Of a stretch of 64,000 nucleotides of DNA, positions 1 to 64,000 are shown one piece after another. This DNA comes from Daphnia pulex (Eukaryota; Arthropoda; Branchiopoda; Diplostraca; Daphniidae), in assembly GCF_021134715.1 (NCBI RefSeq), contig NC_060020.1, positions 3,534,001 to 3,598,000 of the forward strand, read 5' to 3'. How positions within the stretch are numbered: position 1 is the stretch's first letter; each line of letters opens with the position of its first letter. The position numbers and the translations under genes were made by a program. The notes beneath the pieces are model-generated. The model ran no database searches and was not told the DNA's origin. It saw only the letters and a program-made list of their open reading frames with translations.

Positions 1-1277
1 GTTTTCGCGGTAGGAGGGAAAGTACCTGTGGAAATGACAATAGCTTGGCTAGCGGCCAGGTAATAGACACTTTTTGTCCTTGCGTTATTAATACAGGTTC
101 GGCACGTAAAAACCTGCGTTTGCTGGAATGGTGCCATATCGTTGCACTTTTTTCAATGTCAATGCTACGCTGTTGTACGCGATGCGGGCATGAGATCACG
201 CAGGACGAGATTCTGTGTTGTAGCCTTAAAAGAGGCGGGTGGTAGGTGTGTACGTGAAAAATCCTGGTGCGATTCTTTTATGGTCAGTCAGATTTCAATG
301 TCGCCAAGGTCTCAATCGAAGAAACATCTTTGTAACCGGAATAAAACCAGTTATATCGTTGGTCATAAAAGAGCAGAGGGGAAAAATATCGCCAAAACAG
401 TCTAATCGATTTCTAATCATAGTTTTCTCTTAGATGTAAGACTTAACTCAAATGTTATGTCAATTTTCTTTGAACAAGATTTCAGATTGTTTGCCAAGAG
501 TATGGCCGGTATACATTCAAAGGGACGAGGGTTCAATCGAAACTGAACTAAGAGCAACAAAATAAAGTATTGCGTGGTATTTTACAGTTAGACATATGTG
601 GTAACTCTACTGACAGTAGACCATGAAGCAAATAGTGATAGTATTTCTCGGACGATTTGAAAATTTCTTCAATAACCTACAGATGGGAAAAACCAAGGGA
701 AAAAGGGGCCTCGTTTTGTAACTACAAATTTGTTGCCTTAGAGAGCTGCAAGCATGGGCCCCTTATCATCTTGTACATATACAATGAAATGCATTAAATC
801 AGCCAGTGTCCGTATGGCGTGTTGACAAAAACAAACAAAAAAAAATCCTTCATAAAATCTACTATTCTACTACTCCAATCTGAACTATAAGTTCTTTCTA
901 CTCAACTGCTGTTGTTCTGCTCCGTGCCGTCGCCCGTCTAATGTGCCGACAATTCTTACGAAAAACCTTCACTCCGTTGGTGCACCGCGATAAGCTCGGC
1001 CATTGTCAAGGCTACGCGAACATCAGCACCACCAAGACGTACCTGAGAGGAATTGACAATTGCGTGAAAGAAAGGATGAACCGGACACACCTCCTATAGC
1101 TTCTTCTTCCCTCCTCTCGTCTCCAAAATGATTCTGGGAATCATTTGGTTTGGTAGGAGATGGGTTAGTTTGAGCGATAATAAATTGCATTTCGCAACTC
1201 TTGAACTTCGAATTCCCGCCAAAAAGAGACGCGTACTGGAACATCACAGCAGAGGTTTCAAAGAAATTCGGCGCTAA
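1..1277. other. No gene recognised; upstream flank of the small-peptide cluster
   Basis: Only short overlapping open frames (up to 87 codons) occur here. None has a signal peptide, splice context or recognisable domain. The last ~100 bases lead into the TATA box of the first small secreted-peptide gene. Confidence 0.5.
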
Positions 1278-1284
1278 TATAAAG
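1278..1284 (+). promoter_or_regulatory. TATA box of small secreted gene 1
   Basis: TATAAAG lies about 105 bases before the start codon at 1387. An initiator-like pyrimidine-rich stretch follows about 30 bases downstream. The same layout recurs at the other genes of this cluster. Confidence 0.55.
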
Positions 1285-1386
1285 AGGAGCCAAGCGACAA
1301 CTCGGCATCAATACTCTCTCCGAGTCTCCGGATCGAATTTCACTTCAACCCAGAGATCCAGCACCAGTCGACGCGCCACATTCAAA

Positions 1387-1690
1387 ATGAACCAACTTCT
1401 GGTAATGTTACTTTTTTTTTTTTTTAAATCTGTTTAGTTATACAATATGGCTTATAAGTTTTTGTGTTTTCGCTATTGAAACACGTACCTCGTACGTGTT
1501 GGTGGGCTGTCAACAGTTTTTCTTCGTGCTGATGATCGTTGCCTTGGCAGTCCTCGGTGATCCAGCAGTGTACAGCAATCCGTGGATGCTTCGTAGACCT
1601 TTCTACGGTGCGGAGTTCAGGAGACAGGAGATTCCTCGTGCTAGCGTCAGCCAAGGCCATCTAGGATTTGGTGGCATCATTTTTGGTTGA
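1387..1690 (+). CDS. Small secreted peptide, C-terminal GFGGIIFG (cluster gene 1)
   Basis: Two exons, 1387-1401 and 1517-1690, give a 62-residue product. Exon 1 is exactly five codons (MNQLL) and ends at a GTAATG donor; exon 2 continues in phase 0. The N-terminus through about residue 19 is a hydrophobic signal peptide (FFFVLMIVALAVLG), and the mature part is about 43 residues with no cysteines. It ends in GHLGFGGIIFG, nearly the same tail as the next gene (PGFGGILFG), so the two are paralogues. The terminal glycine after a hydrophobic run could be an amidation donor, but no dibasic site precedes it. A cuticle or peptide-hormone-like role is possible; no family is recognised. The start is fixed by the TATA box and the exon layout shared with the neighbours. 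Confidence 0.7.
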
Positions 1691-2450
1691 TGGAGATATT
1701 GCTATTCAAAACCATAAATACAGTAATTTGATTAATTTGCTGTTGCAAAAAATGTTTTAGTTCCATCTATATGAAATGCAGCGCATTATTTAATATTTAC
1801 ACCAATATATTGAAACTGTTAACCATATCGCTTACAATAGTTGCACAATTCTTATTACTTCGATTTGTCTTATATTTACACTTTTCCCTTGTTGACAGTG
1901 AAATGTTATTTGAGAGATTTTTGTTTGATTGTCGCTGTGATTTAAAAGTAGCGATATCTCACTGAATGATGGAAAAATACATCTGGGAATGAATTAACGT
2001 AATGAAATTTTCGTTTCTATTTAATAATTTAATTTCATATTTTAAAAAAGTGAAATAATCAAAGATGTATAAAAGTTTACCATTCAGGTGAACAGATGGC
2101 GGAACGAAATAACAAAAAATTACATTTACGTTTAGTCAAATAAAATGGAAGTGAGAAACCCTTTCAATAAAAGTCTTTATATGGTCAAGGGGTCATCAGT
2201 CTATTGGTTATAATGATGCCGACCGTTGTTTGTTTTTCCTCAACGAAATTCACGGCGCCAATGTCAAGGCTGGTATTTAATCGATAAAATTAGGTATGCA
2301 CTATGCAGGTAACACCAAGTGCGGCAAAAGAAACAGAGAGAAGAAACAATCGCGTATACATCACTGATTGTAGCAAGAAGACAACGATTATTTTTCTAGA
2401 CTTCTAACACCTCTAGCGTCTTCCATAAACTATTTACCTGTATCAGCGAG
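1691..2450. other. Intergenic, AT-rich
   Basis: 3' flank of gene 1 and promoter of gene 2. Short unsupported open frames only. Confidence 0.5.
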
Positions 2451-2459
2451 TATATAAAG
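2451..2459 (+). promoter_or_regulatory. TATA box of small secreted gene 2
   Basis: TATATAAAG lies about 52 bases before the start codon at 2511. A likely transcription start is near 2481-2485, leaving a very short 5'UTR. Confidence 0.6.
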
Positions 2460-2510
2460 CCGAGCAGTAAACACCAAGAAATCAAACGAGTCTCAGCTTC
2501 GGTGAACAAA

Positions 2511-2959
2511 ATGTCGCACTCCTGGGTAAATAATATTTACATATAGTTAATTAATTTGTTGTCAAAAGAATTGAACTTGATTTTAAATTTATTGCTCTTA
2601 TAACCACTCAAATTGAATGTACGCAGTTGTATTTCTGCCTCGCCACTGTGATGGTCGTCTCTGTCGTCGACGGCACATTTTTCTATTTTATTCCCAACAG
2701 GAATCTTCCGCAACAATTTTATAACAAGGACATGGGGTTCATCAGAACGACATCGTATCAACCTGGAAGAACGGATGGGAGAAAAGACGAGGTTTCTTGG
2801 GTTTCATCCCACCGCAGTTACTACTACCCAGTTGGGCCGAGTGGTCCGATCCCGCCCTTTGAATCTTTGGAAAATTTCGAACGGCCCCCAGTGGACATCT
2901 ACGATCAACAGTACGGCAATGCAGCAGCTCCCGGATTTGGTGGCATATTGTTCGGTTGA
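2511..2959 (+). CDS. Small secreted peptide, C-terminal GFGGILFG (cluster gene 2)
   Basis: Exons 2511-2525 (MSHSW, five codons, phase-0 GTAAAT donor) and 2627-2959 (acceptor CAG) give a 115-residue product. The signal peptide LYFCLATVMVVSVVDG is followed by a proline/tyrosine-containing, cysteine-free mature chain (motifs SYYYPVGPSGPIPP and PPVDIYDQQYG). The tail APGFGGILFG is shared with gene 1 about 1 kb upstream in the same orientation, showing a tandem duplication in which the middle has diverged or grown. The lack of cysteines and the Tyr/Pro content suit a cuticle or extracellular-matrix protein. No named domain is recognised. Confidence 0.7.
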
Positions 2960-3652
2960 TTTCTTTTGATTCCAACATATGTTTGTCAACAATTAATTAA
3001 TTATTTTATTGTTGATTATGGCCTCAACAATATTCTATACTTACATGATTTTCCCCCCTATCTACATCAATATGTGATAGACTCACATGACATGTTTTAA
3101 TAATACAAATAGTGGGCTTATCGATTTTATTATTCGCCTACCTACATCTAGCCAGACGTGAAATTCACGAAAGTGATAATATTTCATGCGCCTTATAATT
3201 TATTGCTTGCCGTTAACTACCCCAGTATTATTCCGTTAGACAATAAATTAATTGCGCTTCAAGACAACCTCTATCATTGATTCCCTTTTAAAAACTAGCT
3301 GAACTTTTTCCCACACATCATGGTGAGGGGAACAGGGTATTCACCGAGATTTCGCTTATGTCATCGTCATCTTGGAGCGAGTGTACCGCGGTATACCGGT
3401 AACAACACCCTGAAAGGCGTCGATCAAACACTTCAACCATTCGGAATTCGGAATTAAATTACGTATGGCAATAATAATAATTCAATCCCTTTTAAGTTAA
3501 TATGTCTTTAGTCACGCAGTCGTGTTGATATAAAATTATAATGCCGATATGACGGTCAATAATTCAATTTAGCAATAACAGCAAACAAAGCCACAAGATT
3601 CCGATTTAGTTGTTTCCTCAAGTGGCTCCCTTTAACAAATTTATCAGAATAG
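2960..3652. other. Intergenic
   Basis: 3' flank of gene 2. No supported coding sequence. Confidence 0.5.
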
Positions 3653-3800
3653 TATAAAAGATATGGACTTACAATATCCTATATCAGAATCCTTACGGGA
3701 GCAGCTGTTGGAGTGGAAGTGGCAAATAATCGGCGACCCTATTATGCATCACTATTATCCGACTTCCGGTTACAGCAATGGTTGCACCTGCAACGGCTAA
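3653..3800 (+). pseudogene. Relic of a paralogue of the 4.4-kb Tyr/His-rich gene
   Basis: A TATA box (TATAAAAG, 3653-3660) is followed after about 40 bases by a frame reading GAAVGVEVANNRRPYYA. This matches GAATGAVIANHNEPNYYA in the intact gene at 4369-4817. After PYYA the tyrosine/proline-rich continuation (MHHYYPTSGYSNG) lies in another frame, and no signal-peptide exon is seen upstream. This is best read as a decayed tandem copy that kept its promoter and a scrap of its last exon. The alternative is an unrecognised short gene ending in CTCNG. Confidence 0.5.
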
Positions 3801-4267
3801 TGGAAAAAAAAACATTTGAAACTGTTAAATACTGGACCGTCGTTATCGGGTCGTGGTTTTCTTAATCTTCTAAGGATTCAATTAGTTGAAGTGTTAACAG
3901 TTAACACAATTCTGAATCTCTTTTCCTTCTTTAATTCTTTTATTATTTCTGGAATATGTTTGCCCTCTATCAAATTTACCACCATAGTTTTCTTGTCAAA
4001 TATACACATCGATGCAAGTCTTAAGCAATTTACCCTTGAATTCTTTGTCATTCATAAGTAAACATATTTGCCCATGTCAACACACCGTTCCTTGAGCAAA
4101 ATCCGTAGTCCGCTCAGCCATCAGGAAGCAGACGCAACTCATAAAAAGACTAAAGTCATGCTGATCAACAATTCAATAAAGCTCGATGAAGCAATTGAAT
4201 GAATCCTCAGAATCTTTTGTTTACTATAAGCGGCTAACAGGTTCGAGACCGGTGCTATATAATGCGG
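3801..4267. other. Intergenic
   Basis: Contains an 81-codon open frame (3816-4061) that is AT-rich, hydrophobic and without supporting signals; treated as chance. Confidence 0.45.
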
Positions 4268-4275
4268 TATAAAAA
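4268..4275 (+). promoter_or_regulatory. TATA box of Tyr/His-rich secreted gene
   Basis: TATAAAAA sits about 100 bases before the start at 4369. Confidence 0.6.
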
Positions 4276-4368
4276 GCAGGACAATGCACGAGTCTTGTCA
4301 CCTGTGGCGCGCCAGTTGTCACGACGTTGAGCAGCAGCACCTTATAGTACTACTCTCCGAGCTCAATT

Positions 4369-4817
4369 ATGAAGGCTTTCCGGGTAAATATTTTAATTGA
4401 CTATTGTTAGATTTCTTAAATTCTTATTCGTATGATTGAAACGTTTTGTTTCCCCCCTTGAAACAGTTTGTTGTGATTCTTTTGGTTTGCTTCTCGGCAC
4501 TTTTAAACGCGCCGGTAAATGCTAAACCAACGCCTGATGACGGAAGTTATACAGGATCAGCAAGCCTTGATGTTGAACCTTCACCTTTCATCGACGAAGA
4601 GAACGATTATTATTCTTCATTGCCCGAATTGACCCGTTCACGAAGAAACCGCGGACACGGCCATCACGGCCATCATCACGCCGGATTCGTCGCCGGAGCG
4701 GCCACCGGAGCTGTGATAGCGAATCATAACGAACCGAACTATTATGCACCAACCTATTACTATCCGACAACTTATTATCCATCGAATAGTTATTATGACG
4801 GGTACTATTACTACTAA
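4369..4817 (+). CDS. Secreted His/Tyr-rich protein with furin-type site (cluster gene 3)
   Basis: Exons 4369-4383 (MKAFR, five codons, phase-0 GTAAAT donor) and 4467-4817 encode 121 residues. The signal peptide is FVVILLVCFSALLNAPVNA. An acidic, Ser-rich propeptide-like stretch (SLDVEPSPFIDEENDYYSS) ends at TRSRR, a furin-type RxRR site. The mature part opens with a histidine block (HGHHGHHHAG), then a small-residue segment (AGAATGAVIAN), and ends in tandem tyrosines (YYYPTTYYP to the final YYYY). This suggests a secreted structural or cuticle protein released by cleavage, with His and Tyr available for metal binding or cross-linking. That role is inferred from composition only. A decayed relative lies 0.7 kb upstream. 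Confidence 0.72.
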
Positions 4818-6630
4818 TTAGCCACTACTAAATATGCTGACAATCACTTTGTTATTTACAATTCTTATTTAATCTAGCTGATGATGTTTGAGTTGTCAAA
4901 TGTCTTATGTAGAACGATATCTTTTCCAACTCATTAATACACATCAATACAGCCAAAAAAGTTTTACTTCTACCTCGTTAAACTCGGTTATGCTCACTCG
5001 GTACTGTCCGGTATTTTTTGTTTTCTAGATCTGTCTGAATTCGAGTATGTTCTAGCTGAGAAATAGGAGTTCATTTTGATCTGTTACGTCAGAATTAAAC
5101 CGGCCCCTCTTGCATAAAAATTCACTCTGCATGAAGTGTTTCAAGATAAAACATTTTCGAATGATTGATTGTTTACCCACAGAAAAAGTTGTGGGGTACA
5201 AAACAAGCCTGATCTGCAGTCGTTCTACGAAATGATTAAAAAACCCTGACTGAGTAAACAAAAACGGCAAGTGAAAACAGTCCCAGTCAACCGCATAGCA
5301 CAGGAAAATTCATACCCCATATCTAACGATTGATAACCAAAGCCACCAAATAGTAAAAAAAATAAGAAGAATAGAGAGAAATTTGCCCTACCTTTCTGCT
5401 TGCGAATACGGCCAGGCATTTGCAAGTGCTTCATTCGTAGAATAGTTGAATCCACCTAGCCTCACATGGGGTACACGAGGACAAGAAAGGGGACAAAGAG
5501 ATCCGTAACTCGACCGAATCTGTAGTTTCTGTTTCTCCAATCTAATGGGGTGCTGTTTATCTAAATAAAAAATACAAAATGGGTTACAAACAATATTGAC
5601 AACAACAACAAGTATAAGGAAAAGTTGAAAAATGAGACAGAGGGTAAACCCTATAATTGTTAATAAACAGGAGAATTTAAGGATTCCATGTATGCAAGTC
5701 ATGCACCATCAAAATATATAGCAGCACAGGTTAATAAAAGTAGCAAAAATCATTAGCAAAGTGATGATACTGAGATTGTTGCTGATATAGGTTAATACCA
5801 GCACGATGAAAACTGGCATGACGGATGGCTCAGGCCTTAAATCTGCACAAAGGTAAAGGTTATACATAGAGCAAACAAACTGCCATGCATCGACAGAGTG
5901 CATGCATGATAAATGCTGGTCAAGAAAACAAGAACTAACACATTTCACTTTTGGAACAGATTTATCTTTTTTAAGGCTCCCATAATCATTCTACTATTTG
6001 AATTCTTAGTTTTATAGTTTTATTTACCTGCTAAACAGCATGCCATAGTATGTGTCTTAGCCATTCTTAAAGATACGGACCACAGTTTTTGTAACTTAAT
6101 TTGTTGTGCTTTTGTTCATGCAGCACGTACGTTTCCAAAAAAGTGAATGTTTGTTTTTGTTTTTCTTTGTTTGATACAAGCAGTAGGTGCCGCCTTTTTT
6201 CTTTGTTATCTTTGACTCCCGTTTCTTTTCTGTTTTTTGAAACTTGTAAAAACATTTGAGCAGACGACATCAATCTTCTTCTTATTAAGATATCGATAGA
6301 ATTTTAATCGACCCATTCCAATCCAACGATCAATAAAGCGGTTTTCTCACTCCTGCACTCCTTGACAGCTGAAATGGCCAGGATCGTGATTATTTTAGTT
6401 TTGGAAGTCAATAGAGAATAATAACATTGAAATAAAGAAAAGAAAAATAATTGTGCTTGCCAAAATCAGAAAGTTTATTGCTGGTGGTTTCTGTTGGTTT
6501 CAAATTTTGTTCCTTAAGAATAGATAACAAATGCAAAACAAGTAACAAAAACAGATTAACAGGGTAACAAATATTCGTGGCGAATACTCAATTCGGAGAA
6601 ACCTGGAACAAGGTTGAAAGAGACGTCAAC
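4818..6630. other. Unassigned stretch with possible minus-strand exons
   Basis: No recognisable gene. On the minus strand, splice-like signals outline possible exons: an ATG near 6063 reading MAKTHTMACCLA with a GTAAAT donor at about 6026; an acceptor near 5843 leading into LRPEPSVMPVFIVL; and an acceptor near 5561 before a segment holding LDWRNRNYRFGRVTD. The joined product would be short and matches nothing I recognise. The 104-codon minus frame at 5388-5702 overlaps the last segment in a different frame. All of this is low confidence. Confidence 0.25.
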
Positions 6631-7222
6631 CTATTTGCGGCCGTAACCTGCGACAACAAATCAAATGTGTAATTACATGCAGAACGATAATTATAAGTTT
6701 ATTGAATTAATTAATTTACCGTGATGATGGTGATGATGTCCGTGCCCGTGCCCACCGTAACCACCGTATCCCCCGTATCCCCCACCGTAGTTTCCGTAGC
6801 CTCCGTAGTTTCCGTAGCCACCGTATCCGCCATATCCGCCATATCCGCCATAACCTCCATATCCTAAATAAATAAGAATTAATATTTATAATAATTTAAT
6901 AACTGAAATGAGGATGATTGAGAATCTACGTCTACATGACTAAGCATTAAATGTAGTCAGTAAATATTTACCCTGGCTATGATGTTCCGCAGTCGCCAAG
7001 TCGTCGACGCCTTGATCCTCGGCACTACTTTCAACTGCAACTATTTCATCTCCTGGAAAGGGCATGCTAAGAACGCAGTGAACCACCATAAGGCAGACTA
7101 AGAGTAACTAGAAAAAGACATAAGAGTGTTAATAAGTTATACATGATATAAGAAATAAAATATAACTTGAGCTGCAACTGAAAAAGTTTAGTGCAAATTT
7201 GTAATACCTTGTAGCTGAACAT
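6631..7222 (-). CDS. Gly-Tyr-rich secreted peptide with His tail (cluster gene 4)
   Basis: Four exons on the minus strand, 7222-7208, 7107-6972, 6863-6720 and 6647-6631, total 312 nt and give 103 residues. Exon 1 is five codons (MFSYK). The signal peptide is LLLVCLMVVHCVLS, followed by an acidic spacer (DQGVDDLATAEHHS). A run of about a dozen GY/GGY units with two GN variants follows, then HGHGHHHHHH and the terminal GYGRK. This GGY-repeat composition is typical of arthropod cuticular glycine-rich proteins and of some antimicrobial Gly/Tyr peptides. The stop lies in a 17-nt last exon, the same layout as the paralogue at 8472-9038, so the two arose by tandem duplication. Confidence 0.8.
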
Positions 7223-7296
7223 TTTCGCTGCTGTAGAAGAGTTGGATCGTTGTTTGCTTCTCGATTGAGAGTGTTTTAGTCAATGCTAGCACCTGG

Positions 7297-7304
7297 CTTA
7301 TATA
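7297..7304 (-). promoter_or_regulatory. TATA box of Gly-Tyr-rich gene 4
   Basis: TATATAAG on the minus strand lies about 75 bases upstream of the start at 7222. Confidence 0.6.
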
Positions 7305-8471
7305 CCATACCAGTCTGAAAGAACTGAAGGTATGCTCATTCTTTGTCTGTCACGCGTGCATTTGTTATTGTTACGGATTATTATTTTTTGCCATGGAGGA
7401 ATGAACTTAGCTCTACTGGAAGCTTCGTTCCCTGTGTGAGTACGAGTACTTGCTCATGGTTTTCCCCCATAGAACCGGCCCAAACTAGTTTTATAATACC
7501 GGTTTAATGGCTGTTTGTGTGTGAAGGGACTTCCCTCACACCCGGCCTCGAGCAAGAACTGACATCAATTTAGATCGTCGTCCCGGAACCGCCCGCAACT
7601 TTTATTATAAATTCAGTTTTCTTTTTAATCTAACATTAAGTAGTTCACGCCATCAAAGCGCTTGAAATACGAGTGTCACGAAATTTTGTAGATATAACTC
7701 CCCCTCCCCCATTGACTTATATGAAATTGCAAAATATTTGTTTTGCTTTGTCACTATGTCAAGCTTGAGTGAGACGGAAAATCCGATTTTTATTTCGGAA
7801 CAAAATTATTATATGGCAATGAACCAGCCATGGGCGCAATAGTTTCGTTCGTGCATCCAAGCTTCATGCTGTTTCGAGCGTTATTCAGTTAAAAATTGCC
7901 CTTGTTCGATAGCCAAGCCGAAATTGGACATCACAATTATTTACAGCGCCCTTCGTTTCATTCCGATGATCAGCGACGTTTTTTTGCTTTGCCGCCCCAA
8001 ATGAAGTCACTGTTCTCGACACCGCAGAGTCATTTTCAAAGCAGTAAAAACCGAATCTGGCGAATTTTTGTGAATCGAAGTATTACGCAATGACCACAAT
8101 GACAACTATAGCGAACTTAGATTCAAATAGCGAATGCTAGAAAATTTTATAGACGTTTTTGCATGACACAAGCAGATGCAATAAAGAAATTGTGAATTTT
8201 AAATTGACAATTGCTAATCTACCGCAGATATTTCTTTGTAATAATCGAGTTTTATTCATCTTAGTTTTATTATATTGGATTGCGGTATTATCAATTGAAA
8301 CCTTTCTTGAATTTTTATTTGATTGAATTCTGACACAAGAGCTACGCTATAACTTCGATTTATTGTCAATAGATAAAGAGGAGATAACAAAATAACAATA
8401 TAATGGTTGGAATAATTCATGGCGAGCTGTCGGTCAATTGTTGATCAAATAATAAAGAGTGGGAATGCTGC
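7305..8471. other. Intergenic between the two Gly-Tyr-rich genes
   Basis: Promoter region of gene 4 and 3' flank of gene 5. A 65-codon plus-strand frame (7896-8093) has no support. Confidence 0.5.
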
Positions 8472-9038
8472 TTAGTAATCATAATAATCTGTACAAAAAT
8501 AAATAAATTAGAAAAAATAATTAGAAATCAATAAATTATTATTTTATCGATCGACAATTTTTATTACCGATATGACCATTGTGATGATGATGGTGACCGT
8601 GATGATGGTGACCGTGCCCGTACCCACCATATCCCCCATATCCACCATATCCACCATATCCACCATATCCCCCATATCCTCCATATCCTCCATATCCTAA
8701 AAAACGTTGAATTAATTGATAATTTTAATTAGTGCTCATATGAGTTAAGATTTAAATCTTTTAGAATAAATTAACTCTGCCCTATCATGACGTTAATTTA
8801 AATTTTCACCATGGCTGTGATGTTCCGCAGCCACCAGATCATCGGTGCCTTGAGCATCAGAATAAACTTCCACCGGAATCAATTGTTCTCCGACGACGGT
8901 GGGCATGCTGAGAGCGCAGTGAACCAGCACCATAATGCAAACTAACAGCAACTGGAAGCATAATAATAAGACATTTAAATATGAGATGAGAAAATCGAGA
9001 AACAGTAGTGGCAATTGTATTACCTTGAAGCTGAACAT
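8472..9038 (-). CDS. Gly-Tyr-rich secreted peptide with His blocks (cluster gene 5)
   Basis: Exons 9038-9024, 8951-8810, 8696-8568 and 8488-8472 total 303 nt and give 100 residues. It parallels gene 4 exon by exon: MFSFK, then signal peptide LLLVCIMVLVHCALS, then spacer GTDDLVAAEHHSHG, then eight tandem GGY units. Two histidine blocks follow (HGHHHHGHHHHHNGH), with the terminus DYYDY in place of GYGRK. Intron phases match gene 4 throughout, which proves duplication. The repeat codons here are almost uniformly GGATATGGA-like, suggesting recent repeat homogenisation. Cuticle structural protein is the likeliest role; an antimicrobial function is an alternative. Confidence 0.8.
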
Positions 9039-9154
9039 TTTCTCGCCTTCTCTAGACAGAGCGTCTTGTTTTGTTAGCTTTCGAATTGAAACTGTATTTC
9101 CTACCACAAGGGGACTCGGTTCTATAGTAGATGCTTTAAGGGCATGGAATCCTC

Positions 9155-9163
9155 CTTTTTATA
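9155..9163 (-). promoter_or_regulatory. TATA box of Gly-Tyr-rich gene 5
   Basis: TATAAAAAG on the minus strand lies about 117 bases upstream of the start at 9038. Confidence 0.55.
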
Positions 9164-10076
9164 ATACAGAATTTTTTAAAATGGTTTTCGGGCCATCGTT
9201 TAGCCACAGGGAAAACTAACTCGTCTCTAGTATCCAAGTGTTTTCGTTCCTTCAACATTTCTATTCAAGGTTTTATTCTCTGAAGGTTCGACACAACCAT
9301 GCTGGGTATATATGCTGCTGGGTTTTTCCAAGTTCCATATATAGAAATGTAAGCGAGTGAAAGTTTTCTTCTACCGTTCCAAACAATTTAACCTCATAAC
9401 CTCCTCACAACCGTTTCTGTTTGTACATAGCAGTAAATGGCACAGACGCTGTACGAATTTTGCGTATCTCTCTTATTTAGCAAAGAAGATAACAAAAAGA
9501 ATAATGTTGAGCATTAAACACTCACACATTCCGAGGACTTAAAAGAAATTAACATCACTGAAAATAAAGGTCTTCTTTCGTTCAATGACTTCTCCGAAAG
9601 TCGGCCTTAGGCGATTTTATGTATTCTGGCCCATCATCCCGGAAAACTCTTAAAAATCCCGTTGAAAGAAAAATAATATAACGTACAATAGTTCACGCCG
9701 TCAGAATACTTGACTGCAAGTCGTGTGTCACGATTTTGCACGATAAGCAGTGGCATTATCACGCGCGAATAAATAATCGCTTGCGCAATAAAGTAACAGG
9801 AATTCACATGATCACGGTGTTAAACTTGAACTCGACAGTCGACGCAGACCATTCACCTTAGCTTAAATCGGATGCATTTATGAATACGGAGATGAATACC
9901 GACATGAGTCGACAAACGCTATCGGTGTAGAATGCAGATTGTCTAGTCACGTATCATTTTGTGCAAAGTTGGAAACTCAATCAATCATCTTGTTTCACAA
10001 TTTTGTATATGCTGCATCATTATTGTAATGAATTATTTCCCCCCTGCAAGACCGACAACACAAAAAGGAAACTTAT
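9164..10076. other. Intergenic
   Basis: Upstream flank of gene 5 and 3' flank of PYROXD2. Nothing else is seen. Confidence 0.5.
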
Positions 10077-12957
10077 TTAAAGATTGGTTTCCTGGATGAC
10101 CTGTTCAGCCGCCAGTCTTCCCGGAGTTCCCATCACGCCGCCACCGGGATGAGCTCCGCTTCCACAAATGTAAAGTCCTTTGATTGGTGTCCGAGGTAAC
10201 GACGGGTAGTGATCCCGTTGGTTATGCGCTTTCCAAGAGGAGAAAGGTCGAGACAAGTAAAGCTGATCCAAACTAATGGCTCCGTGAAAGATATTCTAGA
10301 AATTTGACGGCACAAAGTAAAAATAAAACTTATCAAACAATATAGGAGAGATTTTATTTGTATACTCCTCCTGTTAGCCCAAAGATACGCTCAAGATCCG
10401 GGGGCGTAAGGACTTCGTAACCGACGATACTCTGCTGAAATCCAGGGGCATATTCGTCGATTTGTTGGAATATCTGATTAATCAATAATTTGTGAGATTA
10501 AAGATTGAGTTCACGTTACAGTACAAGCCAGCGTACCCTCTTCGCGTAAATTTCTTTCCAATGGTCGTCCCACTGAACTCCATTCTGCAATTCATAGGGC
10601 CTTTTTGGAAAAATAAATCCTCCCTTTTACTATATGTTTGTGGACGTAATAGAATTTCCCTACTTACGTATATCTAAAAAAGGAGATCAAAATTATAATA
10701 GCGTTCATAATCACATTAGAAATAATTAGGAGTTTTCATACTGTGTGAAGAGAAGAGCTACGTGACAGCCTTTGGGTGAGATTGTGGGGTCTAGCGAAGA
10801 CGGAATCGTCATTTCAATCATCGGCCTGTAATGTCAAAAACATAATTATTATAATGCCAATATATGCTGCGTTTACGTAAGTGTGAAACCTGTCTGGGAT
10901 TAACCCTTGCTGCCCTTGTTGGAATGCTTTATCGAGCATATGACTCTCTTCGCAATTCAAATGAATGGTGCAACGGTGGTGCGGAGCAGCTTTTCCGCTC
11001 CCTGGTGCATAAGGATCGGCAAGGAAATTAGGCAGTGCGTTCAGCGCAACTAAAATAATAATAATTAAAAACAAACGCATGTAAAAGGTCTAGGAAACAA
11101 AAGCGGAACGCATAAATTATCTCAGACCATTAATCTTTGTCACTGGCGATGTGTAATCAACCGATTTGACTTTATTGAGGTACGATTCCGGAAGCGTTCC
11201 GGAGGCAAGTAGATTAATGAACGTGACTTGAGGTGTACCATTGGAAAGGACAACCTTGGAAAGTATTTCCGTGCCGTCGGTCAAGCGAACACCTGCAACG
11301 CTTCCGCCATCGTCCACCATAATTTCTTTTACTGTCTAGAATAAAAATAAAGAATAAATAAATTTCGAGACAATTATTAAACTGAAATTTTACATGTCCG
11401 AATGAAATGAATCGTAAACAGGTGCTTCAACTTACTTGATCCGTGAAAATAGTGGCTCCTTTCTCAACCGCGGATTTCGCCATGGCACTAGACACGGCTC
11501 CCATACCTATAGATGGAGACATCATTTTAAAGAACATTTCAGGATATTTCTAATAAATAACTTAAGTGAAACTAAGTAAAAAAAAATAAAAAAAAGGGTT
11601 ATACCTCCTTCTGGGTAAGCCCATGCTCCTTGCTTTCCCTCAACTCCTCCCATGACGTGATGCAAGAGGACGTAACCACTGCCGATTGAATGACTGTGCA
11701 AAAATATCAAACAAAATAATTATTGTACAATAAGATAGTGTTGAGTCAACTCGGAGAGGTAAATTACGGTCCCATCATTGCTCCGATCACTGCGTCGGTT
11801 GCAAGTGTTGCCTTGAGAGGCTCCGATTCGAAAAACTGATCAAGAAGTTTGCTGGCCGGAGCAGTCATCAAATCGTAAAAAGATCCGATGTCTTTCCTCA
11901 GCTTGTATGCACTTTTGGCCACGGTCATCAGACTCTTGATATTCGAATAAAAAGAACCAGGGAAGTTCAAATCGACGGCCTTTGAATCGATGAGCGGATC
12001 GATGGCAGCAACTAATCGCGATAGCCATTTCTCGTAGCTTTCGTACACCTGAATAAAGTAGAGAGGAAAAATGTAAAATTGCGTTCGAAAATTCTGCCAT
12101 ATGACTGCAAATTACTTCGGCGTCACGTTTTGAAAATTTGGAAATTTGTTTTCGATTGAAATCAAGGTCGCTAGAAAGTGTTAGCGAGCGTGGTCCATCT
12201 CCTTTCCAATAATCGCTGGATAGTGGAGTGTAAGAGCTCGGATCCCGCAAGTGCAGCTTCAATCCATGTTTCTGAATTCAAGTAAAAAAAAAAAAATGTA
12301 ACAATTTCACTTCGATTATTGTAGGTTATAAAATTTTTTACCTTGAGTTCCAAGTCGTTGATGATGGACGGTCGCAATAAACTCAGCAAATATGACGCAC
12401 GTGAGAAGTGGAATCCGGGGACGATTTCCTCAGTCACTTGTTAAAGAAAAGGGACCATTTATTTCCTCGATATTAAAATTCATTACATTAAATTCCAAAT
12501 CCAATTTACCGGCAGCACCACCTTCAAGACAAAATCATTAAATTTGGAAATTTGGTCCATTTAAAAATAAATATTGTTACTGACCCACGACATGTCTTCG
12601 TTCAAGGACGCAAACTTTTTTAAAACCTGCTAGTTGTAGATAAGCAGCAGCCACCAAACCATTATGTCCTTAAAAAAATTAATTTTTTAAATCAATACGA
12701 CGAAAAAAGATCAAATATGAAATACTGTCAACTAAATAAAAATCGTTTTACGACAGCACTTGAGATAACCAGAAATCACCTCCCCCGATTATTATTGCTT
12801 GGTATGAACTTGAGTGCTTCGGTTTTCCGGGGTAACTTAAACCTTTGGACGGTGAAGAATTCTTAGTTCCAGAAGTCACGAAACGAACAGAAACAGAAAG
12901 CATCGGCTTTTCCCATGCCAATAAACGACGAAAACGAAGCAAAGAAAGAAATGACAT
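10077..12957 (-). CDS. PYROXD2: Pyridine nucleotide-disulfide oxidoreductase domain-containing protein 2
   Basis: Fourteen exons on the minus strand: 12957-12780, 12668-12585, 12521-12510, 12436-12342, 12271-12116, 12048-11768, 11693-11605, 11506-11436, 11335-11128, 11049-10890, 10825-10742, 10600-10537, 10473-10366 and 10295-10077. They total 1,809 nt, or 602 residues (human about 581). The Arg/Ser-rich N-terminus ([12 protein letters not shown]) fits a mitochondrial presequence. The FAD-binding Rossmann motif [16 protein letters not shown] is at about residues 55-70. Family blocks such as [25 protein letters not shown] and [15 protein letters not shown] follow to the C-terminus. PYROXD2 is a flavin amine-oxidase-fold protein of mitochondria with poorly defined substrates. 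Exon 3 is only 12 nt (GG(A)A linker before VTEE), required for frame and for the conserved VVGGAAVTEEI block. Confidence 0.93.
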
Positions 12958-13330
12958 GTCAGGGAGAAACAAGATTACTAGGCAAGAGCTCTGAACACTC
13001 AAAACAAACTGAGTGTAACTTGTTGTTTTATAACACGGTTTAACAGTTTAGGCTAAATTGGGGCCATACAACTATTCATCTACTGATAATATTAATCACT
13101 TCTCACTTGTTATCCTCTTCAAAATAGTCAACAGACATAATTTAACATATGACCGTAATGATACAAAAACACACAGTACGAGATTAGATTGTTGGACTGT
13201 CTATGATTAACAGTAACGTGCCAAGCTCTAACTGAACAGTTAGTAGGGTGGTATCAAAGGTTCTGAATTCTGATATAAAAGTGGTAAAACGTCATTTGAA
13301 CGGATACTGGAGCTGGCATACCTTAAAACT

Positions 13331-13678
13331 TTAGTAACGAGGGTGGTCAATATATTTCCCAATCAACGGCGCTCCTGAATTGATTTCAAAGGGAGAAAAA
13401 AGGGGAAAAAAATAAAGGCTTTACTTACGAAAAAAGGAACGTCTGCTATCTGCTAGCCCGCCCTTTTTATTATCAGCTGTCATGTGTGTGTTCGATACGA
13501 TTCGAATCAACGAGCGAACATACAAAGCCGCTGCCCCTAGAAATGAAATTCCCCATGCAATAACGATGTGATTATTATTTTCATATTTTGAAGTACTAAA
13601 ACACAAAATGGCCGAAATCATTGAAGACCTTCTAAAATCTAAATTATTTGGCTGATTATAGCTCCCTTCCCCTAACAT
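13331..13678 (-). CDS. Small single-pass membrane protein, unrecognised
   Basis: Two exons, 13678-13429 and 13374-13331, total 294 nt and give 97 residues. A second in-frame ATG about 19 codons later would give a shorter form. One hydrophobic segment (IVIAWGISFLGAAALYV) is followed by a basic, polar tail ending RAPLIGKYIDHPRY. The GTAAGT donor and CAG acceptor give a clean frame into that tail. Size and topology recall small mitochondrial inner-membrane assembly proteins, but I do not recognise the family. It sits between the F-box/LRR gene and PYROXD2, all on the minus strand. Start choice is uncertain. Confidence 0.5.
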
Positions 13679-14317
13679 TAAGGCGCGAACAGAATAATTG
13701 CATTGAACGCGAGATGCACTTTTGCCAGATTTATTTTATAACTCGCAGCGTGAGTCGACTTAAAAAGGAGCTAGCTAAATTTCCTCACAAAAAAGAAAAA
13801 AGTAAATTGCAAATACACAGCAAATAATAAAAAATAATAAACATCCCTTTCTTCTCGTGTCCTGTCTCACAGTTAAAGCGATTAAATTAAAGTAGTAGGA
13901 TCACCCGTTGTTAAAACGATGCAAATATTTTTAACATCAACACTTAGAAAAAAGAGAAGTTTAGTTTAATGTCCAGTCCAAATTAGAAATTACTTCAACG
14001 AACATTAAAGCGAACTTACAAGTAATTGAAAATCATGTCCTATTTGAATAAATGTAGTGTAAGGCTTATTTAAATTTACACCCATTAAGAAGTTGTGTGG
14101 AATGAAGTTCAATTGTAAAATGAAACAGACACATATTGAATTCCGTGACTATTTAACCTTGACTCGTGTACACCAGATAAAGAATCTTATGAGAGTTCCA
14201 GGTGAGGATTTTGTGAAAGCATACAGTATAAACATAAGGAAATAAGTGTCTGGCAGGAAAAACGAAAAAGTTAAAAAAAAAAAACATTGGATCGCATTTT
14301 CTTACTGCAATCACCTC
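13679..14317. other. Intergenic, 3' flank of the F-box/LRR gene
   Basis: AT-rich. No coding sequence supported. Confidence 0.5.
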
Positions 14318-16124
14318 TTAATCTTCAACATTCCACTTGACATTCCAATGCTTCTCTTGAGCCATGGTTTTCATATGCTCAAGGTTCACATTTCCACAGT
14401 TTTTTAAAGAAATTTCGGACAATGGATTCGATTCGTTCAGGAAGAAATCGATGCCTTTCTGGCTCACATTAGAACAACCGTGAAACTTTAACTTGGTCAA
14501 ATACTTGAAACTGTTTTTAGCGCAAGCTTCCTCAATGATCTGGTCATCAAGCGTAAAACAATTCCGTATCGAAACCATTGTAAGAGTAGGGGAAGACAAA
14601 AGCAATAGCAACAATTTGCGTGAAATAGCAAACGGAGGAAAATAGGAAGAAAAAATGATGCCTTCCAACATCCTTAACGGAATTACTCCCTTTGGGGAAC
14701 AAAGAGAAGAGTGGACGCGGTCATCTACCACCGGTTCGGGAGTTTCCAGATCGGTACTTTTTATTAAAAGTAGCAAACGGCGAATGTTCGGGCAGCTCTC
14801 GATGATGAGATAGACTTCTTCACTCGTTACTTCCTCCGATAAAATTAAATGTTCAAGTGTAAGGCCAAGAGATTGTAGAAGAGGAATTACTCCGCCGCGA
14901 ATAGAGATGATTGACGGTAGGAAGGATATCAAAATTTCGAAATGTTTTAGTTGTTTAAGTTTTCGAAAACCTGAAATAAAATTGCGTTTAGTTTTCCTAC
15001 ACATACGAATACCATCATTTCAGATTTTTCTCATCACCTAATAACTCCTCATCCGTAAATCCTTCGTCGTCTTCACGTATGCAAACACGAACAATCGACG
15101 GACACATGTCAACCATCAATGAAACGCTGCCTTTTTCATAGGAGACTTCGTCTTGCGGATTCCATATCCACTTGGTCAAAGAATATTTGTTTGATTCTCT
15201 GGCTTTACGAATTCTACGAAAAGCTTTGAGGATATCAGACTCATTGTCGCAATTTAATTCTTTCAGTTCTGGTAAATGTTCGATAGCAAATCGAATTCCG
15301 GAATCAGTCACTTCCGTTCCATAAACTGATAATTTCTGAAGGGAACTTTGACTGTTGCAAAACACTTTAACTACGGTATCGGTCACACCAGGGCAGTAAT
15401 CAACTATCAACTCCCTAGGGGGGAAAATACGAAGTTATACAGTCAATTTACTTCATTAAAGTAGAGTACATCATACCTTATTTTTGGTTTACAAGTTGAT
15501 CCAAGTTTGAGCATGCTTCTTGCACCATAAAATGTGAGAGATAAATCAAGAATTTGCAAGTGTTGAAAACGCTGCAAAATAGAAGCAAAAGTCTCTTCTA
15601 ATTTGGAATTTCTTTTTTTTTTTAGATAAGCAACACTGCGGCCATCACGAATCTTCAGTGTAGTAAGTTGCTGTTATTGCAAAGAGATACACATAAATTT
15701 ACTACAATAATAATGCTGAATTAATTATTACCAAACAATTGACCGCTGCCAAACGAAAGATGCGAAAATTTCTGTTGGCATCATATCCAGTGCCCAGATA
15801 ATCTTTTGATAAATCCAGAACTTTCATGTGTGGGCTTTTAAAAAGTAACTCAAACGTTTCCTCTGTTATCGAGTAGTCTTTCAAGAGACATTCAGTCATG
15901 TACTCCAGACAATGTGAAGCTGTATGTAGTCAAAATGCCGTAATAAAATAATTGTAACAGTAACCAACAAATAAACAAGTATTCCATAGACACTCACGCA
16001 ATAGACGAAAATGATAGAAAACATGCTCCAAACTACGTAATGCCGTCCATTTCTCCATGTTATCGACGATGTTGTCCATGCAAAGTGCCGAAAGAGATTT
16101 TCCGTACCATTTCGGTTGAGGCAT
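14318..16124 (-). CDS. F-box-like/leucine-rich-repeat protein
   Basis: Five exons on the minus strand: 16124-15998, 15919-15732, 15670-15477, 15414-15038 and 14970-14318. They total 1,539 nt, or 512 residues. The N-terminus has an F-box-like stretch (SLSALCMDNIVDNMEKW). Irregular leucine-rich repeats follow (MKVLDLSKDYLG, LQILDLSLTFYGARS, LKELNCDN, LTKLKFHGCSNVSQKGIDF, LSEISLKNCGNVN), the cysteine-containing type seen in FBXL substrate adaptors of SCF ubiquitin ligases. Exon 3 carries an 11-base A run in coding sequence that keeps frame (LKKKR). The exon 4/5 junction uses a GTGATG donor; reading on instead would hit a stop. It is head-to-head with XPNPEP3. The substrate is unknown. Confidence 0.78.
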
Positions 16125-16497
16125 ATTAAGGAAAACAGTTAGTTATCTTAATCGACTAATCTGAAAGACCTCAAAAGTACAAAATGGCACCCAAAACAGT
16201 CAACGAAAACAATTTCTAAATATTATTTTTCTCTGTCGTGTCGCTCTTTGCCCTAAAATTGCTGGGCGCGAAAAATCGGTTGCATTATATTTACGAGATG
16301 CACTATTGCCAGATTAAAAAAATTGTCGAGCGCAAAAAAAAATGCGTTGGCAAAAAAAAGGCTGTTGGTGAGATTAACAAGTTGTCAATGCTGTTGAGTG
16401 TTGACTAGGCCAGAAGCAGACGAACCGTGATTGCAGTTTATGAGTTTTAGCTGGTTTGTTTTTCTTCTTGTTTTTTCAGTTTCTAAGATAATTTCAA
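16125..16497. promoter_or_regulatory. Shared promoter region between F-box/LRR gene and XPNPEP3
   Basis: 373 bases separate the two divergent start codons. No TATA box is obvious on either side, as expected of a housekeeping bidirectional promoter. The promoter role is inferred from gene arrangement only. Confidence 0.5.
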
Positions 16498-18522
16498 ATG
16501 GTGGCTTCTAGATCTTCTAGGATATTGTCCCCTATATGGAAACGAATCCTAAGTAACCAAGTTGTAAATAGTTTTAACAGGAGCTTTAAATAATATTGTG
16601 TTTGTAACAGGAAATGTTGTTGAGTCAACCATCGTTTCTTCTAGGAATATTTCAAGCTCACTTGTGCCACTTAAACAGCACCTAGACAAAAATTTTCTGG
16701 ATTCAGCAACAACTAAATTTAGTAAGAGTTATCCACAGCCAGTTTTTGAGTCTCATCCTAACTTGCTGAAAAAAGGAGAGGTACAGAAACCTGATTGTAT
16801 GAAATAATAACAATATTTATCTCAACAGACATATACATTTTTTTACAGATTACTCCGTTGATTCACAAAGATGAGTATAAAGAGAGGCGTTCAAAGCTAA
16901 TGCAAAAAGTCTTCCAACAGAGTGATGGTTCAAAAGCCAATATTGTTGTAGTTCAATCATCTTCAAAACTTTACATGTCAGGCAAAATTCCCTATGTTTT
17001 TAGGCAGGATTCAGATTTCTTTTATCTCACTGGTTGTTTAGAACCTGATGTTGTTCTAGTTATGGTCTCATCACCATGTTCCGACAAATATGAGTCTATT
17101 CTATTTATACCCAAAACAGACCTAAATGTAAGTTGTTGAATCAATTTTAACTTATCTTTTACAAAACACTTCATAAGTTACTTTGTTTTTCTTTTAGACA
17201 GAAGTATGGGAAGGTCCTAAGCTTGATCTGGATTTTTGTGTCAACATTCTCGGAATTGAGCAAGCAAACTATGATTCACAGATTGCTCCATTTGTGTGCT
17301 CTTACATAAAACAGAATCATTTAAACGGTGTACAAATATGGCGAGATCATGGACGATCATTCCGCATCATCGACGACGTCATCACTCAGAAAGGTGGCTC
17401 AATAGCCACACTGGATTATGTTCCGTTAATTCACAACTTGCGAGTCATCAAATCAAAATCCGAACAGGAATTGATGAGAAGATCTTGTTCCATAATAGCT
17501 GAAGCCACCATCGAAACCATGAAGGTACGCACAAGAAAATCCCTACCGACGTCATTTTTTAAATAATTATTCTGTTTAGAAATCGAAGCCTTCGATTTGC
17601 GAGTCTCAGTTGTGGGCGTGTGTTGAATACCACAGCCGAATGAGTGGGGCCCAATATTTGGCGTATCCTCCCGTTGTTGCTGGCGGTCCTCGAGCCAATA
17701 CCATCCACTACATCAATAATAATCAGTTAATCAATAACGGTGAAATGGTGCTCATGGATGCTGGTATATAATCACATTTATATAAAGTACTCTTCTTCTC
17801 TCCGTCTCTGCAAAGTGTTCTTAATTTAATTAGGGTGTCAATATCATGGGTATACGAGTGACATGACAAGATGTTGGCCTATAAATGGGAAATTCACCAG
17901 CCATCAAACCGAAGCATACGAAGCGTTGCTTGATGTGCAATTAGATTTGATTCAATTCTGCAATGAGCGCCCTCCTTTAGATATTCTTTTTCAAAGAATG
18001 TGTCGTCAGTTGGGGAAAAATTTGCAGCAAATTGGATTTGGAAAGGATGCTAGAAGTTGTGTTGAACGTGCTCAGGTACTTAAGTTTTTATTGCGTTATT
18101 ACATAGAAATTTGTATTTTGTTCAATTTATTTTTTGAATTCTATTTCCTAACCGATTTATAATTGTTGCTTGTAGATGGCGTATTCAGTCTGCCCCCATC
18201 ACGTTTCCCATTATTTAGGAATCGATGTTCATGATACCGGCAAAATTAATAGAAATATTCCCTTAGAGACCGGCATGGTAATCACGATCGAACCTGGTAT
18301 GTATTTTAGTTTATTCAAACACTAAGTGATTTTTGTTGTAATTGAATTGCGTTTCTCTCTGCAGGACTGTACGTCGACCTGAATCGCTCAATAGCACCCA
18401 AAGAATTTCATGGGTTGGGATTGCGTATTGAAGATGACATTTTAATCACCGAAACTGGTGTCGAAGTTCTAACCCAATCCTGTCCGAAAACAGTAGCCGA
18501 AATTGAAAGTATAATGAGATAA
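16498..18522 (+). CDS. XPNPEP3: Xaa-Pro aminopeptidase 3 (mitochondrial)
   Basis: Eight exons: 16498-16552, 16611-16780, 16849-17127, 17198-17524, 17580-17763, 17834-18075, 18176-18296 and 18365-18522. They total 1,536 nt, or 511 residues (human 507). The basic N-terminus ([18 protein letters not shown]) suits mitochondrial import. [16 protein letters not shown] opens the creatinase-type N-terminal domain. The five metal ligands of the pita-bread fold are present: D337 in MVLMDAG, D348 in YTSDMTR, H431 in HHVSHYLG, E458 in IEPG and E482 in IEDD. Their spacing is essentially that of the human enzyme, so it should be an active dinuclear-metal peptidase removing N-terminal residues before proline. 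The exon 1 donor was chosen because it alone keeps frame. Confidence 0.95.
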
Positions 18523-20061
18523 CAAATTTCAATTGCGATTACTTTGTAAAAAAAAAAATAATAAATTAGTTGGTTTGCTTTAAAGTAAACATAATTCTAA
18601 AGTCACTTTCTGGTAATTTTCGACATACATTTTTAAAGATAATTCGAAGATTAGATCTTTCTGAAGAAGACCTTGCGATGCTAACACGATTTAAGTAGCT
18701 TTATAATCTAATAACAACGTTAAAAAAAGATTTATCCTATACTGTAGATTACCTTGAGCAAAAAAGAGTATGAGACATTCGCACTAGCGAGTAGATTGAA
18801 GGATAGTGGTCTCGTGAGATGCGACGCAGTGGAGTGCAGGCGCTTGTTTATGTCCGAGTAAAAATACAGCTGTCCTTTACGTGATATCTTACGGATGTGG
18901 CCTACGTACATGCAGTGCGGGATTTCGGTTTTATGCGTCATAGAAAAGGTTCGTATATATACTCCACTGTCTCGTATATGTATGCTACGACATTGTACGG
19001 AAGAGAAAGCCATTTAGGACAACCGAAATGCACGAATGTTGTCGGCGCCGACCTTATTTCAGATGTTTCCGGAATCGGATCCCGAATCTCGACAGGGCCA
19101 ATGTCCTGTGTGCCATAGACTATCGATTTACTGATGTCTATCCGAGCATACACATGAAATGCTAGGCGATATTTGTGTCAACAATTGGCAGTCTTCCCCT
19201 CATAATGATGTTGACGAACGCGGAATACATACAAGAAATCATCTCGCGACCCTAAAACCGTGGGGTCTAGTATAGTATCAAAATAGTCTTCTTGAATGTT
19301 CCCAACTTCTTTGATGTTCTGGAAATGATTTGCTCCAGTTATATCTTAGTGTATAAGATTGTTCGTGAAGTGTGCTGTTTCGAATTTTTGTATCCGACTG
19401 AAACTTGGTTCCCAGTGTTTTAATTAGCTTTTAAATGACACCCGGGGGAAACTGCTGGGAAGGCAAACAACTGAGACTGTCGACTACTGCTGCCGTGATT
19501 GCGCGGCAGTGCATAAAAATGATCGCCCCATATCCAGCAGCGACCAGCGCAAGGCCGTCCATAGAAAGATAACGAGAAAATGATGACAGTCTTTTTGTTT
19601 GTCGAGATACAGAACTACTCTGCTCTTATTTTTGAAAGCGATAAAGCACAGTTAAAGTGTTTAAAAAAGAGATGGCTGGAAAAAAAGAGCGAAATCGGCC
19701 CTCTCCGATCTTTTTTGATTTTTGAGCGCACGCGCGCAACTGTTGCGTCTAAGAAAAGAGGAGGGACCCAACTGCTGCTGGGCCGAGAGGAGATTGAGTC
19801 AAGCAACCACTTCCCGGAGGGTTGAAAAAGAGGAGGAATGGTAGCCGGAAAATCCTTGGCCACAAAACCGGAATCTGTCAGTCGGCGCCGTTGCGACAAT
19901 AGAGTTACATCAACCACCAGCAGCAGCAGCTCAAATCATTTAGAATAGAATCACCGCCGGTGTCGAACAGTCGGTTCTTTATTTCCAAACAGCAAAAGAC
20001 GATACCATCATTTTTTATTTGCCACCCGTATAGATTATTCTAATTTGTCTAAACTGAAAAA
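18523..20061. other. Intergenic and 5' region of the G-gamma gene
   Basis: 3' flank of XPNPEP3, then a stretch with no recognised coding sequence. Overlapping 60-100 codon frames on both strands near 18.7-19.2 kb show no domain. Short CAG/AGC runs near 19.92 kb probably lie in the 5'UTR of the G-gamma gene. Confidence 0.45.
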
Positions 20062-23000
20062 ATGATGTCTCAGGTTCAAGCTATGAAGAAACAAGTGACT
20101 CAATTGCGCCAGGAGGCCAGTGTTCAAAGGATTCAAGTCTCTCAAGCCTGTGAAGAGTAAGTAGTGCACTCGCCACTTTTATTAATGGAATTCATTATAA
20201 CAATAGAAGCTCTTTAATTAAACTAAACAATACGGTTGGCCATTTACGGTCGACCGGGTTCAACCAGACTAAAAAGGCTAAGAAATTTGATGGCGGATGT
20301 GCTCAATGAATGAACGGACGGATCCCTGACAGACGGATACACGATATTGTATGTTTAGTGGAGAGTCTAAAAAGTTCCTTCAAGTTTCCACTAGTTTTGA
20401 TTGGACCCTTAGGGGTGAACCCGCACGCGTTATATAGCCGTCGAATAAACAAAGGCCTGGTTGTTACTGGGTCTCGTTACCATTGATCAGCAGAACAACA
20501 GCCCGGGCTCCACGTAATCCGATGCGACGACCGGAAAGGCGCTCACGTCAAAGCTGAGCTTTTAAAAACAAAAAAAAAGAAAGAAAGAAGAAAAAATTAT
20601 ACGACAGCAAAGTTCAGCCATATAGGATAACAGTTGCTATTACAGTTTACTGGCTGTGGGTTTTTGGTGGCGGTATTGTTCATCGAATGTGATTAGTTGG
20701 AAAGACTGGCACTTTATGATTATGGCGGGATTATTGAACGTGAGGAAGGAGAAGACAACTCCCCTTTACGGATGATGATCCGATTAGGTACTTTAAGCTG
20801 GACGCGATGTGATGGACGAATGGCGCTCAATCCATGGTCGATATTTCTCTCTTATGAATAACAAAAGCTGCTGCTGTCTAGTCTATATGGGATCGTGCGT
20901 TTGTTTACTTGGGTCGACTCTTTTTGAGATATGTTTTTACGTATAGGAGGATGATGACCAGCTGTAGCGCGTTGCGCAACAGTTAGAGCTGCTGAGTGAG
21001 CACCGGAGAGAGCTATACACGGTGGCAGCCGGACAAACATGTCAGGTCTAAATTTAATACGCAACACAACGCCTTATTTGTTTGGAAGAGAGGCTTTATT
21101 TTTACATTCGTGATTTCAGCCAGCACAGACAGACAACAGCAGCGCAATCTCATGCACGCGTATATGTTTGTTTCAAACTCATCTGCAGATTGATATACGT
21201 CAGGTCTTATTCTTCATCAGTTAAGTTATACTATACAATGGGGATTTGGCAAATTTCAGAGGGATTATTATTGCACGTTGACCGTTGGCCATGCATTGAA
21301 GAGATTATTGTTCATCGTTACATAGCAACTGAAATGACGATATAGTCGTCGCCGTGGTTTCAATTAGAGGATAATAATGAAGAAACAAGAGGATATGATA
21401 GACCGAACGTAGATATAGAATAAGGAAACTGATAGGAAGAATCGACAGGTAGACAGCATGAGAGGAATAATAATCAATTGCTCCAAGAATAACAGTGCTG
21501 GATACATATAGATATCTCTTTCCCCCCTTTTCTTTTAACATATTGCTTTGCTTAGCAACGGTTGTCATCATATTCGAGGATTTCACATTGAGTGCGCCAT
21601 GAGATGTAATGGCTAGATGTAAAAGTATCCGGGCTCTGAAATAAAAGCTTAAAGCTTAATGCGGTCCGGGACCACTTTCATCGCTATCATTTTTAAATGC
21701 TACAGTTCATATTATCTGCATTTGAAAAAAAGAAAATTAATTTAATTGAACTTTACCTTTTATCTCTCATATCTTTTAATGAACAAAATAATTACGTGAC
21801 AAATCAGATCAACCGTACAAACTTGAATGATTTTTCTCGGAAACCTTTCCACTGGTTGAGTGCAAAGTGATTGTTAGAGGTATATCTTAATACAGGATCG
21901 CAGCGGGAGTTTATATGAAATCAAGGCTTGAAGCGGGTCGCCATTGCGCCTTGTTTTGTATTGAGTGACAGTTTAATTAGCGTCTAGTTGAACGACGCTG
22001 TGCCTTTTGACAAAAATAAAAAACAACTTTTCTGTTCCTTCCCACTCATCATCGTGCCTGGGATATACATGGTAATGGCACTGATGGATTCGCAAACGAG
22101 TCAGGCCAGGCTCTCTTTTCCGTCATCAAGCATCGATTGCTTCATGGAATATATTAACAACAGGGTGGCGTATACACATATAAGAAAAAAAAAGGGTAGG
22201 CGCGTCATCTCAATGCGCTGGAACTTCCTTTCTAAATGGCGTGATTTATAGGGCCACCACCCGCGTCATCAACAGAAGACCTTCATATGTCACGCTCCCC
22301 TTGATTTTTTTTCTCCCTCTTTCCGCCAGCAGCACCTTTGCTTTGAGTCGGCATCAATACCACCCCAAAGTTATAGTCAACAAAGCGATTGGGAACTAAC
22401 GATCCAGCAGCAAACCAAAGAACAGCAGCCCAGCAGCAGCGCTTCCGATCAGACAAAAGGGAAACAGACGTAATAAGAAGGCCGTCCCAATTACACGTCA
22501 ATCACGTTGTTGTTTCGGTATAATATATACGCCGAAGAGGAAACCAATCAAGGCTATATAGATGATGAGAGACTTCCACGGGTGTCTATATATCGTCGCT
22601 GTTTGATGATGGTCGGTGCAACGGACACTAAGTAGCTACACATGGCTGCTGGAATCACATTATCCACATATTATATCTTTGTTATTTCATATGGGGGGAA
22701 ATTATTGTTTGTTGTACCCCGAGCGACTGCTGCTGCTGGTGATGAAGCGCAGCTGTTATTGGTTGTTGTCCCTATATCTCACCTCCAGGAGAGTTTTTCG
22801 TTTGATGTTGCGTGACTTTATTGAAATGAAAATCGGCTTCAAAGGTGCTCTACCATCAAATCTCGCTCGCACCCCTTTTTTTTCTTTCTCCGTCTATTGC
22901 AGATATGTGCAGTATATGCCATACGGGAGGGATAGATGTTAAAGCAATAAGGGGATGCTAGAGCGCGTATATCCTAGACAGACGGGGAAAAAATACACAA

Positions 23001-23404
23001 GGGCTTTTAGGAGCAATCGACGAATCGATCGCTGACATTTGATATCATGGCTGAAAGTTATTTACCATCGTGAGCTTCCAATGGGCCTTGGTTGCTTCTG
23101 ACGATGGATGAATGAACATAGCTTATGAATTCGAATTGCTTAGATGTTATTTTAATATGCATATGGGGATGGCTCATCTTACACCCAGATGCGAGTTATA
23201 TACATATGCAATAAAACGATCGACTCAATCGAAATCGGCGCATTTTTTCTTTACTAACTTTTATGTCTTTTCTATGATTCTCTTTTTTCTGTTTGCAGGT
23301 TAATCAAATATTGTCAAGAACATCAGAAAACAGATGTACTCGTCACGGGCATTTCCCCTTCCGAAAATCCCTTCAAGGAGAACAAGACGTGCAACTTGCT
23401 TTAA
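20062..23404 (+). CDS. Heterotrimeric G-protein gamma subunit (GNG5/GNG10-like)
   Basis: Two coding exons, 20062-20156 and 23299-23404, total 201 nt and give 66 residues (65 if the second ATG is used). Helical heptads (AMKKQVTQLRQEA, VQRIQVSQACEELIKYC) are followed by the conserved gamma block SPSENPFKENK and the C-terminal CaaX box CNLL. The final leucine predicts geranylgeranylation and membrane anchoring. The protein pairs with a G-beta subunit as an obligate dimer. The AMKK..QLR.EA..R..VSQA pattern is closest to vertebrate GNG5/GNG10. The intron is 3,142 nt, far longer than any other here. A likely poly(A) signal AATAAA is at 23785-23790. Confidence 0.93.
20157..23298 (+). other. Long intron of the G-gamma gene
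   Basis: No nested gene recognised; the short frames on both strands have no domain or splice support. Length in a genome of ~70-nt introns suggests regulatory content, but I see no specific motif to name. Confidence 0.5.
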
Positions 23405-24324
23405 CGTTAGCTATATTATTCAGTTATGTTATGTTACATGTTTATGTCCTCAAATGAAATTGTGTTGTCGGTGAATTATCAAACCAAACTAAAAACATCT
23501 TTCGTTTCTTTTCTTCCATTTTCCACTTTTTGAGTTCACATTGATGTAAATGGTTGAATGTTGTTTGACCGCTCTGTATCCATTGTCGTTCGAATCGCTG
23601 CATCATCTGCCTCTAATCCTTTGAAAATCTTTTACAAAATCCTTTCGTTGTCAAAGTAGCGCAAGCTGAACACACATTTCACGATGAAGAAAAATTGCCA
23701 TAAAAGCGACTGCCTTTTCTTCGCTGATGCTCCGCCTAGATTACACGTCACGGTGAACAATGCAGAAAAGCCAAGCGAAGACAGAATAAATGCTTCAATG
23801 AGCTTCCCAGTTCGGCTGAACTGAACGTCTGAATTGTCAGCCATCAACATCATTTATTGTTCAAACTCGACATGCCGATTTCCTCAAGTCGCAACTAGCG
23901 TGATCCCGTTTTTCTGTGTAATCCCTATCCGGAAGCCTTTGCACTCAGATGCTATTCTAGTTTCGACATCCAAACGGAGAACGCACACACTCACATCCCA
24001 ATCGTCAATTTTGATTAAGTCACTCGAAATGACAGCCAAAATAAAATAAGCTCTGCTTAAGTCTTGCCACAATGTTTCCATTATTGTCATTGAGTTATCA
24101 AGATTTGGTGATTGACTAAATGTAGGGATTCGGTAATGATCTGCAGTCAACAAAACCTGTGATAACGCATCGTTTTCTTCTACAAATTGGAACAGTGACA
24201 TCATTAGCAATGGCGAAGCAGCACAACGGATCCTAATTACAGTATGAGTAATGATGAGTAAACATGACAAGACAGGGAAGGGCTACAGAAAAAGAACCAA
24301 GCTTGAAAGCTTGAAGTGACATCG
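23405..24324. other. G-gamma 3'UTR and an unassigned minus-strand open frame
   Basis: On the minus strand a 128-codon frame (24270-23884) starts MSCLLIITHTVI and contains MTIMETLWQDLSRAYFILAV. It is followed within about 30 bases by AATAAA. It lies just past the DNAJA2 poly(A) signal, so it could be a tiny gene or an extended DNAJA2 3'UTR. No domain is recognised. A further 73-codon minus frame (23853-23632) is antisense to the G-gamma 3'UTR. Confidence 0.3.
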
Positions 24325-24330
24325 TTTATT
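24325..24330 (-). terminator. Poly(A) signal of DNAJA2
   Basis: AATAAA on the minus strand lies about 340 bases past the DNAJA2 stop codon. Confidence 0.5.
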
Positions 24331-24669
24331 TCGTGTTTACCAAAGGATGTCAAGTCGAGATAGGGGGGCCAAGATTCCCAGAGTACAAATTCAAACGAAA
24401 AACAGTAATCTTGATTGTTCTTTCACTATATGCCATGAAAGGCAACGATTCACCTAACCAGCGTGACGGTGAACAGTCGACCCCCCACTTCTTAATTTTG
24501 CTACACTGGACGAACAAATGTTTTCAGAACGACAAGCAATTTTTTTTTTTTTTTAAAGTCGAGGAAAATGTTTTTCAACTTAAGATAATTCAAGATTTGA
24601 AATTTGGTTATAAAGGAAAGGGAATCGCCGAATACGAAAAACAAGATCGACTTGTTTTCGCTTGTGAAT

Positions 24670-26493
24670 CTACTGATGGGCGCACTGTACACCTGGTCCT
24701 GATGGACCTCCCTCTTCATCGTCAGAATCATATGCGTTGCTGGGTCCGCCAGCTCCGTCACGGCGTTCATTGGCGTCGTAATCGTGAAGGTCAACCTCCT
24801 CGACGTGCTCTCCTGAGGGTGGAATGACTGAGGGTCGTCCGGGTAAAAGTTTCTCGATCGCCTATCGAATTTCACAAATAACAAAATTGAACATTTTGTT
24901 ATTTCATTAACTAATCCACTCCCAACTGGTTTTCAAGAATTAATGTACCATAATTGTTGATTCATCAGCAAAATGGCTAGAGGGGAACTCTACGTCAAAT
25001 TTAATAAACAGCTCTCCTTTTTCGAAAGGACTACGGTAACGAGGCATTCCTTCGCCGGGCACCATCTTAGTGCTGCCGGGTTCGACTACGTTTCCTGGTG
25101 CTTGTCGGATCACCAAATCACGGCCGTCGAGATGCTATTGGCACCAAAATATAAAACGGTAGAATAAAAAAATCTGTCGAAAAGAAATCTTACAACAACT
25201 AACCTTCAACACATAGCAGAACCCACACAATGCTTCAGTCAGAGTTATAGTGTGCATCACGCAAAGATCGTCTCCTTGTCGCTTGAACTTTTCATGGGGT
25301 TTCTGTTGCAAAATTATCACTACGTCGCCAGCTTCAACTCCGGGCTATTGGAATATCACAGTTATAAGACACTGCAGATCAATGAATGTTTGTAGTGCAA
25401 AATACCTGTTGATCACCTTCACCGCGAAACAGAATTTTCTGTGAATCTTTCATGCCTTTGTCGACGTGAACTTCCAAAATTTTGGTTTCGTTCTGTACTT
25501 TCTTGCCTTTACAAGCCTTGCAGCGATCTCTCTCGTTGATCATCTCACCTGTAAGATTAATTCAACATTAGACAAGGAAAATTAAAATTTCCAATGGTTG
25601 TTTACCTTCTCCATTACAGGTTGAACATACTGACTGAATCTGTTGCATCATACCAGGTCCAAGTGGTCTCAGGGAAATTTTTATTCCACGACCTTGGCAG
25701 GTTGCACAAGTAACATTGGCTCCAGGTTTGCCACCTTGCCTGTAACAGAAAAAAAAATTTGTAAAATACTGGCCAAATCAAATGACATAAAAATACACAT
25801 ACCCACTGCAAAGAGCACAAATGACATTCTTGCTCAACTGGAGCTTGGATGTCTTTCCATTGTAGAGGTCTTCCAATGTCACTCTAAACATACAAAGACA
25901 TGTTAAAACCTAGAAACTAAAGCTGCACACAGCACAAAGAGCCTTACTTGAGAGGGTGCACAGTATCTTCTCCTCTTTGACGAGTCTTTCGACGACCACC
26001 ACCTCCCATACCTCCAAACAACCCACCACCAAAGAAATGGGACAGGATATCATCGGCGCCAAAACCACCATGTTCATGTACACCTTCTTGCAATCCTTTC
26101 AGTCCATGTCTGTCATAAACTTCTCTCTTCTTTGGATCAGACAAGACTTCATAGGCAAATGATATCTCCTTAAACTTCTCACCAGCCTCAGGGTTCTTGT
26201 CAGGGTGGAACTCTTTGGCTAGTTTTCTGTAGGCCTAAAACAGATAGAGAACATGTTAGCAGAAATCAGTTGTCATTACAAAACTGCTAGATAAGTAGCC
26301 ATTGTTCCTAGACATGCCACGACATGACCCTGAAAAATCGATAGTTTGTTCTTGGAATTTAGAGTCGTATTTCGGATTTTAGAATATTTTTGCTTCACAA
26401 AATTAACACCGAACACATAACTACCTTTTTGAGTTCAGCATCGGTGGCTTTGGTTGGGACACCAAGGATTTCGTAAAGAGCATTGTCAGCCAT
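24670..26493 (-). CDS. DNAJA2: DnaJ homolog subfamily A member 2 (type I HSP40)
   Basis: Eight exons on the minus strand: 26493-26425, 26234-25948, 25883-25803, 25739-25606, 25548-25406, 25344-25204, 25134-24949 and 24861-24670. They total 1,233 nt, or 410 residues (human DNAJA2 412). The J domain covers residues 5-68 with HPD at 33-35. A Gly/Phe-rich linker follows ([12 protein letters not shown]). Four zinc-finger half-sites are visible ([33 protein letters not shown]). Substrate-binding C-terminal domains lead to an acidic tail ending GVQCAHQ, a CaaX box identical to DNAJA2 rather than DNAJA1. It is a farnesylated co-chaperone of cytosolic HSP70. Nothing looks damaged. Confidence 0.96.
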
Positions 26494-28664
26494 CGCAGAT
26501 TTTTTGACCAGCAAGATTGCAGAACTTCTAGTAAAATGGTAGGTCTAATTTGTCCCAAAGGCCGCACCACTCTCCTTCTGAGGGCAGTGAGGACAGCAAG
26601 TTGGTTCTTTTTGAGGCAACCATCATTAAGGAAACCAGCTAGAGTCACCCAGCGGCGACTTGTCCAATTTTAAGACGGAGGGAATTATTTGTTGGGAGAT
26701 GAATTTTGTTCCTTTTATTATAATTGAAAACTAAAATTTTAGTGTCAAATTTTGTTGTACTATTTCATGAAAAAAGAATTAACGATGGGAAAACATCACC
26801 ATCTTCGTTAATTGAGTTCTATTTGATTGATGAGTTCTTTTCCCTACCGCTATGTGGGCATAGATGGTTACTGAAAGATGATTGGCTCTTGTCCAAAGAA
26901 AGAATCGGCCTTGTACATCAAGTTATCGGTGAAAGCATCATTGCCATGTTTTTCTTTCTCATCCCGAGCTGCGCAATGGCCTCATTCTTTCGGATGGGAG
27001 AATGAATTTTCTGTTTTCGGTGGCAGAATACGAGAGAACACTCAACTCGGTACTCATTGAGGCTAGGTGGTTCTGCAACTTATTAATTACTAGCTCATAT
27101 AAACATGGTTAAAATATCGACCACATGCCTAGAATGCCTGCCGAACCCACAAATTCCTGCTTTGCGCTCATAAAAAATTTTAATTCGGAGCCATTATTAG
27201 ACTTCGAGGAAAGCCACGGCCCATGGCTTATCTCTTTTTTATTCAAGGTTATATCATATTTTGTTGCAGTTTGTATTCATCTGAGAAAAAATTTATGTCT
27301 CTGATCACTAACAATGGGGCGAAAGTCGAAGTTAATAGGTATAAAGTAAATTTTATATGCTGCACTGATTATAAGAGTGAGCTGTAATTTTAGAATTTAC
27401 TAATTTGCTCGTGATAAGGGATGAGCATGTCAATGTCATACATAGAGGTTTTTCCTGTTATCTTCCAGACTCGAAAAACAAACAAAATTCGAAAATACGT
27501 TGTGCCAAGTTGGTGTTACGAATGTGCTTGATATTTAAATAAAGTTGATCCAATCGTAACAACCTCTAGTTATCGCATTGTTGTATTGGATTTCATAATC
27601 AGTTTTATACAGGTAACTGAAAAAATATTTGAAAAATGTTCATAGCCAATGCAATGCTCCTCGAATAATTTATCAAAGCAAATTAAACTTAGACTAGCCG
27701 AACCAAATTCCGTATGAACGGAGAAAAATAATTTGTTTTTGGCTCGGCGGTAGCGGCAGGGGAATAGTTGATAGTGCACATTCCTAGACGTTTTTGTCTA
27801 GGTCTCTGCCGAACAGCGTTCTTCCCATTTCCATTTGGCTTTAATAGTGCAGAGTATCTTCGTAAAATTGCTGTCAACCTACACTTAAGAACATGCCAAT
27901 GAAAATTATTCGTTATGAATTCCGTCTTACTTCTTTATTTTTTTAAAATTCTATTTTGTCGTGTGAAGAAGAAATGCATCCATCTCCGCTGAATTAAGGA
28001 AATAATTACGGTGTAAAGCGCCAAAGATTAGAACTGATAGAGAGAACAAAGAGCTTTAATTTTCAAAGCACGAGCCATTTGGTACGAGGATTTCAGTTCA
28101 TGTTTGGCGACTGGTACATTATTATTAGGAAAATATTCTGCGTTTTTCCCAGTTTATTACTGAGAACAACGACATCTGCTGTTCCGTAGGAGGAGGGCAC
28201 TATTGGCTTCGAAATTGTCGAGTCTAACATTGAAGGAGGAATTCCTAGCTGGAATGCACCTTTAGCTTCGCTCGAATTGGTGTTTCGGCATAACTTGGAA
28301 TTTTTGGACATTTAGAAGTGATTTTCACTCCTAAAAAGTGTTGGAAATAGTTCAACGATATCATCTTGTTGAGACACCGTGGTCAATTTCTGGGTTTTCC
28401 TGCAAATTCATGGTAATGCGAACTTAAAAACCGTTGGGGAAAATGTTGTGTTATGATAATGGGTCGCATTCCAATGACGTCACAAATAAAATGGCGCTGC
28501 TATCTACAAAATGAAACTCTCGACGTCCTGACTCAAGCTCAGAATTCTGCATCTAACATTCGACATTTCAGTGCAAAAACAGCGTCGAATATACCGTGAA
28601 TGTGTTAGTGAATGATTTTTCTTCTGTTCTTTGTTGTACTTTTGTTGGAAATATTGCCATCGAC
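26494..28664. other. Intergenic between divergent DNAJA2 and kibra
   Basis: Promoters of both genes plus unassigned sequence. Two minus-strand frames (27877-27689, MTAILRRYSALLKPNG..., and 28311-28093, MSKNSKLCRNTNSSEA...) might be exons of an unknown gene. I found no consistent splice path or domain. Confidence 0.4.
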
Positions 28665-31600
28665 ATGTCCAAGCGTAATGGTGAGATCCCTTTGCCTCAA
28701 GGATGGGAGCTTGGTCGAGATTACGATGGCAAAGTGTACTTTATTGATCACAACAGCAAGAAAACAACTTGGGTTGATCCTCGAGACAGGTTTGTTAACA
28801 TTTCAGATACTATTAATTTGAATTATTCTCTTTGGGCCCATCCTTCAAATGATGCTGAGACCTGTTGTCGATTGTGGAATGCTAACATGGCTGTCAAGTC
28901 CACACACAATAATTCCAATGAACTTTTGGATTATTTTTCTTCTATTTTGAAGTTGAGCCATAGCTTTTGGGAAATGCATGAAAAAAAATGAGAAATGTCC
29001 CCAAAACAAATGTTGAACTGAACTGCTATATCCTTGTTTTGGCTGCGCATACTTCCTATACGTCCATATTGTAAATTAAACATTCCAAGTATCTGTTGAT
29101 TTAAAATTCAACTGAATCCTAATAGAAAAAATAGTGTTTTAAAATTAGTGTTAGATTCCAAAGAAATATGCAATTAAAATAATAGTTAATTATTTATAAA
29201 GTCTAGTGTTAATCAAGTATTGGATTTTTTTTGGTATTTATTTAGGTTAATAAAGCCGCAAACATTTGCAGACTGTGTTGGAAATGAATTACCTTTAGGT
29301 TGGGAAGAATCATATGACTCTCAGGTTGGACCTTTTTACACAAACCACATAACCCGTAAGTAAAAAAAAAAAGAAAAAAGAGTCAAGAGTTACATGACCT
29401 AGCAAACAAACAATTGTTTAAATTGCCTATTCAGAGACCAATCAGTTAGAAGACCCTCGGCTAGAATGGAGGTCTATACAAGAAGCCATGCTGAAAGAAT
29501 ATCTTCAAACTGCCAAAGAAGACCTTGAAGCCAAGAAAGAGATCTTGGATATTAAACAACAAAGATTAACTATTGCACAAGATGAGTTTCATCTACTTCG
29601 CCATGCCTACACAGGGCTTGATGCTTCGCGAACATCATGTAAGTGAAATTCTTCTTCGATAATGTAACGTCACAGGCGCTGGGATATTTCTTAGTTAGAA
29701 CATCTCATTGCCACCCCACCCCCATCCTCTTTGTCTAACAAATATAATAAATATCCGGAATAATTTTTTTTTACAGTGAATTCCACAAGCAGTGGGTCAA
29801 GCACTAAATTTGATCCGGATTTGTTAAAAGCCGATGTGGCTTTAGCTAAAAATAGAGTTGCCCGGTTACGCCGGGATTTAGATGTTGCCAGAGCTGAATT
29901 CGCCTATCAGCAACGGGGTATCGACATGCTTTCACAGTAAGTTAGCTCTTTAAAGGAAGAATATCTTAATTGTCATAGAACCTATCTTAATCTTTTCATT
30001 TTCTTTACTTGACAGAGCTGAGACTAAATTGTCTTCTTTGCCTTGTGGTTACACATTGCAAGAAGCACAAGCCATGATGGCTGAATTGCGCAACATTCAA
30101 CACTCGCTATCAAGCGGCGAGAAAGAAAAAGCAGAATTAATGGCTTCGTTGTCACGGTTGCGCGACGATTTAACCCGACTGAAGCCGCTGAACAACGACA
30201 TGTCTCCAGATTTATCAACGTTATCCCTTCCACAAGAGAAATTTAGCACAGCCTCCCAAACAGATTTATCAGGTAGGATTAATTTAGGGGAGAAAAAAAA
30301 ACAATAATGGAAATCATCAGTTTTACGCTAAATTTGTCATTTTTTCAGGCGAATCAGCTCCAATCGGAACACGCTTGGCTGAAATGGCCCGAACTCGTCT
30401 TCAGTACGACGAAGCAAGAAAACATTTGCAATACTTGCAACAGAAAATGGCAGAACTCGAGGATAGAATCGCTCCTGGTCAGAGTGAATCTGATAAAGAC
30501 CGACTTCTGCTCATTCAGGAGAAAGAACAACTGCTGCGGGAACTGCGCAGCATCGCACCAAGGTCGCGCTCCAAAACCGAGATGGAAACGGTTCGAACCA
30601 AGATTCAACGGCTTGAGAAAGATCTTAGCCAAGCGTTAGAAGCTTCTAATCGAACTATAGCCGATCGACTTAAACTCCACGAAGAAAAACAAATTTTGTT
30701 GCAATCAATGAGATTAGCTTTGCGCAACGTAGCACTTTTAGAAGGGCAGCTCCGTTCACTATCTGCCAGCACATTAAGCATGTCAAGTAGTTCGAGTTTA
30801 GGATCTCTTTCGACTTCATCTAGGAGCCATGCATCGTCCAAGGTACTTATCTCATGAATTGATTTTGAATCTCATATAATTTATGGGTTTCTTTTTTGTT
30901 TCAAGGGCTCTTTATCATCTGTGTTATCGTTTACTGATATCTATGGACCACCACAATACTCTGCCATGGCTAATGCGGCCTTGCCTGGTCATGCCAATAC
31001 ACCTGGAGAAAGCGGATTATCTGGCTCACCAGTTGTAAACATGGCCGACTTACACCGTCGCGTAGAACGACTCCTTGCCAATCGAGAAAATAATAATATT
31101 AATTCCAACTCAGTTTCCATGCAAACGTCCGAACAAGAAGCTATCTATGCTAACTTGGTTGCACCACCTAATTTGCTTAGTTGCATCAATTTTGATCAAG
31201 CAGGCAAGTTTCCGAGATTCAACGTTGTTGGTTTTTACTTCTAATCGGTTTTTTTTTAACATTAAAGGAAGCACAGTCAGTTACGAACCCAATTCGTCTG
31301 ATTTGCTGTTCAACGGTCCAGCTTTTAAACACCGATTACCTTCGGAACGGTCGAACGAATCAGGTGTTTTGAGTGGACTGTCGCCAATTCCGGAAGCTCA
31401 AGGACTTGTGAATATGACGTCTGGCAGTGAAGGTACTGACTGTGGTACAGTTTCAGCTTCGGCTAGTTGCGAGTCGGTGACGGGAGATAGTGGAGTTTTT
31501 GATGCATCGTCCAGACGAACTTCATCTTCGAATCTCTCTCATTTAGAAACCGCTCAAGTGAAAGTTGGCCTAAGGTAAGCTTAATCCAATAAATCTGTTA

Positions 31601-33961
31601 AATTTATTATTAATTTTTTTTCCCTTTTTAAATGTAGATATGCATTTGCTGATGAATTTCTCCATGTAACAATTGAAAGAGCTCGAAATTTAGTGGCTCT
31701 CCTGATTGAGAACGGCCACAAAGTGTAAGTTATTGTTCATTTATTAACGTAAATTGTCTTGCAATAACGATTTTATTTTCTTCGTTTAGTTGTATCAAAG
31801 TTACACTGCTCCCTAGCCCAGTAGAAGCAGCATCATCTTGTTGCACTAGGTCAATTACAGATCTGTCACAAGCTGTGTTTGACGAGAGCTTTCGTTTAGC
31901 TGTTGCTTCAACGAAACTCGACACCAAAACGCTACAGATTTCCGTATACTCACGACCAGCGACTTCGGATTCTCATGAAGATTGCTTGGTTAGTAAATAG
32001 TTATTTTAGCTGTAATTTAGATCAGAAACTTATATCTTGTTTTGTAGGGATGGGCCCAAGTATCACTGGCGGATTTTCGGCCCGACGCTAACTCTGTCAA
32101 GTGGTATAACATACTCGCGCTCAGGTGTCTTTCTTCGAGCAGCCATCCTCTGTCTGGTTCAGCTAGTGAAAATGGAACAGGGCTTAAAGAAGAAAGCAGT
32201 GACGAGTCAACAATCGTCTCGTCGCAACCGTCTACCTTAACTCGCAATCAACGTAATAAGATTTATATTATAAACAAATTTTGCAGCAATTTAATTGTTA
32301 TCGTGCTTTGCAGGTGGTCCCATGTCAGAACTAGAAATAGTTGAGCAAGGGACTGACAGTGAAGACGAAAGTGAAAGTGAGGATGAAGAAAGTGAAACGG
32401 ACGAAGAACCAACCGAAGGTGAGAAAAGCGTTAGCCAGGAAAACCTTGTTGACCAAGCGTTGGAGCAAGTTGTGCAAGACATTCAAGAAGAAGATGAAGA
32501 GGAGGAAGAAGAAGAACGAGTATACGCTGTAGAGCCTGTCCAGGTAATTTAAAAAAATTCACTCCTATGGATTGAAAGCTAAAATGTCATTCTTCTACTG
32601 TTGCAGGTGGCCAACAAAGGTACCAACACGGAGTGTGTATTTCAACCAGACCGAGGCGCTTTACGAAGACCGTTTGGGGTAGATGGATTTCATCATCGAG
32701 CCATTTTAGTCAAGCGCTCACAAACGTTTTCACCGAGCGCTGCTGCCAGCCGCGCCGAATACATTTGTCGATTGAATCGCAGCGACAGTGATAGCTCCAT
32801 GCCACTGTATCGTCGTGGACCTTTTCAGCGAAACTCAGTCGAAAGGAGGTCTCTTCGTTGGCGAGCTAGCTCGTTGGCAGCCAGTGCAGCAGCGTTGAGT
32901 TCATTTGGGGAGGCCGGTCCCATGAGAGAAGTACCAGTAACACCCGATGCACCTGCCAAGACCTCTAGACATCGAAAATCCCGCGGACATCCTGCTACAC
33001 TACCACCGAGGACATCTGTAGATCTGGAGTTGGATTTGCTAGCTCAGAACAAGCGTCTACAGGAGTTGCACGAAGAATTATCTAAATTGCGTGAATTAAA
33101 GCGTCGCATGGAAGATGCTCGGTATCTTGGCAATCAAGATCTCCCTGCATGGTTGTCGGAAGACGACCGCCTTCAAGCTTTATTGGAGCATGTAAGTTAT
33201 TTTGCTCTTATAGCACTCTTGTGGTTCTGTTTCTTACTTACTTTTTTTTGTATTAGGCTGAAAAAAGAAAAGAAGAAAAGACTGTTGAAGAACGTAAACT
33301 AGAGAAGCTCGTTCGAAGAACCTCCAGAGAAATCTATAGACTTCGAAAGAGCAAGGCTGGCAAAGGTCAAATGGATGTTATATCTTTCAAGTATGTATTC
33401 AAAAGACGAGTAAATTGATTTACTTTTCAATCATTTTCTAACATTACGTTTTTGTCGCTCAGGGAAAAAATGGCTTTTTTCACCAAACCGAATTCGTCGT
33501 TTTCTTTCCTTACGCAACCGTTTGATGACGACGAAGAATCTTACGTGATTGCAGCTAAAAACCAAGAGGACCTGAAAGCTACCGGTGATTCGTTTTGCCA
33601 TAAAAACGAATCTGTAGATGATGCGCAAAAACCTCGTCTAACTAGTGCTCAAATCGCCGAACAGAGATTGGCTCAACTAAGAAGCCACGAAGTCAGGAAC
33701 TTGACACTCGCTGAACTTCAGCGATTGCAGCATTTAACGGGCGACGTTCATTCACGAAGACTCACTTTGGCTGAATTGCAAAAGCTTCAGCAACAGGCCC
33801 CCATTGTCGACAGTAGACATGCGGAACTACTGAAGCCCCGACTTGTGTCTTTTAAAGTCCAAACAGCTCAAGAATCCCGACCGATGCCCGAACCAGCAGC
33901 CGAGAACGTAACACGTAAAATCGAGTTTGATTACGACTTGGAGTTAGGGGTTGAGGTTTAA
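28665..33961 (+). CDS. kibra: Kibra (WWC family), Hippo-pathway scaffold
   Basis: Fifteen exons: 28665-28789, 29246-29355, 29435-29638, 29777-29936, 30016-30272, 30349-30842, 30906-31203, 31268-31574, 31638-31724, 31790-31988, 32048-32252, 32314-32543, 32607-33191, 33257-33390 and 33463-33961. They total 3,894 nt, or 1,297 residues, near Drosophila Kibra. WW1 ([20 protein letters not shown]) spans about residues 9-41. WW2 ([17 protein letters not shown], ending EDPRLEW) lacks the second canonical position, as in other WWC proteins. Long coiled coils follow. A C2 domain begins near residue 652 ([21 protein letters not shown]). Next come a Glu/Asp-rich exon, a second coiled coil ([20 protein letters not shown]) and a C-terminus ending GVEV. 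Kibra acts with Merlin and Expanded at the apical cortex to activate Hippo/Warts. Intron 7 has a GC donor (GCAAGT at 31204). Confidence 0.95.
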
Positions 33962-34892
33962 GTTGCTTAAATTAAATGTCTCGATTGAGCGGATTTAAAT
34001 TCCGCCACATTTTTGGCCTGCACGTGAAAGGGGTTGTGACACTTTTTTCCATAGAGAATCTCTGCTGCTACAGAGTTAACAAAATTTTTAATCTCTGGAC
34101 CATTTAAAAATTAATGGCAATCGAAACGGACTGCCGGACTTTATGATGTCCTTTTTGGAATCCGTTAAAGATATTTTTCCGATCGTGTTTATTTTTCCTT
34201 TTTTTTTTGTGAACAACGCGCCAAACATTGTTATGTGTTTCTGTCTTGCCCCTTTCCCTGAATCCTCATAGTAGTTTCAGTGTAATACTTCGTGCTCACC
34301 AAAATTTGTACATAAATTCGGAATTTTAGATTGTGGCCTGATGGTAATCAAACGCGATAAACGTGCCGTTATTTCAAGTGTCTTTCCTTTTTAAAAAATT
34401 ACCAACCGACTCGTTTACACGCGGCTTTTATTATTCTCTCAGAGGAACTGCTTTGAATCCTAATGTTGATTTGTGTGTGTAACGCACGTGCCTTACAAAC
34501 CCCCCCACCAAACCACGCCTCTTCCTCTACCGAAGCGGGGTTTCCTTTTGAAAAACGAAATGAGTTACAAAATATGACGTTGTTGCATTCTCCCATTCGT
34601 TTACATTTGTAACTTATGTTAATATTTAAATCTTTCTTTCGATGCAAAGAGTCTGTGCTGCTCATGTGTTGTCATCTTTGTACAGTATCGAAAAATAAAA
34701 TACTACCGACCATGAACTTGGGTTACTGCTGATAGCCACCGTAAAATGAAATAACAAAAAATCAAATCACTAAATCAATAAATGTTTTGTATCTTCAATC
34801 TTCATATAAGGATTTTTATTTTATTTTACTTATTGCTTTTTTTTTTTAGTTTTGGTATTTTATTTTATTTTCGAAATCCATACGATCATTTA
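33962..34892. other. kibra 3'UTR and flank up to the palindrome
   Basis: A probable poly(A) signal AATAAA is at about 34695. Beyond it the sequence is AT-rich with no gene, ending where inverted-repeat homology starts. Confidence 0.5.
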
Positions 34893-34965
34893 TCGTATGG
34901 CACGCCGAAAGGCGAAAGGGTCACAAAAAAGAATGTTTTAATTTAAAAAAAGTTTCGCCGCAACG

Positions 34966-35277
34966 CTACCTAGCGGTCAAATATAGAACTGCATGCAAAA
35001 CCTTTCTTGCCCCTAAACGCGAAATTGTCTTCGTCAGAACGTGAGAAGTTGTAACATAAATCATTTCATCTGATGAGTCAACAATCAACGTTAAGCTAGC
35101 TTCGAAAATTACCAATGATTCATAGGTAAACTCGAGTGATTTCGTCTGTAATAACTTGTCGGTGATGTGTTCTATTCCGTGTATATGTTGGATAACCTTA
35201 ATGTTTTTCATCAACTCACAGTCAGAGTAAACGTGAAAGTCATGCAATCTATCGTCAACTATTTTGTTCAAACTCAT
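34966..35277 (-). other. Open frame at the outer end of the left arm
   Basis: A 103-codon frame beginning MSLNKIVDDRLHDFHVYSD. Its mirror copy at 55208-55426 keeps the first 71 codons and then diverges where the arm identity ends. No domain is recognised. It could be a gene fragment; the duplication alone is not evidence of coding. Confidence 0.25.
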
Positions 35278-38200
35278 TGTACTCTACTGAATGTGTCATC
35301 AAAATTATACAGGTAAAAACCAACACTAGATTTATTTCATGCTAAAACATATATTCTTCTCATGTTTTTATTAGGATTATTCTTAATTATCGGCTGTTTC
35401 TATTGAACTTGCTAGATCACCGACCCCAGCATGGAACAGTCTCTCATTCCATCTTATAGAGAATCTTGGATAACTGATTTGTGGTTTCATGTGTATAAAA
35501 GTTCACTTGTCATGTTACTGAACTTTATTAATTGCAGTCTAATATGTATTTTTGTTGTATTTTCAGGTTTCTAAATTGGCATGACTGACTATATGAGAAG
35601 TTATGTACCAAGAAAAGGTAGAAAACAAGATTCCTTGTTTGCTAACCGTTGGCTGCTACGTGCTACCCATGAATCTCCCTATTTTTCAACAACAAAAAAA
35701 GAGGTTAAATATTGTGATCATGCTATCATCATTGTAAGTTGTGTTTACATTGAATTTAGAGAAGTTTTAATACTAATAGCAATTTTAACGATTGTTTGGT
35801 TTCTTATTTAGATGTTGCCTATAAGACCATTAATGTGGGGCATCTGGTTATCCCTACAAAATAAGGCAATGACCAGCACACGTTCAACGCGGATCATTCG
35901 CTTTGTCATCGAACTTGACTCATTCCATCTTCTGGATTGCTTAGGAAAGCTGATTGGTGTTACCTGTGTAACTTCATTGTCATGTCACTGAATTTAAATT
36001 TTGTTTACATTTTGTTTCTTGATTTAGCCATTTAGGTAATGACCGAGAAGATGCGGCCTACATGAACATCATTTAGGCGGCCAGCATCATTCGACTACCC
36101 AACCGGCTTCTACTACCCTGCTCTCAACACAGCACGGAGTTTTACCCTTAGCTTTTTGGCTGTTCGCGATGTGTGATGGCGTTTCCTTGGACGAGATGAT
36201 GATTTTGGCGAGAAAAATATTGCGTGAGTAATATACTTAAAACTGTTTAATTATTCTTTTACTTATTTAAAATATTTTTTTTTTTCATTTACAGGTTCTA
36301 CCTTCAGGTTCCTAAATATGAAAAGTAATGTTCTTTCAAGAAAGTCAACGAGGTCCCTTACTCCCTTGTTTGCTAACCCAATGGCTGCTACCCTTGAATC
36401 TCCCTATTGAGCTCCTTACACAGTCCCCTCTTGATTTGAGGTATTGCTTTTTGTCGCTACAATCTTATTTAAAATTATTGTCATCCAATTATAATGTTCA
36501 TTCTGCTTACAGGGTAATCCTTCGCTACTGATCATGGACTCCATTGGTGAAACTGAAAACCGACGAGAGAATGCTGTAGTCCAAGACTTATAAATTGTGT
36601 AGTTAGATTAAATTACAAGTGCATTTCTGGGCTCCCTTCTTTTCTGTGGCCCCGTTTCCCTAACTAACCACTAACCAACGCCCGCCGGTGGTCACTCACC
36701 CGCTGTGAAACCAGGAGGAGGGGAGGGCTCTGGTTGAACGGGGACTTGGAAGGCGCATGATCCGACGAAAACTTTTAGAGGGTCATGAGTCTAACCCGGA
36801 AGCCTATTATGACTAATCGCTCCCCAGTAAAACTTGCCTCGCACTCTTCTCTCTTCTTCCATTTCCAGGTAATCTCCCTGGATCTACGCCGACATTGCAT
36901 GTGCGAGTTTTAGCAAGCAATCCGCCACCCAATTTGACAAAAAGTGACAGTTTGTTTTCACGGAAATTTCGTCAGACGGTTACAAAATTTCTAATTCAAC
37001 AATCTCATGTAGAAATTTGCATCTAGTCTACTGGCGCAAATTGTGATTCTTTAAGCTTGATTAATTTAGGTGATGTGTTAAAAGCAATTGTGGGTAGCTA
37101 AACAATTGAACTAATCCACTTTTTCTGAATATTTTGTTTTAGACCACTTTGTTGTTTTTAGATTTTCTTGTGATCTATCTTCAAAATATTCTGAAAAAGC
37201 GAATTAGTTCAATTTGTTGGTTAATGACAAATCTTCTAGTTAATGAAAATCAATTACCCCTCCCCCCCCCCCCCCAATCTCCTCCTCGCTGTTTTCCCAA
37301 TCGCGAAGGCATGTTTTTGACCATGCCAATGGTTATGGCTCGGACACTGAGGCCATCTGTGGCGGCCATATTTGTTTTCAATTTTGGGGCATAGGCAAGC
37401 CCTTTAGCCCCTACCTTCTTCTTGCTTCCCTGTCAGTTGAAGCGTGGGTTTTGAGAGTAAGGACGCCATTTAAATTCGTTGGTTTTTAAAGAGTCAACTA
37501 GTTTCATGTAAATTTGTGTTTGAACAATAGCTATCAGATAATGTTGCTCAATAATATTTGGGGTAACTATTTGTTCGTCTGCAGGGAGTGCAGGCCGTGT
37601 GCAATTGGACATTGGACTGATTGTCGGAGTGCAAAGTGCCAACCGCCTAGGTGTGATAATTAAAATGTTTTTTTTTTTTTTTTTCTAGTGAGATTATACT
37701 GAACTGAGCCTTTATTAAACAAGACTGCCGAATTGTTATTTTCCCAATCGAAATATCCAGTGTTATTCACGGGCATACCGTCCCCGTTGCACTTGCACGA
37801 GGTTGAAAGTCAAGCAGGATAGGCTACATTTGAAACAGCCCACATCACATCGGTGTGAATAGCAAATAGGAATTTAACTATTTATTTTTTCGCCCACATT
37901 TGACTCTCTACACCTCCATGTGGAAAGAAAGTTTCTTGTTACACATATCAGTAAGCCTAACACGATAACTTTATTGGCATTTCAAACAAATTTTTGACAA
38001 CGAGATGTAGTACAGGTTCCCTCTTGAATTTACAGTTTACTTAGAGGTCATCTTCAACTTATCTTACTCAGAATTTAGAGAATTTTTAAAGTGAGTGTGT
38101 TTCAATTATTTCTGAAAATTTCTAATTCCAGATTTTGTCAGACTGAATGAAAATCTCCTTACAATTAAAATAACAACACGGTTAATGAGGATTTGTTGTT

Positions 38201-39038
38201 TGTAAATTGTTAGCTGCTGTCACCTCTGGTTTTAGTTCATTTGTGTTTCTTGATTTGAGGTATCAAATTAGTGTCACTGCAATGCTTGAAAATTGTTGGC
38301 ATCTTACCAAATGTCCATTCTCCATTCAGGTTAATCCCTCAAAGCTGTGTTGTGGACTGGTTTCTTACAGCACTATTTGTTGCGTGCCTGAGATCGCAAG
38401 TAGGCCGCCTACGTCAATAATCTAAAACACAGTGTGTTTATTAAGTGGTCCTGGCACGGAGATCCTTGAGTCAATGCTGGCCTTTGTCCATGAGAGAAGA
38501 GTGACTTTACGCCCTGTAACTACCCAACAAGAAGTCGCTGGGCACTCGCAGTCAAGAGGAACTACGCAACCTTCCACGGCAGTTGCAGACCCCCCAAGAT
38601 CAATCCTGGTCGTTCCTTGAGCCCGATGAAAAGCAAGTCCCTGACTATTATCAGATCTTCAAGGATTGCATGGTCTTTGGTTGAGACCCGGATTGCAGAG
38701 AGACGTTATCAATGACTTGTGAAGTTTATTATCCACATCGCCAAGATTACCCCTTTATTTAATATTGGGTAAGTGCAAACTTTAATTGTTATACAGCAAT
38801 CGAAGAGTGGTAGCGCGTAAAGTGACACCTTAAAACTAAAATAGATATTGGTACTACTGCAGGACAAATATCATCCGCCGTCTGCTTTATTCTCTTTACT
38901 TTGTGGATGATGGAGAAAGAGTCGTACACTCGTACGTTAAACTGTTTAAAATTAAATTTAGGTATATTTTCAACATGTTCCAACTGATGCAGTGTTTGTT
39001 AATTATTTTTCAATTACCATTGTAGATTTCAACCTGCA
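35278..39038. other. Outer half of left arm: degenerate direct repeats, no intact gene
   Basis: Related segments near 35575-35700 and 36300-36420 share a 'cttgtttgctaacc...tggctgctac...gaatctccctatt' pattern. Segments near 36435-36530 and 38240-38340 share 'cttgatttgaggtat'. A GC-rich block lies at 36640-36850. A module at 38446-38505 (TGGTCCTGGCACGGAGA...) recurs inverted at about 44376-44437. These look like remnants of repeated elements. No intact coding sequence is seen. The mirror is 51450-55210. Confidence 0.5.
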
Positions 39039-39400
39039 GACGGACCGGCCAGTTAGCATGTCCTTCACGCTTGAAGGTCGAGGGAAACATTGTGTAAAAC
39101 TGTCAACGCGGTGGTGTAGAGGTTGGGTGAGCTGGACGTGTTGCATCATTTTCAGCAGGTACAATAGCCGCAAGGCTCAGCCATTTGGTATTCATTTTGA
39201 TTTTTGTAGACCCAACCCCAGCAACGTCAACCTAAAGAAGGAAAGGCCAGTTTGCATTTCCTTCACTTTAGAAGGCCACGGTGATCATTACGTAAAACTG
39301 TCAATGCGGTGGTGTAGAGGTTGGGTGAGGAGTGAGGACGACACGTGTAACATCATTATCAAGTAGGTAAAATAGCCGCAAGGTATAAGATGTGGGTCAG
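39039..39400 (+). repeat. Two tandem ~190-bp upstream units of the YYTT array
   Basis: Each unit holds a TCCTTCACnnTnGAAGG inverted motif, then GCGGTGGTGTAGAGGTTGGG and AATAGCCGCAAGG. Units begin near 39039 and 39233, and a third related unit lies at about 40140-40330 upstream of copy C. They stand directly before TATA boxes and are probably duplicated promoter elements. The mirror is about 51091-51452. Confidence 0.6.
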
Positions 39401-39415
39401 GGTGAGAAAAAGTCG

Positions 39416-39815
39416 TATAAAAGGAGAGAGAAAAGTCGACAAGGATCAGTCGAACGAGTATCTCCGACACGGTAACAACTTCAGCGCACTATTGGTCACC
39501 AGCTGCATTCTTCATCGTGTCATCAGTTCGCAATCATAAGTAAATATTCTGTTACTTGTTATTTAGTATCAATTTCTATTGTTTTTTAGTCAGTAATTTT
39601 TGAATATTAATGTTCAAATTAATTATTGTCTAGTAAACTATGGCGTTGTGCTACTGTTGGGCGTTGAATCGCTGACGGTTGTGTCGACCACTGGTGTACC
39701 GATGTCTCCTGGTCATATCGAAGCACAACATTGCTGTCTTAATACTCATCATCAACCAATGCTGCTCCAGCTTACACCACCAAGGCTTCAGAGTATTACA
39801 AGTTGCATTAAAGGA
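39416..39815 (+). pseudogene. YYTT-family secreted-protein gene, decayed copy A
   Basis: A TATA box (39416-39423) precedes a leader exon ending near 39538 and an intron. A signal-peptide exon starts at 39634: VNYGVVLLLGVESLTVVSTTG, then VPMSPGH. The frame then shifts, and the Tyr-rich part (YTTKASEYYK) is short and quickly stops. No in-frame ATG is found in the leader exon. Intact relatives would be tyrosine/threonine-rich secreted structural proteins; this copy is not functional as read. Mirror copy near 50676-51075. Confidence 0.6.
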
Positions 39816-40161
39816 GAGAAAAGGTTTTTCCGACACGACAACAACTTCCGCGCACAATTTGTCACCAACTGCCTTCTTCATCGTATAAAGCGGTAAATTG
39901 CAATTTTCTACATGGAATTGTGTATCAACTCTCCTTTTTTTAAATAATGTCTGTTATTTTTGCATAATTATGTTTTTAATTTATTGTATAGTAAACTGTG
40001 GTGTCGTGCTGCTGTTGGTTGCTGTCCTGAAATACTACACCACCGAGGCTTCGGAGTATTATACTACAATTTATGCTGCCGCGAGATGCATCACTGAAGA
40101 GACCGAGTACTACATGGTGATTCCATTCGTATTAAGCCATAACCATTTGGTATTGATTTGA
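39816..40161 (+). pseudogene. YYTT-family secreted-protein gene, truncated copy B
   Basis: A leader-like exon (to 39892) resembles those of copies A and C. After a GTAAAT intron comes an exon from 39992: VNCGVVLLLVAVLKYYTTEA, then SEYYTTIYAAARC and TEETEYYM, ending at 40161. Only about four Tyr-rich units remain, and it lacks the full upstream unit. Mirror copy at 50330-50675. Confidence 0.6.
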
Positions 40162-40356
40162 TATTGTTTGTTGTAGACCCACCCCCAGCAACGTCCAATT
40201 TGCATGTCCTTCACGCTTGAAGGTCGCGGAGATCATTACGAAAATTTGTCAATGCGGTGGTGTAAGGTTGGGTGAGAACAGAAAGTGTTTGCTTTATTAT
40301 CGAGCAGGTATAATAGTCGTAGGGCTTAAGAGAGGGGTCAGGGTGAGAAAAATTCG

Positions 40357-41188
40357 TATAAATGGCAAGAGAAAAGTCGATAGGGATCAGTCGAGTGAAT
40401 ACCTCCATCACGGCAACAACTGCAGCCCACTACTATTTGTCACCAACTGCCTTCTTCATTGTACAACCAGTTCGCAATCATAGGTAAAAATTCATCTTTA
40501 TTTCGAGTCGTGAATCAATTTTGTCTTGTTTTCAGTTTATATTAGTAGTTATGGTTTATATTCGATAATGTTCAAATCGTTTATATTGTTTAGTTAACTC
40601 TGGCGCCGTGCTGCTGTTTGGTGTTGTATCGTTGAAGGTTGGGTCGACCACGGGTTTACTGATGTCTTCTGGTCATGGTGGAGACCAAGCAACAGCAGTG
40701 ACAGAATACTACACCACGCCGTCGCCTTACTACGAAACGAAGTCAACATACGCAACATCTACTAACAACACCGAGGCCCCCCCCCCCCAAGTGCACACCA
40801 CCAATGCTCAAGAGTTACGCTACAAATTACGCTGCCCCGAGTTACATCACCAAAGCGCCTGAGTACTACATCACCGAGGCACTGCAACTGAGGCGGCGAA
40901 GTACTACGTAGCCCAAGCTTACAACACTGCAGCTGCTCCTTCATACTACGTTGAACTGAAACTTCACCAAGGCTGCAGTTAACTACACCACAACCTACGC
41001 TACACCTAGCTACTATGACGAAGCCCCAAACTACTACACCGAAGAGGCCACATGTTACACATCAACGTACAGTGCCCCAGTTTACTACACCGAGGAACCC
41101 AAGTATTACTCTGCTCCAAGCTACTACCAAACTGAGGCTCCTGTTTGCTATACCAAGGCCACCGAGTATTACACTACAACCAAACGGT
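40357..41188 (+). pseudogene. YYTT-family secreted-protein gene, decayed copy C
   Basis: A TATA box (40357-40363) precedes a leader exon ending at 40483. The exon from 40594 reads VNSGAVLLFGVVSLKVGSTT, then VTEYYTTPSPYYETKSTYA. A 12-base C run (13 in the mirror) follows, after which YYTT-type units continue in changing frames up to a GTAAAT donor at 41189. The C run differs between arms, so the two mirror copies have different frames downstream. Mirror copy at 49302-50134. Confidence 0.6.
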
Positions 41189-41291
41189 AAATATTGTTTC
41201 TACATGGAGTTTTGTCTCACTTTATTTTTTTTCTCTTTGGTTATATGACATTTCATATTGAAAATTGATGTTCAAATGTTTTACCGTCTAG

Positions 41292-42384
41292 TTAACTATG
41301 GGGTCGTACTGCTGTTGGTTGTATTATCCTTGATGGCTGGGTTGACCACTGGTGAACCGATGTCTCCTGGGTATGGCGGATACCAAACCGCAACGCCGGC
41401 GTCATACCACAAAACAACATACGCAGCAATCGGATACTACACCCCCAAAGCCCTAGAGTATTACACCATAAATTATTATGTCCCGAACTTCTACACCGAA
41501 GCTTCAAAGTTAAACTCAGCCCCGAGTTAAACCACCAAGGCAGCGGAGTACTACACCACCAAGGCAGCGGAGTACTACACCACCAAGGCAGCGGAGTACT
41601 ACACCACCAAGGCAGCGGAGTACTACACCACCAAGGCAGCGGAGTACTACACCACCAAGGCAGCGGAGTACTACACCACCAAGGCAGCGGAGTACTACAC
41701 CACCAAGGCAGCGGAGTACTACACCACCAAGGCAGCGGAGTACTACACCACCAAGGCAGCGGAGTACTACACCACCAAGGCAGCGGAGTACTACACCACC
41801 AAGGCAGCGGAGTACTACACCACCAAGGCAGCGGAGTACTACACCACCAAGGCAGCGGAGTACTACACCACCAAGGCAGCGGAGTACTACACCACTTCGT
41901 ATGCTGCCCAGCCTCTTACACCGAGACTCTTAAGTACTACTCCGTTCCCAGCTACTATTCCGATGCTCCAGCTTATTACGCCACTAAAGCGGTCAAATGC
42001 TACACCGGAAATACTTCTCTGCCCAGAATTACTACACAGCGGCTGTTCCTTCGTACTACGTTGAGCAGAAACACTGCACTGAGGCTCAAGTTTACTACAC
42101 TACAACTTACGCTACACCTAGGTACTACACCGAAGTCCCTAAGTACTACACCAAAGAGGCTGCATATTACACAACTCACGCTGCTCTCAGCTGCTACACT
42201 GAAGCTCTCAAGTACCACTCTACCAAGGGACCTGAGTATTATACCATTACTTACGCTGATCTGACCTGCTACACCGAAGATCCGAAGTATTCTACTGCCC
42301 GACTTACTACACCACTAAGGCACCTGGATATTACGTCACAACCTATGCTTCTCCAGTTTACTACAGGGAGGTTCTTAAATTCTA
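41292..42384 (+). pseudogene. YYTT-family secreted-protein gene, decayed copy D
   Basis: The signal-peptide exon reads VNYGVVLLLVVLSLMAGLTT, then GEPMSPGYGGYQ and KALEYYTINYYVPNFYTEA. An in-frame stop (end of 41530) lies just before fifteen perfect TTKAAEYY units. Past the units more divergent motifs (TTTYATPRYYTEVPKYYTK) lie in other frames. Its own leader exon is missing: copy C's repeat region runs directly into its intron, as expected from an unequal crossover between neighbours. Mirror copy at 48154-49198. Confidence 0.65.
41531..41890 (+). repeat. 24-bp tandem repeat, 15 perfect copies (left arm)
   Basis: Each 24-base unit encodes TTKAAEYY; fifteen exact copies fill 360 bases without a substitution. 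It sits inside YYTT copy D. Confidence 0.95.
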
Positions 42385-42942
42385 GAGCCGAAATTTATGT
42401 TTTGTTTAAATTTGTTCAGATTTCTCGGCTATGTCAAAATAGTAACTAGTCACTTGGAATGATGTTGATCACTTAAATGAGCGAATACATTTTTTAATGG
42501 TAAACATCTTGTACGAATTTTAAACACCTTCAAATCTTTGACATTTCGACGTGTTCTAATTTTTGTTGGATCTTTCTTACTTCTTATGTCGGAGGTGTTT
42601 GCATTCGGACACTCTATTGCTTGGACGAATTTCGTTTTCAGGGTAAGTTATGCAAGTTAATAACTCTGTATCTGCAACTTAATTGGCGTAACAAAGATGC
42701 TCATGGCAGATCGTTCGGTTCGTCATAAAAGTTTATTTGCAGAGTCTGAAGTTGATCAGGCACTTGCATAAATTTATGTAAAACTTCAAAGTTATATGAA
42801 ATGTACGAGTGTTAAACATTATAAAAGACATAGCAAACAAAAACTTTAAAGGAATTGTTTTATTGTCCCACCTCCACCCACAATTCCACCACATTTTACA
42901 ATCACACATACATAAATACATACATACATACACTTAAGTTAA
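42385..42942. other. Arm sequence between YYTT copy D and the MITE
   Basis: No gene seen. Ends in a CATA microsatellite-like stretch (42905-42930) beside the piggyBac-like insertion. Confidence 0.5.
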
Positions 42943-43269
42943 CCCGTTGGCTGCCACGCCATACAACCCGTAGGTTGTTCTTCTACTACTCTACGCGCCA
43001 CGTCAGAAGGATCTATGACCAAGGAGGGACTTGCCATTGCTGACAAGTCCGGGCTGACACGGTGACAGGAGAAGATGGAATGCACGCCTCTAGAATCCAT
43101 CACCGTATCGACAAGGGGGAAGTCCCTATGGTGCACTGCCTAACAGGCGCCTTGCGGCGAATCTTGGGCTGGTGCGACTGTCCGACCCCGCGGCATGTAA
43201 ACCACGAGACCGAACAGCGCGGCCCGTGCTAAGGAGCTAGGGGAGAACAAAGGCGTGGCAGCCAACGGG
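42943..43269. mobile_element. piggyBac-like MITE (left arm)
   Basis: A 327-bp element with perfect 18-bp terminal inverted repeats CCCGTTGGCTGCCACGCC, flanked on both sides by TTAA. The CCC...GGG ends with a TTAA target duplication are the hallmark of piggyBac-superfamily insertion. There is no transposase gene, so it is non-autonomous. Confidence 0.85.
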
Positions 43270-43540
43270 TTAACAAACACAAACGAAAACATATTACCAA
43301 CAACAAATGATGATCCGCGCTGACATTTTGGAGATACTGGCGACGTTTTGGTGTCCATCTTCTCCACGTCTCCTCTGCATTACCTGAATAAAGAGAAAAC
43401 AATTCTTAATTAGTGACATGCCAATAAAAGTTACATAATACAGATAGAAACAATAGTCAGGTTTTTAAGCTCAAAGATTTAAAGATGCAATTTCTTGAAC
43501 GTAAAATCAAGCTTGCAATAGTGAGAACTGCAAACAGAAT

Positions 43541-43942
43541 AAAGCTCACTTGCTAGTTTTTTGAAAATTTTCCGGAAGTAGACCGGAAGTAACAACAGCG
43601 CCTCAACCATTGAGCTGTCATCAAATTAAACCACATTTTCGTGATCCCCATGAAATTTGGGGTCGATTAGGTGTGATTTAGATGAAATCCAAAATTTGGC
43701 CAAAATCGAGAATTTTCCTGAACTATAGTTCAGGTGTCGTGAACTATAGTTCAGGAAAATTTTCGAAACCGGAAGTACGCGTACGTAAAAAAGATAACAT
43801 GAACTTTACCACAAATTTGACGAGGATCACGAATATGTGGTTCTTTTTTACGTCGAATGAATATTTACTGAACTACTGACTGAAATGTGAAAACCGGAAG
43901 TAGAAAAAAAAGCAATTATCGAAAATTTAACAAGTGAGCTTT
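43541..43942. mobile_element. Fold-back MITE (left arm)
   Basis: A 402-bp element with ends AAAGCTCACTTG / CAAGTGAGCTTT. The two halves are imperfect reverse complements along most of their length (for example AACCACATTTTCGTGATCC against AACCACATATTCGTGATCC). At the centre (about 43713-43760) two copies of the palindrome GAACTATAGTTC are spaced by a few bases. No clear target-site duplication; superfamily unknown. Confidence 0.7.
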
Positions 43943-45161
43943 GTTGCTGGAATAGTAATCGTCAGTTATCACTAAATATTTCAACAAAATAACTGCCAAT
44001 AAATATAAAAAGAGATGTTCAAAGTAACTGAAACTGACTGTTTTGACAGCTGCAAATTATCAAAAAGCCATCTAGCGTTAGAAAAAAGAAACGTCCAAGT
44101 AAAACTTCGTTTGCGCGTAAAAGGGCCTGATTTTGGAAACTATTACACAGACAGAGACTAAAGCAACTAGATTTTTGGTAGATAACCTACGAAAATAAGT
44201 CAATTGTTGGGTACCTGGGCATAATCCCGTGGTGAGTGACTGCACAGCGGACGGAAGCGATCATGAAGTGGTCCAGAAACTCGCCAAGTCGCCAGTGAAG
44301 TAAAACAAATTGTGTTTAGAAGCAGTGAAGCTAGATGAGCGTGCGTCGCGAAGATAAGGATGGACGTTGCTGGAAGTCCCTCTTCCGTCATGGACAAAGG
44401 TCAGCATTGGCACAAGACTCTCCGTGCCAGGACCACACGATTCCATAAAGAAACTGCGTGCTCTGTAAAAAAAAGTGTTTTTCATGAATGAAAATATAAA
44501 AATGAATAAAGCATATCAATCATTTCTTTACCTTTTCTAAGAAGCACACTGAAATGCTCATGATAAAAAAACCGTAAAAATGGAATCCACAGCAGGTTAT
44601 TCACATCACACTCTTCATGTCTCTGAAACTCTATGTGGAAAAGGGACAAGGAAATTCTCTACGTTATACACCATCAAAATTGTGAGATTCATAAAAGATC
44701 TATGTTTCATGAGCAAGAATACCTATGTTACATGAAAATCTGAATGGTATAATGGTCTGGTTGCAGTAATGGAGAAATACCTTATCTCAGCACATTTGTA
44801 TTCCACTTAATGTTGACTTCAACCATGAGTTTTAGGCTTTTGACATCATGATAGGCCTAATGGATGGAAAGTGACTGAGCGCCAAGTCAACTTGTTGGAA
44901 TTACTGACAGTCAGTATGCATCTAAATTGGAAGGATAAGTTGGTACAGTATAAAAATAAGGAAACCATGTTAATATTAACCTACATAAGTTATGAAGTTC
45001 AATTTGGTAAATGAAATCACAGGAATATAGGTATTAATTAGCTACAATTTGTTTCGCCCAATTAGCCTCGTTTATCGATGTAACAACAACATGGGCGACA
45101 CTAGCGACATCTAGTAATGAGTTCCTAAAGTTGGTTGCACAGCCACAGCTCAAATTAAATT
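43943..45161. other. Inner part of the left arm
   Basis: Contains the inverted module TGGTCCTGGCACGGAGA (minus, about 44376-44437) and, from 44642 inward, the diverged inner segment. No gene recognised. The mirror is 45257-46594. Confidence 0.5.
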
Positions 45162-45256
45162 GGAGTTCTATTGTCGCGTAGTGGAGTTCTATTTTCGGAT
45201 AATAAAAATATTGGGGTTCTATTGTCGGTGTCGGTGACAAACGACAATAGAACTCC
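45162..45256. repeat. Palindrome centre with short repeats and hairpin
   Basis: Four copies of a 15-mer, GGAGTTCTATTGTCG or one mismatch from it, sit at 45162, 45183 and 45213 (plus) and 45256-45242 (minus). The third and fourth form a 12-bp stem with a 14-base loop at 45216-45253, centred at 45234.5, which is the symmetry axis of the palindrome. Confidence 0.8.
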
Positions 45257-46594
45257 AATAATTGGATCACATTTAGCTGTGATTGTGCAATCATCTAAGG
45301 ATTAAAAACTCATTACTAGATGTCGCCAGTGTCGCCTTGTTGTTGTTACATCGTAAAACGAGGCAAAATGGGCGAAAGAATTGGTTGCTAATTTATACTT
45401 ATATTCCTGTGATTTCAATTATCAAATTGAACTTCGTATCTTGTGTAGGTTTATCTTTACCTAGTTTCCTTACTTTTATATTGTATCATTTTATTTCTTC
45501 AAATTTTAGATGCAACTGTCAGTCATTTCAACAAGTTGACTTAGCGCTTAGTCACTTTCCATCCAATAGACTCATCATGCTGTCAAAAGCCTAAAATTAA
45601 AGTTTGAAGCCCACATATAGTGCAATACAAATCTGCTGAGATAAGGTAATTCCCCATTACTGCTACCAGACCATTACAATTCAGATTTTTCATGTAACAT
45701 AGGTATTCTTTTTCATGAACCATAGGATCTTTTCTGAATTTCACAATTTTGGTGGTGTACCCTGCAACAGCATGTTTTTTGTTATGGCTGTTTCTACTTC
45801 TGTTTAGAAGGCAACCCAGATGAGGGATAGGTATAGTTTTATTTCTCGTAAATTTGTGTAAATTTGTAAATAACGTAGAGAATTTCCTTGTCCTATTTCC
45901 ACATAGAGTTTCAGAGACATGAAGAGTGTGATGTGAATAACCTGCTGTGGATTCCATTTTTACGGTTTTTTTATCATGAGCATTTCAGTGTGCTTCTTAG
46001 AAAAGGTAAAGAAATGATTGATATGCTTTATTCATTTTTATATTTTCATTCATGAAAAACACTTTTTTTTACAGAGCACGCAGTTTCTTTATGGAATCGT
46101 GTGGTCCTGGCACGGAGAGTCTTGTGCCAATGCTGACCTTTGTCCATGACGGAAGAGGGACTTCCAGCAACGTCCATCCTTATCTTCGCGACGCACGCTC
46201 ATCTAGCTTCACTGCTTCTAAACACAATTTGTTTTACTTCACTGGCGACTTGGCGAGTTTCTGGACCACTTCATGATCGCTTCCGTCCGCTGTGCAGTCA
46301 CTCACCACGGGATTATGCCCAGGTACCCAACAATTGACTTATTTTCGTAGGTTATCTACCAAAAATCTAGTTGCTTTAGTCTCTGTCTGTGTAATAGTTT
46401 CCAAAATCAGGCCCTTTTACGCGCAAACGAAGTTTTACTTGGACGTTTCTTTTTTCTAACGCTAGATGGCTTTTTGATAATTTGCAGCTGTCAAAACAGT
46501 CAGTTTCAGTTACTTTGAACATCTCTTTTTATATTTATTGGCAGTTATTTTGTTGAAATATTTAGTGATAACTGACGATTACTATTCCAGCAAC

Positions 46595-46997
46595 AAAGCT
46601 CACTTGTTAAATTTTCGATAATTGCTTTTTTTTTCTACTTCCGGTTTTCACATTTCAGTCAGTAGTTCAGTAAATATTCATTCGACGTAAAAAAGAACCA
46701 CATATTCGTGATCCTCGTCAAATTTGTGGTAAAGTTCATGTTATCTTTTTTACGTACGCGTACTTCCGGTTTCGAAAATTTTCCTGAACTATAGTTCACG
46801 ACACCTGAACTATAGTTCAGGAAAATTCTCGATTTTGGCCAAATTTTGGATTTCATCTAAATCACACCTAATCGACCCCAAATTTCATGGGGATCACGAA
46901 AATGTGGTTTAATTTGATGACAGCTCAATGGTTGAGGCGCTGTTGTTACTTCCGGTCTACTTCCGGAAAATTTTCAAAAAACTAGCAAGTGAGCTTT
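46595..46997. mobile_element. Fold-back MITE (right arm)
   Basis: Mirror of 43541-43942, one base longer because of a T run near 46626 (9 versus 8). Confidence 0.7.
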
Positions 46998-47268
46998 ATT
47001 CTGTTTGCAGTTCTCACTATTGCAAGCTTGATTTTACGTTCAAGAAATTGCATCTTTAAATCTTTGAGCTTAAAAACCTGACTATTGTTTCTATCTGTAT
47101 TATGTAACTTTTATTGGCATGTCACTAATTAAGAATTGTTTTCTCTTTATTCAGGTAATGCAGAGGAGACGTGGAGAAGATGGACACCAAAACGTCGCCA
47201 GTATCTCCAAAATGTCAGCGCGGATCATCATTTGTTGTTGGTAATATGTTTTCGTTTGTGTTTGTTAA

Positions 47269-47595
47269 CCCGTTGGCTGCCACGCCTTTGTTCTCCCCTA
47301 GCTCCTTAGCACGGGCCGCGCTGTTCGGTCTCGTGGTTTACATGCCGCGGGGTCGGACAGTCGCACCAGCCCAAGATTCGCCGCAAGGCGCCTGTTAGGC
47401 AGTGCACCATAGGGACTTCCCCCTTGTCGATACGGTGATGGATTCTAGAGGCGTGCATTCCATCTTCTCCTGTCACCGTGTCAGCCCGGACTTGTCAGCA
47501 ATGGCAAGTCCCTCCTTGGTCATAGATCCTTCTGACGTGGCGCGTAGAGTAGTAGAAGAACAACCTACGGGTTGTATGGCGTGGCAGCCAACGGG
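47269..47595. mobile_element. piggyBac-like MITE (right arm)
   Basis: Exact mirror of 42943-43269, with TTAA at 47265-47268 and 47596-47599. The insertion was carried by the palindrome rather than gained twice. Confidence 0.85.
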
Positions 47596-48153
47596 TTAAC
47601 TTAAGTGTATGTATGTATGTATTTATGTATGTGTGATTGTAAAATGTGGTGGAATTGTGGGTGGAGGTGGGACAATAAAACAATTCCTTTAAAGTTTTTG
47701 TTTGCTATGTCTTTTATAATGTTTAACACTCGTACATTTCATATAACTTTGAAGTTTTACATAAATTTATGCAAGTGCCTGATCAACTTCAGACTCTGCA
47801 AATAAACTTTTATGACGAACCGAACGATCTGCCATGAGCATCTTTGTTACGCCAATTAAGTTGCAGATACAGAGTTATTAACTTGCATAACTTACCCTGA
47901 AAACGAAATTCGTCCAAGCAATAGAGTGTCCGAATGCAAACACCTCCGACATAAGAAGTAAGAAAGATCCAACAAAAATTAGAACACGTCGAAATGTCAA
48001 AGATTTGAAGGTGTTTAAAATTCGTACAAGATGTTTACCATTAAAAAATGTATTCGCTCATTTAAGTGATCAACATCATTCCAAGTGACTAGTTACTATT
48101 TTGACATAGCCGAGAAATCTGAACAAATTTAAACAAAACATAAATTTCGGCTC

Positions 48154-51075
48154 TAGAATTTAAGAACCTCCCTGTAGTAAACTGGAGAAGCATAGGTTGT
48201 GACGTAATATCCAGGTGCCTTAGTGGTGTAGTAAGTCGGGCAGTAGAATACTTCGGATCTTCGGTGTAGCAGGTCAGATCAGCGTAAGTAATGGTATAAT
48301 ACTCAGGTCCCTTGGTAGAGTGGTACTTGAGAGCTTCAGTGTAGCAGCTGAGAGCAGCGTGAGTTGTGTAATATGCAGCCTCTTTGGTGTAGTACTTAGG
48401 GACTTCGGTGTAGTACCTAGGTGTAGCGTAAGTTGTAGTGTAGTAAACTTGAGCCTCAGTGCAGTGTTTCTGCTCAACGTAGTACGAAGGAACAGCCGCT
48501 GTGTAGTAATTCTGGGCAGAGAAGTATTTCCGGTGTAGCATTTGACCGCTTTAGTGGCGTAATAAGCTGGAGCATCGGAATAGTAGCTGGGAACGGAGTA
48601 GTACTTAAGAGTCTCGGTGTAAGAGGCTGGGCAGCATACGAAGTGGTGTAGTACTCCGCTGCCTTGGTGGTGTAGTACTCCGCTGCCTTGGTGGTGTAGT
48701 ACTCCGCTGCCTTGGTGGTGTAGTACTCCGCTGCCTTGGTGGTGTAGTACTCCGCTGCCTTGGTGGTGTAGTACTCCGCTGCCTTGGTGGTGTAGTACTC
48801 CGCTGCCTTGGTGGTGTAGTACTCCGCTGCCTTGGTGGTGTAGTACTCCGCTGCCTTGGTGGTGTAGTACTCCGCTGCCTTGGTGGTGTAGTACTCCGCT
48901 GCCTTGGTGGTGTAGTACTCCGCTGCCTTGGTGGTGTAGTACTCCGCTGCCTTGGTGGTTTAACTCGGGGCTGAGTTTAACTTTGAAGCTTCGGTGTAGA
49001 AGTTCGGGACATAATAATTTATGGTGTAATACTCTAGGGCTTTGGGGGTGTAGTATCCGATTGCTGCGTATGTTGTTTTGTGGTATGACGCCGGCGTTGC
49101 GGTTTGGTATCCGCCATACCCAGGAGACATCGGTTCACCAGTGGTCAACCCAGCCATCAAGGATAATACAACCAACAGCAGTACGACCCCATAGTTAACT
49201 AGACGGTAAAACATTTGAACATCAATTTTCAATATGAAATGTCATATAACCAAAGAGAAAAAAAATAAAGTGAGACAAAACTCCATGTAGAAACAATATT
49301 TACCGTTTGGTTGTAGTGTAATACTCGGTGGCCTTGGTATAGCAAACAGGAGCCTCAGTTTGGTAGTAGCTTGGAGCAGAGTAATACTTGGGTTCCTCGG
49401 TGTAGTAAACTGGGGCACTGTACGTTGATGTGTAACATGTGGCCTCTTCGGTGTAGTAGTTTGGGGCTTCGTCATAGTAGCTAGGTGTAGCGTAGGTTGT
49501 GGTGTAGTTAACTGCAGCCTTGGTGAAGTTTCAGTTCAACGTAGTATGAAGGAGCAGCTGCAGTGTTGTAAGCTTGGGCTACGTAGTACTTCGCCGCCTC
49601 AGTTGCAGTGCCTCGGTGATGTAGTACTCAGGCGCTTTGGTGATGTAACTCGGGGCAGCGTAATTTGTAGCGTAACTCTTGAGCATTGGTGGTGTGCACT
49701 TGGGGGGGGGGGGGCCTCGGTGTTGTTAGTAGATGTTGCGTATGTTGACTTCGTTTCGTAGTAAGGCGACGGCGTGGTGTAGTATTCTGTCACTGCTGTT
49801 GCTTGGTCTCCACCATGACCAGAAGACATCAGTAAACCCGTGGTCGACCCAACCTTCAACGATACAACACCAAACAGCAGCACGGCGCCAGAGTTAACTA
49901 AACAATATAAACGATTTGAACATTATCGAATATAAACCATAACTACTAATATAAACTGAAAACAAGACAAAATTGATTCACGACTCGAAATAAAGATGAA
50001 TTTTTACCTATGATTGCGAACTGGTTGTACAATGAAGAAGGCAGTTGGTGACAAATAGTAGTGGGCTGCAGTTGTTGCCGTGATGGAGGTATTCACTCGA
50101 CTGATCCCTATCGACTTTTCTCTTGCCATTTATACGAATTTTTCTCACCCTGACCCCTCTCTTAAGCCCTACGACTATTATACCTGCTCGATAATAAAGC
50201 AAACACTTTCTGTTCTCACCCAACCTTACACCACCGCATTGACAAATTTTCGTAATGATCTCCGCGACCTTCAAGCGTGAAGGACATGCAAATTGGACGT
50301 TGCTGGGGGTGGGTCTACAACAAACAATATCAAATCAATACCAAATGGTTATGGCTTAATACGAATGGAATCACCATGTAGTACTCGGTCTCTTCAGTGA
50401 TGCATCTCGCGGCAGCATAAATTGTAGTATAATACTCCGAAGCCTCGGTGGTGTAGTATTTCAGGACAGCAACCAACAGCAGCACGACACCACAGTTTAC
50501 TATACAATAAATTAAAAACATAATTATGCAAAAATAACAGACATTATTTAAAAAAAGGAGAGTTGATACACAATTCCATGTAGAAAATTGCAATTTACCG
50601 CTTTATACGATGAAGAAGGCAGTTGGTGACAAATTGTGCGCGGAAGTTGTTGTCGTGTCGGAAAAACCTTTTCTCTCCTTTAATGCAACTTGTAATACTC
50701 TGAAGCCTTGGTGGTGTAAGCTGGAGCAGCATTGGTTGATGATGAGTATTAAGACAGCAATGTTGTGCTTCGATATGACCAGGAGACATCGGTACACCAG
50801 TGGTCGACACAACCGTCAGCGATTCAACGCCCAACAGTAGCACAACGCCATAGTTTACTAGACAATAATTAATTTGAACATTAATATTCAAAAATTACTG
50901 ACTAAAAAACAATAGAAATTGATACTAAATAACAAGTAACAGAATATTTACTTATGATTGCGAACTGATGACACGATGAAGAATGCAGCTGGTGACCAAT
51001 AGTGCGCTGAAGTTGTTACCGTGTCGGAGATACTCGTTCGACTGATCCTTGTCGACTTTTCTCTCTCCTTTTATA
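48154..51075 (-). pseudogene. Mirror array of the four decayed YYTT genes (right arm)
   Basis: Reverse-complement copies of A (about 51075-50676), B (50675-50330), C (50134-49302) and D (49198-48154), with the same damage as in the left arm. The damage therefore predates the last homogenisation of the arms. Differences are confined to the C/G run in copy C (13 versus 12) and the number of 24-bp units in copy D (13 versus 15). Confidence 0.65.
48648..48959 (-). repeat. 24-bp tandem repeat, 13 perfect copies (right arm)
   Basis: Reverse complement of the left-arm repeat, two units (48 bases) shorter. This is the largest difference between the homogenised arm cores. Confidence 0.95.
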
Positions 51076-54000
51076 CGACTTTTTCTCACCCTGACCCACA
51101 TCTTATACCTTGCGGCTATTTTACCTACTTGATAATGATGTTACACGTGTCGTCCTCACTCCTCACCCAACCTCTACACCACCGCATTGACAGTTTTACG
51201 TAATGATCACCGTGGCCTTCTAAAGTGAAGGAAATGCAAACTGGCCTTTCCTTCTTTAGGTTGACGTTGCTGGGGTTGGGTCTACAAAAATCAAAATGAA
51301 TACCAAATGGCTGAGCCTTGCGGCTATTGTACCTGCTGAAAATGATGCAACACGTCCAGCTCACCCAACCTCTACACCACCGCGTTGACAGTTTTACACA
51401 ATGTTTCCCTCGACCTTCAAGCGTGAAGGACATGCTAACTGGCCGGTCCGTCTGCAGGTTGAAATCTACAATGGTAATTGAAAAATAATTAACAAACACT
51501 GCATCAGTTGGAACATGTTGAAAATATACCTAAATTTAATTTTAAACAGTTTAACGTACGAGTGTACGACTCTTTCTCCATCATCCACAAAGTAAAGAGA
51601 ATAAAGCAGACGGCGGATGATATTTGTCCTGCAGTAGTACCAATATCTATTTTAGTTTTAAGGTGTCACTTTACGCGCTACCACTCTTCGATTGCTGTAT
51701 AACAATTAAAGTTTGCACTTACCCAATATTAAATAAAGGGGTAATCTTGGCGATGTGGATAATAAACTTCACAAGTCATTGATAACGTCTCTCTGCAATC
51801 CGGGTCTCAACCAAAGACCATGCAATCCTTGAAGATCTGATAATAGTCAGGGACTTGCTTTTCATCGGGCTCAAGGAACGACCAGGATTGATCTTGGGGG
51901 GTCTGCAACTGCCGTGGAAGGTTGCGTAGTTCCTCTTGACTGCGAGTGCCCAGCGACTTCTTGTTGGGTAGTTACAGGGCGTAAAGTCACTCTTCTCTCA
52001 TGGACAAAGGCCAGCATTGACTCAAGGATCTCCGTGCCAGGACCACTTAATAAACACACTGTGTTTTAGATTATTGACGTAGGCGGCCTACTTGCGATCT
52101 CAGGCACGCAACAAATAGTGCTGTAAGAAACCAGTCCACAACACAGCTTTGAGGGATTAACCTGAATGGAGAATGGACATTTGGTAAGATGCCAACAATT
52201 TTCAAGCATTGCAGTGACACTAATTTGATACCTCAAATCAAGAAACACAAATGAACTAAAACCAGAGGTGACAGCAGCTAACAATTTACAAACAACAAAT
52301 CCTCATTAACCGTGTTGTTATTTTAATTGTAAGGAGATTTTCATTCAGTCTGACAAAATCTGGAATTAGAAATTTTCAGAAATAATTGAAACACACTCAC
52401 TTTAAAAATTCTCTAAATTCTGAGTAAGATAAGTTGAAGATGACCTCTAAGTAAACTGTAAATTCAAGAGGGAACCTGTACTACATCTCGTTGTCAAAAA
52501 TTTGTTTGAAATGCCAATAAAGTTATCGTGTTAGGCTTACTGATATGTGTAACAAGAAACTTTCTTTCCACATGGAGGTGTAGAGAGTCAAATGTGGGCG
52601 AAAAAATAAATAGTTAAATTCCTATTTGCTATTCACACCGATGTGATGTGGGCTGTTTCAAATGTAGCCTATCCTGCTTGACTTTCAACCTCGTGCAAGT
52701 GCAACGGGGACGGTATGCCCGTGAATAACACTGGATATTTCGATTGGGAAAATAACAATTCGGCAGTCTTGTTTAATAAAGGCTCAGTTCAGTATAATCT
52801 CACTAGAAAAAAAAAAAAAAAAACATTTTAATTATCACACCTAGGCGGTTGGCACTTTGCACTCCGACAATCAGTCCAATGTCCAATTGCACACGGCCTG
52901 CACTCCCTGCAGACGAACAAATAGTTACCCCAAATATTATTGAGCAACATTATCTGATAGCTATTGTTCAAACACAAATTTACATGAAACTAGTTGACTC
53001 TTTAAAAACCAACGAATTTAAATGGCGTCCTTACTCTCAAAACCCACGCTTCAACTGACAGGGAAGCAAGAAGAAGGTAGGGGCTAAAGGGCTTGCCTAT
53101 GCCCCAAAATTGAAAACAAATATGGCCGCCACAGATGGCCTCAGTGTCCGAGCCATAACCATTGGCATGGTCAAAAACATGCCTTCGCGATTGGGAAAAC
53201 AGCGAGGAGGAGATTGGGGGGGGGGGGGGGAGGGGTAATTGATTTTCATTAACTAGAAGATTTGTCATTAACCAACAAATTGAACTAATTCGCTTTTTCA
53301 GAATATTTTGAAGATAGATCACAAGAAAATCTAAAAACAACAAAGTGGTCTAAAACAAAATATTCAGAAAAAGTGGATTAGTTCAATTGTTTAGCTACCC
53401 ACAATTGCTTTTAACACATCACCTAAATTAATCAAGCTTAAAGAATCACAATTTGCGCCAGTAGACTAGATGCAAATTTCTACATGAGATTGTTGAATTA
53501 GAAATTTTGTAACCGTCTGACGAAATTTCCGTGAAAACAAACTGTCACTTTTTGTCAAATTGGGTGGCGGATTGCTTGCTAAAACTCGCACATGCAATGT
53601 CGGCGTAGATCCAGGGAGATTACCTGGAAATGGAAGAAGAGAGAAGAGTGCGAGGCAAGTTTTACTGGGGAGCGATTAGTCATAATAGGCTTCCGGGTTA
53701 GACTCATGACCCTCTAAAAGTTTTCGTCGGATCATGCGCCTTCCAAGTCCCCGTTCAACCAGAGCCCTCCCCTCCTCCTGGTTTCACAGCGGGTGAGTGA
53801 CCACCGGCGGGCGTTGGTTAGTGGTTAGTTAGGGAAACGGGGCCACAGAAAAGAAGGGAGCCCAGAAATGCACTTGTAATTTAATCTAACTACACAATTT
53901 ATAAGTCTTGGACTACAGCATTCTCTCGTCGGTTTTCAGTTTCACCAATGGAGTCCATGATCAGTAGCGAAGGATTACCCTGTAAGCAGAATGAACATTA

Positions 54001-55207
54001 TAATTGGATGACAATAATTTTAAATAAGATTGTAGCGACAAAAAGCAATACCTCAAATCAAGAGGGGACTGTGTAAGGAGCTCAATAGGGAGATTCAAGG
54101 GTAGCAGCCATTGGGTTAGCAAACAAGGGAGTAAGGGACCTCGTTGACTTTCTTGAAAGAACATTACTTTTCATATTTAGGAACCTGAAGGTAGAACCTG
54201 TAAATGAAAAAAAAAAATATTTTAAATAAGTAAAAGAATAATTAAACAGTTTTAAGTATATTACTCACGCAATATTTTTCTCGCCAAAATCATCATCTCG
54301 TCCAAGGAAACGCCATCACACATCGCGAACAGCCAAAAAGCTAAGGGTAAAACTCCGTGCTGTGTTGAGAGCAGGGTAGTAGAAGCCGGTTGGGTAGTCG
54401 AATGATGCTGGCCGCCTAAATGATGTTCATGTAGGCCGCATCTTCTCGGTCATTACCTAAATGGCTAAATCAAGAAACAAAATGTAAACAAAATTTAAAT
54501 TCAGTGACATGACAATGAAGTTACACAGGTAACACCAATCAGCTTTCCTAAGCAATCCAGAAGATGGAATGAGTCAAGTTCGATGACAAAGCGAATGATC
54601 CGCGTTGAACGTGTGCTGGTCATTGCCTTATTTTGTAGGGATAACCAGATGCCCCACATGAATGGTCTTATAGGCAACATCTAAATAAGAAACCAAACAA
54701 TCGTTAAAATTGCTATTAGTATTAAAACTTCTCTAAATTCAATGTAAACACAACTTACAATGATGATAGCATGATCACAATATTTAACCTCTTTTTTTGT
54801 TGTTGAAAAATAGGGAGATTCATGGGTAGCAGCCAACGGTTAGCAAACAAGGAATCTTGTTTTCTACCTTTTCTTGGTACATAACTTCTCATATAGTCAG
54901 TCATGCCAATTTAGAAACCTGAAAATACAATAAAAATACATATTAGACTGCAATTAATAAAGTTCAGTAACATGACAAGTGAACTTTTATACACATGAAA
55001 CCACAAATCAGTTATCCAAGATTCTCTATAAGATGGAATGAGAGACTGTTCCATGCTGGGGTCGGTGATCTAGCAAGTTCAATAGAAACAGCCGATAATT
55101 AAGAATAATCCTAATAAAAACATGAGAAGAATATATGTTTTAGCATGAAATAAATCTAGTGTTGGTTTTTACCTGTATAATTTTGATGACACATTCAGTA
55201 GAGTACA

Positions 55208-55426
55208 ATGAGTTTGAACAAAATAGTTGACGATAGATTGCATGACTTTCACGTTTACTCTGACTGTGAGTTGATGAAAAACATTAAGGTTATCCAACAT
55301 ATACACGGAATAGAACACATCACCGACAAGTTATTACAGACGAAATCACTCGAGTTTACCTATGAATCATTGGTAATTTTCGAAGCTAGCTTAACGTTGA
55401 TTGTTGACTCATCAGATGAAATGTGA
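55208..55426 (+). other. Mirror copy of the outer-arm open frame
   Basis: 72 codons identical at the start to 35277-34966. It ends early because the sequence differs from about 55424 onward, exactly at the edge of the homogenised core. Confidence 0.25.
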
Positions 55427-55598
55427 TTTACCTATGTTACAACTTACAACTTCTCACGTTCTGACGAAGAAAATTTCGCGTTTAGGGGAAAAAAAAAGGG
55501 AATTTTGCATGCAGTTCTATATTTGACCGCTAGGTAGCGTTGCGGCGAAACTTTTTTTAAATTAAAACATTATTTTTGTGGTTTCGGCGTGCCATACC

Positions 55599-56988
55599 AT
55601 AATAATGCACTGTACTTACAACCTAAAGAATAGTGTTAAGTTTCTCGCTTAAACACAAGGATGAAAAATGGATGGAAATATTTACCCGATAGACGGGTAT
55701 CTGCTAAACGCAGACGGGAAGGGTATAAGACAATAATAGGTTACATGCTAGAAAATTCATTGTGCGAAAAGGTTTAGTGTTTATTATTGAATAGACGTCT
55801 GCAATCACTAACGCAACGCAACATGGCTTTTATCAACATTATATTGTATCATAGCTGTAATTCGCTGGTGGGTTAAACACGCTCTCACCGGAGCAAACGG
55901 TTAAGTAAATACGGGAATGTGTCTGCGTTTATTGATTACAAGATGAGCTGCAATGACGTTGGCTGTAGACATTTTGAGCATATTGACTGCGCTGAACTGT
56001 TCAGACCAAACAACTGAACAAATTTAGTCTTAATCGACTAGTAGTGCTTTTGAGTTTCTCTTGATCAGACATTTGCGGCTGAAAAATGTTGCGATTCAGT
56101 CGCTGAAATATATTTTTTGGCGCAATGCATATACTAGTTTGTGTTGTTTCCAGTTCATAGACCTTATTTCCCATCCCATCAACTCACTAATCTAACGTCA
56201 CGTTTTTCATTTTAGAAATGGTTATAGCGTCGGAAATGTCGTTTGCTTCCATTGCTTGAATAATAAGTTACCTAAGACGGGAGTGATTACATCACCCATA
56301 CGTTGATATCAGGACAACGCGGATTCGAGATTGCTTCCGATCCAAGAGACTCTTACCGAATGCGCTGCTGGACCGCGTTTCTACTTTTGCAATCTCGTGC
56401 GGATATCGCAGAGGGAATGCATTATGACATATTTCATTATAAGTGAGATTTTCGCCTTTCTTCTCCTCGTTCGTCACCAGGATTCGTTTACGTCATTTTG
56501 CTTCCCCTGTGACGCAAACTTATAAGGAATACATAGAACGCTTTCTAGCATCAAAAGTTTGAGCTTTCGTGAAGTTCCTTGCGCTCTCTTACCACATCTT
56601 CGTTATGAGGTAATAGACGGCACCGTGAGTCTATTCTTAATTATAATCACAGTTTCAATTTGAATCAAAGTCAAAAGTGCTGTTCAACTATCGATTTTCA
56701 TTATATATCCTCCCACGAGCTGACATAATAATATAATAAGGACACCGCCCTCCAAAATATCGACCGCGTTGTAGGAGGATTGTGCGCCGCCGCAGAATAT
56801 TCTATACGGTACACATTGGGGGGTGCAATAGTTAGCGCTGCAAAGGGGGTAAGAAACGGTAGAATGTCTTCCAAATATTACGTTTCTCTCTGCTGACCGT
56901 CCCGTTCAAACAAACTTTGTTTGGTGATCTTCAACGAAAAATTTCAAATAACCCCGCGGATTTGTGATACTTGAGAAAGAAAGAAAGA
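55599..56988. other. Intergenic, right flank of the palindrome
   Basis: Unrelated to the left flank. Promoter and 5'UTR of the HD-like gene are presumably in its last few hundred bases. No other gene seen. Confidence 0.5.
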
Positions 56989-58049
56989 ATGGAGCACCGG
57001 TGGAACCAACTGACGGAGAAATTGATAGCATCGGTCAGTGTCAGAGAAAAATGGTGGAATCGGATTTGTCTCGCACTAACCGGAAAAGAAGGGCGGAGGC
57101 ACTACTACAACCTGGAAAATTTGGAAAAACGATTCACGCTGTTTGAAACGATCTCTCATCGGCTTTGTAATCCGCAAGCTGTGGCTTTAGCGATGTTTCT
57201 TCAACAGTAAGTTTGTTTTCTTTAAATCTTTTTTAAAAAAGAAAAATAGTAGTGCCCTTTCCCCCTTCTTCGTACCCGCCAATAGGATTTGTTTGAATAA
57301 CATATTACCAGTTTTTCATATTTTACCTCTGGGTTGAATGTTTCCCTACTTTTATTATATCAAAAAGGCAGTTGGATTTACATGTTTGTATGTTTTATTC
57401 TGTTTTTCATACAGTTTACACTACGATCCCCGTCTACCCGGCATTTCGGAGGAACTAACTTGGGCAACCCTCGAAGAATTCATTGCGGATGCAGAGCAAG
57501 CGGTAAGTTTTAACTTATCAAATTTGTAATAGAGCGAACAAAAGGCTAGTATTCACTAATTCACTGCATGTGCATTTATTTTTGTCATTAATTTTTTCTC
57601 TTACAGATTCCTGAATTAATCAGTGACTTGAGAGAATTAATCGAGGCAGCCCTTATCAATTCCACTCCTGTCCATTTAACACCCGACGCAGTTGGGTCTG
57701 GTGATGTGCACTACTTTCTTGACATAGACATGGCCGTGTTGGGCAGTTCATCCAGCGAATACGCCGAAACTTTAACTATGATGCGAGAAGAATACGGATT
57801 CACCTCTGACGTTGACTACTTCGAGTTGCGGCTCAAAGTCTGGAAATTAACGTTCTGATAAGAGAAATTTATCTGTACTAATGTGCTGTCATTTTTCACT
57901 ACTAGGTGCTGAGATATTTTCTGCAGATACCCAACATTTACGCCACCGAAGACTTCCGGAATCGGTATAACGAAAAAGCTCGTGACAACATAATCAACGA
58001 GATATCAAACATTGAAGACCGTCTGAAAACGATTCGAGCTTCGCCGTGA
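56989..58049 (+). CDS. HD-superfamily hydrolase relative, probable pseudoenzyme
   Basis: Four exons, 56989-57206, 57415-57502, 57607-57837 and 57906-58049, total 681 nt and give 226 residues. It matches the predicted metal-dependent HD phosphohydrolases of the COG4339 type along its length: an RRHYYNLENL block near the N-terminus, then AMFLQHLHYDPRLPG, HYFLDIDMAVLG, MMREEYGF and VLRYFLQIPNIYATEDF. In the catalytic family the first two blocks normally read R.YH.L.H and FHD..YDP. Here the histidines are Y and N, and the HD pair is QH; the later DxD...LG aspartates remain. Family assignment is from memory of conserved blocks. Loss of metal ligands suggests a non-catalytic role or a changed active site. 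Confidence 0.8.
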
Positions 58050-59171
58050 AATCTAACTTATTAATAGCAGCAGGTGCTGGAGACTGAATTTTAAATGTCC
58101 TAACATGTGGAATATCGTCCAAGGAAATCATTGTTGGTTGGCTGAATTGTCCTGCGAAGAGCTCTGTGTGTCGAATAAGACGGAATCGAAATAAAAACAA
58201 TAGTCAAGTTGCTTTTTTTGTGTGTTTGATAGATTGCCAGTCGCTTATATAATGATGTCAGTTGATACATTCATGGTTTCTTGTGCTCAATAGAATATGT
58301 AAGAAACTTTCTTACATAATCACAACTGGTGGACACCAGCTTATAACAACACAGTGTGAAAGGTATATTGGAGATGATAAAAAATATCTTATTATTATTG
58401 TAAAACGACACATGAGATAAGCGCTTTTCAAGACTGACTTTTCTTTTTTTTTAATTTATAGCCTTTTAATCGCGGTTATTGAATTATAATCGGCAAATGT
58501 TAGCCTATTTCATAGCCCAGAACAAGCGCTGTAAAAAAAAAATCCAACTCAATTCATAACACAACACTGTTATATAATTACATTTCCCAAAATAATTTGC
58601 GGGAATAAGATTGCGTAAAGCTTTGAAACGCAGCATACGGAATGAAGTATATAGAAAACGATTTGTGAATTGCTTGTGTAGCTTAGAGTACGTAAGCAAA
58701 TATACTGAGTACGACACGGCAGCCCACTTTTAGTAAAAACCCGTTTCAGATGCGTTGCAGCAGGAAAACATTATTTGAAAATGTTTGGAAAATTCAAGTC
58801 CTTACATAATAATAAGGGGAGGCTCGAGAGACGAAAACGGGTGGTTAAATACTAGAATGGATGCAAAAAGGATCAGAAGAACGGCAAATCTAAATGGAAT
58901 GAACAGAAGTCTCATGTCATAACGAGGAATTGGAAAGGGAAATCTTCGCACGGGGTGATGTAAAAATGAAGGAATTAATGCCTTAAACGATCATAGTTAT
59001 ATGCAGAGGCCAGAAATCCAACGGAAATTGCGGAAACTTTGGATTCGGTTATAGTGGAAATAGCACAGTAGGACTCGCAGCATGTAATAGAGAGACAAAC
59101 CGAATATTATAGTGATGAACAGCTTTTCAGGATCAAGATTTTCACTTTTGTTAAAAGCATATTAAAAATTT
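58050..59171. other. Intergenic
   Basis: 3' flank of the HD-like gene (AATAAA near 58190). No further coding sequence recognised. Confidence 0.5.
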
Positions 59172-59367
59172 TTACACGGGAAGAGTGACTTCTTCCTCGG
59201 AAGGTGAGGCGCTGCTGTGAACTTGTTGATGCGAAATGTTGGCGCGGATTCCAACTGATGATGTGTGCCATTCCTTGGTACGCTCTGCTGTGAAGACAGT
59301 GCACGTTTTCGGACAAGTGGCGTCATTGGGGCTCAACAACGAAGACGAAGCTATTCTCCTCGAGTCG
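59172..59367 (-). CDS. Candidate C-terminal exon, parent gene unknown
   Basis: An acceptor-like TTTAG precedes 59367. The frame (first base completes a split codon) reads DSRRIASSSLLSPNDATCPK, then TCTVFTAERTKEWHTSSVGI, and ends SPSEEEVTLPV with a stop at 59172. Composition is protein-like, with a PKA-type RRxS site and an acidic cytoplasmic-tail look. It could be the last exon of a membrane receptor or channel whose other exons lie outside recognisable sequence. It does not join in frame with the exon candidate at 60376-60766. Confidence 0.35.
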
Positions 59368-60375
59368 CTAAATTATCAGACAAAAATCACGTGATCAGCA
59401 TTCACCTCTGATAGGGCGACGGGGGAAGATGCAGAAACACACGATTTTTTGACACTAAACATGTATAGCCAGAATATAATATAGAGAGATCACATCCATA
59501 GGAATTAATATACACACACTTCAGCACAATCAATCCGTGCGCTATATTCCAATTAACTACGTAATAATATAATCACCGTTGATTGCATGCCATGAACACA
59601 ATAACGTGCATTTGAGCAGGCGGATAGAGAATCCAAGCCAAACATTCCAATTACTGTCTATAGTAATTTAATCAAAAATCAAGAGGAGAAAGGTGGAAAA
59701 TATAAGCCAACCGATGTTTGGATAATAAGCAAGACAAACTTAGTAATTTAACATCAAGTGTGTTTTTTAAATCAGCAGGATATGGTCTTCCTAGAAACCG
59801 GAGGGGCTAAAAAAAAAAGAAACCATGGACACCACAACCATGGCTACACTATATTTGATTACAAACAATCCCTTTTGATCATTCCGTTCTCTCATATATA
59901 CGGGTTAATCGTAGAGATGTCTATCGACCCAATCATAATAATACAATCGCATCCACCAATGTAATACTGGAACGACATATTGCTTTAGTCAGCTTTAGTG
60001 TTTTTTTTTGAGGACACAGACTGTATAGAGAGACCAGGCACTTCTTTATCTATAATACTCAAGTTATATTAGTCAATCATGCCAACTATCACGAAAAACT
60101 CGATCCTGTATATCTAATGTAACTATAGAGTTTCAGACTACTACTGTATACGGGTAATATTTAATATCACGATGATGATGATGGCCTTTAATTACTTGGA
60201 AAAAATTGACGAACGAACGGAACGGTTGGAGACCCTTTTTTTTCTCCTAATCAATAGTCAGTTATTCGAGTCAGAATGATCACTTGAAGGAAGGTGCTTC
60301 ACTGCCCGATAAAAATAGAGAGATATCACCGTGTGTGTGTTCAAGATTGCACCTTGAGAGATATGTGTTTGTTCG
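59368..60375. other. No gene recognised
   Basis: AT-rich sequence between two candidate minus-strand terminal exons. Possibly intronic. Confidence 0.4.
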
Positions 60376-60766
60376 TCAGTGGTTATTAGAGATGAGTGGG
60401 ATGCACTCGCGGAGCCTACGGCGTTGACGTCCCGAATTGGTTGATTGGTTCGGAGCGTAGGCGGACTGCTGCTGGCCTCGTCTGGGACTCGGTTTCGGAG
60501 AGAAATATTCAAGATCGTTGTCGTCGTTTGAAAATACCTCGACCGGGATTGAAGTCACGCTGAGGTTTGCGTTGCAACCGGATGAATCGCTGCTCAAAGA
60601 GGCCGGCAGATGAGACATTGAGGAGGAATCGGATTGAGAGGACAAGGAAGAAGTTGACGACGAAGATGAGGAGGAAGGTGCCGAAGAAATTGTTGAGGAA
60701 ACGTGCGTCAAACTACCAGGATTTTCCTGGGCGGCAGCAGCCAAAGAACATTCGCCAAGTCGCGGT
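60376..60766 (-). CDS. Candidate Ser-rich C-terminal exon, parent gene unknown
   Basis: A GCGCAG acceptor precedes 60766. The frame reads PRLGECSLAAAAQENPGS, then a long serine tract (SSAPSSSSSSSTSSLSSQSD), and then YFSPKPSPRRGQQQSAYAP. It ends RLRECIPLISNNH with a stop at 60376, giving about 129 residues. GC content and codon use are coding-like and stand out from the AT-rich flanks. No upstream exon was identified between here and 62.0 kb. It may belong to a gene containing tipE in an intron, or be an alternative 3' exon. Confidence 0.4.
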
Positions 60767-62030
60767 CTGCGCCATCAGATTATTTGTCGTCAATAAATCA
60801 TTCAAGTATTTCAATCAAGCTCAATAATAACTGTCCAGCAAAACTTATTGATCATATGGGTGTTTAACCACTATTATAAGAGTCATGTAGAGGTTATTAC
60901 ACATATGAATACATAGGAAATGAGCCTATCAAGAATTCAAACTAATAAGTCTGCCAACGGCAGTTTGGGAATAGAAAATAAGTGGTGTTGTATAATAACC
61001 GAATTAATACCTCCCGAAATTAAAAAAAGGTATAAATGGGTTAAATAACGCAGGACACTCAAAAAAGGTGATTCTTGCATGAGTGGCAAAGGTTTGAATG
61101 AAATATATCCATAGAGCAAAATAACAGAGTAATGCATAGATATGTGTCTTATTAGAATTATAAACAAAATTTGCTTCTGCGCGCGCAATAAACCCTTTTC
61201 ACTTCGAATAAGCTCTCGCCGTCAATTATTTGTACAGAAATCTGAGAAAAGTACACCATAAGCTATTTGTGGAGCTTGTGGTTATACTTTTGGAGTTTTA
61301 CTCGTCGTATAAAAGTATATAATGCTATATAGCGCATCTTTCATTCATCCTGACAGATGTTCCTGAAGGGCGGCCAAATAAGAAAGCGAGCATGTCTATA
61401 ATCTTCTGTTCCGAGTATTTTTAGAAGCAAATAATATACCTAGTAATACAGGCGGATTTCTGAAGTGAGTAGGGCTTGTGTTGAACTGTTTATGTACAGC
61501 AGTAACATGACAGTTATTTAAAGTAAAGCAGCATCGATCCGATTCCACAGAAAAAGAGAATAGAAATATAGTCTTGTGTATAACACTTAAAGATGTAAGA
61601 CTGAAAGTGCTTTGATTATTTGCTATAGTGTAAATATAGAATTGCTGTAGTGTGTATAACAAGAATGACTGCTCGAGTCATTCGAGTGGTGTTTCGTTAC
61701 AAAAAAAAAAAAAAAGAATTAAATCATTGTGGGAATCAGGTATATCACAGCCAGATTTGCCTGCCAAGTGCCACTCCAATCATGCCACTAGAATGAAATT
61801 TGCGTTCGCAACGATTGAGTTCAAAACGATGGCTTGTATAATATAATAGATATATAATAGATATGTCTTAATTTCGATCAATATATAATCTTCCCGGAAC
61901 CGGGAAAGCTTCCAACCGCATAACCACACGTTGATCAAGCCAACAAGAATAAACAAAAGTATCAAAGAAATCAAATTCAATGAAGGAAAGTAAAAATTTC
62001 CCTTGTGGTGGTAATGAATCGATGAAAATG
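60767..62030. other. tipE 3' flank, probably partly 3'UTR
   Basis: AT-rich with only short hydrophobic frames. No gene recognised. Confidence 0.45.
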
Positions 62031-63269
62031 TTACCCCATTGATTTGGATATTCTCATTCCTCTACTGATGGGCGGTTGCGAGTTGCCTGCTGCTGCTGCT
62101 GCTGCTGTTGAATTTTTGGTTCCAGCCAAAAGGATGGCCGTCTCCTTGCTGGAGGCTTTGCCTCTCGCTATGCCAGCAGCCGGAGCAGCCGATAGAGTAG
62201 TAATGGCTCCGCCACTTTTAGCCCGCCGGATGATCCGCGTGCTATCGGGTGACGGGAACTGGTAGAGGAGTCCGTACTTTCCCCCGGTGTTGATCGGAGA
62301 GCTGATGGGCTGGCTGACCACCACACCTTCCACTTGGCTACCTTCTCCGTCAAAGTCCATGGACGGGCCTTTGGGAGTGGCGGCCGGCCCGTCGGACGAC
62401 GGCTCGGCGTAGAGTTTGAAATAGGCATAGAAGAGATAGACGACGGAGATGACGAACAGGATGATGGGGATCGTAAGGCAGTAAATGAGTTCGGCCCGGA
62501 CTTTAGCGATATTGAGCTGGGTGATGGCCAGGGTGGGATCAATCAGTGAGTAGTAGCAGGAGAAATTGGCGCCCAGGATGCCGTAGGCCGAAGCGAACGT
62601 GTTGTTGCATTCCACGTCGGGCGGATAGCCGCAGCCTTTGACGTTGGGCTGCAGCCGGGCCTCGTGGACGTGCAGCCCTTCGCCACCTTCATCCGCCAAG
62701 GCGTACGCCCCCTCTTTCTCGTCTTCTTCCGGCAGGACGGATTGAATCCGATCGTCGTAACTGCTGGCGGATGAAGAGGCGCCCATCCCGAATAACCCGT
62801 TGCTGGGCGACATGGGAAAGCTCTGCTGCTGCTGCTGCTGCTGGCCTTTGGTGTAGACGCTGCTCTTGACGCTTCTCTGCTCACTGAGCGGCGAATAGGC
62901 CATGGATGACTTGTGCTGGACGATGCGATCACGAACGGAGCGGGCATCGGCGTCGCCGACTGGCACCGGACTGCGATATCGCACCCGAATGTGCCAGCAC
63001 TCGTAGACTTCCTTGGTGCAGCCTTCCCGGCACGAGCTCCACTGGCAGTTGGACAGGCCGCGATGGAAGCTGGCCTCGGTCGTTTCACAGATGACTGGCT
63101 CCGGATCAAACTCCATGTAAATGGTGGCCAGGGCCGGCTCGATGAAGAACGGCACCAGGAATAGGAAAATGAAAAGGCTGAAGACGGCCACCAAGCAGAA
63201 GAAGGCCGTCACATAGAAAAGGACATTCTCCCTTAATGAGGCCTTGTGCTCATCCATTTCAGAGGCCAT
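62031..63269 (-). CDS. tipE: TipE-family voltage-gated sodium channel auxiliary subunit
   Basis: One uninterrupted minus-strand coding exon of 412 residues. TM1 (VLFYVTAFFCLVAVFSLFIF, about 16-42) opens it. A large extracellular loop has the cysteine signature NCQWSSCREGCTKEVYEC and, before TM2, PNVKGCGYPPDVECNNTF and FSCYYSLIDP. TM2 (YCLTIPIILFVISVVYLFYA) lies at about 262-287, with a cytoplasmic tail to 412. Two transmembrane helices with a disulfide-rich loop define insect TipE/TEH proteins, which raise sodium-channel (para) surface current. The loop has a glutamine run and the tail an alanine run. GC content is much higher than around it. The first ATG of the exon (63269) is used: upstream frame is blocked by a stop at the splice junction of a 5'UTR intron (about 63354-63478). 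Confidence 0.9.
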   Translation of the reverse strand: MASEMDEHKASLRENVLFYVTAFFCLVAVFSLFIFLFLVPFFIEPALATIYMEFDPEPVICETTEASFHRGLSNCQWSSCREGCTKEVYECWHIRVRYRSPVPVGDADARSVRDRIVQHKSSMAYSPLSEQRSVKSSVYTKGQQQQQQQSFPMSPSNGLFGMGASSSASSYDDRIQSVLPEEDEKEGAYALADEGGEGLHVHEARLQPNVKGCGYPPDVECNNTFASAYGILGANFSCYYSLIDPTLAITQLNIAKVRAELIYCLTIPIILFVISVVYLFYAYFKLYAEPSSDGPAATPKGPSMDFDGEGSQVEGVVVSQPISSPINTGGKYGLLYQFPSPDSTRIIRRAKSGGAITTLSAAPAAGIARGKASSKETAILLAGTKNSTAAAAAAGNSQPPISRGMRISKSMG

Positions 63270-64000
63270 TGTGCTGCTGCTGCTGCTGCTGCTGATGAGG
63301 ACGACACTGCCAGACGGGGTAAACCCATCAGGTTTGTCCTTCAAGAAGCAAATCTAATTCACAACATTTCATTAATGGCATAATAACAAATCAAACGACA
63401 ATCAACTCTTAATTTATCCTTATTCTATATACAGTTGTGAATTTTTCAGAAAAGATGTTGAACCAGTGTTGAACTTACCTATGAATAACCAAACGCGTTG
63501 CTGTCCTGATCTTCTTCTTCGAGTGACCAGGGACAAATTTACATACAGGACAACTCGAGCAAACAACCACTCCTCCAGAACAACACCTGATATCTACGAG
63601 TACCGCTATGGACGTTGCGATCGACGATCGATTTTACCCCCTCTTCTCTCTCGCGATCCTAATGGAAATGAGAGTCGAGTTTTGTGGATTGCGATGCAAC
63701 AAAAAGGTGAGCCGACTCGACTAAACAAAGTGTTTTCGAAACATCACCAAAAAAAAACCCAATGATGGTGTCGTGCTGAAGTAATCTGAACGGTTGGGTT
63801 AGGCGTAACGTGAAGAAAAAACGGCCGTGGATAATGTCGCACTGCAGACTGTTTTAGAACGAGAAACCAACTTCATGTCTGGACGTCTAGAATACTACTC
63901 ACCAAACCGTCAAGTGAAGAGCGGAGCGGTCCTATCCCTAGATGGCAACCAAAAACTCCCCCAAACGATCCAACATATTAGAACAAACCCTCGCACAACC
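63270..64000 (-). promoter_or_regulatory. tipE 5'UTR exon, intron and upstream region
   Basis: On the minus strand a GTAAGT donor after 63479 and a TAG acceptor before 63353 outline a 125-base leader intron. The exon then runs on through a serine-codon repeat to the ATG at 63269. Beyond about 63.6 kb is presumed promoter. The 99-codon plus-strand frame here is antisense and unsupported. Confidence 0.5.

Follow-up and report, generated by a model that had tools for sequence, protein, structure and literature searches.

The analysed window comprises 64,000 nucleotides of Daphnia pulex contig NC_060020.1 (positions 3,534,001 to 3,598,000), with a large inverted repeat lying between two unlike flanks. 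The protein-family scans began at 15.8 kb and, between 15.8 and 25.5 kb, took in the forward strand. The adjoining kibra gene carries WW and WWC1 domains, in agreement with the initial annotation. The gene beyond the other end of the repeat, described there as HD-like, is TipE; no HD domain was found by Pfam at E 0.01 in the six frames of 55.5-64 kb. Judged from the neighbouring genes, an autosome-like setting is plausible. No tRNA was detected in the window under bacterial settings, and no Rfam family reaches its gathering score there. A kibra exon searched against prokaryote genomes gave 131 pattern matches and 0 confirmed ones.

The arms of the repeat hold a cluster of decayed gene copies for a secreted Tyr-Tyr-repeat protein, with four signal-peptide-like starts (39,597-42,450 on the forward strand of the left arm, mirrored on the reverse strand of the right arm). 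The copies are frame-broken, with YY-motif stretches spread across all three frames. An in-frame TAA at 41,528-41,530 stands directly ahead of a 24-bp tandem repeat (TTKAAEYY) at 41,531-41,895 on the forward strand. As computed from the coordinates, this array has 15.2 units in the left arm and 13.2 units in the right arm (48,643-48,959); the repeat finder starts the left array at 41,524, with 15.6 copies. No intact gene was found in the arms. In the left arm (34,893-44,700), translated in all six frames, no Pfam family exceeds its cut-off, a search that a domain-less gene could escape. A Cornifin match there scored 30 bits (E 6.6e-7), below the cut-off of 34.8, and was rejected, its coordinates falling mainly on the 24-bp tandem repeat in another frame. 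The 24-bp repeat gave 0 matches in viral contigs and its degenerate two-unit form 0 matches in prokaryote genomes, while the literature matches listed for the Tyr-Tyr-repeat protein held nothing usable.

Self-BLAST of the window returns one large inverted match, 34,922-44,667 against 55,580-45,870 (9,767 columns, 99.13% identity, 8 mismatches, 12 gap openings), which global alignment extends to outer limits of about 34,887 and 55,604. The longest mirrored run with an exact match is 3,515 bp, which excludes a chance origin of the symmetry. The arm sequence has no match in the remainder of the 64-kb window, and no homology was found between the two flanks (28.0-34.9 kb and 55.6-62.5 kb), which are unlike each other, as first described. 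The inverted repeat is real as a feature of the assembled sequence, but its anatomy is unlike the earlier description. The initial annotation saw a near-perfect palindrome of about 20.7 kb with no real spacer and arms meeting at about 45,235. Its very high identity is borne out; the missing spacer is not, as the near-identical arms lie 1,204 bp apart, and the centre and both outer strips are diverged.

These arms run from 35,063 to 44,666 on the forward strand and from 45,871 to 55,424 on the reverse strand. They differ by substitution at 4 of 9,549 aligned pairs, an identity of 99.96% excluding gaps, which lies within the range of at least about 99.9% expected of gene-conversion palindromes of the ape Y type. 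The four substituted bases occupy three sites (35,554; 35,832; 44,642-44,643), and a 7-bp indel lies at 35,654. The earlier count of about one substitution in some 9.5 kb was too low. All else that differs within the arms is homopolymer length (three changes of one base each) and the number of 24-bp repeats (two units). Between the arm-end differences, at 35,833-44,641 of the left arm, none of 8,761 pairs is substituted.

Each of the three substitution sites, like the 7-bp indel, lies 24-769 bp from an end of the 9.6-kb stretch. Under uniform placement, this clustering has P = 0.0007 for all four events and P = 0.0043 for the substitution sites alone, in a post hoc test on four events that excludes slippage-type changes. 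The slippage-type changes (three homopolymer, one repeat-number) do sit mid-arm. Binned divergence is 8.3%, 16.9% and 12.6% on the inner side, 0% in the 8,761 pairs between, and 0.26% then 4.3% on the outer side.

Identity drops abruptly at 44,667/45,870. The 1,204-bp centre is mostly an old, diverged inverted repeat, with a left half at 44,667-45,178 on the forward strand and a right half at 45,241-45,759 on the reverse strand; 66 of 501 pairs are substituted (13.2%), with 11 indels, four of them homopolymer. Only 62 bp in the middle (45,179-45,240) and 111 bp without a left-side counterpart (45,760-45,870) are unpaired. The 111 bases sit exactly at the onset of high identity. We found no convincing source for them within the window, where the best other match covers 18 columns at 88.9%. 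The ratio of transitions to transversions in the centre, 30:36, decides neither for error nor for evolution.

The outermost strips, 34,887-35,062 on the forward strand and its partner 55,425-55,604 on the reverse strand, are diverged as well. Over these 176 bp, 7 of 164 pairs are substituted (4.3%), with 7 or 8 indels depending on the alignment and an uninformative 3:4 ratio of transitions to transversions. Homologous stretches beyond the arms on both sides are thus more diverged than the arms, a comparison of our own choosing that substitutes for one with a second species. The strips and the centre differ in substitution (4.3% versus 13.2%, Fisher P = 0.0009) and in the proportion of indels to substitutions (7:7 versus 11:66, P = 0.006). 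GC content is 41.2% in the arms, 39.2% and 42.1% in the flanks and 34.9% in the centre, giving no clear sign of biased conversion across these regions.

The rare differences at the arm ends, together with the worn centre, suggest that the mirror-image duplication is old and that its halves have lately been copied over each other. Our best explanation, which we hold as somewhat probable, is an old, interrupted inverted duplication whose arms were homogenised by intrachromosomal gene conversion, a mechanism that the initial annotation had not proposed. The duplication would have arisen long ago, and arm-to-arm conversion would since have kept, or recently made, most of the arm length identical. 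Conversion would not have reached the outermost 0.2 kb or the central 1.2 kb, and these would have kept their old divergence. The differences at the arm ends and the diverged edges fit such an older duplication, recently overwritten. We infer here that edges and arms share a common origin, that conversion is the homogeniser and that the assembly is correct. Since the arms hold decayed genes, the palindrome can be read as a mechanical by-product of recombination, with no host function needed.

The time scales can be estimated from mutation rates of 8.9e-9 to 2.3e-9. From the 8.8 kb without a substitution, the arms would last have been homogenised no more than about 19,000-74,000 generations ago (95%), and the divergence of the centre would represent about 8-31 million generations. 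Arms at steady state would require conversion at a minimum rate of 1.35e-5 to 5.2e-5 per site per generation. This is close to the 2.62e-5 given in PMC12926508 for allelic conversion in D. obtusa and below the 2.2e-4 that PMC3723533 quotes for palindromes of the Y. It is above the D. pulex figure for allelic conversion in PMC12926508, 6.47e-6, so one recent event would be the easier form of the explanation for this species. Long tracts have a precedent in human P6, for which minimum conversion tracts of up to 9,023 bp were inferred (PMC3723533). Several observations count against conversion. The outer strip and the centre appear unlike in age or kind, the abrupt inner edge coincides with the 111-bp insertion, as a rearrangement junction might, and consensus building over two near-identical arms could mask real differences. 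For the palindromes of Folsomia candida, the authors of PMC5490193 describe highly variable Ks and no sign of concerted evolution.

The main biological rival, to which we give roughly a one-in-several chance, is a young fold-back duplication for which the old central repeat (0.5 kb, 13% diverged) would have served as the seed. A break close to this repeat would have been followed by folding, inverted pairing, outward copying of 10 kb and rejoining of the right flank. On this view the centre predates the arms, whose identity would owe nothing to conversion. The 0.5 kb of inverted homology at the turn, the 1.2 kb between the arms and the sharp edge at 44,667 with an insertion at that junction are as expected of such an event. 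In the human fold-back duplications of PMC3907307, spacers measure 766-70,466 bp, five junctions carry insertions, and one case sits at inverted Alu sequence that is 90% identical over 296 bp. The substitution-free 8.8 kb suits a single young event, and the indel-rich outer strip could reflect error-prone rejoining. However, the human duplications are new events, for which even identity along the copy would be expected, and here the non-slippage differences are concentrated near the ends (post hoc P = 0.0007, four events). The outer strip aligns over its full length at 4.3% substitutions, as a clean copy would not, and interstitial rejoining of the flank would probably need a second template switch. 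Most of the human cases are also terminal on their chromosomes and accompanied by deletions or translocations (PMC3907307), whereas the repeat here stands between two unlike flanks.

Somewhat less probable still is an artefact: a read may have been chimeric or folded back, or the contigs of two haplotypes may have been joined head to head. According to PMC5916493, the palindromes of the 2013 assembly of Adineta vaga were not recovered in A. ricciae; PMC7953838 lists scaffolding errors among the causes of false palindromes; and the absence of substitutions is also what one would see with a self-copy or an inbred line. An undiverged mirror would then be expected at the turning point, yet identity there is lowest rather than highest. 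Raw long-read error is indel-rich. The central divergence consists mainly of substitutions (66 against 11 indels), which counts against an artefact, as do the two 24-bp units, 7-bp unit, four bases and three homopolymer lengths by which the arms differ. With its unlike flanks, diverged centre and diverged outer strip, the structure is poorly explained by a simple fold-back read, as the initial annotation had argued from the flanks. A giant foldback-type transposable element with long terminal inverted repeats would resemble the locus in having such repeats around a short middle, but we reject it as very improbable: the outer ends show no target-site duplication (they share at best a 6-bp word, which is not outside both), and there is no transposase or other element domain in the six frames of the left arm and no match to the arm in the rest of the window.

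Palindromes maintained by gene conversion are a known kind; we saw none for Daphnia in the literature listings searched. The human and ape Y palindromes (P1-P8) likewise have arms more than 99.9% identical around a spacer; species diverge less in the arms than in the spacer, and conversion tracts of several kb are inferred for P6 (PMC3723533). In contrast to these, the flanking genes here look ordinary and conserved, the spacer is mostly an older diverged inverted repeat, and the arms measure about 10 kb against about 110 kb in P6 (taking 88,031 bp as 80% of a P6 arm; PMC3723533). The genes in the arms here are decayed, whereas testis genes are enriched in most Y arms, and intact arm genes are common, if not universal, in the ape Y type. 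The palindromes of A. vaga and F. candida are also inverted duplications in animals reproducing partly or wholly without sex, and conversion has been proposed for them (PMC7953838, PMC5490193). Those are gene-order palindromes, and Ks in F. candida ranges widely (0.2 for Dscam2; PMC5490193), while here 8.8 kb are free of substitutions. Some calls of this type may be assembly errors, as indicated in PMC5916493 and PMC7953838. The human disease fold-back duplications share inverted homology and a short central spacer with the locus (PMC3907307).

A worn, asymmetric quasi-palindromic centre should weaken hairpin formation. With inverted Alu repeats in yeast, a 9-bp spacer cut breaks by 80% compared with none (PMC8053094). 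The same source reports rearrangements increased more than 10,000-fold by interrupted as well as perfect palindromes, so an interruption is not thereby safe.

Palindrome conversion is usually discussed as gene protection on non-recombining chromosomes or in asexual lineages. The locus may instead be an ancient palindrome off the sex chromosomes, in an animal with a clonal and sexual cycle, whose arms conversion keeps identical without any intact gene; we regard this as possible but doubtful. A gene-poor palindrome amid conserved genes would separate the mechanism from its proposed protective benefit. If the reading is true, such palindromes would persist for mechanical reasons and not for gene protection, and the worn, asymmetric centre would be what prevents breakage. 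The finding also bears on the checking of Daphnia assemblies. Mutation-accumulation lines exist for Daphnia, for example in D. obtusa, which would make the rate of arm-to-arm versus allelic conversion directly measurable.

The 64,000 bases of the window contain no N. Self-comparison on the opposite strand yields a single large match, 34,922-44,667 against 55,580-45,870 (99.13% identity, 8 mismatches, 12 gap openings); the remaining rows are shifted matches of a tandem repeat within the arms. The large palindrome described in the initial annotation is thus present, and the outer limits proposed for it (34893-55598) are correct to about 6 bases. Base-by-base alignment of the two halves defines four zones. 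The near-identical arms (35,063-44,666 and 45,871-55,424) align over 9,549 pairs, of which four are substituted; these form three sites, at 35,554, 35,832 and 44,642-44,643. The arms also differ by a 7-bp indel at 35,654, by single-base length changes in three homopolymers and by two copies of a 24-bp tandem repeat unit. Not one substitution is found among the 8,761 aligned pairs of 35,833-44,641. Beyond the arms lies a short, diverged outer strip (34,887-35,062 and 55,425-55,604), where 7 of the 164 aligned pairs are substituted and the indels number 7 or 8 according to how the two sides are aligned. The centre (44,667-45,178 and 45,241-45,759) is an inverted repeat in which 66 of 501 aligned pairs are substituted; it also has 11 indels, four of which fall in homopolymers, and 62 unpaired bases in its middle. 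The fourth zone, a right-only segment of 111 bases (45,760-45,870), has no left counterpart and sits exactly where high identity begins; no convincing source for it was found elsewhere in the window. The structure, initially thought to have no real spacer, is therefore an interrupted palindrome: 1,204 bp separate the near-identical arms, and the worn inverted repeat of the centre takes up most of that distance. A perfect 9-bp inverted repeat with a 5-base loop (CCATACGAT...ATCGTATGG, 34878-34900) straddles the left outer end, and a similar word, CCATACCAT, occurs at 55,592-55,600 within the right arm's end. The left-end repeat could be a template-switch mark, or chance.

Divergence rises past both ends of the arms, with values of 8.3%, 16.9% and 12.6% in the inner bins and 0.26% and 4.3% in the outer ones. 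The four non-slippage differences within the arms lie 24-769 bp from the arm ends (P = 0.0007 under uniform placement; P = 0.0043 for the three substitution sites alone), in a post hoc test of four events that omits four mid-arm slippage-type changes, i.e. differences in homopolymer length or repeat number. Because divergence is higher beyond the arm ends and differences cluster at them, the sequence most likely records an older inverted duplication whose arms would later have been overwritten by arm-to-arm gene conversion, reaching the ends less often.

Some features fit this history less well. Lower divergence (P = 0.0009) and a much greater wealth of indels (P = 0.006) set the outer strip apart from the centre, so the two edges do not have one simple shared history. 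On their inner side the arms end sharply, at the very place of the 111-bp insertion, and both facts would be accounted for by a young fold-back duplication that started from the old central repeat. Such duplications have been described, one of them where inverted Alu sequences share 296 bp at 90% identity (PMC3907307). However, this origin leaves both the aligned, diverged outer strip and the end clustering of differences unexplained, and we consider it unlikely. An assembly fault appears rather improbable. A chimeric fold-back read would be mirrored without fault right up to its turning point, where the centre is instead diverged, and would usually have mirrored flanks. The flanks are unlike, as initially noted: no homology was found between 28.0-34.9 kb and 55.6-62.5 kb with small words and relaxed scoring. 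Raw long-read error differs in kind from substitution-dominated divergence such as that of the centre (66 substitutions vs 11 indels). On the other side, small differences can be erased when a consensus is built across near-identical arms, and published palindromes in parthenogen assemblies have been doubted (PMC7953838; PMC5916493).

The neighbouring genes look like ordinary conserved genes. The left neighbour is kibra, as first proposed, on the + strand (WW domain near 28.7 kb, WWC1 hairpin near 30.4 kb), and the open frame ending at 33,961 is probably its end. To the left of these domains lie a DnaJ gene on the - strand (~25.6-26.2 kb; its second domain is half a bit below the cut-off) and, farther left, an aminopeptidase P gene (~16.9-18.3 kb). 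The right neighbour had been named HD-like; no such domain was found in 55.5-64 kb at E 0.01, and the gene there is TipE, on the - strand, with its best stretch at ~62.8-63.2 kb. A possible G-gamma domain (23297-23392, + strand; E 3.9e-5) scores 24 bits against a cut-off of 27.1, and short tandem arrays of 9-bp and related units occur at 6782-6864 and 8582-8697 (e.g. CCACCATAT, 8.2 copies).

In the left arm, translated in six frames, no Pfam family exceeded its cut-off. Between ~39.6 and 42.4 kb this arm contains four signal-peptide-like starts (39,597; 39,955; 40,557; 41,255) and YY-motif-rich stretches spread through all three frames. Besides the 24-bp array, the arm carries direct repeats, the five longest pieces of which (113-493 columns) are 76-81% identical. 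We interpret this content as clustered gene copies, now decayed, for a secreted Tyr-Tyr-repeat protein, present in both arms and oriented toward the centre; genes of this type are common in Daphnia. The 24-bp repeat (TTKAAEYY; 41531-41895 left, 48643-48959 right) has 15.2 vs 13.2 units, exactly two apart; its copies are nearly all identical, and an in-frame TAA stands just ahead of the left-arm array.

Gene-conversion palindromes are an already known kind. We found no comparable Daphnia structure in the open-access literature (titles and abstract openings, among the matches listed), and this silence is a weak sign of absence. In two Daphnia papers the term 'palindrome' occurs solely in the read-trimming sense (PMC10570034) or inside the CRISPR name (PMC9360664), and neither 'palindrom' nor 'inverted' appears in the text of a third (PMC12926508). 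In a survey of 26 parthenogens, D. pulex could not be screened, as annotation was lacking (PMC7953838). In yeast, a 9-bp spacer between inverted 320-bp Alu repeats cut the break level by ~80%, followed by a plateau up to 12 bp, yet interrupted palindromes also raised rearrangements >10,000-fold (PMC8053094). The worn centre may thus ease the stability puzzle without removing it, if the yeast result transfers to this animal.

At quoted Daphnia mutation rates (2.3e-9 to 8.9e-9 per site per generation; PMC12926508), and assuming a Daphnia genome and neutral sites, the absence of arm substitutions would place the last overwriting within ~19,000-74,000 generations (95% limit; computed on 8,809 positions, the gap-free count being 8,761), and the divergence of the centre would correspond to ~8-31 million generations. 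A single recent conversion event would require no steady-state rate; if conversion is at steady state, its minimum rate would be 1.35e-5 to 5.2e-5 per site per generation, under the same two assumptions. This minimum is near the allelic conversion rate of D. obtusa (2.62e-5, mean tract 320 kb; PMC12926508), exceeds the 6.47e-6 quoted for D. pulex in the same source, and falls below the 2.2e-4 quoted for Y palindromes (PMC3723533).
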